Assembly: GCF_026151205.1 (NCBI RefSeq)
Contig: NC_087076.1
Location: forward strand, 21,940,828 to 22,004,827
From: Bolinopsis microptera
Lineage: Eukaryota > Ctenophora > Tentaculata > Lobata > Bolinopsidae
Length of the DNA stretch: 64,000 nt
Reading direction: 5' to 3'
In this document: one piece after another, positions 1 through 64,000 of the stretch
How the letters are laid out: the number at the start of each line of letters is the position of its first letter
How positions within the stretch are numbered: position 1 is the stretch's first letter
Notes under the pieces: generated by a model
The model's database searches: none
Told to the model about the DNA's origin: nothing
The model's input: only the letters and a program-made list of their open reading frames with translations
Program-made: the position numbers and the translations under genes

Positions 1-1594
1 TTAGTACTTTTGTACTAAGTGGTGGATCTGCTGCTCATTTCCCAGAAAAACAGTTTGTACTGTATGCTACTAAATAGTGAGTCTTAGGTCTAATTTGCCC
101 AAAAACAGTTAGTAAATTAAGATATAATTTATTAAACAGAGTGCGATTGATCTTTTGTATAATTTTAAAAAGTGGCCTTTGGCTTTGTTGACTTTTCCGT
201 TTGAGAAGGTGCAGTGTTTAATTTATTTTAAAATGTATTTCAACTGCTGGTTCTTAAATGATGTGTGATATGTATAGTACACATTACATACATGCCATGT
301 GTGTAATTGTAATCTGTAAACATGTGGGCGTGTGTTAGTGTATGTTTTTAATTAAGCATAGATATCTCAACTGTTAGTTTCATTGTTTACATTCAATATC
401 GGATCCTTTTAAAACTAAAAAGTCATATTTAATGAGCTGTTTAAAGCAATTTCTGGGTGGGTATCTTATTTTATAAACCAAGACATAGTACAGTGATTTC
501 TCAACAGTTAGTACCACAAAAGCCGGTAAAAGGGGGTGGGTGTCTTAATTATTATCCTAAAAACAGTTAATACATGATCCCTTACCCCCGGCCCCCCCAG
601 GTCAAGATTCATGCGAGATGGCGAGACAGGCTCATCGCACAAAATCTTAAAATAAACACAGAAAAAAAAACTAACAAAAAAATGTGTGAGAAAATAGAAA
701 AAATGTAATTTAAAAGTTTTAAGCGACACAAAAATGTACTTTATATTTTGTGAATTCGGAACTTAGTGCGGTGTGAGATCACGTGGTTAAAGTATAACAA
801 CTTTGAGCCGCGCAATTAGTGCGAGATTTTGACGAGTTTAGTATAAATCTCACCCCAATATCGCGAGTCTAGCTGCGAGATTTCGGCACCCTCTTTCAGC
901 ACTACATATTCGGTCGCGCGCAACGGCCCCATCATACTATTCCTCAACTTGCTGGCCTTTTCGTCTTCATCATCAAGCCGACTTTTCATGGTCATTGAAC
1001 TTTTGGTATTGATTGTTTTGAATTATTACTGGTTGTGTTACTCTGACGGCTTACTTTTCTGTACTGTCTAAGTCTTAAAGGATACTAGTTGTTGTCGATA
1101 TTAATCGGTTTATAAGATCAAGATTCACAGTGGTTACTATAGTTACCATGGTTACCATTAAAGGAGGTCCGGTAATGGTCGAAATCTCAAGGTACTATTC
1201 CTGGCTACAGTCGACTCATCGAATAAGTCGACTTTCTCAGAATAATGAATATACTTGACACTACCATAGGCACAGTGGATATTTCTTCATTAAAAGTTTG
1301 AAAAAGGGTCTCTTCAACTGTAGACCTGACTTATTAATCCTAGCAGGTAAGTAACTCTGGATCCTCATCACATTGATTCCATTCTAAATTCTAGCCATAA
1401 ACAAAACAAATATTACCAGATAACTCCGTTCACCATAATTTGATATGTTCCAGTATGAACGAGGCCTTCCCCGGACAAATCCTTAAATGCCAGTCTTCTC
1501 TAGCTGAAGTACGAACTGTATAATTTATCAGATAAAGTATATTACAAGATGCTCTGGTGATAATTTTAGTAAAATAATTAATAATTGCCAAAAG
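1..1594. other. Intergenic DNA, no gene recognised
   Basis: AT-rich unique-looking sequence. A short open frame at 508-729 (minus) is low in complexity and has no family signature, so I do not call it. Around 1130-1165 there is a short GTTACCATGG-type repeat, a motif that recurs in many other places in the window. Confidence 0.5.
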
Positions 1595-1675
1595 AATGAC
1601 CGTCGACGGGACTCGAACTCGGGATCAACTGCCTAGCGGCCGTTCCCTAAACTGGGGCGCCACGTGAGGCATGAC
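1595..1675 (-). repeat. tRNA-like SINE head
   Basis: On the minus strand 1608-1620 reads GAGTTCGAGTCCC, a good RNA polymerase III B box, and 1653-1664 (CGTGGCGCCCCA) sits where an A box would be. The arms do not pair into a full cloverleaf and no clean acceptor stem is present, so I read this as a tRNA-derived SINE or tRNA relic and not a working tRNA gene. The boundaries are approximate. Confidence 0.45.
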
Positions 1676-1890
1676 AGATTTACAATATGTAACATTATAT
1701 ACTTCATAAAAATACACACTTAAATTTTTCGTTATGTATTGATCCAAATTACAGCGGCATACTTACAATTCTGAGAAATAAACATCGAGCGACATAAAGC
1801 GACATACTTACAATTTCGCTTACAAAGGGACATCTTTTTAAATACAAAGTAATTTGTGGGGCAAGAAATCTTGGGGGGGGGGGGGATCAT

Positions 1891-1992
1891 GTTATTTTTT
1901 GTCCGTTTTTGTCCGTTTTTGTCCGTTAATTTTTGTCCGTTTTGAAAATATAGCTGCCAAACGGACAAAAACGGACAAAAACGGACAAAAAT
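1891..1992. repeat. Inverted-repeat element of TTTTTGTCCG units, copy 1
   Basis: Three to four direct copies of the 10-mer TTTTTGTCCG lead into a short centre (AAAATATAGCTGCC), followed by three copies of its reverse complement. The whole can fold into one hairpin. The same element recurs at 4223-4281 (half) and 4921-5017 (nearly complete), so it behaves as a small repeated, MITE-like unit. A run of 13-14 G just precedes this copy. Confidence 0.7.
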
Positions 1993-2292
1993 TGTAACTT
2001 TTGATTTAAATTTTCTCCACAATTTGTAACAGGCTATCTGCAGAAATGGGTAGCCCGGTTAATGACCATGGTCCTTTCTCAAACTTTTAATCTTCAATTA
2101 GGCACAAAGAATAGTCTACACATTTTTTAATAACATAAAAAGGGATGAAAAGTTTTATTACTGGAGAGTAAAACTTTGTTAAACACAAAGATTCTTGAGC
2201 ACATTTTGAGTCAGACTCAAATGCGCTTAAAAACATTTTAGTATATAACAATAAATTATGTTAACAATAACACCAACAATAATTATAAATTG
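1993..2292. other. Spacer, nothing recognised
   Basis: AT-rich sequence between the inverted-repeat element and the polypurine array. I see no open frame or motif worth calling. Confidence 0.4.
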
Positions 2293-4195
2293 AACAAATT
2301 ATTGAGAGATGAAAGAGAGGAAAAGGAGGAGGGGGGACTGAGGAGGGGGACTGAGGAGGGAGAGGAGGGGGGCTGAGGAGGAGTGAGACTGAGAAGGAGA
2401 ACTGAGGAGGAGGAATGAATAGGAGGAGGAGAAGAAGGACTCAAGAGGAGGAGGACCCAAGAGGAGGAGGACCCAGGAAAAGGCCCCATGAGGAGGACTG
2501 GGGAGGAGGAGGACCGATGAGGACTGATGAGGACTGATAAAGAGGACTAAGGACGAGGAGGAGGAGGAGGAGGAGAAGGACTGAGGAGTGAGGAGGAGGA
2601 CTGATGAGGAGAAGGAGGTGTATGACGAGGATGAGGAGGAGAAAGGAGATAAAGGATGAGGATAAGGAGGACTGAGGAGGAGGACTGGTGAAGAGGACTG
2701 ATGAGGAGGAGGACTGAGAAGGGGAGGACTTAGGAGGACTGAGGAGGGGAGGACTTAGGAGGAAGAGGATTGAGCAGGAGGAGGACTGAGGAGTAGAAGG
2801 AGGAAGAAGACTGAGGAGGACCCAGGAGGAGGAACCAGGAAGAAGAGGAGGAGGAGGACTGAGAAGGAGGACTGAGAAGGAGAAGGAGGACTGATGAAGA
2901 GGATGAGGATGAGGAGGAGGGTGAGGGTGACTGGGGAAAGGATTGAGGAGGAGGAAGACTGAGGAGGAGGAAGAGGAGAAGGACTGAGATGAGGAGGAGA
3001 AGGACTGAGGAGAAGGAAGAGGAGGAGGACTGAGGAGGAGGACCCAGGAGGAGGAGGACACAGGAAAAGGCCCCAGGAGGAGGAGGATGACTTGGGAGGA
3101 GGAGGACTGATGAGGACTGATGAGGAGGAGAAGTAAGTGGATGAAGAGGATGAGGAGGACTGAGGAGGAGGACTGGTGAGCAGAAGGAGGAGGACCCAGG
3201 AGGAGAAGGAGGAGGAGGAGGATAACTGAGGAGGAGGAGAAGGACTGAGGAGGAGAAGAGGGATCCAGGAGGAGAACCCAGGAGGAGGAGGAGGAGGACT
3301 GAGGAGGAGGACTAAGGAGAAGGAGGACTGATGAGGAGGATGAGGAGGAGGGTGACTGGGGAAAGGACTGAGAAGGACTGAGGAGGAGAATGCGGACTGA
3401 GGAGGAGGAACCAGGAAAAGGAGGAGGAGGACTGAAGAGGAGGACTGAGAAGGCGAAGGAGGACTGATGAGGAGGATGAGGATGAGGAGGAGGGTGACTG
3501 GGGGAGGACTGAGGAGGAGGGTGACTGGGGGAGGACTGAGGAATATGAGGAAGACTGAGGAGGAGGAGGAAGAGGAGAAGGACTGAGGAGGAGAAGGACT
3601 GAGGAGGATGACTGAGGAGGAGGAGGACTGAGGAGGAGGAGGAGGACTGAGGAGGAGGAGGACTGAGGAGGAGGAGGAGGAGGAGGAGGAGGAGTGAATA
3701 GGAGGAGGAGGGGGACTGGGCAGGACTGAGGAGGATGACTGAGGAAAAGGATGAGGAGGAGGACTGAGAAGGAGGACTGAGCTGAGGAAGAGAACTGAGG
3801 ACTGAGGAATATGAGGAAGACTGAGGAGGAGGAGGAAGAGGAGAAGGACTGAGGAGGAGAAGGACTGAGGAGGATGACTGAGGAGGAGGAGGACTGAGGA
3901 GGAGGAGGAGGACTGAGGAGGAGGAGGACTGAGGAGGAGGAGGAGGAGGAGGAGGAGGAGTGAATAGGAGGAGGAGGGGGACTGGGCAGGACTGAGGAGG
4001 AGGACTGAGGAAAAGGATGAGGAGGAGGACTGAGAAGGAGGACTGAGCTGAGGAGGAGAACTGAGGACTGAGGAGGAAGAGGAGGAGGAGGATGAAGAGG
4101 AGGTGGACCCAAGAGGAGGAGGTCTCAGGAGGAGGACCCAGGAGGAGGACTCAGGAGGAGGAGGAGGATGACTGAGGAAGACTGAGGAGGAGGAG
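2293..4195. repeat. Polypurine minisatellite (GGAGGAGGA...CTGA)
   Basis: About 1.9 kb that is almost purely purine on the plus strand, built from GGA/GAG triplets punctuated by ACTGA or ACCCA. A block beginning at 3541 (GAATATGAGGAAGAC) recurs at 3807, a 266-bp internal duplication. The long Ser/Pro/Leu open frames on the minus strand (2441-3061, 3312-4112) are consequences of the GGA/TCC repeat and not genes. The strand asymmetry gives triplex (H-DNA) potential. Confidence 0.85.
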
Positions 4196-4222
4196 GAAGC
4201 ATCTAAATATTATTTCCATTTT

Positions 4223-4281
4223 TGTTATTTTTTGTCCGTTTTTGTCCGTTTTTGTCCGCTCTATTTTTTGTCCGTTTTGAT
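4223..4281. repeat. Inverted-repeat element of TTTTTGTCCG units, copy 2 (truncated)
   Basis: Carries the left arm of the element seen at 1891 and 4921, then breaks off into GATAACAGGATCC before the right arm. The flanking sequence GAGGAAGCATCTAAAT upstream is shared with copy 3, so copies 2 and 3 arose by duplication of a segment that included polypurine DNA. Confidence 0.65.
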
Positions 4282-4289
4282 AACAGGAT

Positions 4290-4869
4290 CCCCCTGGAGG
4301 AGGAGGAGGAGAAGGATGACTGAGGAGGAGGACTGAGGAGGACTGAGAAGGAGGAGGACTGAGGAGTACTGAGGAGGATCGCTGAAGAGGATCGCTGAAG
4401 AGGATGGCTGAGGAGGATGACTGAGGAGGATGACTGAGAGGGATGAGGAGGAGGACTGAGAAGGAGGAGGAGAAAGAGGACCCAGGAGGAGGACTTAGGA
4501 GAAAGAAGAGGAGAAGGACTCAGAAGGAGGAATGAGAAGGAGGAGAACTGAGGAGGAGGAGGAGGAGGACTGAATAGGAGGAGGAGGGGGACTGGGGGAG
4601 GACTGAGGAGGAGGAGTACTGACGAAAAGGATGAGGAGGAGGACCGAGGAGAAGGACTGAGGACTGAGGAGGAAGAGGAGGAGGATGAAGAGGAGGAGGA
4701 GGACCCAGGAGGAGGAGGACTGAGGAGGATGATGAGGACTGCAGAGGAGGAGGACTGAGGAGGACTGAGGAGGATGGCTCAGGAGGATGGCTGAGGAGGA
4801 GGAGAACCTGTGGAAGAGGAGGAGGAGGAGGAGGAGGAGGAGGAGGAGGAGGAGGAGGAGGAGGAGGAG

Positions 4870-4895
<26 letters not shown>
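4290..4895. repeat. Polypurine minisatellite, second block, ending in (GAG)n
   Basis: Same GGA/GAG composition as the block to its left, with GGATGGCTGAGGA variants. It ends in a pure GAG triplet run at about 4813-4893. Arg-rich (plus) and Leu-rich or Pro-rich (minus) frames across it are repeat artefacts. Confidence 0.85.
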
Positions 4896-4901
<6 letters not shown>

Positions 4902-4920
4902 TAAATGTTATTTCAATTTT

Positions 4921-5017
4921 TGTTATTTTTTGTCCGTTTTTGTCCGTTTTTGTCCGCTTTATTTTTTGTCCGTTTTGAAAATATAGCTGCCAAACGGACA
5001 AAAACGGACAAAAAAAC
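4921..5017. repeat. Inverted-repeat element of TTTTTGTCCG units, copy 3
   Basis: Left arm of four TTTTTGTCCG-type units, the centre AAAATATAGCTGCC, and a right arm of two reverse-complement units. Nearly the same as the copy at 1891-1992. Confidence 0.7.
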
Positions 5018-5022
5018 ATGAG

Positions 5023-5045
5023 CCCCCCCCCCAATCTTGCAGTCT

Positions 5046-5081
<36 letters not shown>

Positions 5082-5142
5082 ATCGCATTTTTAGTCTCAA
5101 AATCCAATCTCATCGCACTTTTTTTAGAATCTTGATAGGGGC

Positions 5143-5201
<59 letters not shown>
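5023..5201. repeat. Long G and C homopolymer runs in opposite orientation
   Basis: Ten C at 5023-5032, 35 G at 5046-5080 and 57 C at 5145-5201. The G run and the later C run are mutually complementary and could pair across a 64-nt spacer. Exact lengths should be treated as sequencing-dependent. Confidence 0.8.
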
Positions 5202-5202
<1 letters not shown>

Positions 5203-7440
5203 ATTTTACTGCTGCTAGGTAAAAATACTTTCATAGGTTCAATAGGTAGGTACTGCAATTGTATGGCATGAATATCTATAAAATTGTTTACACGTTTAGC
5301 GACAGTGAAAAGAAATCATAACAGCCACTTATTCTTGGAGATGGCAAAAAGATTAAATAAGCTAAAAGAAGCTTGTATTAATCCTCTGGATGTGGTATCT
5401 CCTCTATTTCAGAAGTCTTGGCCCAGATTTCTCTGGTCTACTAGACGTGGAGCACAGGTGTAAGTCTACTTCAAATGTTTGTTGAGAGTGTCGGTTGAGT
5501 GTTAGCAAATAACTCTTTCCAACGTAGATTGATGGCCATTGCAGAAATATTCTCCTTTACCGTAGCGAGTAGATCATCTTTTGCTTTCTTGGACCAAGAC
5601 TGAGTGCTGTGTTGTGAGTGTGAGTAGAAATGGTGACCTTTCCTCTTCGGGGGCGGGGGAGGAGTGGTAGTGAAATGTTGATGGGGGAGCGGGAGAAGTA
5701 GAGAGGGAGTTGTGGAGTATTTTGTGGAGCGGTTTGAGGAACAAACTAAATAACCTTCGAATAGATTTCGTAATTCCTGCTAGCATTGTACAAAATTTCA
5801 GGGATTAAATCCTGAAAAGTAGCGAATAGTATTGCCGATCAGGCCAGGACCATGTAAAAGTGTAACATTCCTTCTCCGAGAACAAATGTAAGTTGAAGCA
5901 AAATTACTATTGCCAATTATTTGCCAATGCTGATGAAAAAATGTTATTAAGATTTAGAAAGTTCTGAGATTATTATCTATCATACAATTTTGACACAACT
6001 CACGACTTGTTGAGGTTATGTTTCATATTCGTTTCACATTATTAATCTTTGACAGGGAGTTAATTCTGCCACAAAAGAAAAGAATGAACTGATGAACTCG
6101 TTCACACTACCCCTCGCTCTTCAACTGTTGGAGAAAACTTCCTTCTATCGCTGCTCGCAACACAGCAGAACTTGGTTTAATTCTGTGCGCTAAAATTTTG
6201 CAAACGAGGCCTAAAATACTGTTATGTAGGATAGACTGTTATGTAGGATAAACGGAATCGTTTCAGTAACTTTCTTGATCATCTTTAGAAACTCTTTCAA
6301 CAACATTGATAAAGTCCAGTTTGCCTGCTGAAATTTCAGAATCTTGCTCTACTTTACGGAAGGCGCGAATGTAAAATCTATGAATTGTAAAAAAAGCAAT
6401 AATTGTCAGTTAAGAGTTAAAATTTGAATATGCATGATATGGTCGGTCGAATATAATATAATGAATTGATCCAAAGCCAGCAGGCTTTTCGCACTGGCCA
6501 GTAATGCTTTTTGAAGGGAAACGCTACAATGCTCATCAAGGAGCAAATCCTGGTTCGCGTAACCAATATCAAACGCATCATGGAATCCATTTTCTGAGAT
6601 AGGATTCACATCACTCTTTTTACTGTTTGTTTAACATAATGATATTAAGTAGTGGTCGTTTTGAATTATTTTCAGACTTTCAATACCGATGGGGTTTGAG
6701 AATAATTAGGTCTTGGGAACATAGTTCTAATCCGGAGTTATGGCAAATTACGTGTTAGTAATAATGTCAATGATTGTATCTGTGTTCGTGTTTTAATCTA
6801 ACTACTGACTTTATTTGTTTATTTCAATAAGGTATTGTATTTACCTTATATTTATAAATAATATAGATAGAGCAAAAGCATTTACTAGTATCTGTTCTTT
6901 GGAGTAGTCCTCTGCTCTCATGATCAAGCCATTGTGGTAACTGATCATTTTGATACTATGTGTTATTATATTGTGCTACAATGCACTAATCGATCAAATT
7001 AATAATAGTTTCAATTCTTATATTGGTAGAATTGGCGTTAAAAATTGCACGCGAATGTATTAAAATTACACAGAAACATCGTCTTTGATCATCTCTATCT
7101 CAAAACGATCACAAAGTAGCATCCTGAAAATTTGCACACATACAGTTGAGATGATGTCTAATATCTTCTAAGTTTTCTGGGAGCCTACTATGTAAGCTTC
7201 ACTTGCAGTGGTCTGTCGAAAATTGGTTACTTTCGCACATTTAATAGTCGACTTTATGAAAAAAGTTAACTAATCAAATTTATACTGGGATGCAGAACAA
7301 AGGATTCTCTTTAAAACTGAAACATGAACTAGTGATATGCTAAGTAAAGATAGGGCTGGTGGTCAATAGGAATCATGATGAAATATTTGCCTGGCAACAC
7401 TCAGCGCGCGAAAAAATCTGTAGTGCAATGCGCTTCCAGT
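5202..7440. other. Intergenic DNA, no gene recognised
   Basis: About 2.2 kb with only short open frames (for example 5574-5786 and 6406-6609, both minus). None shows a recognisable domain or a convincing pair of splice sites. No obvious tandem repeat. Confidence 0.4.
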
Positions 7441-7449
7441 GGTCCCATC

Positions 7450-7790
7450 GTGCGGCCAGGTAGCGCACTTGGTTAGCCAGCTTTGCAATCGTGAGGTTGC
7501 GGGTTCAAATCCCACTGCCTGCCTGGTCGTGGGGTGAGTGTCGTTGACATTCAGCTAAGGATCGTGAGTGGTCTATGCAGCCCCCGGTCTACAGCCGAAT
7601 ACTCGAGAAATCGGGTGTGAGGGTTAAATGAGGAGCTGCACATTGCAGCAAAGTCTCGGGCGAAGAAAGTATGGTACATACTACCTTAACCGTCACTGGC
7701 TAAAAAATCCTTCGGCTTCCTGTAATTGGCTGGTTGCACTTGTGTAACAATATGGCTGTTGGAATACTCGAAGTAAAATAAGTGTCTAGA
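7450..7790 (+). repeat. tRNA-derived SINE
   Basis: The head has an A box (TAGCGCACTTGG, 7461-7472) and a B box (GGGTTCAAATCCC, 7501-7513) at tRNA spacing. It is followed by a tRNA-unrelated body of about 250 bp and an A-rich tail near 7780-7800. The acceptor stem does not close properly, so this is not called a tRNA gene. Ends are approximate. Confidence 0.6.
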
Positions 7791-7799
7791 TAAAATTAA

Positions 7800-8344
7800 A
7801 AAAATTGAACAACATTTTATATATTATATTTTTTATTATATTTTAAAGGTGACAATTGTTTATTTTTTGTTTTGTTGCAAATTTTTTGTTTTAATAACTT
7901 GAAGGGACTGTTAAATATAGTATTTTCATTTCGGTTGTATTTCTTAGATCTGTAGGTTGTAGGTACGTCTAAACAACGAAGCGGTTTTAGTTTTGAGGAT
8001 GAGGTAAGGATAAGATTTGCAATATTGATAACGATTCTTATTGCTCTACGTGGTTACAAAGGCGAGAATTGAGAATATTGACAAAAAGTATGAAACCCCT
8101 CTGTCAGAAGTCTCACACAATTTCATCCTTACCCCTATGATGGAGTAAATATATATTATTTACATATAATATATAATAAAAATAATAATTACAACATTTA
8201 TAAACCGCCTTATAGCTAAATCATATAACTCGATATAATTTAATCCTGGAGATAAACTCCAGTGCTTTCTAAAGCGGCTCTTACATTAACTGAGCTTAGT
8301 TTAATTGAAAATTAGACATGACAAGTTCATATTACCTATGTAAA
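7800..8344. other. AT-rich spacer
   Basis: Very AT-rich stretch with TATA-type simple sequence at 7815-7850 and 8145-8195. No coding signal seen. Confidence 0.4.
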
Positions 8345-8640
8345 TGCAAAATCAATCAAATGCTAGAGAAAAGAAGTATGTTTTAAGTTTGGTCTTGAAA
8401 GATGTAACTGACTCAGCTGATCTTATGTCATATGGCAAGGAATTAAATACTTTAACTGCACAGTGACTTAAAGCTTTCTCTGTGTTTACATAGTTAGGAG
8501 AGGGCGGAAAACTAAGGTAAAAATAATCATTATCAAGACGTACATTTTTAAAACTTTGCTGCCTAGGAGATATCAACTCTTTTAAGTAAGGAGGAGCTAT
8601 ATTATTTAAACACTTGTAGGCAATGAAACAAGAAATTCAA
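8345..8640 (-). mobile_element. Non-LTR retrotransposon, 3' end of reverse transcriptase ORF
   Basis: The minus frame reads through a typical LINE ORF2 tail: YKCLNNIAPPYLKELI, then an Arg/Phe-rich linker, then HCAVKVFNSLPYDIR and a final SFKTKLKTYFF. This is the conserved C-terminal block that follows the reverse transcriptase in CR1/Jockey-like elements. Only the tail is present; the polymerase core is missing. Confidence 0.7.
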
Positions 8641-9254
8641 TGAAACAAGAAATTTAATTTTAGCACATTTTACAGAATAAAAAGATGTAAAACAATTCAT
8701 AAAATATAATGCCCATTTGGTGTATGACTTTTTGTCCTTGACTGCTTGTTTGGTTTTGGAAGGACAGGTAACTAACGGGGCAAGGAATGCGCGTGCCTGG
8801 GAGCTTTTGCACACACCAAAACGCTAGTTCAGTTAAGTTTTTAGAGACAAGGCTCACATTAGGACTATACGAAAAATTGTTAGCAGACATTAGGGGTTCT
8901 GTTTAAAGTTTTTACTATCTAGGTTGCAGTCTTGTTGTGACAAAAAGTCTACACTAAAACATGCTTGATTTTATATTGTGTAGTTCAAGGATTAAAAATG
9001 CACCTTCAAGGTGGATATTGGAGAGCAGGCGAAAGATTATGGCTTAAATTTATCAATGGTTATAATAAGCTATAAATATTTTAAACTATACAATGCTAAT
9101 TAAAAATTTCTTTATACTTCATTCTCAAATTAAAATTTAAAAATTCAAAAATATACATTCATTTTATTAAAACTTTCTCACACGTACTTTACTCACAGGA
9201 CAAGACTTGGAAAACAGTAGCCTAGGGTAATTTAATTCAGATGTGTGTGACCAG

Positions 9255-9775
9255 CCAGTTATAATGTTATGAAAATAATATTTGTGCAGTCAAAGTCTTT
9301 TACGGTCCAATCAAGCAGGGCGTGGGTATGTTGATTAGCTAGTAGCGCACGTTTTAGCTTTCCTCGCAAGCACATTACACTAGTAGTAAAATCAGTCATT
9401 CTGAACTTTGGGGTTAAGATGTTAAAAATTTTGGTTGATCTAGTGTTGTGATTGTCAGGTGGGTCTGCCTGACAGATTAGAAGGCAGGGTTTCCTTGATG
9501 AACATGTGTAACCCTCATGTAAGGATATTGGAGCAAGTAGGGCAATCTTAAAATCTATTCTAAATCTAACTGGTAGAAAATGAACTTTCTTAAGTAGTGG
9601 AGTAGTGTGTGCCTTTCTTCCTCTCCCGAAAATAAATCTTACAGCAGAATTTTGCACCTTCTGTAAACGACTTAAATCATAAGAGCTCAGTCCAAAATAT
9701 ACGCTATTGCAATAATCAATTCTAGAGAGTACTAGAGCATGAACAAGCTGAATCTTAATTTATCTATATTTGATT
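9255..9775 (-). mobile_element. Non-LTR retrotransposon fragment (RT thumb and C-terminal region)
   Basis: The minus frame contains SRIDYCNSVYFGLSSYDL, then LQKVQNSAVRFIFG, then LKKVHFLPVRFRIDFKIALL. These are consecutive conserved motifs after the catalytic core of LINE reverse transcriptases. It overlaps in family position with the tail at 8345-8640, so they are probably two 5'-truncated copies of related elements side by side. No intact catalytic region is present. Confidence 0.7.
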
Positions 9776-11432
9776 GTTGATATATATATTTCAAATGATA
9801 TTGGTAGCAATGGAAAATTACTGTTATGTTAGATATATTACCTATGTTACAGAGACAGAGGGGCGAGAAAGAACTTTGTCAATATAGACAGTCTAGATTT
9901 GAACTTGGAGCCGCAAGGCCAAGGGTGATTTTAAAAATATTGAGTTTTTGAAGGGTCATTGTGACATTATGTGTATACCAGTATACTGTTTGAAACATTT
10001 TATTTAAAAAAATTATATGTTACAATATTATGTATACAATTGGGGCCCAATGTAATTGCTCGACTTTTCATCAGGCCTCTCGAGGCCTTTTGTTTGGTTA
10101 TTTGGGTGTATTGGTGTCCCCTGATTGTTATCATCGCTGTACACTTGTCAAGGCATTTCTTGGTTTCTCTAGTCCATTTTTAGAAATTCTATACAACATT
10201 GATATTGTAATAAATTCTGATGATAATAATTGAAAGATTTCAATAAAAAAAATACTATGTATCTGCCAATTGCAACACTTCATTTGATTGACCATTGTTA
10301 ATGATCTGGCCCGGCGCGTGCTACTTCGTAGCACTTGCCTTTCGAGAAGAAAGCGGCGCGCGCTACTTCGAAGAAATTTAGACGAGTAACATCCGTCAAT
10401 TCATTTGATTGAATGTATATATTGTTTGAATTGTTTATTTGCGTTAATGCATTCAATGGTAATTTGTTCGATAAATCATAATTGTATCATTACTTACTAT
10501 CCTGCAATTGATATGTTGTCCACTTTGATTGGTACAGTTGAACTAAAATAATTTGATGTCACATAAATTCACATCAGATATCCGATGTACATACTTTTCC
10601 TTTTTAGAGTACATATGGTTTGTGCTTGGGATAATAAGTAAAACAAAATTTAAATTGTATTGCCATTACAATGAATAATGATAAGTAAAACAAAATTTTT
10701 AAGTAAAACAAAATTTAAATTTTATTGCCATTACAATGAATAATTATATCATAATAAATATACGTAGACATCAGATAATAAACTTGTTACATCCAGTACA
10801 ACCCAAGATGTCAGCCGACTACAGTAATCGACCGGGATTTCCGGCACCGTGAAATCCCGGCACCGGGGGAGCTATTTCTTCCTGGCCCCAGCCCCGGCCG
10901 ATTTTCAATTTTTGCCGGGAATTTGTCCGGGAATTTTTGATCGAAATCGGCCTTAAACTTTCATATAAATCTTAAAATGGATTTTCAATTTTGAAAGGAT
11001 GATGTCCAGAGTGCCAAAATTACTGGCCGACTAACAAAAATTAAAAAAAAAGCTTGCATTGTTCATAGTTTTTCTAACGAGCATACTTAGGCTGTACGGA
11101 AATAGCTTTAATTCTACGTCATATTAAAAACTTTACATCATTTTTGCGATACTAAAATAAATTTTAAAATATATAAATAACTCTTTTGCTGCTTAGGCGC
11201 GATATCATAATAAATATAAGTAGACATCCGATAATAAACTTGTTAATAAATAGATTTAATCCTTTTGTTTGATCTAAATTGTAGTTCTGTAATAATTATC
11301 AAAACACTGCATTACAAATTTAATGTTTAATCTGAGTATACATTTAGCAATGTTATATATTTTTGTCTAACTAATCTACTCTGTAAGGTTATCAGGTTAA
11401 GTTGAAACATCACTGGCCCAAAATAGTCATCA
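9776..11432. other. Intergenic DNA with short dispersed duplications
   Basis: No gene seen. A segment near 10635-10680 (AAGTAAAACAAAATTTAAAT...) is repeated at about 10699-10745. The segment 10746-10788 (TATATCATAATAAATATACG...) recurs, slightly diverged, at 11204-11246. A compact hairpin GTGCTAC-TTC-GTAGCAC lies at 10317-10333. GC-rich CCGGG-type inverted sequence occurs at 10825-10935. Confidence 0.5.
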
Positions 11433-11828
11433 TCATAATTTTTCTGGATGGATATACATACTTAGTTCCACTTCCAAACCTTCAGATTTTTCCAAAAAGT
11501 TAGCTATGCTGTTGTTTATGTCCTTGACATTTCCTACTGTGAGTTTATCTTTGTATGTACCACTTTTTCCTTGTGTATTTTGATGAACTACATTTGAGTG
11601 TGTTGTCCTCATGTTGTTATAGGAGGTCAATTCCATTATTTCTTGTACATCTACGGTGGTCATTCGACTGTAGCCCAGAAACAAGCCTATTTTTAGGATA
11701 GTTGCTTCAGGATTTTGTTTGAGGTCTTCATACTTTATGTGCAAGATTTTCAAATTTCTCTCATTATTCAAGTACTCCTCGGTGAAGAGACACCAATTTG
11801 CTGGTCCTGGACCTTGATATCTTTTCTC
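11433..11828 (-). CDS. Sulfotransferase terminal exon
   Basis: Acceptor TTAATTACAG|GAG, stop TAA at 11433. It encodes 131 residues including ILHIKYEDLKQNP and the PAPS 3'-phosphate motif GKSGTYKDKLTVG. Confidence 0.8.
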   Translation of the reverse strand, partial: EKRYQGPGPANWCLFTEEYLNNERNLKILHIKYEDLKQNPEATILKIGLFLGYSRMTTVDVQEIMELTSYNNMRTTHSNVVHQNTQGKSGTYKDKLTVGNVKDINNSIANFLEKSEGLEVELSMYIHPEKL

Positions 11829-12850
11829 CTGTAATTAAGTTTGTTAGCATAGTAAAACCCCAGGATTAAATCTCAATTACTGTGGCCAAATCCATTCCCC
11901 GATACATAATGCGAACAATCAAAATCCAAATATAACGTTAACCCTCCGCCTCCTTACTGTGGATATTTCCTTCCTCCAAACTTTACAGTAAATGGATTGT
12001 TAAAGACTATGTTTAGCAATTTTTGTTGAAACATACCTGGATAAAACCATTAAGAAATTTCTGGAACTTCTCTGACTCATCATTTGATGAACTTTGCTGT
12101 CCATGGAAATGCATCTGCTTGGCATGTTCATAAATAGAGCAGTACACATCCTTTGGATCTCTGATCACATGTATAATCTGAATTTGAAGCAAACATTTCA
12201 ATTCAAAACTACATAACTGGCCAGTGTGTACTGTGTAATATGTCTAGTGTGATCACTGTTCGGGATCAGTGGAAGTCATTGGAAATTTCATGTGAAATAA
12301 AAGTATCTTAAATAATAGATTGTCAAATATTATGGGAATTAATGTCTAAATACCTTGCAATTGGAAAAAGTTTCACCAAATCCTAAATCAGAGTAGTAAC
12401 TGTGTGTTTTTAGTATCCTCGGTGACTTTAGGGCTTCTACCATTTCTTTTGTGACTTGGGGTGTCAAAAACATTCCTCCTGTATCATTTTCATATGAGTC
12501 TTGGCAGAGTCTAAGGTTTGATTTCAATGTAATATTATTTGCAACATAATGTGGTGTAAAAATAGAATCAGTCAAGTAGAGGATATTCTAGAAAATTCAA
12601 AGGGCTCAGTTACAAAACACGGTCAGAGACGCATTTCTAAAACTTGTAAGAGCAGAAAAGATGCAGTCAATTTGTGTTATCAAGTTGAATCTGATTTTAC
12701 CTTTGTGTCTCTCATCATTCAAGGGATGATACTGATCATTAATATATTTTAGATGTAATTGTCGGACTATTTCGATTGTCCAGGTTGTGCCACTTCGTGG
12801 AAATGTGGCTACCATTATGTCATCAGGTCGAAACTTGACTTCAATATTAC
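11433..12850 (-). CDS. Cytosolic sulfotransferase (SULT family), multi-exon
   Basis: Transfers sulfonate from PAPS to hydroxyl or amine acceptors; family members are usually cytosolic. Exons in transcript order: 12850-12701, about 12560-12354, 12177-12037, 11828-11433 (stop). The first carries FRPDDIMVATFPRSGTTW, the 5'-phosphosulfate loop (family TYPKSGTTW). The second carries the catalytic histidine in RILKTHSYYS. The third has VIRDPKDVYCS (family RNPKDV, 3'-phosphate contact). The last ends with GKSGTYKDKLT, a variant of the RKGxxGDWKNxFT PAPS motif. Splice sites of exons 2-4 agree in phase 0. The junction between exon 1 (leaving phase 1) and exon 2 does not resolve cleanly, so a small exon is missed or the gene is damaged. 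The substrate cannot be predicted. Confidence 0.8.
12037..12177 (-). CDS. Sulfotransferase exon with RDPKDV motif
   Basis: 141 nt, phase 0 at both ends (acceptor AATTCAG|ATT, donor CAG|GTATGT). It encodes IIHVIRDPKDVYCSIYEHAK and a Ser/Gln-rich stretch. Confidence 0.75.
12354..12560 (-). CDS. Sulfotransferase exon with catalytic His
   Basis: Encodes PQVTKEMVEALKSPRILKTH followed by SYYSDLGFGETFSNCK; donor AAG|GTATTT. The 5' edge is uncertain: possible acceptors lie near 12495 and 12595, and neither matches the phase of the previous exon. Confidence 0.6.
12701..12850 (-). CDS. Sulfotransferase exon with PAPS-binding P-loop
   Basis: The acceptor TTATAAG precedes 12850 and the donor GTAAAATC follows 12701. 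It encodes NIEVKFRPDDIMVATFPRSG and onward, and is entered in phase 1. That phase fits the donor at 13002 of the repeat-rich exon upstream. Confidence 0.7.
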
Positions 12851-13001
12851 CTTATAACAAATTGATGAGTCACAATTACAAATTTTATTTCTCTTTAGTT
12901 GGTGCTTCTGATCGGACATGACTCAAAGATTGTCCCTAATCAAGTCTGACTGAAAAAAGAAATGTTGTTATCTGCACCAAGTAAAATAAGGCAAAACTCA
13001 C

Positions 13002-13410
13002 ACATTCTTCTTCCATTAGCATCTAAAGGTTGAGGAGGTGGTGGACCATGCCCACTTGGTTGGTGACCATGGTAACCAGGAGGAGGAGGATCTTGGCGAG
13101 GGTTTGGTCGGTACTTCATCTGGGGTGGCATGAACTGAGATAATCTGGGATGTGGCCACTGCTGTTGCTGAGGAGGAGGAGGAGAACTGAAGTACGGATG
13201 CTGGTGACCATGGTGACCAGGCTGCTGGTGACCATGGTATCCAGGCTGCTGGTCACCATGGTATCCTGGCTGCTGGTAACCAGGCTGCTGGTAACCAGGC
13301 TGCTGGTAACCAGGCTGCTGGTAACCATGGTAACCAGGCTGCAGGTGGTCTGATCCAGGTCTGGCAGGTCTAGGTAACACAGGCTGCATATTATCTCTTG
13401 TGTCTCCTAG
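13002..13410 (-). CDS. Gln/Pro/Gly/Tyr-rich exon, possibly the N-terminus of the sulfotransferase gene
   Basis: Open minus frame with tandem QPGYQ / HGHQQPG repeats (13200-13340 at DNA level: a 15-bp unit, GGTTACCAGCAGCCT, and relatives), followed by a Pro-rich stretch. It ends NGRRMC at a strong donor (T|GTGAGT at 13002). Leaving in phase 1, it joins the sulfotransferase P-loop exon at 12850 in frame. The 5' boundary is unclear; acceptor-like AG dinucleotides lie near 13410-13425. If real, the protein carries a disordered low-complexity N-terminus not usual for SULTs. Otherwise it is a translated minisatellite. Confidence 0.4.
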
Positions 13411-14041
13411 CTCTGAGTGTTGATACTTGTGAGGGTGTTGTTTGAAATAATATGTTGATCATTAACCTTGTTTTTTCATGTTTTAGCACTAGACTGCAGG
13501 TTAGTCGGGACAAAGTAACAGTCTGATTATTGTGTATTCATAAATCCACAAACCAGCTGAAGTATTTTGTTGACAATTACATAGAGCTGTGTACTGCACA
13601 GTTTGTGTTGCTTTCGAATTTACCAAGAGCTCTTTTTGTGCTGCGTTATTACTTGCACCGTCATCACCTGCAATCGTATTGTGGTGATCTGATAATGATC
13701 AATATTAATTTGAACAGCAACAGTGTTAGACATGGGAACAGTGTCACGTGATACATGCGTTACCAGGAATTAAACAGGAATTAAACAGGAATTAAACAAA
13801 ATTGGGTCAAACGGCAGATGCCGTGTCTGACCAATATAGGAATAGAAGGTTTAATATTCAAAACTACCCCAATGTAACGAATAACCAAACAAGGTGGTAA
13901 AAATAGATAGCCTTGTAAAAGAATATAGCACAGATAGCACAGTCGTATACAGAAAAAACTCAGCCAAGAGCACTCAACAATGACAAAGAAAGTATCATAC
14001 AATGTCCACACACTTATCAAAATATATACAAAACACGACAT
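13411..14041. other. Spacer next to LINE
   Basis: Mostly unremarkable. At 13731-13766 it carries one copy of the CACGTGATACATGCGTTACC-type unit that is tandemly repeated at 16005-16100, then three copies of GGAATTAAACA (13768-13798). Confidence 0.5.
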
Positions 14042-15998
14042 TCATTCAGTATTTTTCTTCGGGAACCTCCGTTCATCGACCTTATTTAAAAAACGTCCAA
14101 TGTCTCTAATTGTTGTTGAGTCGTCGAAGATTTCTCCCGGTTCTTCTCTCATTACTAACAGGTCCCTCGTTCGTTGATGCAGGTTTTTGCGTAGGTCTTC
14201 GTATAGGGGGCATTCGTAGAGGATGTGATGCTCATCTTCTATCACTGGATAGGCCCCTGGTAGCTCATAGAGAAGATCTAACAAGTCATCGTCATTGAGC
14301 AGCAATGTCTGCAGGCCCGATGTTTTATGTTAAACCGCTTTTTGCCGTAGCGACCAGTTTCAACGTTAAAGCGGTGGGAGCTGCTTCTGAATTGCGCGAT
14401 CTTCTTTGAGCAGTTAGGTTTAAGATCAAGGGCTAGATACGTCTCTTGAGCAAACTTTCTCTTCACTAAGTTGTAGAATGATAGTTTTCTGTTAGATGTC
14501 CTTTCTGTTTCCCATGAGTTTATAAACCACTTTTGCAAACTCTTTCTAATCTGGCTTGGTCTTAATCCTTGGTTTCTCTCTGATGCCTCGATGGTTTCTT
14601 GCATCTGCTCGAGAGTGGAGAACCAGCTCAGGTTTAGGGTCGCCTGCTCTTCGAAAGCGTGTCTAGCAAAGCAGTCACGACCGTCTACAACCATTTGTTC
14701 AAGTCTTTCTTTGTAGTTGAACACTTGCTTTGATAGCGTGATGCCTAGTGGATGCCTGCCTGTGTCACCCCATATCGCAGCATTGGATGTTGACTTCCTC
14801 ACCCCTAAGGTCCATTTCAAAAGAGACAGATGAAAGTTCTCTAGAGGGTCCCTGGCAATGAGTGTACACACGTTTCCTGTTTCTGGTGTGGTGCTCGTGT
14901 TTGTGGGGAAGTTGCGGAACAGAGCTGTGCTTGGCAGCCACACTTGGCAACCATACGACACCACAGGTACAATAAGTGTATCATATAGCTTGAACAGTAT
15001 AGATTTCCTGATGTGGCGGGTATCAATGTAGCTTTTCAAAGAGAAATAACTTTTTGCCTCAGCTTTTGTTGTGTTAGCTTAAGTGATCCGCTCAGAGTAA
15101 ATGTAATGCCAAGGTAACAGTACTCTCTCCCGGAGGGGATCTGTTGTTCTCCCAGTTTGAACTCATGACTTTCCTTCAGATGCCTTCCTGTTGGGTTAAA
15201 CACAAGGACTGAAGTTTTTCCAACGTTTACTGTCAGGCCCCATTCTGAGCAGTAATTGTTTAGGACATCAAGCATTTGTTGGAGACTGTGTTTGTTGAGG
15301 GCTAGAAGGACAAGGTCGTCTGCCCATAGCAGATGAGTTATATCTGTATCATTTAGGACAGGGACTTTCACTCCTTCGATGTTGTTGAGATCATGTGAAA
15401 GCTGGTGGACAAAGCATTTGAACAGTTCAGGGGACATGGGGTGTCCTTGCTCGGTACCACATATTATGTCGATCTTCTGTGACAGCTTGTCTAGTAGCTT
15501 CACTTTGGCTGAGGAGTTTGAGTACATGAACTTAATGCACTCAAAGAATCTCCCTTGAATACCCATTTTCCACAACTTGTATAGGAGTGCCTCACGACAG
15601 ATGGAATCAAACGCTTTGGCATAATCGACAAAGCATGTGTATAGCCTTTGGCGTTTCTTGGTGACATACTTTTCCACGCAGGTTGAAAGTGTGAAAATGT
15701 GGTCTGCTGTCTGTGCGTCTTTACAGAAACCTAGTTGGTTGGCTGTATCAGGATCACATTGATCACGGAATGATATCAATATTTTCAGCAATATGCTTGC
15801 AAAGAGCTTTCCGAGATTGCTCGCTACAGCGATGGCTCTGTAGTTGTTAGGATCATAGATATCACCTTTTTTGTGTAGTGGTGTAACTACTGATGAAGTC
15901 CATGGGTAAATTGATAGGCTTAGGCAGTGGTTGAAGAGGTTGAGGACTGCTTTGAGCATGGATCGTGTTGAGGCTTTGAAGAATTCATTAGAAATTAG
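14042..15998 (-). mobile_element. Broken non-LTR retrotransposon (LINE) with reverse transcriptase
   Basis: The minus frame from about 15998 shows a reverse transcriptase: VVTPLHKKGD, NNYRAIAV, FVDYAKAFDSI, GTEQGHPMSPELF, and the catalytic box LLWADDLVLLA (usual form YADD or FADD), followed by KTSVLVF and YLGITFT. The thumb and tail continue from about 15040 in another frame (SYIDTRHIRKSILFKLYDTL... to CRHC). A third frame carries DEHHILYECPLY, a CCHC-type zinc-binding tail. Two single-base frameshifts, near 15050 and 14305, break the ORF. No endonuclease is seen, so the copy is 5'-truncated and inactive. Clade not determined. Confidence 0.85.
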
Positions 15999-16002
15999 AT
16001 CT

Positions 16003-16105
16003 GACACTGTTACCATGGCAACAGTGTCACGTGATAAATACGTTACCATGGCAACAGTGTCACGTGATACATACGTTACCATGGCAACATTGTCACGTGA
16101 TGTGC
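16003..16105. repeat. Tandem 33-bp repeat with GTTACCATGGCAAC and TCACGTGA
   Basis: Three tandem copies of a unit containing CGTTACCATGGCAACAGTG and TCACGTGATA. A related single copy lies on the far side of the LINE at 13731-13766. In the minus frame it reads as SRDTVAMVTYV repeats fused to the LINE ORF, which is probably read-through and not protein. Confidence 0.75.
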
Positions 16106-16229
16106 TGCCCCAGTTGTAAACACCTTCAAAATAGGCAAATAATCGTGTTCGCAAAGTTTTAGAAATTTACTAAGTAATATTATAAAAACATGATTACAAT
16201 ACACCTAGATGAAAAGATGATAAACTTAC

Positions 16230-16333
16230 CCATTTCGTAGATCCAATCCGTTTGGCCAGATTCCTGGTAAATCCTCTATTTTAATCAAATCTTCTGTTGT
16301 TTCGTGCAGGAATACTGGAGGAGCAACACAAAT
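16230..16333 (-). CDS. Possible exon, unassigned
   Basis: 104 nt between an acceptor (TTCTTCAATTAG|ATT) and a strong donor (TGG|GTAAGT). The frame encodes VFLHETTEDLIKIEDLPGIW followed by PNGLDLRN. The wording is protein-like and could be an upstream exon of the minus-strand sulfotransferase gene. It leaves in phase 2, however, which fits neither the 13002-13410 exon nor the 12850 exon. Function unknown. Confidence 0.35.
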
Positions 16334-16539
16334 CTAATTGAAGAAAGTATCTCTGATCATTGTTCTGGTGTCGCAACATAGAAAATTTAATTCGAGTGGG
16401 TGGTGTACCTTTTGTGAAAACTTTTAAAGCTATGTTTTTGTGTAAGCGTAATTTGTTAGCAAAATTTATTAAAGCAAATTTTCGACTGAGTGCCCAAGTA
16501 CTATCTCAAATAGTAACTTTGGTTACTTTGGTAGAGTTT

Positions 16540-17098
16540 ATCCTCGTAGCAGGAAGGGTCATCAGATTTCTGATCTGACCACCTCGATGGCGAGTAGTCT
16601 ACCAGGGAATTTGACCAGCTGCAGCTATAATCGGAAATCGGAAGGTTGTCCGGTATCAAAGCAAGAAACTTGGACAAACTAACTTTAAACGACTCAAACA
16701 TAGCTTCAGCTTTAATACTGTCAGGCACTTTGTTCTATAGTTTTGGTCCTCTTACAGCAGATGAGCTATCATAGAGTGTCTTGTTGCTCAAGGAACTCAA
16801 CCTAGAAAGGGAAGGGATGATTGCTCGGGTACCATGTCTGTTCCAAAAGCTGGATCTCAGTCACCTTAACAGGGTCCCACAGTGGACAACAGTACTCTAG
16901 TATGCTTCTGACCAAAGACTTATATAGGGTAGTCATTACGGTCCTATCGCGAGGTTTGAAGACACTAAACACCCATGATAGTGTGATTCTAGCTTTCTTC
17001 CAGTTCAGATCGCTTGATACCATAACTCCGAGGTCCCTAACGTTCTCAACGGGATGTAGTATTTCATCGCTGGAGACCTTGTAAAGTAGAGTTTCCAC
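16540..17098 (-). mobile_element. Non-LTR retrotransposon 3' fragment (CR1/Jockey-like)
   Basis: The minus frames contain VENVRDLGVMVSSDLNW, LYKSLVRSILEYCCPLWDPV, DSSSAVRGPKL and VPDSIKAEAMFESFK, in the order expected for a LINE ORF2 C-terminus. A stop replaces the usual Trp after RGPKL, and there is a frameshift before that block, so the copy is dead. The catalytic domain is absent. Confidence 0.75.
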
Positions 17099-17639
17099 GT
17101 ACCGAGAACTATCAAATTATACCTTTCAAATCGTATTGGTATTATCAAACTGTAGCTGTGTAATGTGGCATATTCAAATTACGATTATTAGTATCTCGAA
17201 GCAACAAATAATAATCATATTATGTAAAATATAATATGAAGTTTCTGAATATATTTATTTTCCTGGAACACACTGAGCTGAACAGCCCATAATTTGATGT
17301 AATTATCCCATTACATCCCCACTAACCAGTTTACATGTCACTCTCTCACGGTCTTCTAATAGGAACTGAATTTACTCGTCACAAACTTAAAACCTTAACT
17401 CTTCCTGCTTTAGTTCGCTCTCTCTCTGGGAGTTTTGTTTGTTTAAACCCTTTAAAATGATGGCATGGTTACTTTGCCGCGTGTGTTCACTGTTTAGATT
17501 TCGCACCTTCCACTTTGATAATTTTGTGTTTTTGAAGTTTTTAAGTCTTTTTCGAAGCTCCCATTTCTACGATTTCTTTAATTTTGTTTCTGTATTGTAA
17601 GTTATCACTTCCTTACCTATTCTAATTTTTAGGTTAGAA
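17099..17639. other. Upstream region of ALDH4A1
   Basis: AT-rich with no clear core promoter. A pyrimidine-rich tract ending TTCTAATTTTTAG (to 17632) looks like a 3' splice site eight bases before the start codon, so an untranslated first exon may lie upstream. Confidence 0.4.
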
Positions 17640-17677
17640 ATGATGAAGCGAGCTGTTCAGTGGTCCGCTCTACAATG
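17640..17677 (+). CDS. ALDH4A1: ALDH4A1 exon 1 (start codon)
   Basis: 38 nt from ATGATGAAGCGAGC to the donor TG|GTAAGA. It encodes MMKRAVQWSALQ plus two bases. This start gives a basic presequence and the right total length. Confidence 0.75.
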
Positions 17678-20600
17678 GTAAGAATGTAAAAATAATATTT
17701 CATAATATATAATATGAGATATTATGTGTATATTGTTTGTATTTATGTATAATATATAAGTTATTGTACTTACTATGTGCTCACTTGTACATGTCAAGCT
17801 GTTTGCAATGTATTCATGCCTTGTTGCAGTGATTGTAGCTAATATTGGAGTGTGCACGTAGAGTTATCTCAAAATAATTCATGTCATACTCCGAGTTTCT
17901 CTCTGATGAGTCCCCTTATTCAGTGTACGGAGCATGTCAAACCCCTCAGTTCAGATCCCAGCTGTAGATAATGCTCCCTTCTCTAACTTCATGCCTGGTA
18001 GCAAGCTTCTTCAGGACGTCAAGCAGGTACCTATCTCCCTTCGCGTGGATTTGTGGTTATTAGTTTTAATTGTAGCTAAAATAAATAAGCAGAAAATGTC
18101 TGCTTATTTATTTTAGCTAAAAGTTAAACTTTTGGTATGGTTAATCATTGTTCACATTTGATTTCTAGCTTTCTAGCTATAGTGACAGTTAAAGATACAT
18201 TTAATAATCTGTACACTAGACACGTAACCTCACATTCTCCAACAGGAAGTGGACCAGCTCAGAAAGGAACCTATGGATATTCCAATTGTGATAGGAGGAA
18301 AAGAGATAAGAACTGATAACGTACACTATCAGAAGATTGTAAGTTTCATTGCTCTCTTCTTTATCTTGAAACTATTGATCATTGAACAGAATTATTGAAG
18401 ATAAGAACAGTTACTCGCTCTTAAATCGCTACATGTGCCAAATACTCTCCGTTACAAATATTGTTATCGTTAACCACTACATTGTACCCCATCTGAGTTA
18501 CATTGTACATTGTACATTATACATTATGTATTGTACAGTATATATTATACATTATACATTATACATTGTACATTATACCCTATACATTATACATTGTACT
18601 TCCCTCAGCCACACGACCACCAAGTTAACGTAGCTAAGTTCTGCTACGCTGATAAGTCCCAAATATCAGACGCTATTGAGTCCTGCCTTGCTGCCAGATC
18701 TAAATGGGAGCTCACCCCCTGGGAGCACAGGTACAGTTACCATGACTACACTACACACTACACAGGTACAGTTACCATGACTACACTACACAGGTACAGT
18801 TACCATGACTACACTACACAGGTACAGTTACCATGACTACACTACACAGGTACAATAACCATGACTACACTACACAGGTACAGTTACCATGACTACACTA
18901 CACAGGTACAGTAACCATGACTACACTACACATGTACAGTTACCATGACTACACAACACAGGTTACTTATTTTACTGTATTTGTTGTCGGTTTTAAATCA
19001 GTTTAATCACTTTATGTTAAGTTATTAAGTAAATGGTAAGTAATGACCCGAAACTATTCTTTATTTATTTAATTCATTTCTCGCCTCTCGTAATTCATTT
19101 GGCAGTGCCTCAATTCCATCTCCTTAACTTTTCTAAGCTTCCTCGCCTTTGCTTTCTATAAAATGATTATTTTCTAAGCAATCAAACATTGTTTGATTAA
19201 ATCAATTGTTTAATTAAATTTATATCAGAGCTGCAGTGTTCCTAAGAGCTGCTGAGTTGTTGGAGGGTAAATACAGAGCTAAGATCCTGGCAACAACAAT
19301 TCTGGGTCAGGTACGTGTTAAATAAAGCATTAATTAGCACCTGCTGGTAATTAGCACATGCTAATTAATCAGCACGTGCTAATTAATTAGCACGTCCATT
19401 ATTTAGCACGTGTTGGTAATTTCAACGTCAACTACAGATCATTACCTCGTTTATTATAGTAATAAGACAATAAGGACCGTAAATAACACACTACTGCTTC
19501 TATAATATATGTTATACGCCAAATTTACTTGCTAAGTTTATTTTCTGTTGTAAAGTTTTCGTTGATAACCGTTGTTTTTATTCTTTGGTTGAAACTACAA
19601 TTGATAGTAATAATTTAATAACACATAAATAATTATGTAGATTGTAGAAGAAAGCAGTAATCTTTAGTGACCATTGTGACTATTTAAAGATCCTTTCAGA
19701 GTAAAACACTGCAGCAGGCAGATATAGACGCCGTAGGGGAGACCATAGACTTCTACAGGTACACACCTGTTATATAAGCACCATACTGTTGTATATTATT
19801 GTACTAACACGAGTTATTAAAAACTTTTTAAAAATTAACAAAACACCATTCAAAAGCCATATTAAGCAGTATAGTGTAGTCATGGTAACTGTACCCATTG
19901 GGTACTACTCAAACGTAACATTATTATTATCGTGCAGGTTTGCAGTTAATTACGCAGAGGACTTGTACAATATGCAGCCTGAACATCACAGCAAGGGTAT
20001 CTGGAACAGAATCGAATGGAGAGGACTAGAGGTAGGTTTCCAGGGGCCGGGGCCGGGGCCGGGGGAGGGGGGGGGGGGGGGGGGGGGGGGGTAGGGGCCG
20101 CGCCGGGGGTGGGTGTTCTGTAATTGTGTGATTTAATATTATCACTTCACGTCTGCACCGTATACCGTTTATAGATCGCTTAAAACGTCCCAATTTCACA
20201 GTAAAATAAGTAATTTCCTTGAATTTAAGAACGCTAACTTTCCATAGCTTGCTTTCAGCATTCAGCACCTCGTAGCAGTAGTCTCCTACACCCACATTAT
20301 ATGTGTATATATATACTCCCCACACTTATAACTCCAACACATTATCACACACTTAGTACTTGCTGTTTGGTGTGAAGTGTTATTGTGCACATATTTACCC
20401 TGTGTTGGTGTGTTTCTTGGTATCCGTAATGTCTGGTTTCATAATTAGATTTATCAGTTTACATATTACAAATTCTTCTGGCATAATATAATATGCACAT
20501 AATATAATGCGCACCTGCAAACCATTAGTTTACAGTTATCAGAGTTTATTGCATTTTCTGTTCAAAAACGTTTGCTTCTTTTAAAAGGAGTGTCATGATC

Positions 20601-23600
20601 AGCTCCTATGAAATAAATTTATGGAGAACTCAGGAATGTTCAATTTAAAATACCCAAACAATTCCTTATCCAGATAAGAGCCTTGTCGCAATAAACAGGA
20701 ACACTACAAATTTTGCCCCAGAATCATTACAACAATGCGACTAACAGAAAATATTCCAACCCAGATATTACATAAAATACCTAATCTACAATAATATTTC
20801 TCCCCAGGGATTTATCGCTGCGATAGCACCGTTTAACTTCACAGCTATTGGTGGTCAGCTGTGGGGTACACCTGTTCTCATGGGTAACAGCGTGATGTAT
20901 AAACCATGTGACACTGCTATGGCTGCAGGCTACGTGCTCTACCAGCTACTTCAGGAGGCTGGCATGCCTGATGGTGGGTACTTGTTTTTATAATGAATCT
21001 GTCAGGGTATTAATGATAAAACTCAATAATCTGTCAGGGTATTAATGATAAAACTCTCAATAATCTGTCAGGGTATTAATGATAAAACTCAATAATCTGA
21101 CAGAGTTTAATTTATGATAAAACTCAATAATCTGTCAGGGTATTAATGATAAAACTCAATAATCTGTCAGGGTATTAATGATAAAACTCAATAATCTGTC
21201 AGGGTATTAATGATAAAACTCTCAATAATCTGTCAGGGTATTAATGATAAAACTCAATAATCTGTCAGGGTATTAATGATAAAACTCAATAATCTGTCAG
21301 GGTATTAATGATAAAACTCTCAATAATCCGACAGAGTTTAAATTTGATAAAACTCAATATTCTGACAGAGTTTAAATGATAAAACTCAATAATCTGACAG
21401 AGTATTAATGATAAAACTCTCAATAATCTGTCAGGGTATTAATGATAAAACTCTCAATAATCTGTCAGGGTATAAATGATAAAACTCTCAATAATCTGTC
21501 AGGGTATTAATGTTAAAACTCTCAATAATCTGTCAGGGTATTAATGATAAAACTCTCAATAATCTGACAGAGTTAAAATGATAAAACTCTCAATAATCTG
21601 TCAGGGTATTAATGATAAAACTCTCAATAATCCGACAGAGTATTAATGATAAAACTCTCAATAATCTGTCAGGGTATTAATGATAAAACTCTCAATAATC
21701 TGTCAGGGTATTAATGATAAAACTCAATAATCTGTCAGGGTATTAATGATAAAACTCTCAATAATCTGTCAGGGTATTAATGATAAAACTCTCAATAATC
21801 TGTCAGGGTATTAATGATAAAACTCAATATTCTGACAAGAGTTTCCTCTTCAGTTACCCAATATTTACCCACTATTTACCCCACTATTTACCCCACTATT
21901 TACCCCACTATTTACCCCACTATTTACCCCACTATTTACCCACTATTTACCCCACTATTTACCCCACTATTTACCCACTATTTACCCACTATTTACCCAC
22001 TATTTACCCCACTATTTACCCCACTATTTACCCCACTAGTTACCCACTATTTACCCCACTATTTACCCACTATTTACCCCACTATTTACCCACTATTTAC
22101 CCACTATTTACCCACTATTTACCCCACTATTTACCCACTATTTACCCCACTATTTACCCACTATTTACCCACTATTTACCCCACTATTTACCCCACTATT
22201 TACCCACTATTTACCCACTATTTACCCACTATTTACCCACTATTTACCCACTATTTACCCCACTATTTACCCACTATTTACCCCACTATTTACCCCACTA
22301 TTTACCCCACTATTTACCCACTATTTACCCACTATTTACCCACTATTTACCCACTATTTACCCCACTATTTACCCCACTATTTACCCACTATTTACCCAC
22401 TATTTACCCCACTATTTACCCACTATTTACCCACTATTTACCCACTATTTACCCCACTATTTACCCACTATTTACCCCACTATTTACCCCACTATTTACC
22501 CCACTATTTACCCCACTATTTACCCCACTATTTACCCCACTATTTACCCCACTATTTACCCACTATTTACCCCACTATTTACCCCACTATTTACCCCACT
22601 ATTTACCCACTATTTACCCGCTATTTACCCACTATTTACCCACTATTTACCAACTATTTACCCAACTATTTACCCACTATTTACCCCACTATTTACCCCA
22701 CTATTTACCCCACTATTTACCCACTATTTACCCCACTATTTACCCACTATTTACCCACTATTTACCCACTATTTACCCACTATTTACCCACTATTTACCC
22801 CACTATTTACCCACTATTTACCCACTATTTACCCCACTATTTACCCACTATTTACCCACTATTTACCCACTATTTACCCCACTATTTACCCCACTATTTA
22901 CCCCACTATTTACCCACTATTTACCCCACTATTTACCCACTATTTACCCACTATTTACCCCACTATTTACCCACTATTTACCCACTATTTACCCACTATT
23001 TACCCCACTATTTACCCACTATTTACCCCACTATTTACCCCACTAGTTACCCACTATTTACCCACTATTTACCCCACTATTTACCCACTATTTACCCACT
23101 ATTTACGCACTATTTACCCCACTAGTTACCCACTATTTACCCCACTATTTACCCCACTATTTACCCCACTATTTACCCCACTATTTACCCACTATTTACC
23201 CACTATTTACCCACTATTTACCCCACTATTTACCCCACTATTTACCCCACTATTTACCCCACTATTTACCCCACTATTTACCCCACTATTTACCCCACTA
23301 TTTACCCCACTATTTACCCCACTATTTACCCACTATTTACCCCACTATTTACCCCACTATTTACCCCACTATTTACCCCACTATTTACCCCACTATTTAC
23401 CCCACTATTTACCCACTATTTACCCCACTATTTACCCCACTATTTACCCCACTATTTATCCACTATTTACCCCACTATTTACCCCACTATTTACCCCACT
23501 ATTTACCCCACTATTTACCCCACTATTTACCCACTATTTACCCCACTATTTACCCCACTAGTTACCCACTCTTTACCCACTATTTACCCCACTATTTACC

Positions 23601-26600
23601 CCACTAGTTACCCACTATTTACCCACTATTTGCCCCACTATTTACCCCACTATTTACCCACTATTTACCCCACTATTTACCCCACTATTTACCCCACTAT
23701 TTACCCCACTATTTACCCCACTATTTACCCCACTATTTACCCACTATTTACCCCACTATTTACCCCACTAGTTACCCACTATTTACCCACTATTTACCCC
23801 ACTAGTTACCCACTATTTACCCCACTATTTACCCCACTATTTACCCACTATTTACCCACTATTTACCCACTATTTACCCACTATTTACCCCACTATTTAC
23901 CCCACTATTTAGCCACTATTTACCCACTAGTTACCCACTATTTACCCACTATTTACCCCACTATTTACCCACTAGTTACCCACTATTTACCCACTATTTA
24001 CCCCACTATTTACCCCACTATTTAGCCCACTATTTACCCCACTAGTTACCCCACTATTTACCCACTATTTACCCCACTATTTACCCCACTATTTACCCCA
24101 CTATTTACCCCACTATTTACCCCACTATTTACCCCTACAGGAGTGTGTAACTTCGTGCCATCAGATGGCCCTCTGTTCGGGGACACAGTAGTAGCTCACA
24201 GGGACTTAGCAGGGATCAGCTTTACAGGCTCCTCACCTACATTCCGCACATTGTGGAGAGGGGTCGGGGAGAATATAGAGAACTACAGGTACTAATACTA
24301 ATACTACTACTAATACTGTTAATAATAATAATACTACTAATATTACTATATAATTTATACTAACTATTGTGGAGAGGGGTCGGGGAGAATATAGAGAACT
24401 ACAGGTACTAATACTAATACTACTAATACTTATAACAATACTAATACAACTGCTAATACTACTAATACTTCTAATAATACTAATACTACTGCTAATCTTA
24501 CTATATATAAAGCGAGACGATATATATATATTTATCGTTGCCATTTTACTGACACCACGGCATCAACTTTAACGCGAATTTCTGCAAAAACCGTCAAAGA
24601 GTTACAACTGAAACTTTTTTGACTGGGTCAAATGCTTTAATGGCCTCCAAATCAGCATGAAAAAATAAAAAATTGGCCAAGAAATAGGAGTTTTAGAGCC
24701 CAAAATTTGGTACCCCAAGTGGTGTCAAAAACGCGAATTAAATAGGTAATAATTGTTTTAGTCTCTTGAGTCTTGACACCATTTTAGGGTTAGACGGGTT
24801 CCTGCTAGTACTACTAATACTTCTAATAATACTAATACTACTGCTAATACTACTAATACTTCTAATAATACTAATACTACTGCTAATACTACTAATACTT
24901 CTAATAATACTAATACTACTGCTAATACTACTAATACTTCTAATAATACTAATACTACTGCTAATACTACTAATACTTCTAATAATACTAATACTACTGC
25001 TAATACTACTAATACTTCTAATAATACTAATACTACTGCTAATACTACTAATACTTCTAATAATACTAATACTACTGCTAATACTACTAATACTTCTAAT
25101 AATACTAATACTACTGCTAATACTACTAATACTTCTAATAATACTAATACTACTGCTAATACTACTAATACTTCTAATAATACTAATACTACTAATACTA
25201 CTACTAATACTACTAATACTACTGCTAATACTACTAATACTACTAATAATATTAATAATAATAATACTACTAATACTACTATATTATAGATAATAACTAT
25301 GTATACCACATTGTGTTTGTAATGTCCACCAGTTTTCAAACATTTAAACTGATTGATAATTCAAAGAAGGAAATGCTATTATAGATTATTGTGGGAAGCT
25401 TGTTAAAGTTACTAAAAGCGAGAGTAAATTTACTATAATGTATAATGTATATTGTATAATGTTTATATTGTATAATGTATAAACCCCCGTTTAGAACCTA
25501 CCCGCGACTAGTTGGAGAGACAGGAGGGAAGAACTACCACCTGGTCCACCCTACTGCCTGCGTGGAGAGTGTTATTAACGGCACCATCCTCGCTTCCTTC
25601 GAGTACTCCGGCCAGAAGTGTAGTGCTTGTTCCAGGATGTACATTCCTGCTTCAGTCTGGGACCAGGTACAGTTACCATGACTACACTATACTGGTTACT
25701 ATGACTACACTATACTGATTACCATGACTACACTATACTGGTTACCATGACTACACTATAATGGTTACCATGACTACACTATACTGGTTACCATGACTAC
25801 ACTATACTGGTTACCATGACTACACTATACTGATTACCATGACTACACTATACTGGTTACTATGACTACACTATACTGATTACCATGACTACACTATACT
25901 GGTTACCATGACTACACTATACTGGTTACCATGACTACACTATACTGGTTACCATGACTACACTATACTGGTTACTATGACTACACTATACTGATTACCA
26001 TGACTACACTATACTGGTTACCATGACTACACTATACTGGTTACCATGACTACACTATACTGGTTACCATGACTACACTATACTGGTTACCACGACTAAA
26101 CACTGTACGGTTGAATGTTCTGGCCTATTTTTAAACTGAGAGTCAGTCCTGGCATATATAATACGCAACTTATCATGATAATAAATATAAAGGAGATCTT
26201 CCATCATGTATAATTACTAACACCCAAATCCTCACAAAACTCCCTTAATTCCCAGGTCAGAGACAAGCTAGTCTCTTCCACAGAGGCTCTTAATATTGGT
26301 TCTGCCGAGGACGCCAAATCCTTCACATCGGCAGTTATTGACGCCAAGAGCTTCTCCAAGATTAAGAGTTATGTTGACTTTGCTCGAGAGGACAGTTCAT
26401 GCGAGATTATAGCTGGAGGAGTCTGTGATGATAGGTTTGATAATTTGAATTAAAAGTTCCCGGTTGTATTGCGGGTTATTTGATGTTTGTCACCGATTAA
26501 AGACAGAAAACCTCAGTCTTCTCGTTCAGTTTTCGTTGTTGGCTATTAAATTGTTTCTCAGACATTTATTATTCATGACGTGAAGAAGAACCAGCTACAA

Positions 26601-29600
26601 CAAACTTCTTATAACAAAACTTCTAAACCCCTATAATTTAACCCCAAATACCAACTGTAACCCCCTCCCAGTGTTGGTTACTACGTGCAGCCTACCATAG
26701 TCCTCACTACAGACCCCCAATGTAAGCTGCTACACGAGGAGATATTCGGCCCCGTGTTGGCTGTGTATGTGTTTGAGGACGCGGAGTGGGACGATACTGT
26801 TAAACTGGTGGACAGTACCTCGCCTTACGGGCTTACTGGTTCTATCTTCTGTAGGGACAGGTCAGCATGCAGCTCTTATTAAATATTCTCATAGATAGTA
26901 CCTCGCCTTACGGGCTTACTGGTTCTATCTTCTGTAGGGACAGGTCAGCATGCAGCTCTTATTAAATAATCTCATAGATAGTACCTCGCCTTACAGGCTT
27001 ACTGGGTCTATCTTCTGTAGGGACAGGTCAGCATGCAGCTCTTATTAAATATTCTCATAGATAGTACCTCGCCTTACAGGCTTACTGGGTCTATCTTCTG
27101 TAGGGACAGGTCAGCATGCAGCTCTTATTAAATATTCTCATAGATAGTACCTCGCCTTACAGGCTTACTGGTTCTATCTTCTGTAGGGACAGGTCAGCAT
27201 GCAGCTCTTATTAAATATTCTCATAGATAGTACCTCGCCTTACGGGCTTACTGGTTCTATCTTCTGTAGGGACAGGTCAGCATGCAGCTCTTATTAAATA
27301 TTCTCATAGATAGTACCTCGCCTTACGGCTTACTGGGTCTATCTTCTGTAGGGACAGGTCAGCATGCAGCTCTTATTAAATATTCTCATAGATAGTACCT
27401 CTCCTTACGGGCTTACTGGTTCTATCTTCTGTAGGGACAGGTCAGCATGCAGCTCTTATTAAATATTCTCATAGATAGTACCTATCCTTCAGGTTTACTG
27501 GGTCTATCTTCTGTAGGGACAGGTCAGCATGCAGCTCTTATTAAATAATCTCATAGATAGTACCTATCCTTCAGGTTTACTGGGTCTATCTTCTGTAGGG
27601 ACAGGTCAGCATGCAGCTCTTATTATATATTCTCATAGATAGTACCTCGCCTTACGGGCTTACTGGTTCTATCTTCTGTAGGGACAGGTCAGCATGCAGC
27701 TCTTATTAAATATTCTCATAGATAGTACCTATCCTTCAGGTTTACTGGTTCTATCTTCTGTAGGGACAGGTCAGCATGCAGCTCTTATTAAATATTCTCA
27801 TAGATAGTACCTATCCTTCAGGTTTACTGGTTCTATCTTCTGTAGGGACAGGTCAGCATGCAGCTCTTATTAAATATTCTCATAGATAGTACCTCCTCTT
27901 ACTAGCTTACTGGTTCTATCTTCTGTAGGGACAGGTCAGCATGCAGCTCTTATTAAATATTCTCATAGATAGTACCTCTCTTACTAGTTTACTGGGTCTA
28001 TCTTCTGTAGGGACAGGTCAGCATGCAGCTCTTATTAAATATTCTCATAGATAGTACCTATCCTTCAGGTTTACTGGGTCTATCTTCTGTAGGGACAGGT
28101 CAGCATGCAGCTCTTATTAAATATTCTCATAGATAGTACCTCGCCTTACTAGCTTACTGGTTCTATCTTCTGTAGGGACAGGTCAGCATGCAGCTCTTAT
28201 TAAATATTCTCATAGATAGTACCTCGCCTTACTAGCTTACTGGGTCTATCTTCTGTAGGGACAGGTCAGCATGCAGCTCTTATTAAATATTCTCATAGAT
28301 AGTACCTATCCTTCAGGTTTACTGGTTCTATCTTCTGTAGGGACAGGTCAGCATGCAGCTCTTATTAAATATTCTCATAGATAGTACCTCCTCTTACTGG
28401 TTCTATCTTCTGTAGGGACAGGTCAGCATGCAGCTCTTATTAAATATTCTCATAGATAGTACCTATCCTTCAGGTTTACTGGTTCTATCTTCTGTAGGGA
28501 CAGGTCAGCATGCAGCTCTTATTAAATATTCTCATAGATAGTACCTCCTCTTACTGGTTCTATCTTCTGTAGGGACAGGTCAGCATGCAGCTCTTATTAA
28601 ATATTCTCATAGATAGTACCTATCCTTCAGGCTTACTGGGTCTATCTTCTGTAGGGACAGGTCAGCATGCAGCTCTTATTAAATAATCTCATAGATAGTA
28701 CCTCCTCTTACTAGCTTACTGGTTCTATCTTCTGTAGGGACAGGTCAGCATGCAGCTCTTATTATATATTCTCATAGATAGTACCTATCCTTCAGGTTTA
28801 CTGGTTCTATCTTCTGTAGGGACAGGTCAGCATGCAGCTCTTATTAAATATTCTCATAGATAGTACCTCCTCTTACTAGCTTACTGGGTCTATCTTCTGT
28901 AGGGACAGGTCAGCATGCAGCTCTTATTATATATTCTCATAGATAGTACCTCCTCTTACTGGTTCTATCTTCTGTAGGGACAGGTCAGCATGCAGCTCTT
29001 ATTAAATATTCTCATAGATAGTACCTATCCTTCAGGTTTACTGGTTCTATCTTCTGTAGGGACAGGTCAGCATGCAGCTCTTATTAAATATTCTCATAGA
29101 TAGTACCTCCTCTTACTGGGTCTATCTTCTGTAGGGACAGGTCAGCATGCAGCTCTTATTAAATATTCTCATAGATAGTACCTCCTCTTACTAGCTTACT
29201 GGTTCTATCTTCTGTAGGGACAGGTCAGCATGCAGCTCTTATTAAATATTCTCATAGATAGTACTCCTCTACTAGCTTACTGGTTCTATCTTCTGTAGGG
29301 ACAGGTCAGCATGCAGCTCTTATTAAATATTCTCATAGATAGTACCTCCTCTAGTTACTGGGTCTATCTTCTGTAGGGACAGGTCAGCATGCAGCTCTTA
29401 TTAAATATTCTCATAGATAGTACCTCCTCTACTGCTTACTGGTTCTATCTTCTGTAGGGACAGGTCAGCATGCAGCTCTTATTAAATATTCTCATAGATA
29501 GTACCTCCTCTTACTAGCTTACTGGTTCTATCTTCTGTAGGGACAGGTCAGCATGCAGCTCTTATTAAATATTCTCATAGATAGTACCTATCCTTCAGGT

Positions 29601-32600
29601 TTACTGGTTCTATCTTCTGTAGGGACAGGTCAGCATGCAGCTCTTATTAAATATTCTCATAGATAGTACCTCCTCTTACTGGTTCTATCTTCTGTAGGGA
29701 CAGGTCAGCATGCAGCTCTTATTAAATATTCTCATAGATAGTACCTTCCTCTTACTAGCTTACTGGTTCTATCTTCTGTAGGGACAGGTCAGCATGCAGC
29801 TCTTATTATATATTCTCATAGATAGTACCTATCCCTTCAGGTTACTGGTTCTATCTTCTGTAGGGACAGGTCAGCATGCAGCTCTTATTAAATATTCTCA
29901 TAGATAGTACCTAGCCTTAAGGGTTACTGGTTCTATCTTCTGTAGGGACAGGTCAGCATGCAGCTCTTATTAAATATTCTCATAGATAGTACCTCCTCTT
30001 ACTAGCTTTACTGGTTCTATCTTCTGTAGGGACAGGTCAGCATGCAGCTCTTATTATATATTCTCATAGATAGTACCTATCCTTCAGGTTTACTGGTTCT
30101 ATCTTCTGTAGGGACAGGTCAGCATGCAGCTCTTATTAAATATTCTCATAGATAGTACCTATCCTCAGGTTACTGGTTCTATCTTCTGTAGGGACAGGTC
30201 AGCATGCAGCTCTTATTAAATATTCTCATAGATAGTACCTATCCTTCAGGTTTACTGGTTCTATCTTCTGTAGGGACAGGTCAGCATGCAGCTCTTATTA
30301 AATATTCTCATAGATAGTACCTCCTCTTCTAGGTTTACTGGTTCTATCTTCTGTAGGGACAGGTCAGCATGCAGCTCTTATTAAATATTCTCATAGATAG
30401 TACCTATCCTTCAGGTTTACTGGTTCTATCTTCTGTAGGGACAGGTCAGCATGCAGCTCTTATTAAATATTCTCATAGATAGTACCTCCTCTTACTGGTT
30501 CTATCTTCTGTAGGGACAGGTCAGCATGCAGCTCTTATTAAATATTCTCATAGATAGTACCTATCCTTCAGGTTTACTGGGTCTATCTTCTGTAGGGACA
30601 GGTCAGCATGCAGCTCTTATTAAATATTCTCATAGATAGTACCTATCCTTCAGGCTTACTGGTTCTATCTTCTGTAGGGACAGGTCAGCATGCAGCTCTT
30701 ATTAAATATTCTCATAGATAGTACCTATCCTTCAGGTTTACTGGGTCTATCTTCTGTAGGGACAGGTCAGCATGCAGCTCTTATTAAATATTCTCATAGA
30801 TAGTACCTATCCTTCAGGTTTACTGGTTCTATCTTCTGTAGGGACAGGTCAGCATGCAGCTCTTATTAAATATTCTCATAGATAGTACCTATCCTTCAGG
30901 TTTACTGGGTCTATCTTCTGTAGGGACAGGTCAGCATGCAGCTCTTATTAAATATTCTCATAGATAGTACCTCGCCTTACAGGTTTACTGGTTCTATCTT
31001 CTGTAGGGACAGGTCAGCATGCAGCTCTTATTAAATATTCTCATAGATAGTACCTCCTCTTACTAGTTTACTGGTCTATCTTCTGTAGGGACAGGTCAGC
31101 ATGCAGCTCTTATTAAATATTCTCATAGATAGTACCTATCCTTCAGGTTTACTGGGTCTATCTTCTGTAGGGACAGGTCAGCATGCAGCTCTTATTAAAT
31201 ATTCTCATAGATAGTACCTCCTTCTAGGCTTACTGGTTCTATCTTCTGTAGGGACAGGTCAGCATGACAGCTCTTATTAATTATTCTCATAGGATAAGTA
31301 CCTCCTCTTACTAGGCTTTTACTGGGTCTATCTTCTGTAGGGACAGGTCAGCATGCAGCCCTTTATTTAAATATTCTCATAGATAGTACCTCCTCTTACT
31401 GGGTCTATCTTCTGTAGGGACAGGTCATAGCATGCAGCTCTTATTATATATTCTCATAGATAGTACCTCCTCTTACTAGCTTACTGGTCTATCTTCTGTA
31501 GGGACAGGTCTAGCATGCAGCTCTTATTAAATATTTCCTCATAGATAGTACCTCCTCTTATGGTTCTACTTCTGTAGGGACAGGTCAGCATGCAGCTCTT
31601 ATTAAATATTCTCATAGATAGTACCTCCTCTTCTAGTTTACTGGGTCTATCTTCTGTAGGGACAGGTCAGCATGCAGCTCTTATTAAATATTCTCATAGA
31701 TAGTACCTCCTCTTACTGGGTCTATCTTCTGTAGGGACAGGTCAGCATGCAGCTCTTATTAAATATTCTCATAGATAGTACCTCCTCTTACAGTTTACTG
31801 GTTCTATCTTCTGTAGGGACAGGTCAGCATGCAGCTCTTATTAAATATTCTCATAGATAGTACCTCCTCTTACTAGCTTACTGGTTCTATCTTCTGTAGG
31901 GACAGGTCAGCATGCAGCTCTTATTAAATATTCTCATAGATAGTACCTCCTCTTACTGGTTCTATCTTCTGTAGGGACAGGTCAGCATGCAGCTCTTATT
32001 AAATATTCTCATAGATAGTACCTATCCTTCAGGTTTACTGGTTCTATCTTCTGTAGGGACAGGTCAGCATGCAGCTCTTATTAAATATTCTCATAGATAG
32101 TACCTATCCTCAGTTACTGGGTCTATCTTCTGTAGGGACAGGTCAGCATGCAGCTCTTATTAAATATTCTCATAGATAGTACCTCCTCTTACTAGCTTAC
32201 TGGTTCTATCTTCTGTAGGGACAGGTCAGCATGCAGCTCTTATTAAATATTCTCATAGATAGTACCTCCTCTTACTAGCTTACTGGTTCTATCTTCTGTA
32301 GGGACAGGTCAGCATGCAGCTCTTATTAAATATTCTCATAGATAGTACCTCCTCTTACTGGGTCTATCTTCTGTAGGGACAGGTCAGCATGCAGCTCTTA
32401 TTAAATATTCTCATAGATAGTACCTCCTCTTACTAGCTTACTGGTTCTATCTTCTGTAGGGACAGGTCAGCATGCAGCTCTTATTAAATATTCTCATAGA
32501 TAGTACCTCCTCTTACTAGCTTACTGGTTCTATCTTCTGTAGGGACAGGTCAGCATGCAGCTCTTATTAAATATTCTCATAGATAGTACCTATCCTTCAG

Positions 32601-35600
32601 GTTTACTGGGTCTATCTTCTGTAGGGACAGGTCAGCATGCAGCTCTTATTATATATTCTCATAGATAGTACCTCCTCTTACTGGTTCTATCTTCTGTAGG
32701 GACAGGTCAGCATGCAGCTCTTATTAAATATTCTCATAGATAGTACCTCCTCTTACTAGCTTACTGGTTCTATCTTCTGTAGGGACAGGTCAGCATGCAG
32801 CTCTTATTATATATTCTCATAGATAGTACCTATCCTTCAGGTTTACTGGTTCTATCTTCTGTAGGGACAGGTCAGCATGCAGCTCTTATTAAATATTCTC
32901 ATAGATAGTACCTCGCCTTACGGGCTTACTGGTTCTATCTTCTGTAGGGACAGGTCAGCATACAGCTCTTATTAAATATTCTCATAGATAGTACCTCCTC
33001 TTACTAGCTTACTGGTTCTATCTTCTGTAGGGACAGGTCAGCATGCAGCTCTTATTATATATTCTCATAGATAGTACCTCGCCTTACGGGCTTACTGGTT
33101 CTATCTTCTGTAGGGACAGGTCAGCATGCAGCTCTTATTAAATATTCTCATAGATAGTACCTATCCTTCAGGTTTACTGGTTCTATCTTCTGTAGGGACA
33201 GGTCAGCATGCAGCTCTTATTAAATATTCTCATAGATAGTACCTATCCTTCAGGTTTACTGGTTCTATCTTCTGTAGGGACAGGTCAGCATGCAGCTCTT
33301 ATTAAATATTCTCATAGATAGTACCTATCCTTCAGGTTTACTGGTTCTATCTTCTGTAGGGACAGGTCAGCATGCAGCTCTTATTAAATAATCTCATAGA
33401 TAGTACCTCGCCTTACTAGCTTACTGGTTCTATCTTCTGTAGGGACAGGTCAGCATGCAGCTCTTATTAAATATTCTCATAGATAGTACCTCCTCTTACT
33501 AGTTTACTGGGTCTATCTTCTGTAGGGACAGGTCAGCATGCAGCTCTTATTAAATATTCTCATAGATAGTACCTATCCTTCAGGTTTACTGGGTCTATCT
33601 TCTGTAGGGACAGGTCAGCATGCAGCTCTTATTAAATATTCTCATAGATAGTACCTCGCCTTACTAGCTTACTGGTTCTATCTTCTGTAGGGACAGGTCA
33701 GCATGCAGCTCTTATTAAATATTCTCATAGATAGTACCTCGCCTTACTAGCTTACTGGGTCTATCTTCTGTAGGGACAGGTCAGCATGCAGCTCTTATTA
33801 AATATTCTCATAGATAGTACCTATCCTTCAGGTTTACTGGTTCTATCTTCTGTAGGGACAGGTCAGCATGCAGCTCTTATTAAATATTCTCATAGATAGT
33901 ACCTCCTCTTACTGGTTCTATCTTCTGTAGGGACAGGTCAGCATGCAGCTCTTATTAAATATTCTCATAGATAGTACCTATCCTTCAGGTTTACTGGTTC
34001 TATCTTCTGTAGGGACAGGTCAGCATGCAGCTCTTATTAAATATTCTCATAGATAGTACCTCCTCTTACTGGTTCTATCTTCTGTAGGGACAGGTCAGCA
34101 TGCAGCTCTTATTAAATATTCTCATAGATAGTACCTATCCTTCAGGCTTACTGGGTCTATCTTCTGTAGGGACAGGTCAGCATGCAGCTCTTATTAAATA
34201 ATCTCATAGATAGTACCTCCTCTTACTAGCTTACTGGTTCTATCTTCTGTAGGGACAGGTCAGCATGCAGCTCTTATTATATATTCTCATAGATAGTACC
34301 TATCCTTCAGGTTTACTGGTTCTATCTTCTGTAGGGACAGGTCAGCATGCAGCTCTTATTAAATATTCTCATAGATAGTACCTCCTCTTACTAGCTTACT
34401 GGGTCTATCTTCTGTAGGGACAGGTCAGCATGCAGCTCTTATTATATATTCTCATAGATAGTACCTCCTCTTACTGGTTCTATCTTCTGTAGGGACAGGT
34501 CAGCATGCAGCTCTTATTAAATATTCTCATAGATAGTACCTATCCTTCAGGTTTACTGGTTCTATCTTCTGTAGGGACAGGTCAGCATGCAGCTCTTATT
34601 AAATATTCTCATAGATAGTACCTCCTCTTACTGGGTCTATCTTCTGTAGGGACAGGTCAGCATGCAGCTCTTATTAAATATTCTCATAGATAGTACCTCC
34701 TCTTACTAGCTTACTGGTTCTATCTTCTGTAGGGACAGGTCAGCATGCAGCTCTTATTAAATATTCTCATAGATAGTACCTCCTCTTACTAGCTTACTGG
34801 TTCTATCTTCTGTAGGGACAGGTCAGCATGCAGCTCTTATTAAATATTCTCATAGATAGTACCTCCTCTTACTGGGTCTATCTTCTGTAGGGACAGGTCA
34901 GCATGCAGCTCTTATTAAATATTCTCATAGATAGTACCTCCTCTTACTAGCTTACTGGTTCTATCTTCTGTAGGGACAGGTCAGCATGCAGCTCTTATTA
35001 AATATTCTCATAGATAGTACCTCCTCTTACTAGCTTACTGGTTCTATCTTCTGTAGGGACAGGTCAGCATGCAGCTCTTATTAAATATTCTCATAGATAG
35101 TACCTATCCTTCAGGTTTACTGGGTCTATCTTCTGTAGGGACAGGTCAGCATGCAGCTCTTATTATATATTCTCATAGATAGTACCTCCTCTTACTGGTT
35201 CTATCTTCTGTAGGGACAGGTCAGCATGCAGCTCTTATTAAATATTCTCATAGATAGTACCTCCTCTTACTAGCTTACTGGTTCTATCTTCTGTAGGGAC
35301 AGGTCAGCATGCAGCTCTTATTATATATTCTCATAGATAGTACCTATCCTTCAGGTTTACTGGTTCTATCTTCTGTAGGGACAGGTCAGCATGCAGCTCT
35401 TATTAAATATTCTCATAGATAGTACCTCGCCTTACGGGCTTACTGGTTCTATCTTCTGTAGGGACAGGTCAGCATACAGCTCTTATTAAATATTCTCATA
35501 GATAGTACCTCCTCTTACTAGCTTACTGGTTCTATCTTCTGTAGGGACAGGTCAGCATGCAGCTCTTATTATATATTCTCATAGATAGTACCTATCCTTC

Positions 35601-38600
35601 AGGTTTACTGGTTCTATCTTCTGTAGGGACAGGTCAGCATGCAGCTCTTATTAAATATTCTCATAGATAGTACCTATCCTTCAGGTTTACTGGTTCTATC
35701 TTCTGTAGGGACAGGTCAGCATGTAGCTCTTATTAAATATTCTCATAGATAGTACCTATCCTTCAGGTTTACTGGTTCTATCTTCTGTAGGGACAGGTCA
35801 GCATGCAGCTCTTATTAAATATTCTCATAGATAGTACCTCCTCTTACTAGTTTACTGGGTCTATCTTCTGTAGGGACAGGTCAGCATGCAGCTCTTATTA
35901 AATATTCTCATAGATAGTACCTATCCTTCAGGTTACTGGTTCTATCTTCTGTAGGGACAGGTCAGCATGCAGCTCTTATTAAATATTCTCATAGATAGTA
36001 CCTCCTCTTACTGGTTCTATCTTCTGTAGGGACAGGTCAGCATGCAGCTCTTATTAAATATTCTCATAGATAGTACCTATCCTTCAGGTTTACTGGGTCT
36101 ATCTTCTGTAGGGACAGGTCAGCATGCAGCTCTTATTAAATATTCTCATAGATAGTACCTATCCTTCAGGCTTACTGGTCTATCTTCTGTAGGGACAGGT
36201 CAGCATGCAGCTCTTATTAAATATTCTCATAGATAGTACCTATCCTTCAGGTTTACTGGGTCTATCTTCTGTAGGGACAGGTCAGCATGCAGCTCTTATT
36301 AGATATTCTCATAGATAGTACCTCCTCTTACTGGGTCTATCTTCTGTAGGGACAGGTCAGCATGCAGCTCTTATTAAATATTCTCATAGATAGTACCTAT
36401 CCTTCAGGTTTACTGGTTCTATCTTCTGTAGGGACAGGTCAGCATGCAGCTCTTATTAAATATTCTCATAGATAGTACCTATCCTTCAGGTTTACTGGTT
36501 CTATCTTCTGTAGGGACAGGTCAGCATGCAGCTCTTATTAAATATTCTCATAGATAGTACCGCCTCTTACTAGCTTACTGGTTCTATCTTCTGTAGGGAC
36601 AGGTCAGCATGCAGCTCTTATTAAATATTCTCATAGATAGTACCTATCCTTCAGGTTTACTGGGTCTATCTTCTGTAGGGACAGGTCAGCATGCAGCTCT
36701 TATTAAATATTCTCATAGATAGTACCTCCTCTTACTGGGTCTATCTTCTGTAGGGACAGGTCAGCATGCAGCTCTTATTATATATTCTCATAGATAGTAC
36801 CTCCTCTTACTAGCTTACTGGTTCTATCTTCTGTAGGGACAGGTCAGCATGCAGCTCTTATTAAATATTCTCATAGATAGTACCTCCTCTTACTGGTTCT
36901 ATCTTCTGTAGGGACAGGTCAGCATGCAGCTCTTATTAAATATTCTCATAGATAGTACCTCCTCTTACTAGTTTACTGGGTCTATCTTCTGTAGGGACAG
37001 GTCAGCATGCAGCTCTTATTAAATATTCTCATAGATAGTACCTCCTCTTACTGGGTCTATCTTCTGTAGGGACAGGTCAGCATGCAGCTCTTATTAAATA
37101 TTCTCATAGATAGTACCTCCTCTTACTAGTTTACTGGGTCTATCTTCTGTAGGGACAGGTCAGCATGCAGCTCTTATTAAATATTCTCATAGATAGTACC
37201 TCGCCTTACGGGCTTACTGGTTCTATCTTCTGTAGGGACAGGTCAGCATACAGCTCTTATTAAATATTCTCATAGATAGTACCTCCTCTTACTAGCTTAC
37301 TGGTTCTATCTTCTGTAGGGACAGGTCAGCATGCAGCTCTTATTATATATTCTCATAGATAGTACCTATCCTTCAGGTTTACTGGTTCTATCTTCTGTAG
37401 GGACAGGTCAGCATGCAGCTCTTATTAAATATTCTCATAGATAGTACCTATCCTTCAGGTTTACTGGTTCTATCTTCTGTAGGGACAGGTCAGCATGTAG
37501 CTCTTATTAAATATTCTCATAGATAGTACCTATCCTTCAGGTTTACTGGTTCTATCTTCTGTAGGGACAGGTCAGCATGCAGCTCTTATTAAATATTCTC
37601 ATAGATAGTACCTCCTCTTACTAGTTTACTGGGTCTATCTTCTGTAGGGACAGGTCAGCATGCAGCTCTTATTAAATATTCTCATAGATAGTACCTATCC
37701 TTCAGGTTTACTGGTTCTATCTTCTGTAGGGACAGGTCAGCATGCAGCTCTTATTAAATATTCTCATAGATAGTACCTCCTCTTACTGGTTCTATCTTCT
37801 GTAGGGACAGGTCAGCATGCAGCTCTTATTAAATATTCTCATAGATAGTACCTATCCTTCAGGTTTACTGGGTCTATCTTCTGTAGGGACAGGTCAGCAT
37901 GCAGCTCTTATTAAATATTCTCATAGATAGTACCTATCCTTCAGGCTTACTGGTTCTATCTTCTGTAGGGACAGGTCAGCATGCAGCTCTTATTAAATAT
38001 TCTCATAGATAGTACCTATCCTTCAGGTTTACTGGGTCTATCTTCTGTAGGGACAGGTCAGCATGCAGCTCTTATTAGATATTCTCATAGATAGTACCTC
38101 CTCTTACTGGGTCTATCTTCTGTAGGGACAGGTCAGCATGCAGCTCTTATTAAATATTCTCATAGATAGTACCTATCCTTCAGGTTTACTGGTTCTATCT
38201 TCTGTAGGGACAGGTCAGCATGCAGCTCTTATTAAATATTCTCATAGATAGTACCTATCCTTCAGGTTTACTGGTTCTATCTTCTGTAGGGACAGGTCAG
38301 CATGCAGCTCTTATTAAATATTCTCATAGATAGTACCGCCTCTTACTAGCTTACTGGTTCTATCTTCTGTAGGGACAGGTCAGCATGCAGCTCTTATTAA
38401 ATATTCTCATAGATAGTACCTATCCTTCAGGTTTACTGGGTCTATCTTCTGTAGGGACAGGTCAGCATGCAGCTCTTATTAAATATTCTCATAGATAGTA
38501 CCTCCTCTTACTGGGTCTATCTTCTGTAGGGACAGGTCAGCATGCAGCTCTTATTATATATTCTCATAGATAGTACCTCCTCTTACTAGCTTACTGGTTC

Positions 38601-41600
38601 TATCTTCTGTAGGGACAGGTCAGCATGCAGCTCTTATTAAATATTCTCATAGATAGTACCTCCTCTTACTGGTTCTATCTTCTGTAGGGACAGGTCAGCA
38701 TGCAGCTCTTATTAAATATTCTCATAGATAGTACCTCCTCTTACTAGTTTACTGGGTCTATCTTCTGTAGGGACAGGTCAGCATGCAGCTCTTATTAAAT
38801 ATTCTCATAGATAGTACCTCCTCTTACTGGGTCTATCTTCTGTAGGGACAGGTCAGCATGCAGCTCTTATTAAATATTCTCATAGATAGTACCTCCTCTT
38901 ACTAGTTTACTGGGTCTATCTTCTGTAGGGACAGGTCAGCATGCAGCTCTTATTAAATATTCTCATAGATAGTACCTCCTCTTACTGGTTCTATCTTCTG
39001 TAGGGACAGGTCAGCATGCAGCTCTTATTAAATATTCTCATAGATAGTACCTCCTCTTACTGGGTCTATCTTCTGTAGGGACAGGTCAGCATGCAGCTCT
39101 TATTATATATTCTCATAGATAGTACCTCCTCTTACTAGCTTACTGGTTCTATCTTCTGTAGGGACAGGTCAGCATGCAGCTCTTATTAAATATTCTCATA
39201 GATAGTACCTCCTCTTACTAGCTTACTGGTTCTATCTTCTGTAGGGACAGGTCAGCATGCAGCTCTTATTAAATATTCTCATAGATAGTACCTCCTCTTA
39301 CTGGGTCTATCTTCTGTAGGGACAGGTCAGCATGCAGCTCTTATTATATATTCTCATAGATAGTACCTATCCTTCAGGTTTACTGGTTCTATCTTCTGTA
39401 GGGACAGGTCAGCATGCAGCTCTTATTAAATATTCTCATAGATAGTACCTCCTCTTACTGGTTCTATCTTCTGTAGGGACAGGTCAGCATGCAGCTCTTA
39501 TTAAATATTCTCATAGATAGTACCTCCTCTTACTAGCTTACTGGTTCTATCTTCTGTAGGGACAGGTCAGCATGCAGCTCTTATTATATATTCTCATAGA
39601 TAGTACCTCGCCTTACTAGCTTACTGGTTCTATCTTCTGTAGGGACAGGTCAGCATGCAGCTCTTATTAAATATTCTCATAGATAGTACCTCCTCTTACT
39701 GGTTCTATCTTCTGTAGGGACAGGTCAGCATGCAGCTCTTATTAAATATTCTCATAGATAGTACCTCCTCTTACTAGCTTACTGGTTCTATCTTCTGTAG
39801 GGACAGGTCAGCATGCAGCTCTTATTAAATATTCTCATAGATAGTACCTCCTCTTACTGGGTCTATCTTCTGTAGGGACAGGTCAGCATGCAGCTCTTAT
39901 TAAATATTCTCATAGATAGTACCTCCTCTTACTAGCTTACTGGTTCTATCTTCTGTAGGGACAGGTCAGCATGCAGCTCTTATTAAATATTCTCATAGAT
40001 AGTACCTCCTCTTACTAGCTTACTGGTTCTATCTTCTGTAGGGACAGGTCAGCATGCAGCTCTTATTAAATATTCTCATAGATAGTACCTCCTCTTACTG
40101 GTTCTATCTTCTGTAGGGACAGGTCAGCATGCAGCTCTTATTAAATATTCTCATAGATAGTACCTCCTCTTACTAGCTTACTGGTTCTATCTTCTGTAGG
40201 GACAGGTCAGCATGCAGCTCTTATTAAATATTCTCATAGATAGTACCTCCTCTTACTAGCTTACTGGTTCTATCTTCTGTAGGGACAGGTCAGCATGCAG
40301 CTCTTATTAAATATTCTCATAGATAGTACCTCCTCTTACTAGCTTACTGGTTCTATCTTCTGTAGGGACAGGTCAGCATGCAGCTCTTATTAAATATTCT
40401 CATAGATAGTACCTCCTCTTACTAGCTTACTGGTTCTATCTTCTGTAGGGACAGGTCAGCATGCAGCTCTTATTAAATATTCTCATAGATAGTACCTCCT
40501 CTACTAGCTTACTGGTTCTATCTTCTGTAGGGACAGGTCAGCATGCAGCTCTTATTAAATATTCTCATAGATAGTACCTCCTCTTACTAGCTTACTGGTT
40601 CTATCTTCTGTAGGGACAGGTCAGCATGCAGCTCTTATTAAATATTCTCATAGATAGTACCTCCTCTTACTAGCTTACTGGTTCTATCTTCTGTAGGGAC
40701 AGGTCAGCATGCAGCTCTTATTAAATATTCTCATAGATAGTACCTCCTCTTACTAGCTTACTGGTTCTATCTTCTGTAGGGACAGGTCAGCATGCAGCTC
40801 TTATTAAATATTCTCATAGATAGTACCTCCTCTTACTAGCTTACTGGTTCTATCTTCTGTAGGGACAGGTCAGCATGCAGCTCTTATTAAATATTCTCAT
40901 AGATAGTACCTCCTCTTACTAGCTTACTGGGTCTATCTTCTGTAGGGACAGGTCAGCATGCAGCTCTTATTATATATTCTCATAGATAGTACCTCCTCTT
41001 ACTAGCTTACTGGTTCTATCTTCTGTAGGGACAGGTCAGCATGCAGCTCTTATTAAATATTCTCATAGATAGTACCTCCTCTTACTAGCTTACTGGTCTA
41101 TCTTCTGTAGGGACAGGTCAGCATGCAGCTCTTATTATATATTCTCATAGATAGTACCTCCTCTTACTAGCTTACTGGTTCTATCTTCTGTAGGGACAGG
41201 TCAGCATGCAGCTCTTATTAAATATTCTCATAGATAGTACCTCCTCTTACTAGCTTACTGGGTCTATCTTCTGTAGGGACAGGTCAGCATGCAGCTCTTA
41301 TTAAATATTCTCATAGATAGTACCTCCTCTTACTAGCTTACTGGTTCTATCTTCTGTAGGGACAGGTCAGCATGCAGCTCTTATTAAATATTCTCATAGA
41401 TAGTACCTCCTCTTACTAGCTTACTGGCTCTATCTTCTGTAGGGACAGGTCAGCATGCAGCTCTTATTAAATATTCTCATAGATAGTACCTCCTCTTACT
41501 GGTTCTATCTTCTGTAGGGACAGGTCAGCATGCAGCTCTTATTAAATATTCTCATAGATAGTACCTCCTCTTACTAGCTTACTGGTTCTATCTTCTGTAG

Positions 41601-44600
41601 GGACAGGTCAGCATGCAGCTCTTATTATATATTCTCATAGATAGTACCTCCTCTTACTAGCTTACTGGTTCTATCTTCTGTAGGGACAGGTCAGCATGCA
41701 GCTCTTATTAAATATTCTCATAGATAGTACCTCCTCTTACTAGCTTACTGGTTCTATCTTCTGTAGGGACAGGTCAGCATGCAGCTCTTATTATATATTC
41801 TCATAGATAGTACCTCCTCTTACTAGCTTACTGGTTCTATCTTCTGTAGGGACAGGTCAGCATGCAGCTCTTATTAAATATTCTCATAGATAGTACCTCC
41901 TCTTACTAGCTTACTGGGTCTATCTTCTGTAGGGACAGGTCAGCATGCAGCTCTTATTATATATTCTCATAGATAGTACCTCCTCTTACTAGCTTACTGG
42001 TTCTATCTTCTGTAGGGACAGGTCAGCATGCAGCTCTTATTATATATTCTCATAGATAGTACCTCGCCTTACGGGCTTACTGGGTCTATCTTCTGTAGGG
42101 ACAGGTCAGCATGCAGCTCTTATTATATATTCTCATAGATAGTACCTCCTCTTACTAGCTTACTGGTTCTATCTTCTGTAGGGACAGGTCAGCATGCAGC
42201 TCTTATTATATATTCTCATAGATAGTACCTCCTCTTACTAGCTTACTGGTTCTATCTTCTGTAGGGACAGGTCAGCATGCAGCTCTTATTATATATTCTC
42301 ATAGATAGTACCTCTCTTACTAGCTTACTGGTTCTATCTTCTGTAGGGACAGGTCAGCATGCAGCTCTTATTATATATTCTCATAGATAGTACCTCCTCT
42401 TACTAGCTTACTGGTTCTATCTTCTGTAGGGACAGGTCAGCATGCAGCTCTTATTAAATATTCTCATAGATAGTACCTCCTCTTACTGGTTCTATCTTCT
42501 GTAGGGACAGGTCAGCATGCAGCTCTTATTAAATATTCTCATAGATAGTACCTCCTCTTACTGATTCTATCTTCTGTAGGGACAGGTCAGCATGCAGCTC
42601 TTATTATATATTCTCATAGATAGTACCTCCTCTTACTGGTTCTATCTTCTGTAGGGACAGGTCAGCATGCAGCTCTTATTAAATATTCTCATAGATAGTA
42701 CCTCCTCTTACTGGTTCTATCTTCTGTAGGGACAGGTCAGCATGCAGCTCTTATTAAATATTCTCATAGATAGTACCTCGCCTTACTAGCTTACTGGTTC
42801 TATCTTCTGTAGGGACAGGTCAGCATGCAGCTCTTATTAAATATTCTCATAGATAGTACCTCCTCTTACTGGTTCTATCTTCTGTAGGGACAGGTCAGCA
42901 TGCAGCTCTTATTAAATATTCTCATAGATAGTACCTCCTCTTACTAGCTTACTGGTTCTATCTTCTGTAGGGACAGGTCAGCATGCAGCTCTTATTAAAT
43001 ATTCTCATAGATAGTACCTCCTCTTACTAGCTTACTGGTTCTATCTTCTGTAGGGACAGGTCAGCATGCAGCTCTTATTAAATATTCTCATAGATAGTAC
43101 CTCCTCTTACTAGCTTACTGGTTCTATCTTCTGTAGGGACAGGTCAGCATGCAGCTCTTATTATATATTCTCATAGATAGTACCTATCCTTCAGGTTTAC
43201 TGGGTCTATCTTCTGTAGGGACAGGTCAGCATGCAGCTCTTATTAAATATTCTCATAGATAGTACCTATCCTTCAGGTTTACTGGTTCTATCTTCTGTAG
43301 GGACAGGTCAGCATGCAGCTCTTATTAAATATTCTCATAGATAGTACCTATCCTTCAGGTTTACTGGTTCTATCTTCTGTAGGGACAGGTCAGCATGCAG
43401 CTCTTATTAAATATTCTCATAGATAGTACCTCGCCTTACTAGCTTACTGGTTCTATCTTCTGTAGGGACAGGTCAGCATGCAGCTCTTATTAAATATTCT
43501 CATAGATAGTACCTATCCTTCAGGTTTACTGGTTCTATCTTCTGTAGGGACAGGTCAGCATGCAGCTCTTATTAAATATTCTCATAGATAGTACCTATCC
43601 TTCAGGTTTACTGGGTCTATCTTTTGTAGGGACAGGTCAGCATGCAGCTCTTATTAAATATTCTCATAGATAGTACCTCCTCTTACTAGCTTACTGGTTC
43701 TATCTTCTGTAGGGACAGGTCAGCATGCAGCTCTTATTAAATATTCTCATAGATAGTACCTATCCTTCAGGTTTACTGGTTCTATCTTCTGTAGGGACAG
43801 GTCAGCATGCAGCTCTTATTAAATATTCTCATAGATAGTACCTCCTCTTACTGGGTCTATCTTCTGTAGGGACAGGTCAGCATGCAGCTCTTATTAAATA
43901 TTCTCATAGATAGTACCTCCTCTTACTGGTTCTATCTTCTGTAGGGACAGGTCAGCATGCAGCTCTTATTAAATATTCTCATAGATAGTACCTATCCTTC
44001 AGGTTTACTGGTTCTATCTTCTGTAGGGACAGGTCAGCATGCAGCTCTTATTAAATATTCTCATAGATAGTACCTCCTCTTACTGGTTCTATCTTCTGTA
44101 GGGACAGGTCAGCATGCAGCTCTTATTAAATATTCTCATAGATAGTACCTATCCTTCAGGTTTACTGGGTCTATCTTCTGTAGGGACAGGTCAGCATGCA
44201 GCTCTTATTAAATATTCTCATAGATAGTACCTCCTCTTACTGGTTCTATCTTCTGTAGGGACAGGTCAGCATGCAGCTCTTATTAAATATTCTCATAGAT
44301 AGTACCTCCTCTTACTGGTTCTATCTTCTGTAGGGACAGGTCAGCATGCAGCTCTTATTAAATATTCTCATAGATAGTACCTATCCTTCAGGTTTACTGG
44401 TTCTATCTTCTGTAGGGACAGGTCAGCATGCAGCTCTTATTAAATATTCTCATAGATAGTACCTCCTCTTACTGGTTCTATCTTCTGTAGGGACAGGTCA
44501 GCATGCAGCTCTTATTAAATATTCTCATAGATAGTACCTATCCTTCAGGTTTACTGGGTCTATCTTCTGTAGGGACAGGTCAGCATGCAGCTCTTATTAA

Positions 44601-47600
44601 ATATTCTCATAGATAGTACCTCCTCTTACTGGTTCTATCTTCTGTAGGGACAGGTCAGCATGCAGCTCTTATTAAATATTCTCATAGATAGTACCTATCC
44701 TTCAGGTTTACTGGTTCTATCTTCTGTAGGGACAGGTCAGCATGCAGCTCTTATTAAATATTCTCATAGATAGTACCTCCTCTTACTAGCTTACTGGTTC
44801 TATCTTCTGTAGGGACAGGTCAGCATGCAGCTCTTATTAAATATTCTCATAGATAGTACCTCCTCTTACTAGCTTACTGGGTCTATCTTCTGTAGGGACA
44901 GGTCAGCATGCAGCTCTTATTAAATATTCTCATAGATAGTACCTCCTCTTACTGGTTCTATCTTCTGTAGGGACAGGTCAGCATGCAGCTCTTATTAAAT
45001 ATTCTCATAGATAGTACCTCCTCTTACTGGGTCTATCTTCTGTAGGGACAGGTCAGCATGCAGCTCTTATTAAATTTTCTCATAGATAGTACCTCCTCTT
45101 ACTGGTTCTATCTTCTGTAGGGACAGGTCAGCATGCAGCTCTTATTAAATATTCTCATAGATAGTACCTCCTCTTACTGGGTCTATCTTCTGTAGGGACA
45201 GGTCAGCATGCAGCTCTTATTAAATATTCTCATAGATAGTACCTCCTCTTACTAGCTTACTGGGTCTATCTTCTGTAGGGACAGGTCAGCATGCAGCTCT
45301 TATTAAATATTCTCATAGATAGTACCTCCTCTTACTGGTTCTATCTTCTGTAGGGACAGGTCAGCATGCAGCTCTTATTAAATATTCTCATAGATAGTAC
45401 CTCCTCTTACTGGTTCTATCTTCTGTAGGGACAGGTCAGCATGCAGCTCTTATTAAATATTCTCATAGATAGTACCTATCCTTCAGGTTTACTGGTTCTA
45501 TCTTCTGTAGGGACAGGTCAGCATGCAGCTCTTATTAAATATTCTCATAGATAGTACCTCCTCTTACTAGCTTACTGGTTCTATCTTCTGTAGGGACAGG
45601 TCAGCATGCAGCTCTTATTAAATATTCTCATAGATAGTACCTATCCTTCAGGTTTACTGGTTCTATCTTCTGTAGGGACAGGTCAGCATGCAGCTCTTAT
45701 TAAATATTCTCATAGATAGTACCTCCTCTTACTGGGTCTATCTTCTGTAGGGACAGGTCAGCATGCAGCTCTTATTAAATATTCTCATAGATAGTACCTC
45801 CTCTTACTGGGTCTATCTTCTGTAGGGACAGGTCAGCATGCAGCTCTTATTAAATATTCTCATAGATAGTACCTATCCTTCAGGTTTACTGGGTCTATCT
45901 TCTGTAGGGACAGGTCAGCATGCAGCTCTTATTATATATTCTCATAGATAGTACCTATCCTTCAGGTTTACTGGTTCTATCTTCTGTAGGGACAGGTCAG
46001 CATGCAGCTCTTATTAAATATTCTCATAGATAGTACCTATCCTTCAGGTTTACTGGTTCTATCTTCTGTAGGGACAGGTCAGCATGCAGCTCTTATTAAA
46101 TATTCTCATAGATAGTACCTATCCTTCAGGTTTACTGGTTCTATCTTCTGTAGGGACAGGTCAGCATGCAGCTCTTATTAAATATTCTCATAGATAGTAC
46201 CTCCTCTTACTAGCTTACTGGTTCTATCTTCTGTAGGGACAGGTCAGCATGCAGCTCTTATTAAATATTCTCATAGATAGTACCTCCTCTTACTGGGTCT
46301 ATCTTCTGTAGGGACAGGTCAGCATGCAGCTCTTATTAAATATTCTCATAGATAGTACCTCCTCTTACTAGCTTACTGGTTCTATCTTCTGTAGGGACAG
46401 GTCAGCATGCAGCTCTTATTAAATATTCTCATAGATAGTACCTCCTCTTACTAGCTTACTGGTTCTATCTTCTGTAGGGACAGGTCAGCATGCAGCTCTT
46501 ATTAAATATTCTCATAGATAGTACCTATCCTTCAGGTTTACTGGTTCTATCTTCTGTAGGGACAGGTCAGCATGCAGCTCTTATTAAATATTCTCATAGA
46601 TAGTACCTCGCCTTACGGGCTTACTGAGTCTATCTTCTGTAGGGACAGGTCAGCATGCAGCTCTTATTAAATATTCTCATAGATAGTACCTCCTCTTACT
46701 AGCTTACTGGTTCTATCTTCTGTAGGGACAGGTCAGCATGCAGCTCTTATTAAATATTCTCATAGATAGTACCTCCTCTTACTAGCTTACTGGTTCTATC
46801 TTCTGTAGGGACAGGTCAGCATGCAGCTCTTATTATATATTCTCATAGATAGTACCTCCTCTTACTAGCTTACTGGGTCTATCTTCTGTAGGGACAGGTC
46901 AGCATGCAGCTCTTATTAAATATTCTCATAGATAGTACCTCCTCTTACTAGCTTACTGGTTCTATCTTCTGTAGGGACAGGTCAGCATGCAGCTCTTATT
47001 AAATATTCTCATAGATAGTACCTCCTCTTACTAGCTTACTGGTTCTATCTTCTGTAGGGACAGGTCAGCATGCAGCTCTTATTAAATATTCTCATAGATA
47101 GTACCTCCTCTTACTAGCTTACTGGTTCTATCTTCTGTAGGGACAGGTCAGCATGCAGCTCTTATTAAATATTCTCATAGATAGTACCTCCTCTTACTAG
47201 CTTACTGGTTCTATCTTCTGTAGGGACAGGTCAGCATGCAGCTCTTATTAAATATTCTCATAGATAGTACCTCCTCTTACTAGCTTACTGGTTCTATCTT
47301 CTGTAGGGACAGGTCAGCATGCAGCTCTTATTAAATATTCTCATAGATAGTACCTCCTCTTACTAGCTTACTGGTTCTATCTTCTGTAGGGACAGGTCAG
47401 CATGCAGCTCTTATTAAATATTCTCATAGATAGTACCTCGCCTTACGGGCTTACTGAGTCTATCTTCTGTAGGGACAGGTCAGCATGCAGCTCTTATTAA
47501 ATATTCTCATAGATAGTACCTCGCCTTACGGGCTTACTGGGTCTATCTTCTGTAGGGACAGGTCAGCATGCAGCTCTTATTAAATATTCTCATCAGTACT

Positions 47601-47966
47601 TTATAGATTAGTATGTAATCATTTTATATTGATTGTTATATCTATCCCTTTAAATTCTTTAATTCTTTAAACCAGTATGTGAAGGTCTCTTACAAGTATG
47701 TGAAATTTCTTGACCCCATTTTACCACCCAGGTCTATCCTACACGAGACACACAAAGCACTACGACACACAGCAGGCAACATCTACTTCAACGACAAGAG
47801 TACAGGAAGTGTGGTGGGTCAGCAGCCTTTCGGGGGGTCACGTGCCAGTGGAACAAACGACAAGGCTGTCAGCCTGAACCTCATATCAAAGTGGACATCC
47901 CCTCAGGCGATTAAAGAAACCTTGGTCCCCCTTACTACCCACTCCTATCCCTACATGGAACAGTAG
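17640..47966 (+). CDS. ALDH4A1: Delta-1-pyrroline-5-carboxylate dehydrogenase, mitochondrial (13 exons)
   Basis: Oxidises P5C (as glutamate semialdehyde) to glutamate with NAD+ in the mitochondrial matrix, the second step of proline breakdown. Exons: 17640-17677, 17924-18026, 18246-18338, 18609-18730, 19229-19310, 19700-19758, 19938-20031, 20808-20973, 24141-24288, 25495-25666, 26256-26434, 26672-26860, 47732-47966. All junctions are GT-AG and agree in phase. The sum is 1680 nt, 559 residues against 563 in human. The start MMKRAVQWSALQCVRS is basic and hydrophobic, as expected for a presequence. Visible sites: PFNFTAIG (205-212), Lys229 in YKPCDTA, FTGS (280-283), Glu310 in GETGGKN, catalytic Cys344 in GQKCSAC, EEIFGP (441-446), and near the C-terminus QQPFGGSRASGTNDK. 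The protein looks intact. The oddity is in the introns, which are crowded with tandem repeats; intron 12 alone is 20.9 kb. Confidence 0.95.
17924..18026 (+). CDS. ALDH4A1: ALDH4A1 exon 2
   Basis: Acceptor CTTATTCAG, donor CAG|GTACCT. Encodes CVRSMSNPSVQIPAVDNAPF and onward, ending KLLQDVKQ; matches the region after the presequence in the family. Confidence 0.8.
18073..18119. repeat. Perfect 21-bp inverted repeat in ALDH4A1 intron 2
   Basis: The arms 18073-18093 and 18099-18119 are perfectly complementary (TAGCTAAAATAAATAAGC... and its reverse complement) around a 5-nt loop. It can form a strong hairpin in DNA or pre-mRNA. Confidence 0.9.
18246..18338 (+). CDS. ALDH4A1: ALDH4A1 exon 3
   Basis: 93 nt, phase 0, acceptor CCAACAG, donor ATT|GTAAGT. 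Encodes IPIVIGGKEIRTDNVHYQKI, aligning with the IPCVVGDEEVWT region of the human enzyme. Confidence 0.9.
18490..18600. repeat. ACATTGTACATTATAC simple repeat in ALDH4A1 intron 3
   Basis: About 110 bp of interleaved ACATTGTAC and ATTATAC units running up to the acceptor of exon 4. The reverse-complement motif ACAATGT is repeated at 57687-57740. Confidence 0.8.
18609..18730 (+). CDS. ALDH4A1: ALDH4A1 exon 4
   Basis: Acceptor CTTCCCTCAG, donor CACAG|GTACAG. Encodes HQVNVAKFCYADKSQISDAI and onward. The intron that follows opens directly with a tandem repeat. Confidence 0.95.
18731..18962. repeat. 28-bp tandem repeat starting at the 5' splice site of intron 4
   Basis: Seven to eight copies of a unit that begins GTACAGTTACCATGAC and ends CTACACTACACAG. 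Every unit boundary reads CACAG|GTACAG, matching the end of exon 4 (GAGCACAG) plus its donor. The array therefore carries repeated AG|GT splice-like junctions. Confidence 0.9.
19229..19310 (+). CDS. ALDH4A1: ALDH4A1 exon 5
   Basis: Acceptor TATATCAG, donor CAG|GTACGT. Encodes AAVFLRAAELLEGKYRAKIL and onward to ILGQ (human FLKAADML ... MVGQ). Confidence 0.95.
19320..19415. repeat. TTAGCACGTGCTAA-type palindromic repeats in intron 5
   Basis: Four to five variants of TTAGCAC(G/A)TGCTAATTAA, each partly palindromic, in the first 100 nt of intron 5. Confidence 0.7.
19700..19758 (+). CDS. ALDH4A1: ALDH4A1 exon 6
   Basis: Acceptor CCTTTCAG, donor TACAG|GTACAC. Encodes SKTLQQADIDAVGETIDFYR (human GKTVIQAEIDAAAELIDFFR). 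Confidence 0.95.
19867..19894 (-). repeat. Inverted copy of the intron 10 repeat unit inside intron 6
   Basis: On the minus strand these 28 nt are identical to the first 28 nt of intron 10 (25667-25694). The first 23 are also the first 23 nt of intron 4. Confidence 0.95.
19938..20031 (+). CDS. ALDH4A1: ALDH4A1 exon 7
   Basis: Acceptor CGTGCAG, donor GAG|GTAGGT. Encodes FAVNYAEDLYNMQPEHHSKG followed by IWNRIEWRGLE. Confidence 0.9.
20041..20113. repeat. GGGGCC repeat and 25-G run just after the donor of intron 7
   Basis: Ten nt into intron 7 the sequence becomes three to four GGGGCC hexamers and then 25 consecutive G (20067-20091). The transcript from this strand would be G-rich, so an RNA G-quadruplex near the 5' splice site is likely. 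Confidence 0.85.
20808..20973 (+). CDS. ALDH4A1: ALDH4A1 exon 8
   Basis: Acceptor CTCCCCAG, donor GATG|GTGGGT. Encodes GFIAAIAPFNFTAIGGQLWG and onward, including the NAD-site lysine (KPCDTA). Confidence 0.97.
20992..21842. repeat. 32/34-bp tandem repeat in intron 8
   Basis: About 26 copies of a unit containing AATCTGTCAGGGTATTAATG and ATAAAACTC, alternating between 32 bp and a 34-bp form with an extra TC. Variants with CTGACAGAGTTTAAAT are scattered through it. It begins 18 nt after the exon 8 donor. Confidence 0.9.
21855..24132. repeat. 11/12-bp tandem repeat TATTTACCC(C)AC in intron 8
   Basis: About 2.3 kb (roughly 195 units) of TATTTACCCCAC and TATTTACCCAC mixed irregularly, with occasional TAGTTACCC variants. 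It runs straight into the exon 9 acceptor (CCCCTACAG, 24132-24140). The minus strand has regularly spaced GGGG or GGG runs. The long LFTPLFTHYLP-type open frames are repeat artefacts. Confidence 0.95.
24141..24288 (+). CDS. ALDH4A1: ALDH4A1 exon 9
   Basis: Acceptor CCCCTACAG, donor TACAG|GTACTA. Encodes GVCNFVPSDGPLFGDTVVAH and onward to GVGENIENYR, including the FTGS NAD-binding turn. Confidence 0.97.
24290..25266. repeat. TAATACTAC-family repeats of intron 9, including a 39-bp tandem array
   Basis: Irregular TAATACTACTAA units start right at the donor. At about 24805-25190 they form a regular array of a 39-bp unit (TACTACTAATACTTCTAATA...), roughly ten copies. A unique stretch lies at 24545-24800. 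Ile/Leu/Val-only frames across it are not genes. Confidence 0.9.
24366..24414 (+). repeat. Duplicate of the exon 9 3' end with its splice donor
   Basis: This stretch repeats the last 40 or so nt of exon 9 and the first intron bases (from TTGTGGAGAGGGGTCGGG to ACTACAG|GTACTAATACT). A second potential 5' splice site with exonic context therefore lies about 116 nt downstream of the real one. Confidence 0.95.
25495..25666 (+). CDS. ALDH4A1: ALDH4A1 exon 10 (catalytic Glu and Cys)
   Basis: Acceptor CCCGTTTAG, donor CCAG|GTACAG. Encodes [20 protein letters not shown] and onward with FEYSGQKCSACSRMY. Glu310 and Cys344 fall where the human Glu314 and Cys348 are. Confidence 0.97.
25667..26095. repeat. 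23-bp tandem repeat starting at the 5' splice site of intron 10
   Basis: About 18 copies of TTACCATGACTACACTATAC plus TGG or TGA. The first unit begins exactly at the donor (GTACAG) and shares its first 23 nt with intron 4. Confidence 0.95.
26256..26434 (+). CDS. ALDH4A1: ALDH4A1 exon 11
   Basis: Acceptor AATTCCCAG, donor GATAG|GTTTGA. Encodes NIGSAEDAKSFTSAVIDAKS and onward to IIAGGVCDD. Confidence 0.95.
26672..26860 (+). CDS. ALDH4A1: ALDH4A1 exon 12
   Basis: Acceptor CCCCTCCCAG, donor GACAG|GTCAGC. Encodes VGYYVQPTIVLTTDPQCKLL, then HEEIFGPVLAVYVFEDAEWD, then LVDSTSPYGLTGSIFCRDR. Its last 47 nt are the source of the minisatellite that fills the next intron. Confidence 0.97.
26861..47594 (+). 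repeat. 20.7-kb minisatellite made of the exon 12 3' end and its 5' splice site
   Basis: The founding unit is 83 bp: GTCAGCATGCAGCTCTTATT (the first intron bases), a short AT-rich piece ending CTCATAGAT, then a copy of exon 12 nt 26814-26860 (AGTACCTCGCCTTACGGGCT ... AGGGACAG). I estimate about 260 units of 75-83 bp. The core is nearly invariant; one short segment varies between a few types: the original CGCCTTACGGGCTTACTGG, ATCCTTCAGGTTTACTGG, CCTCTTACTAGCTTACTGG, the same with TAGTTTACTGG, and a deleted CCTCTTACTGG. Higher-order blocks are visible: diagnostic variants recur 1,774-1,776 bp apart (35.5-39.0 kb), and the block at 28.14 kb recurs 5,515 bp downstream. Every unit keeps ACAG|GTCAGC. 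Confidence 0.97.
47595..47731 (+). other. Unique 3' end of ALDH4A1 intron 12
   Basis: The only non-repetitive part of the intron. It holds two possible acceptors, TTTAAACCAG (47674) and TACCACCCAG (47731). Only the second keeps the frame; the first meets a stop at the second codon. Confidence 0.7.
47732..47966 (+). CDS. ALDH4A1: ALDH4A1 exon 13 (stop codon)
   Basis: Encodes SILHETHKALRHTAGNIYFN, then DKSTGSVVGQQPFGGSRASG and onward to HSYPYMEQ and TAG, matching the end of the human enzyme including the oligomerisation tail. Confidence 0.97.
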
Positions 47967-49097
47967 TGGAGCATACACTTTAATTTATTTTCACGAACCT
48001 TTTTTGGATATTTTGCATGCTAAATTTGTAATTCATATATTGGGAACAACAGGTTCTTTAATAGTTTAATATTATAAATATAATACCAGTTTGGAGGTTT
48101 TCACATTAATATTTTAGTTATATCCTATTTTTTGTGTACATGTGTTGATGTCAAGTATAGTAATAGTTTTGTGATTTACACCAATTTATAATAACACAGC
48201 TTCTCATTACTCGATCAGAATCTTATATTAGTATATAATTTAAATCATAAATACACATAATATTCCAAATTCAATGTGGGGTCTTCTGGATCCTCTTGCA
48301 GGAAAACGCTTCAATATTCCTAAGTTGTGTAAGCATCGTCACGTACGTGCTACGCGCGCAAATGTAGAATTCAAAATGTCACGAGAATTTCAGAAGATCT
48401 GTCACAGTTGTGTCAGTTGTTTACTACAAATAATATTGAATACAAGTTCGCTCCATTCTGAGAACAAAATATCAAAATATCATAGGATGTGTTACAGGAC
48501 GATTTCAAGAAGACAAGTGATCAGTGTTGTCCTGAAAATCAGGTAAGATCTCTTATCCCTCAACACTCAATAACGGTAAACCTCAGTGTTTATTCCAGGG
48601 GAGTATAAACTCTCCTGTGTAAGATATTCCTGAATTCCCGTCCTTATCACTGATTAAAAGTGGTTTTTTACATTCCCAATTCTGCGGAGTTCTCATACTG
48701 TTTCTGGGTACGGTCATGTGTTGTGTGATGGCAGAAATGCAGCTCGTATCGGACGGAAACCGGGTAGCATTACAGATTATTGTGTTTCCGAACGTGTTTC
48801 CCTGCTTTTCTTTGTCGTAGATTATGATTCGTGGGCTGGGCTGGAAAATATTGATCGTAGCTAGGTTGGTTAACAGCTTAACAATTTAAACTTAAAACTG
48901 AATTCTTCTTATTTAACCTCATGTTTATAAATTTCGTCGTTGATTATTGGTATCAGCGACGTTACACGTTTACATATACAGGAGCTTCATATGCCAACGA
49001 AAACGTGATTTTATATTACCATATCCATCTGATTTAAAATTTAGGGATAATTTACCTCGGTAATTTGAATAAAGTAGACATAGTAAACTATACTCAC
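47967..49097. other. Intergenic DNA and possible ALDH4A1 3' UTR
   Basis: AT-rich. No canonical AATAAA was noticed close to the stop. The open frame 48274-48546 (plus) shows no family signature and is not called. Further 3' exons of the minus-strand gene at 49098-50022 may lie here, but I could not pick them out. Confidence 0.4.
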
Positions 49098-50022
49098 ACA
49101 AAAGTCACTGTATTGGCTGTCGACACCGTCACGAGTCTCAACTTGCAACGTCCCATAATCATCTTGGTGGTTACTCAAGATCCGGTCTTGTTTCCGCTTT
49201 TCAGATGATTTAAACCCGAAACACGAAACAAGTGACCTGATAACGTAGTAGATCCAGTAGAACGCTGTTATTATCGCTAGCCCACTTACTGGCCACACCC
49301 CTGATAAGACTGTTACTGTAAACTGTTACAAGTTATATGCAATGTTGTTATTCTTAAACATTCTGCTACAATGTTGTTTCAAGTATTTTACCTAACGTTT
49401 TCTAACACTCCGTTACCTCAAATAACCATATTATGTAAAGAACACTAAAAGTTTGCTTTGTAAGAAATGTGCAGACTTACACCAGAACATGGTGTTGGAG
49501 ACATCCTCATCAGAAGGGAAAGTGTCAGGGTTACTATGGTTACCAGGGTTACCAGTGTTACCAGTGTCATTCTCCTGGTGTTCCTCTGTCTTCTTAGCGG
49601 ATCCTTCAACCTGATAATACATTGTTTTAATAGCGCAGTTTCTTACCTTTCTGTTAACAATTAATTGAGCTTTTGACAAAATAGGTTGTTTTAAGGGTTT
49701 ATGTTATTATACGCGTAACGAACAGCTGGGTGGTCAGTGATAACGCAAGCAGTGTGGTTAACACTGCGTTATCCACCATAACTCATATTTTAAAATTTAT
49801 ATAACTTGATCTTTTTACTAGCAATTAGCATCCCTTAAGACAACAACTTTTAATACTCAGTAAGCATGTCAAAACTAGATAAAACCTTACCAATAGAGAT
49901 GCAGTGAAAAACAGACGAAGAACAAATAACAGACACCGTGCCACTACCATTATAAACGAACTCTGAAGCTGAGAACATTTTAGTCTTGTAGATGTGACGT
50001 CCGTAGGGCGTCTGTTACTCAT
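49098..50022 (-). CDS. Small membrane protein, 5' part (3 exons resolved), unknown family
   Basis: Exons in transcript order: 50022-49891 (44 codons), 49610-49481, 49300-49098, joined in phase by GTAAGG/TATCAG, GTAAGT/TATCAG and a final donor GTGAGTA. The first exon carries a hydrophobic segment (FIMVVARCLLFVLRLFFTAS). The second encodes an acidic linker with Asn/Gly repeats (GNTGNPGNHSNPDTFPSDED). The third has a second hydrophobic segment (WVWPVSGLAIITAFYWIYYV), then a basic, hydrophilic tail (SSEKRKQDRIL). The gene continues beyond 49098, where I lose it. I do not recognise the family. Five CACGTG boxes lie just upstream of the ATG. Confidence 0.6.
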
Positions 50023-50046
50023 GTGGAGTAGAGGGAGTGGGGGTGT

Positions 50047-50104
50047 CACGTGGGGTTGTCACGTGGGGCTTCACGTGGGGTTTATCACGTGGGGTTGTCA
50101 CGTG
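50047..50104. promoter_or_regulatory. Five tandem CACGTG E-boxes upstream of the membrane-protein gene
   Basis: CACGTG occurs at 50047, 50060, 50072, 50086 and 50099, spaced 12-14 bp, most followed by GGGG. They lie 25-82 bp upstream of the ATG at 50022 (minus). CACGTG is the core site of bHLH-Zip factors (USF, MYC/MAX, MITF/TFE). Promoter use is inferred. Confidence 0.6.
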
Positions 50105-50109
50105 TTTGA

Positions 50110-50615
50110 GTAGATGTACTTTTCTTTGAGTATGTCTTCAGCTATAGACTTTGAAGGTGATTTAACAAGTAAACAGTAAGGCAAATTTATGCAGAAGTAT
50201 AGATGTCGATATAAGTAATATTAGTACTTCGTTTATAGAATACTGGGGGACTACAGAGTACGGACTCCGTCCAGCAAGTTTCAGTCTTACCACCTTGATT
50301 ACAATGCGAGTACAAACCGTTTCAGACAAAACTTAGGGAACTTAAAAGAGAAACACCATTTAGAATTAGGACGCGAGCAGGATTATGTAGAAGTGTTGAA
50401 AGTAACTATGACAGTTAGTACTCGATGAATACATGGAATTATTTAGTTGTCCCATTAATGATGCATAGTTTGTTAAGTTTCAGATCAGTTCAGCACAATA
50501 AATGATACATATAATAAGCAATAAAGTAAGAAATTACTATTGAATAATTTGTCACAAAGATAATATGCAATATTATGTTATCATAAATATCGCTAGATAC
50601 ACCTTTTTTTCGCTT
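50110..50615. other. Spacer, nothing recognised
   Basis: AT-rich, with no supported coding or structural signal. Confidence 0.4.
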
Positions 50616-50616
50616 A

Positions 50617-50782
50617 GAGGTCGTTCACATATTACGTAATCACTTATTAGACAATTGTTACGCCCCTCCCCCTCCGTTATCAGTTTCACACATAGCTATT
50701 GTGTTTAAATTACACTAGCGTAATCATTTGGAAACCTCCCCCCCCCCCCTTCAGATGATTACGTAATGTGTGAACGACCCCT
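50617..50782. mobile_element. MITE with GGTCGTTCACA...TTACGTAATCA terminal inverted repeats
   Basis: The left end AGGTCGTTCACATATTACGT(AATCA) is matched, with one mismatch, by the inverted right end at about 50754-50782. The 110-bp interior is non-coding and includes C-rich tracts. This fits a short non-autonomous DNA transposon; superfamily not assigned. Confidence 0.75.
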
Positions 50783-51179
50783 TATCGATTTTGCTTCTTT
50801 TGGCTACATACTTTACAGTTGTAGAGGCAATCTGTAGTAAGCTGCTACAGATATAATAGTATAACTACATGAAAGGGTTGTTGGTCAAATACGTTAGATA
50901 GTGTATGTGCTTTGTATGCTTCATGGTTAAAACTTAAAAGCAGGATGGTATTGATCAGTCAATCATTATCGTCAAAATTAAATCGACCAACAACCCCATC
51001 AGCGAAACAGACATTTAAATTTAGTGTTCAACAATCTGAGCAAAATCTTTGAGAATCCGCAACAAAAGTGAAAAATGTTCATTATGACCCTCATCTAGAA
51101 CAAGGATAACACAACAATAAACACGTGCTCGTGATATCTGAAGGTAAAGTTGAGCTAGCTTGAAAGCAGATGATCCCCT
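50783..51179. other. Spacer downstream of the NERD/P-loop ORF
   Basis: No gene seen. Confidence 0.4.
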
Positions 51180-53543
51180 TTATATATAAATTCTCAGTAC
51201 AATAACAGCAGCTGGCCACTGGGATGAGTACAAACCAAGACTAGGTCTCGAATCATATACGCGTACCAAGTTATCTAAATTTAAACCTCCCTTTTCAAAA
51301 ATGTTGATTAAATTATTAACAAATCCGCACACCAAGATACCGTTTAAGGTAATCGATATGTTATTTTGACATAATTTGTCTACAATTTCCCCGATCAAAG
51401 TTTCATTCAAAACTTTCAAAACATGGATCACAGTTTTAGGACCGTGAAGATAATGACCGGCGATTTGTTTCGGCAAAATCAGGTTAGAACGGTTTGAATC
51501 TTCAGTCTCAGTTATAAAACTATCTCTTAAAACTGCAAGAATATTTGATAAATCACAAGTATTTCGTAAATTCTTTGATAATGTAATTAACTGATTTGAC
51601 GTTAGTTTGGAAACTAAGAGAGTGGCTATATCTGTAACTGGATAATTCAGCTGGATATTGTGACTCACAAAGTAATACTGCACCAAGTCGCAGGCTACCC
51701 ATACAATGATTGAACGTGATATCTTTATTATACTGTCTATTATAAGCGTACATCGCTCCAAAGTATATGATAAAACTGGTAAGATATGATTGATAAAATC
51801 TTGAAAATCATCGATAAACACGCTTAAATATTTCAAGCCACCCATTTCATTAATGAGCCTTGGCACGTAAGTTTTATCATGTAATGTGCCTCTCATCTCT
51901 ATTATCAAAACCTGATTGAATGCTATTACAGCTACCAGCTCTGAAAGTGTGTATTGTTTTTTAAACCTTGTAACCTTGTATCTAACATTAGCTTTATCAA
52001 ATGCATCTTGATAAAGCTGTAATTGTGTAGCATTCGGCTCGGATTTGAATAAGACTACTCTATTTTCTTCATCAGATTGGATCACTTCTATGATCTTCCC
52101 GCATAACAAGACACTCTTACCGGCTCCCGCTGGTCCATTAATCCACAAAAGCTTCTCTTTAGAATTAAATGCACTGTATTGTTGCTCAGTGAGGTTATGT
52201 ACTCCAATGTAATCTCTGATCACGGACGGGGCCTCAATAACACCGGGATTGTTACTCCTGAACGTGAACTTTCCACTCCTCAACTTTTCATCAATCTCAG
52301 CTACACATCTTCCTAAACTGCACCTCTCTTTATCACAAATGTCTTTGTCAGTACACCAGATTGCCAGTAACATGTTCCTTACTTTTTTAAATCTATCGCC
52401 GAACTCTTCTTCACGCTGTGACTCGTTCAACACCACAGAATTAACCTTGTCTTCCCACCATGCACTGAAATTGTCGACATCTGCAAAATCGGGTGCTGGT
52501 ATGTAGTTCAGTGATTCTGCACTCTGCAAACTTTCAATATCGATCTCAATTTCAGTCTCACTTTTAATGCACCTTAAGCATCCCATCAGTCGCGAAAAAA
52601 TAGACGAAGGAGGATCGGGGGAAGGTAATACACTGGAGGCTTTTTCATATTCTGTTTCACTTTCAATAATACATGTTCTGTCTAGATCCTCTGCAAATAT
52701 GATTGAATCGGGTGCTGGTATGTAGTTCAGTGATTCTGCACTCTGCAAACTTTCAATATCGATCTCAATTTCAGTCTCACTTTTAATGCACCTTAAGCAT
52801 CCCATCAGTCGCGAAAAAATAGACGAAGGAGGATCGGGGGAAGGTAATACACTGGAGGCTTTTTCATATTCTGTTTCACTTTCAATAATACATGTTCTGT
52901 CTAGATCCTCTGCAAATATGATTGAAGATAAATCCTTTTCGGTCAACTGGAACTCGTTTCTAAACTGCTTGCTAAAATTGGGATAAGCAGTAAAGTGCAG
53001 AACAGTCATACCTTGGTCGATACTCTGGATCAGTTTCACCATTCTTTCTCTCTGTTCTAGTGATTTGTCGAATGTTCCCTTTAACGCTTGATAACCTTTG
53101 GACACCTCAGATGGATCAGTTGCCACGATATTGGTCATGTCCTTAACCTCAATTATCACAAAATATCCCTGACCAATGATTAAAAAGTCACACTCGCCGT
53201 GCGTTTTTGCGGCGTACTTTCTGTCACATTTCTGACATCCCTTTTTAACATGATTGCGGTCACACAACCTATACTGGTGATGGGTGTACTTAAAGCTATG
53301 GAGAACTATAAAGTTCCCTTTCACTTTCTCTACAGTACGGTACACTACTACTTCTGCCTCGTAGTTCTTTTGGCGTCTTCTGTCATCATCGAAACTGGGA
53401 CCAGGTTGATTTGGGTCCGGGTTTGGGTAGAGATCAATGTAGGTTTGGTTCGGTGCTCTGGGTAACATGATGGGGGAGTTCTCCATGGTGGGTGAGCAAT
53501 ATGTGTCGAATATTTCCTGTCCATTCTTTACATATTCGTCCAT
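51180..53543 (-). CDS. NERD-like nuclease / P-loop NTPase protein, long single exon
   Basis: 787 codons from the ATG at 53543 (MDEYVKNGQE) to TAA at 51180, with no intron. Residues ~64-135 resemble the nuclease-related (NERD) fold: ECDFLII...FVIIEVKD supplies the D and E-x-K of a PD-(D/E)XK-type site, next to a Cys cluster (CDRNHVKKGCQKC) that could bind metal. A low-complexity middle has two identical 73-residue copies (~208-353). Then a P-loop NTPase: Walker A NGPAGAGKS (~470-477), Walker B-like VFIDDFQDF (~575-583), and C-terminal SRPSLGLYSSQWPAAVIVL resembling a late superfamily-1 helicase motif. It stops soon after, so the end may be truncated. A pyrimidine tract and AG at 53555-53570 suggest an upstream 5' UTR exon. 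A nucleic-acid role is inferred. Confidence 0.65.
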   Translation of the reverse strand: MDEYVKNGQEIFDTYCSPTMENSPIMLPRAPNQTYIDLYPNPDPNQPGPSFDDDRRRQKNYEAEVVVYRTVEKVKGNFIVLHSFKYTHHQYRLCDRNHVKKGCQKCDRKYAAKTHGECDFLIIGQGYFVIIEVKDMTNIVATDPSEVSKGYQALKGTFDKSLEQRERMVKLIQSIDQGMTVLHFTAYPNFSKQFRNEFQLTEKDLSSIIFAEDLDRTCIIESETEYEKASSVLPSPDPPSSIFSRLMGCLRCIKSETEIEIDIESLQSAESLNYIPAPDSIIFAEDLDRTCIIESETEYEKASSVLPSPDPPSSIFSRLMGCLRCIKSETEIEIDIESLQSAESLNYIPAPDFADVDNFSAWWEDKVNSVVLNESQREEEFGDRFKKVRNMLLAIWCTDKDICDKERCSLGRCVAEIDEKLRSGKFTFRSNNPGVIEAPSVIRDYIGVHNLTEQQYSAFNSKEKLLWINGPAGAGKSVLLCGKIIEVIQSDEENRVVLFKSEPNATQLQLYQDAFDKANVRYKVTRFKKQYTLSELVAVIAFNQVLIIEMRGTLHDKTYVPRLINEMGGLKYLSVFIDDFQDFINHILPVLSYTLERCTLIIDSIIKISRSIIVWVACDLVQYYFVSHNIQLNYPVTDIATLLVSKLTSNQLITLSKNLRNTCDLSNILAVLRDSFITETEDSNRSNLILPKQIAGHYLHGPKTVIHVLKVLNETLIGEIVDKLCQNNISITLNGILVCGFVNNLINIFEKGGLNLDNLVRVYDSRPSLGLYSSQWPAAVIVLRIYI
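52489..52926. repeat. 219-bp tandem duplication inside the NERD/P-loop ORF
   Basis: Two head-to-tail copies, offset 219 bp (for example GGGTGCTGGT at 52491 and 52710). By eye they are identical throughout and keep the reading frame (73 codons). Confidence 0.9.
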
Positions 53544-53556
53544 GATTAGGGCAACT

Positions 53557-54237
53557 GCCAAGAGAATTAAAATATATTAATGAAAATTCGAATACATTTT
53601 CTGATTGTAGATACAAATTACATCATAATGTAACAAACAGCAAACAAATTCATAAACAATAAACTTGCTTGATGACTGATCCGCATTTAATGTCAATGCC
53701 GACAAAAAAGAGCGCAGAAGATACGCTGCAGAGTTATTACTTTATTAAAAGAACAGTTGAGATTGGTTACGGTATTGAAACAAGCACGAGAATATCACCT
53801 TAATACAAGCTTAAATTTAACAAATCCCATTCAACTAATTTCTCACCTTTTTTGTGTAAACTCACGATAACATCAATACATATACGGTATACCTATTTAT
53901 AGATTTACTGACCAAGGGAACATATAATAAAAAATAAACAGCTATATGATGGGCGATGGCGGGCTATCTAATACTCTGATAACTTTTACTTTGAAAATTG
54001 AAAACAGTATATTTTTAATGTGAGTGATATAGCTGAAGAATGTCCCTAGCCCTACTTATAACTCATAACGTCATGCAGTATAGAATTACAAACGGATAAC
54101 GTTACCAGATAGGTACTAGAAGGGGTTGTATAATATACTTTAGGTACTTGCAAACGTATCGTGTAATCTTTGTTGTTGCAGATATATTGTTTCAGTTTAA
54201 ATTTTCCAAATTTTCATCACGATAACAATCTTTACCT
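53557..54237. other. Upstream spacer of the NERD/P-loop gene
   Basis: AT-rich, no coding signal seen. Confidence 0.4.
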
Positions 54238-54368
54238 GGACCTTTACCGATTGTTGAAATTAGCTTCATCTAGCTTCATCTAGCTTCATCTAGCTTCATC
54301 TAGCGTCATCTAGCGTGAAATGACGCTAGATGATGCTAGATGTCGAATTTCGACAATCGGTAAAGGTC
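54238..54368. mobile_element. Short MITE with ~24-bp terminal inverted repeats and tandem interior
   Basis: The left end GGACCTTTACCGATTGTTGA... and the inverted right end differ at about one position. The interior holds five copies of TAGCTTCATC or TAGCGTCATC and then inverted GACGCTAGATGATGCTAGAT, so the whole element can fold back. Confidence 0.85.
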
Positions 54369-55259
54369 CTTTTATCTGTGTTTTCGTTCTAATACTATGA
54401 CTTGTCAGCAAATTAATATTGGCCGGTGTAGCGAAATTCCGGCAGTGATTTCAGACAAATCCGGCAAATTCAGATTTAATTTTGAAGATAACAGTTTGTT
54501 CCTCCAATGCCTCTTTTCTGAGATTTTTGTTTTTAATCTGTCATTATCGCCTTTAATTATTTTAAGTCTTTTTTGATTTTCAACTTTCTGCTCCGAGAAG
54601 GAGAGACTGTTTTTGAGGAGAGCCGCTCAGACATGGGGTCCGTATTGTGTACATTATATGGAGATATTTTACGCAATATCTTTGTCGCATAGTAGCGCCT
54701 AGCGGGGTAGTAAATACTGTGTTTCGTTGATCGTTTCGATAAAAGTTTCAGCCCTATGTAGTCAAATTAGGTAATGATGAAAGTGATAATATTCAATATG
54801 TGTTATGTGAAATCTATAATTCTACACAACAAAAGGTTTGAACGTTGGGCTAAAGCTCGTTAAGAGAAACAAATTGGCCTTAATCTTAAAGACTTCACTG
54901 ACGAATTCGCTTTAATATTCAGCTTCTAATCTCATACCAAAAACAAAACGTTACGACTTGAAATACAGAAAAGATGAAGATTCAGAGTTTATAACAGAAA
55001 GGAAACAGTAAATACGACGAGAGAATTCAAGTAAACACAGGAGTGTGATGAAACGATGATCTCACAGAGTAAATGGTAGAGGGAACATAATATATTATGT
55101 AATATGTGTAATATATGTATAATGTTATTATATTTTCAATGAGGATGTAATGTAAGCACATTCCTGTTTGGGTCGGGGGATCAGCGAGGAAACTAAACAA
55201 ATTTAACACATTTATTTTGAAGGGTTTGATTAGCACCGGTATGAAGAGGGAAATTTTAA
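54369..55259. other. Intergenic DNA, nothing recognised
   Basis: CCGGCA-rich snippets near 54420-54475 and AT-rich simple sequence near 55085-55130; no gene. Confidence 0.4.
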
Positions 55260-55260
55260 T

Positions 55261-55706
<446 letters not shown>

Positions 55707-56064
55707 GCGCGTGTAATTTCCGAGCGGCTTAATCAAGAAAACGGTAAGAGTTACGGGACTGGTTTTTTCGGTATAGTTTTGACAAAACTCTGATGAAGCC
55801 AAATGAATAAGGTTTTCCAAATTGATCGGTGGTAAGTGGTTTAATTGATGGTTTTTTACCACAAATGTGACATAAAATGGCTCTCTTTTTCTCCCTCCTC
55901 GCTCTTTCTCCCAACTTCAATATTTCACGTAATATTAACAAATATATACTATACTTTATTTATTTCAAATATTATTATATACTGTACTATTCGTACCCCC
56001 TCACATCTCCTTTTTTGTAGCATGATGTTGTTTAGCTAAACGCCAGAAAGTTAACCTCCAAAAG
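55707..56064. other. Upstream region of GLMP
   Basis: Pyrimidine-rich and AT-rich DNA. The transcription start is not visible. Confidence 0.35.
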
Positions 56065-56109
56065 ATGAGTAGTTATACAGATCTCCTTCCACTCCTTCTG
56101 CTGTGTACA
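56065..56109 (+). CDS. GLMP: GLMP exon 1, signal peptide
   Basis: 45 nt, ATG to ACA|GTAAGT, phase 0. Encodes a short hydrophobic leader rich in Leu. Confidence 0.8.
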
Positions 56110-59100
56110 GTAAGTAACATCAATCAGTTGGTTAATTTGAATAATATTTCTATCATATTTGTTTGGGTAAAAATACAAATGCGGTCATACTCATGGGTCA
56201 CATTTCGTCCTTTAATAGTATTCAGAAGTTATCCAATATCGTTTAGCCAGCTTGTGAAAGTACGGTACAAGGCATTATATTACATTATTGCAGTCAAATT
56301 GTTAACCATCAAGCCACGTTTTCGAGTCATCATCACAATTCACACTTTTTAGTTGGGGACTAGCCCGAAGTGCCAGCCAATGTTTGCTCTAAATATGTAT
56401 TTATATAATATTATAGTCATTATCTTATATCTATAATCAAAGGTTAAAACTCGTGCACAAAATTCAATACTATAAAATACTTGTAAAAATAAAATAACAA
56501 AATAACAAAATAAACAAGCACCTCTCCACAGAGTGTACAGTGCCTGAACTGGACCTACAACCCGGGGTGTGAGAATGTCACTTTGTGTGGGGACGCGAAC
56601 ATGCTGCACGTGCAGTCCAACTTCCACCAGTATCTGTGGAGCTCTGAGCGGGGGCTCTCTGCTATTGTGTTTAGTGGGAGTAATCCGCTCTCTGTTAACT
56701 GGACTCAATATCATCGTGAGTATAATACTCCTTTGTAATCTGTTTTTAGAGCAATATCATCGTGAGTATACTCCTTTGTAATCTGTTTTTAGAGCAATAT
56801 CTTCGTGAGTATAATACTCCTTTGTAATCTGTTTTTAGAGCAATATCATCGTGAGTATACTCCTTTGTAATCTGTTTTTAGAGCAATATCATCGTGAGTA
56901 TACTCCTTCGTAATCTGTTTTTAGAGCAATATCATCGTGAGTATACTCCTTCGTAATCTGTTTTTAGAGCAATATCATCGCGAGTATACTCCTTTGTAAT
57001 CTGTTGGCTTTTTAGAGCATGGTAATGAATACGATGTTGTGACATTGAAACGTAGAATATTTTCCTTGTCGCAATAAACTGGAACCCCAAAACCAATACT
57101 CCTATATTTGTTGTATAGGACTATAGCTAACGGACTATTTAGCTTAAGGACTTTATAGCTAAAATTATCCATAAAGTCTTTGAGTTAGAGATCGGGGAAT
57201 ATTTAATTAGGGATCAGGGTCTTGTCCTTTAATTAGTTGACATTTGATTGAAGTCGTTGATTTAATATCATGAACTGCTTGTGTATTGTATAAGGGTAGT
57301 GACGTTAGCACTTGCACTCCCACCTCTTCATCAATATGTTCATAATAAAATCCCGGTGCTAACAAGGTCACTAAGGATGACACAAGACACGATCGAGGTA
57401 CTCAAAGTACTATTCCCAAAGAAAGCTTTGATAAACGGAAAATCAACAGAATATAAAAAGAGTTTTTTGAAGATTTTGGAAGAGGAGCTTTTCTGCCGTC
57501 CCCTTTGGTGGTTTTTACTGAACTTTAGACCAGTGACCAATCAGTGAGGTCTGTGAGAGTGACACAAGTCGCCATCAAGGTACTGGAAGCAGTATATCCG
57601 GAAAAAACTTTGATGCAATGAACATTTTGAATGTGTCCTACCGGTAGGACATATTCGAATTTCGGCTTTTCACGACCCAAATTTCACTGTACAATGTACA
57701 ATGTACAATGTACAATGTACAATGTACAACGTACAATGCTAATCAGTCCTGCAAGAATGAAGGACACCTATCTAAAATCTTTAAAGATGAAGCATAAAGC
57801 TGGGATAAAACTTTAACATAATGTATGCATTGTATAGGCCTGAAATTAAACAGTTTACACCATTCTGATCGATTGGGCGACATCTGTCCGACAGCGACAT
57901 CTGTCCGAAAGCTGAATTAGGGATTTCGGACAGATGTCGCTGTCGGACAGGAGTCGTTTTTGGCGACATCTGTCCGAATTTCGGATCATATTGTAATTTC
58001 GGTTCACATTCGTATTTCACAAGCTCACGGGTAATCTCGTGACGTTCTAAAGCTGATGTGATCCCTTAAGATCTGATCCATCGATACGTGATTGACTAGT
58101 TGAGAACAGGATCGTGCTAGCCGTACCCTAACAAGCTGTCGATCACATCACAGGACATGAGTACATATAGGACAGCAGTATGGAGATCACTTATCGCAAT
58201 CCACAATGGCAACCAATCTTCAGTTTATCCCTGGACGCAAACAAGGCTCGGAGAACCCTGTCCTAAATGGCTTCAGATACGTCTTCATCAAGCGAAGAGA
58301 CGACACCTCCTACTGGAAATGTTCGGATTTCCGAAAGGGTTGCAGAGCCCGCATCCGTACCGTGGACAGACACCTGATCACTCCTACTCCTGACCACACT
58401 CACCCTGTCGGCCATGCTGAAACGACCGTCCACGTCAGCAAACAGAACTTGAAAAGAAAGGCTTCTGGTGGAGATCAACCGACGAAATACCTCGTATTGA
58501 AGCAGTCGGTGGATTGGGTTACGAATCTAGAGCAAAGCTTGGCTGCCAGCTATCGTCCCTCGTATCTGGAGACACCTGAAGCCCCTCCTTCCTATAGACA
58601 TGGCTGAATTTGCTTCATACTACGAAAACACTTGGATCGGGACATCAACCACCAATCCTAACTTCGCTCCCCACATGTGGAATCAACACGAAGCTGCACA
58701 TATGAGGATTCCTCGCTCATCCAACATCGCAGAAGGTTGGCATCACGGATTCCATTCAATGCTGTCCTGCTCGAAGCCCACAATTTGGAAGTTCCTTGAT
58801 TGCCTTAAAGCAGAACAAGCCCTTACAGACGTGAAGAAAACCAAAAGAGACGGGCGGGAACTACCTGAGCCACGTGCACCCAAATGGATCCGTTACGATC
58901 ATCGACAACTTCAGAGAATTGTAGATGATTACGACAACTACAGCAACCCTATGGATTTCCTTAAAGCTATCGGAAATTTGACTATGCTTTAGATTTGATT
59001 CTGTGATATTGTATTATATTGAATTAATTTATAACATTGAAACTATTGTCCAATTTATCGACATCAAATGAAAATAAACTGTGGTAGTAAACTATGGCTC

Positions 59101-60186
59101 AGATCATATCTCAAATTGGACATGTTACGTATACAATTTAGCAAGTAACAGTTTAGATCATGTCTCTAATTGGAAATGTGTCGTATTGAAATCAGGTCAC
59201 AATTTCGGACAGATGTCGTTTTTTTCTGGTACCCTGATTCGGACAGATGTCGCTGTCGGACAGATGTCGCTGTCGGACAGATGTCGCTGTCGGACAGGAG
59301 TCGTGTTACCTGAAGTCTTGGCAGTGTTCCAAGAATTCTATAGATCGTTTATAGTTTTTATAGTTTATATTAAACTTAGATGCTGCTTTAAAAACAAATA
59401 ATCTTTAAACTGGATCGTTTACTCGGATATTTTAAGTACCGAGGAGTACAAGTGTCGTGTCCACTCTGGGTTATGGCAGACATGCCAACTTTAACCAATT
59501 TAGTATTTACAGTTAAACTACCCTGGTTTTCGCGTTTATTAACAGTCTAGTGGTAATACTATTTTATAATATATAATAAACTAACATACTCAGCTCAGTG
59601 ATTGACTATTTAGTTGACTTCGCTTAAAGTGACAGGAACAGCTTTTATTGATTGGCTTTTAAACCACCAACCCTCCGCAAAGTTATAACCACTATCACTT
59701 CAGAGAACAAAACCGCCGTGACGACTAAAACGCCAAGCAGTCTCGGGTTGACCTTCAAGAGCTTGTATTTGGAAAATTCAACTCACCACAACCAAACTGT
59801 TGATCTCACCGCGCCCTCCATAAGGTACATGTAAACTAAATTAATCTATTTTTCGTTAAGTCTATATACCACAATTACAAGCCACTTGTATAAGCCACTT
59901 ACAAGTATATTAGCGACAGAAGTATATACGAAAAAAAGCATATCATCTTATCATCAAATGCATATTATAACCGTAAAATCTTAAATAAACTTTTTATTTG
60001 AATTAATTTAAGATTGGATTGTATAATTAGAAACATTATTGTGTTGAGAAAAATAATAATAATATTGATAATATCTCTTACTAATATTGATAATAACTCT
60101 TACTAAGGTGGAGAGCCCTCAATATCTCTACCTCATCTGGACCCGAACTTCAGTTTTCATATACCACTGAGTTCATGACCGTGACG
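56065..60186 (+). CDS. GLMP: Glycosylated lysosomal membrane protein, 5' part (4 exons)
   Basis: GLMP is a heavily N-glycosylated lysosomal membrane protein that partners the MFSD1 transporter. Exons 56065-56109, 56532-56715, 59704-59824 and 60108-60186 join in phase. Exon 1 is a signal peptide (MSSYTDLLPLLLLCT). Exon 2 encodes MLHVQSNFHQYLWSSERGLS followed by AIVFSGSNPLSVNWTQYH, close to the human HYVWSSLGPLAVVMVATN...LSVNWS region. Exon 3 gives LGLTFKSLYLENSTHHNQTV; exon 4 gives RWRALNISTSSGPELQF (human FSWNNITDSLDPATLSATF). Seven N-x-S/T sequons fit a lumenal glycoprotein. Later exons with the transmembrane end were not found before 64000. Intron 2 carries a donor-copy repeat and a Mutator-like element. 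Confidence 0.85.
56532..56715 (+). CDS. GLMP: GLMP exon 2
   Basis: Acceptor CTCTCCACAG, donor CATC|GTGAGT, leaving in phase 1. Encodes SVQCLNWTYNPGCENVTLCG and onward to LSVNWTQYH. Confidence 0.9.
56706..57000 (+). repeat. 43/46-bp tandem repeat of the exon 2 end and its splice sites (GLMP intron 2)
   Basis: The last 10 nt of exon 2 (CAATATCATC) and the donor recur at 56752, 56795, 56841, 56884, 56927 and 56970. Each extra copy is preceded by TCTGTTTTTAG, a good 3' splice site, so AGCAATATCATC lies as a 12-nt potential micro-exon between acceptor and GTGAGT. The last copy has lost the donor (GCGAGT). Confidence 0.95.
57001..57870. other. GLMP intron 2, unique part
   Basis: Two diverged segments near 57380-57420 and 57555-57600 (ACACAAG...AGGTACT...) look related, as does short reading frame around them, but no family is recognisable. 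Confidence 0.4.
57687..57740. repeat. (ACAATGT)n short tandem repeat
   Basis: Seven units of TACAATG/TACAACG. Reverse complement of the ACATTGT units in ALDH4A1 intron 3. Confidence 0.9.
58206..58607 (+). CDS. FLYWCH zinc-finger protein fragment of a MULE transposase
   Basis: 133 codons from ATG. Residues ~19-60 show the FLYWCH pattern: a Phe/Tyr-rich strand (FRYVF), YWKC, GCRAR, and a late HTHP histidine pair. FLYWCH fingers bind DNA and commonly precede MULE transposase domains. The frame ends where the sequence jumps to the C-terminal part in another frame, marking the internal deletion. Confidence 0.7.
   Translation: MATNLQFIPGRKQGSENPVLNGFRYVFIKRRDDTSYWKCSDFRKGCRARIRTVDRHLITPTPDHTHPVGHAETTVHVSKQNLKRKASGGDQPTKYLVLKQSVDWVTNLEQSLAASYRPSYLETPEAPPSYRHG
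58600..58992 (+). pseudogene. C-terminal remnant of a MULE transposase
   Basis: Contains YYENTWIG, MWNQHEAA, SNIAEGWHHGFHSM, then PTIWKFLDCLKAEQAL. This is the conserved block that follows the DDE domain in FLYWCH-MULE transposases. The catalytic domain itself is absent. It ends in a stop at 58992. Confidence 0.7.
59704..59824 (+). CDS. GLMP: GLMP exon 3
   Basis: Acceptor ATCACTTCAG, donor ATAAG|GTACAT. Entered in phase 1 and left in phase 2. Encodes NKTAVTTKTPSSLGLTFKSL and onward to LTAPSIR, with three N-glycosylation sequons. Confidence 0.7.
60108..60186 (+). CDS. GLMP: GLMP exon 4
   Basis: Acceptor TTACTAAG, donor GACG|GTAAGA. Encodes WRALNISTSSGPELQFSYTT followed by EFMTVT. Phase fits exon 3. 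Confidence 0.7.
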
Positions 60187-60189
60187 GTA

Positions 60190-60722
60190 AGAAATTCATA
60201 CTTCACCATTTATTTGTTTATTGATCTGCGATTTTATTTTCCAACAAAGTGCTTCACTAATCTTAATTAGAAGTTAAATTAATTAATTCGAAATTAAGAA
60301 GTAGATACGAATCGCCTCTTCGCTGTATCACTTTGTAAGAATTTAAATTTACTTAAATAAACATGAATATAAACCATAAACTCATATGTATTCTTGTGTA
60401 AATTTACTTGAGTAAATTCCTTCCCTGATGAGAGCATTTTTCCTTGCATGTAGGCCTGTAGGCCTGTAGGCCTTTCGGTCGTTCGTAGATGTTTTGTCGT
60501 TCATGGAGGCGGACCTGAAAAAGGCAGATTAGTTGTTAAGATTGGGGATTATATTATGTTGTCGGACTGGACACAAAATAAATGGTTTTGCCCAGGGTAG
60601 TGTTTTTTGGAACCGACGAAGAAGTTACAAATATATTAGAAAGTGATCGGTAACATACAAAACGTGCCAATACTCATCAACGATTTAAGATAAGAAAAAT
60701 CTTAATAACTCCTTGAATCATC
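60190..60722. other. GLMP intron or downstream DNA, no exon found
   Basis: AT-rich. A small run of TGTAGGCC repeats lies at 60450-60475. Confidence 0.4.
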
Positions 60723-60723
60723 T

Positions 60724-61660
60724 ACCTTACTCGGGAATATTATAGCGGGTTAATTTATGACTGGGAAAATTAATGACCGGGAAAAATATGGCGGACTTTC
60801 CCAAAACCCGCCAAATTATCCCGGTCATGTATTTACCGGTGGCCGACCTTTCAAGTTTTTTTTTTCAGAGGTCAACAAATTTTCAACCGAAATTTCTGTT
60901 TTTGTTACTTGTTAAAGAAGTTATTTCAATTTACAGTTATTGATATTACTCAGAAATAGAAAAAAAGACACGTCTATTTAAAGGAAAATAAATCTAAGCA
61001 ATAATAAGTTTTCCGGAACAGGATCCGTTCGAGGACCTAATGAGGCCCAGGACCTATGAAGCCCAGGGATGTTACAGGGATTTTATAATTTAAATTTAAA
61101 TTAAATGAACTGCTAACAACCAATTTGTTTTATACCTGCACTGATTATGATAGAGCGCTAATAATCATTTTTAAATTGTGTACATATACAACAGTTTTTC
61201 AGTTGACGAGAGGATGACATCATTTGTTTGTTTTTTAATTAATTTTAACCAGTTATATTATTATTATAATATATATTATATATTATTATTACTTTCGTTT
61301 TCTTCTATAACATATAAATTGTTTTCTTCTCTACGATTCACTGATTCATGGGCAAGAGAAGTGACAACCACGGTCCACCCTGAAATCTGATTTCTATAAC
61401 CAAATTGTGATTTTTATAACGAAATTATGGTAGCAACCGCCAATAAAGTTACAGCCCTTCATCCACTGCTTCAAAAGTCTTCTCTAGCACATATGAGACT
61501 TCAGGTAAAATATTATGATCACCACCCCCTTGGAACCCCATAATCTGAGTCGGCGGGTTTTTTATGACTGGTAAAATTTTTGACCGGGAAAAATATGGCG
61601 GAATCTTCCAAAACCCACCACTTTATCCCGGTTATAATATTCCCGAGTAAGGTATATTAT
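60724..61660. mobile_element. Non-autonomous DNA transposon with ~22-bp terminal inverted repeats
   Basis: The left end TACCTTACTCGGGAATATTA (60724 on) is matched by the inverted right end ending at 61660. Subterminal CCGGGAAAAATATGGCGG segments at ~60778 and ~61588 extend the symmetry. No transposase frame lies inside. TA on both sides may be the target-site duplication, as in Tc1/mariner-like elements. Confidence 0.75.
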
Positions 61661-61919
61661 ACACACAAGATACAAGTACACAAGTAATGTATACAATACA
61701 TTTTAAACTAATTACAACACTACAAATCTATTACATTTATTGAGATCATGAATGCGATGTAGTTACATTGAAACGTCGAGTGAACTCCTTTTCCCTAATA
61801 AGAGCATTTTTACTTGTTGCATGAACCGGGATAAATATAATTTTACACATAATACAATACATTATACATCTATAATAGAATGTATAATAATAGAAATAAG
61901 ACATAGAACAACTCCACCG
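61661..61919. other. AT-rich spacer
   Basis: No feature seen. Confidence 0.35.
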
Positions 61920-62740
61920 ACCTTCTTCTGAGGTAACTGAAGCAGATATCTGAAGTAAGGTAAATATCATTCTAATGTTCATCATGCAGAACAGTCTTGT
62001 ACAGACTCTTCTGAGGTAACTGAAGCAGATATCTGAAGTAAGGTAAATATCATTCTAATGTTCATCATGCGGAACAGTCGTGAGTCTTGTAGTAGATTCT
62101 TCTGATGTAACTGAAGCATATATCTGAAGTAAGGTAAATATCATTCTAATGTTCATCATGCGGAACAGTCGTGAGTCTTGTACAGACTCTTCTGAGGTAA
62201 CTAAAGCAGATATCTGAAGTAAGGTAAATATCATTCTAATGTTCATCATGCGGAACAGTCGTGAGTCTTGTAGTAGACTCTTCTGAGGTAACTGAAGCAA
62301 ATATCTGAAGTAAGGTAAATATCATTCTAATGTTCATCATGCGGAACAGTCGTGAGTCTTGTACAGACTCTTCTGAGGTAACTAAAGCAGATATCTGAAG
62401 TAAGGTAAATATCATTCTAATGTTCATCATGCGGAACAGTCCTGAGTCTTGTGCAGACTCTTCTGGGGTAACTGAAGCAGATATCTGAAGTAAGGTAGAT
62501 ATCATTCTAATGTTCATCATGCGGAACAGTCGTGAGTCTTGTGCAGACTCTTCTGGGGTAACTGAAGCAGATATCTGAAGTAAGGTAAATATCATTCTAA
62601 TGTTCATCATGCGGAACAGTCCTGAGTCTTGTGCAGACTCTTCTGGGGTAACTGAAGCAGATATCTGAAGTAAGGTAGATATCATTCTAATGTTCATCAT
62701 GCGGAACAGTCGTGAGTCTTGTACAGACTCTTCTGGGACT
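61920..62740. repeat. 90-bp tandem repeat in or beyond the lectin gene's third intron
   Basis: About nine copies, period 90-91 bp (CTGAGGTAAC or CTGGGGTAAC at 61928, 62011, 62102, 62192, 62283, 62373, 62463, 62553, 62643). Read on the minus strand each unit contains TTTACCTTACTTCAG, a good 3' splice site, followed by ATATCTGCTTCAGTTACC. Because 90 is a multiple of three, long open frames arise in several frames. Confidence 0.9.
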
Positions 62741-62948
62741 ACCAGGGACAAAAGGATTTCGCGATTATTAACAGACTATACATTATAAACTATACATAAA
62801 ATTTGTCGCAAATAATGGGAAAAATCTCGATTCCGTACATGCCGCGATTTCCTTTTGTACCCTCTTCCTCATTACCTTATCTCACAACATGGCCTTTTTG
62901 CTCCACGCGTTTAGTATCGCTCCGATTTATGACTTACATTATACATAC

Positions 62949-63869
62949 CTATAGTCAAAATGTATACTTCAACTTCTGAGAGGTTGATTAGAGAAACACC
63001 ACCCTGAAGTTCAACACTTGATCCTTCTATGTCCAAGTCAGGAATGGTGTAAGGTTGTTTCCAGCCCGCCCATTTCAGGGTTGCAACATTCGTAGCACCT
63101 TCGTAGTCCCCTCCTGGTAAATTTTTTCCAACCCAAACTTTTACTCCGTCTATTCTGTCGCCACTATTAACCCTATTGTAGATTACTATCTTTGATATTA
63201 AATACACCTTTTCCAGTGTTACCATCCACCATGCTGAGCTTCCTTGCGTGTTTGTATGGGTGAAATCGTTCACACTAACAAAATAAACGTTGGTTAAGAC
63301 CGAAACTTATAACCTAATATAATTCTATAACCTTGGTAAACTCATCGTATTTTTGTGAGGGGTAAGATTAGGGTTCACGTGACAGCTCTCAGCATTGATC
63401 AATCAAAACCCAAGATAGCTCTCGCATACATTGAAGCAAATTTGGTTCGTGTCCCCTCCAGTATCTATGTCTAGTTATTATTCAATCTTTCAATGTCTGG
63501 TAAACTTACTTATTAACTACACCGTTGATCGCTAAAACCGGACGATTATCCCCTCCTCCTGCTCCGTAGGTATCTACTTGACTGGCAGTTCCCTCTCGAG
63601 CAACGTTCTTGTAAAAGTCTTCGGCTGCTGGGAAAGTGTTTTTGAAAGCAAAACTGGAGACAAAAAGATTAAATAGGGTGTCTCTTAACGAAATGTTTAT
63701 GTCAGTGATTATTATAAACATCAAGACACACCGTTAGCCTGTTGTTTGTATTAGTTTTGTAGGTTGGTTTTAATATATCTATACCTTGGGAAATGTAAAG
63801 AAAATACAGGAAGATGGCTGCAATCTTAATATGATTCAGTGTCATCGCAGGAACAACCAACTTTGGCAT
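62949..63869 (-). CDS. F-type lectin (fucolectin-like), secreted, 5' three exons
   Basis: Exons in transcript order: 63869-63785 (signal peptide, TLNHIKIAAIFLYFLYISQ), 63627-63510, 63274-62949, joined in phase (1, then 2). The lectin part reads NVAREGTASQVDTYGAGGGD with AINGVVN, then FTHTNTQGSSAWWMVTLEKV, then NRVNSGDRIDGVKVWVG and LSEVEVYIL. This is the F-lectin jelly roll, with the His and the R-x-D of the fucose-binding motif recognisable. Such lectins bind fucosylated glycans, often in innate recognition. The last exon leaves in phase 1 (G|GTATGT); the short C-terminal exon is not certain but could start at one of the acceptors in the 61920-62740 repeat. Confidence 0.8.
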
Positions 63870-64000
63870 TTTCCCGTAACCTCGATATTTTGACCTTGTA
63901 TTTCTTTCACTAGGTGGAGTTAGGTTAGTGACAACTTCCTGTTACCTCAGTTATTTCATTTCAGTCATAATCGGGATGCTGAACACTGAACAGCAATCAC
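63870..64000. other. Upstream flank of the lectin gene
   Basis: Presumed promoter side of the minus-strand lectin gene. No distinct element seen. Confidence 0.3.

What the first reader, a model, noticed from the sequence alone, without database searches (positions are those of the whole stretch)
26814..47594. 20-kb minisatellite born from an exon-intron junction of ALDH4A1
Seen: each unit joins the first ~35 nt of intron 12 to a copy of the last 47 nt of exon 12, ending in the same ACAG|GTCAGC. By estimate 260 consecutive 5' splice sites in near-native context follow the real one. Known: weak or decoy splice sites can affect exon definition. Inferred: the transcript must choose the first donor or a decoy, and the array should perturb splicing or act as a snRNP sponge unless suppressed. 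The gene remains fully in frame, so the animal evidently tolerates it.
Basis: partly seen in the sequence, partly recalled or inferred. Interest (0 to 1): 0.9.

Follow-up and report, generated by a model that had tools for sequence, protein, structure and literature searches.

The report
Giant mirage minisatellite of duplicated splice donors
In what looks like a comb jelly, the junction between an exon and an intron of a metabolic gene has been copied head to tail more than 250 times, an extreme case of a repeat type described in lancelets and a natural test of how a cell picks one splice site among hundreds of identical ones.

Summary
Confirmed. Window 26814-47593 is an 83-bp array (TRF 257 copies); each unit joins the first 36 nt of ALDH4A1 intron 12 to a copy of the last 47 nt of exon 12. 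The true donor (26861) is followed by 256 decoys, 254 of them exact over 12 nt. The 13-exon gene is intact (559 aa; P5CDH, E 1.6e-191). It is a known kind, the 'mirage' minisatellite of amphioxus (PMC3087553, passages), apparently in the ctenophore Bolinopsis microptera (inferred from assembly statistics) and far larger than published globin mirages of 3-6 units. Smaller boundary repeats occur at introns 4 and 9 of this gene, in a second window gene and in one gene-like stretch of a 200-kb sample, but at 0 of 18 other ALDH-family matches; a sample-wide scan found no GT excess. Most likely: duplication, then neutral expansion, tolerated because the first donor ends a normal 189-nt exon and decoys add an early stop. 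Splicing effects and the sponge idea are untested. Copy number is uncertain.

The parts
26672..26860 (+). ALDH4A1 exon 12 (189 nt); its last 47 nt (26814-26860) are the exonic part of the repeat unit
   Evidence: translation and splice sites; homology to P5CDH
26858..26866 (+). authentic 5' splice site of intron 12, CAG|GTCAGC (GT at 26861)
   Evidence: 7 of 9 matches to CAGGTAAGT
26814..47593 (+). 83-bp minisatellite, about 257 copies; 256 decoy donors after the real one
47594..47731 (+). unrepeated 3' end of intron 12 with the acceptor taccacccag|
47732..47966 (+). ALDH4A1 exon 13 (last coding exon)
24250..24464 (+). second boundary duplication in the same gene: last 39 nt of exon 9 plus donor and intron start, copied once (donors at 24289 and 24405)
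   Evidence: 62 of 64 positions identical over exon tail plus 25 nt
18726..18963 (+). 28-bp array from the donor of intron 4 (18731); 9 places with CACAGGT or CACATGT, the real donor included
25667..26098 (+). 23-bp array starting 5 nt behind the donor of intron 10; shares its unit sequence with intron 4
56706..57005 (+). 43-bp array at a donor of another, unidentified gene: 10-nt exon tail, GTGAGT donor and acceptor-like TTTTTAG|AG; 7 donor places including the real one (56716), the last with GC
   Evidence: no homology found

Best explanation
A mirage-type minisatellite. A segment spanning the 5' splice site of ALDH4A1 intron 12 was duplicated in tandem, probably between short direct repeats, then expanded by multi-unit exchanges inside the intron (shown: the sequence and the repeated blocks; inferred: the mechanism). 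It has no necessary function. The transcript uses the first donor because only that one closes the normal 189-nt exon 12 behind its own acceptor; any decoy would lengthen exon 12 by one or more units of about 83 nt and read into a TAA 20-22 nt after the first donor, so mis-spliced RNA would be truncated and probably degraded (stop shown; donor choice and decay inferred).
For: The exon copy in unit 1 is identical to the exon 12 tail; units closest to the junction lie at the two ends (mean edit distance 3.27 in units 1-15 and 3.73 in units 241-255 against 4.73-11.2 in the blocks between; last two units 2 and 1; the intron half of the yardstick is that of unit 1). A run of 15 units starting at unit 15 recurs at unit 82, and label agreement peaks at lag 22 (0.23 against 0.13 by chance; lag 31: 0.18). 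CAGTAC stands in the exon at 26813-26818 and again at 47594-47599 just past the array. Intact 13-exon frame of 559 aa, P5CDH E 1.6e-191. The unit probe has as many hits in the genome as in the window (254). 56 of 83 unit columns are invariant, the 9 donor columns among them, so there is no special conservation of the donor. Other boundary repeats: introns 9 and 4, the gene at 56.7 kb, L009. 7 of 12 tandem arrays in ALDH4A1 introns start within 30 nt of a donor or span it, against 1.03 expected from random placement (p 5e-6).
Against: No RNA evidence that the first donor is the one used. The last decoy lies 170 nt from the acceptor, about as short as the gene's shortest intron (179 nt), so intron definition would favour it. 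The joint between units is not a clean exchange at CAGTAC: it reads CTCATAGATAGTACC, with AGAT where a C is expected. The placement test is post hoc, on one gene, with arrays picked by hand. 0 of 18 other ALDH-family matches show a repeat at the match edge, and the sample-wide scan gave no excess of duplicated GT junctions over other dinucleotides.
Confidence: 0.8

Rival explanations
1. The array regulates ALDH4A1: decoy donors compete for U1 and yield unproductive transcripts, so array length tunes expression.
For: 254 decoys identical to the real donor over 12 nt; an in-frame stop 20-22 nt after the real donor in every lengthened exon.
Against: No selective signature at the donor columns beyond the rest of the unit; published mirages are reported not to interfere with regular splicing.
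Confidence: 0.1
2. The copy number is inflated or rearranged by the assembly; the true array is much shorter.
For: Unit sequences seen only once are concentrated in units 31-60 (16 of 40; another 7 in units 1-15), and rare states in units 16-60 (22 of 32 after leaving out the 160-nt double unit 57, which itself looks error-laden) (one search gave 92 of 110 with that unit included). A 15-unit run recurs on either side of this stretch. The assembly probably in question was scaffolded, gap-closed and Illumina-polished (PMC10232365, passages).
Against: 62 distinct units in irregular order; removing the repeated blocks as artefacts would still leave roughly 200 units (my estimate).
Confidence: 0.25
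3. snRNP sponge: the transcribed intron sequesters U1 in trans.
For: More than 250 donors with 7 of 9 matches to the U1 consensus per transcript.
Against: As many probe hits in the window as in the genome, so one locus; U1 is, from recall, far more abundant than any one pre-mRNA; no conservation signature.
Confidence: 0.02
4. Recursive splicing: the pyrimidine-rich run and TAG|GGACAG|GT in each unit let the intron be removed in steps.
For: The common unit holds TTCTATCTTCTGTAG six nt before the GT.
Against: The AG just before the GT is preceded by GGAC, not by the pyrimidine run of a ratchet site (ratchet consensus from recall); no RNA evidence.
Confidence: 0.03

Closest known systems
Amphioxus 'mirages' (Adh3, globins BflGb6 and BflGb9, TnC, PGBD5)
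   Same: Minisatellite-like tandem duplications that span an exon-intron boundary, AG/GT signals in many units, block-wise homogenisation with boundary units exempt, splicing reported as regular (PMC3087553, passages; PMC3902484, passage).
   Different: Published BflGb6 mirages have 3 and 6 units of 150-160 bp and Adh3 units are 10-72 bp; here about 257 units of 83 bp over 20.8 kb, apparently in a ctenophore rather than a cephalochordate.
[quoted passage not shown] potato RdRp case)
   Same: Tandem duplication across an exon-intron boundary that copies splice signals (PMC4974935, abstract).
   Different: No new intron is evident: the array lies inside an intron whose acceptor is not part of the repeat.
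Ordinary intronic minisatellites
   Same: Growth by multi-unit blocks, variant repeats; tandem arrays are common in this genome.
   Different: The unit contains coding sequence and the authentic donor.

Membership tests
mirage minisatellite | tandem repeat whose unit spans an exon-intron boundary of a gene | tested here: met
   47 nt exon plus 36 nt intron per unit; intact frame
mirage minisatellite | repeat units carry AG/GT splice signals | tested here: met
   254 exact and 2 slightly altered donors in 256 copies after the real one
mirage minisatellite | homogenisation inside the cluster, boundary units left out | tested here: met
   repeated blocks inside, units closest to the junction at both ends; some inner units also carry the unchanged exon tail (units 74, 76, 105, 127)
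mirage minisatellite | regular splicing in spite of the repeats | not testable with these tools
   no RNA data
mirage minisatellite | length polymorphism, germline or somatic | not testable with these tools
   one assembly only
intron gain by tandem duplication | duplication supplies the splice sites of a new intron | tested here: not met
   exon 13 acceptor is outside the repeat and 0 of 12 acceptors of the gene are duplicated within 3 kb
species assignment: Bolinopsis microptera | 265 Mb, 346 scaffolds, 13 chromosome-scale scaffolds holding 97.23% of bases | tested here: inconclusive
   C1-C13 are 15.2-26.2 Mb and sum to 258.07 of 264.65 Mb (97.51%); C14 and C15 are 198 and 168 kb, the other 217 contigs were not looked at; 258.07/0.9723 = 265.4 Mb; 232 contigs held against 346 published (PMC11797021 table; PMC10232365)

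The most novel reading that the evidence does not exclude
In this ctenophore lineage 5' splice sites are recurrent birthplaces of minisatellites, so that introns lengthen from their donor end by tandem copying of the exon-intron junction, and units can move between donors of one gene (introns 4 and 10 share an 18-base core whose 17 exact genome hits all lie in this gene).
Probability: 0.25. Interest if true: 0.75.

Novelty: new variant of a known kind. Interest (0 to 1): 0.5.

Why it matters
It is a natural experiment on donor choice: one real 5' splice site followed by more than 250 copies in near-native context, with a premature stop as a built-in readout of errors. If the first donor is used almost always, position relative to the exon, not donor sequence, decides. 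It also appears to put mirages, which my searches found only in lancelets, into a phylum near the base of the animals, which would suggest that boundary-born minisatellites are either ancient or arise repeatedly and may be a route of intron growth.

Tried and rejected
Homology of the gene at 56.7 kb: no convincing match in PDB (one hit at E 0.027 to a giant bacterial protein) and none in Pfam for its exon-like stretches (one search did find a FLYWCH domain elsewhere in that region); a resemblance to GLMP that I thought I saw is recall only and unsupported. Species from COX1 (no match) and from 18S (no answer); 111 homeodomain matches fit an animal but name no phylum; assembly size in papers (3 papers, 2 listed) led to a nematode and a strawberry.

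Genome-wide enrichment: 7 of 142 arrays (window and 20 sample loci) carry a strong donor in at least half of the copies (donor matrix from recall, no shuffle control; its threshold misses the arrays at intron 4 and at 56.7 kb). A scan of 22 sequences (window, L008-L027, L051) for first-copy junctions next to coding-like sequence gave, at score 10 or more, GT 5 of 590, against TG 11 of 532, CA 7 of 535, AC 9 of 565, GC 6 of 233, AT 9 of 729, CT 6 of 676, GA 59 of 585: no excess of GT, so no genome-wide claim is made. That scan is also insensitive: the known donor at 26861 is not among its top 18 rows; two of its five GT hits led to the L009 case, none to the main array.

Other ALDH-family matches: 0 of 18 loci with a repeated 14-mer at the match edge. 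The test is weak: match edges are not exact exon ends, and several loci are exons of one gene; one repeated 14-mer, 40 nt outside the match of L036, belongs to an 11-bp array. Acceptor-side clustering of arrays in ALDH4A1: 3 of 12, p 0.07. The 12 arrays were picked by hand; overlapping rows of the same array were dropped. The 142-bp tandem pair in L014 was looked at and not shown to be coding. The acceptor count printed (1) came from a wrong pattern; the right count is 7. The 2002 paper cited for the first mirages is not held and is known to me through PMC3087553.

Full report
Observation. TRF places an 83-bp array at 26814-47593 with 257 copies. Splitting at the donor gives 256 anchors, 255 of them exact, the first being the true donor; a further altered donor sits in a 160-nt double unit, so 256 decoys follow, 254 exact. 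There are 62 distinct units among 255, mostly of 83, 82 and 75 nt. Each unit is 36 nt of the start of intron 12 followed by a copy of the last 47 nt of exon 12.

Gene. Reading the exons by hand gives a 13-exon gene with an open frame of 559 codons, aligned over residues 27-558 to a mitochondrial P5CDH (ALDH4A1) at E 1.6e-191 (single exons). Intron 12 is 20,871 nt, 26861-47731; the array fills all of it but the last 138 nt. Reading past the first donor meets TAA at 20-22 nt, so every decoy gives a truncated protein.

Anatomy of the array. 56 of 83 unit columns never vary; the nine donor columns are among them. Of the 27 variable columns 14 are columns 42-55. Unit types recur in runs: 15 units starting at unit 15 recur at unit 82, and label agreement peaks at lag 22. 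The units most like the real junction lie at the two ends. Unit sequences seen once are dense in units 31-60 (16 of 40), and the double unit 57 looks error-laden; this reads as an unpolished stretch, so the exact copy number is not to be trusted. There is no long open frame in the array (at most 41 aa on the plus strand and 61 aa on the minus strand). A 24-base unit probe with up to 2 mismatches has 254 forward hits and no reverse ones in the genome, none for the reversed control, and the window holds 254, so the unit is confined to this locus at that sensitivity.

Breakpoints. CAGTAC stands in the exon at 26813-26818 and again at 47594-47599, directly after the array. The joint inside the array reads CTCATAGATAGTACC, while the unrepeated intron reads CTCATCAGTACTTTATAGATTAGTATG. 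The joint is therefore not a clean exchange at CAGTAC; its AGAT resembles intron sequence a few nt beyond the array end. Duplication at short homology is likely but not proven.

Is it alone? No. With a test that asks for a copy of the last 20 exonic nt (up to 3 mismatches) within 3 kb, 2 of 12 ALDH4A1 donors (introns 9 and 12) and 0 of 12 acceptors are duplicated. Intron 9 has one extra copy of the last 39 exonic nt with its donor. Intron 4 has a 28-bp array whose units carry the last 5 exonic nt and the donor, which that test is too strict to count. A gene at 56.7 kb has a 43-bp array with 7 donor places, 6 of them GT, and 7 acceptor-like ends. In 200 kb of genome sample, one gene-like stretch (L009, minus strand, open frame ending NLEVCH) has its donor in a 67-bp tandem pair that repeats the last 7 exonic nt. 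In ALDH4A1, 7 of 12 arrays start within 30 nt of a donor or span it, against 1.03 expected (p 5e-6), a post hoc test on one gene. Against generality: 0 of 18 other ALDH-family matches (a weak test), and no GT excess in the sample scan (an insensitive test).

Organism. C1-C13 of the 232 contigs are 15.2-26.2 Mb and sum to 258.07 Mb, 97.51% of the held 264.65 Mb; C14 and C15 are 198 and 168 kb, and the remaining 217 contigs, not looked at, share what is left of 6.58 Mb. Bolinopsis microptera is published at 265 Mb, 346 scaffolds, 13 chromosomes (PMC11797021, table passage), with 97.23% in 13 scaffolds (PMC10232365, figure legend passage); 258.07/0.9723 is 265.4 Mb. The fit is close and the scaffold count differs, so the species is inferred, not shown.

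Comparison with what is known. PMC3087553 (passages) describes minisatellite-like tandem duplications of exon-intron boundaries in amphioxus genes, named mirages, with AG/GT in many units, length instability, boundary units spared from homogenisation, and regular splicing as suggested by RT-PCR; PMC3902484 (passage) adds PGBD5 and TnC. The present array meets the structural features. It differs in size and apparently in phylum. Paper searches for ctenophore with minisatellite (3 papers, none on this by title; 15 of 33 listed) and for boundary-spanning minisatellites listed no ctenophore case; I saw listings only, and the library holds only open-licence papers.

How it works. Most likely it does nothing required. 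Donor choice is settled by exon definition on the first donor, and errors are lost through the early stop; both are inference from general knowledge of splicing. The sponge and regulatory readings remain possible but have no support here.

Noticed in passing
window 18731-18963, 19872-19889, 25667-26098: An 18-base core shared by the minisatellites at the donors of ALDH4A1 introns 4 and 10, with one inverted copy in intron 6; all 17 exact genome hits lie in this gene, as if units had been copied between introns.
   Followed up: partly
window 56706-57005: 43-bp array at a donor of an unidentified gene; each unit holds a 10-nt exon tail, a GTGAGT donor and an acceptor-like end, that is a potential 12-nt exon with a 31-nt intron.
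   Followed up: partly
L009 3894-4033 (minus strand): Exon-intron junction in a 67-bp tandem pair in a gene-like stretch of a random sample; a VWD match (E 4.3e-7) lies about 1.3 kb further along the same strand.
   Followed up: partly
sample loci L008-L027 and window: 142 tandem arrays of period 12 or more cover about 61,304 of 264,000 bases (arrays may overlap by up to 30%): a genome very rich in minisatellites.
   Followed up: no
window 2326-4895; L017, L018: Long degenerate GGA-rich arrays recur on C5 and C6, in the window with decamers such as TTTTTGTCCG beside them.
   Followed up: no
window 57877-59300: A FLYWCH domain (58245-58403, E 8.6e-11) between repeats like CGGACAGATGTCGCTGTCGGACAG read by eye, perhaps a DNA transposon.
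   Followed up: no
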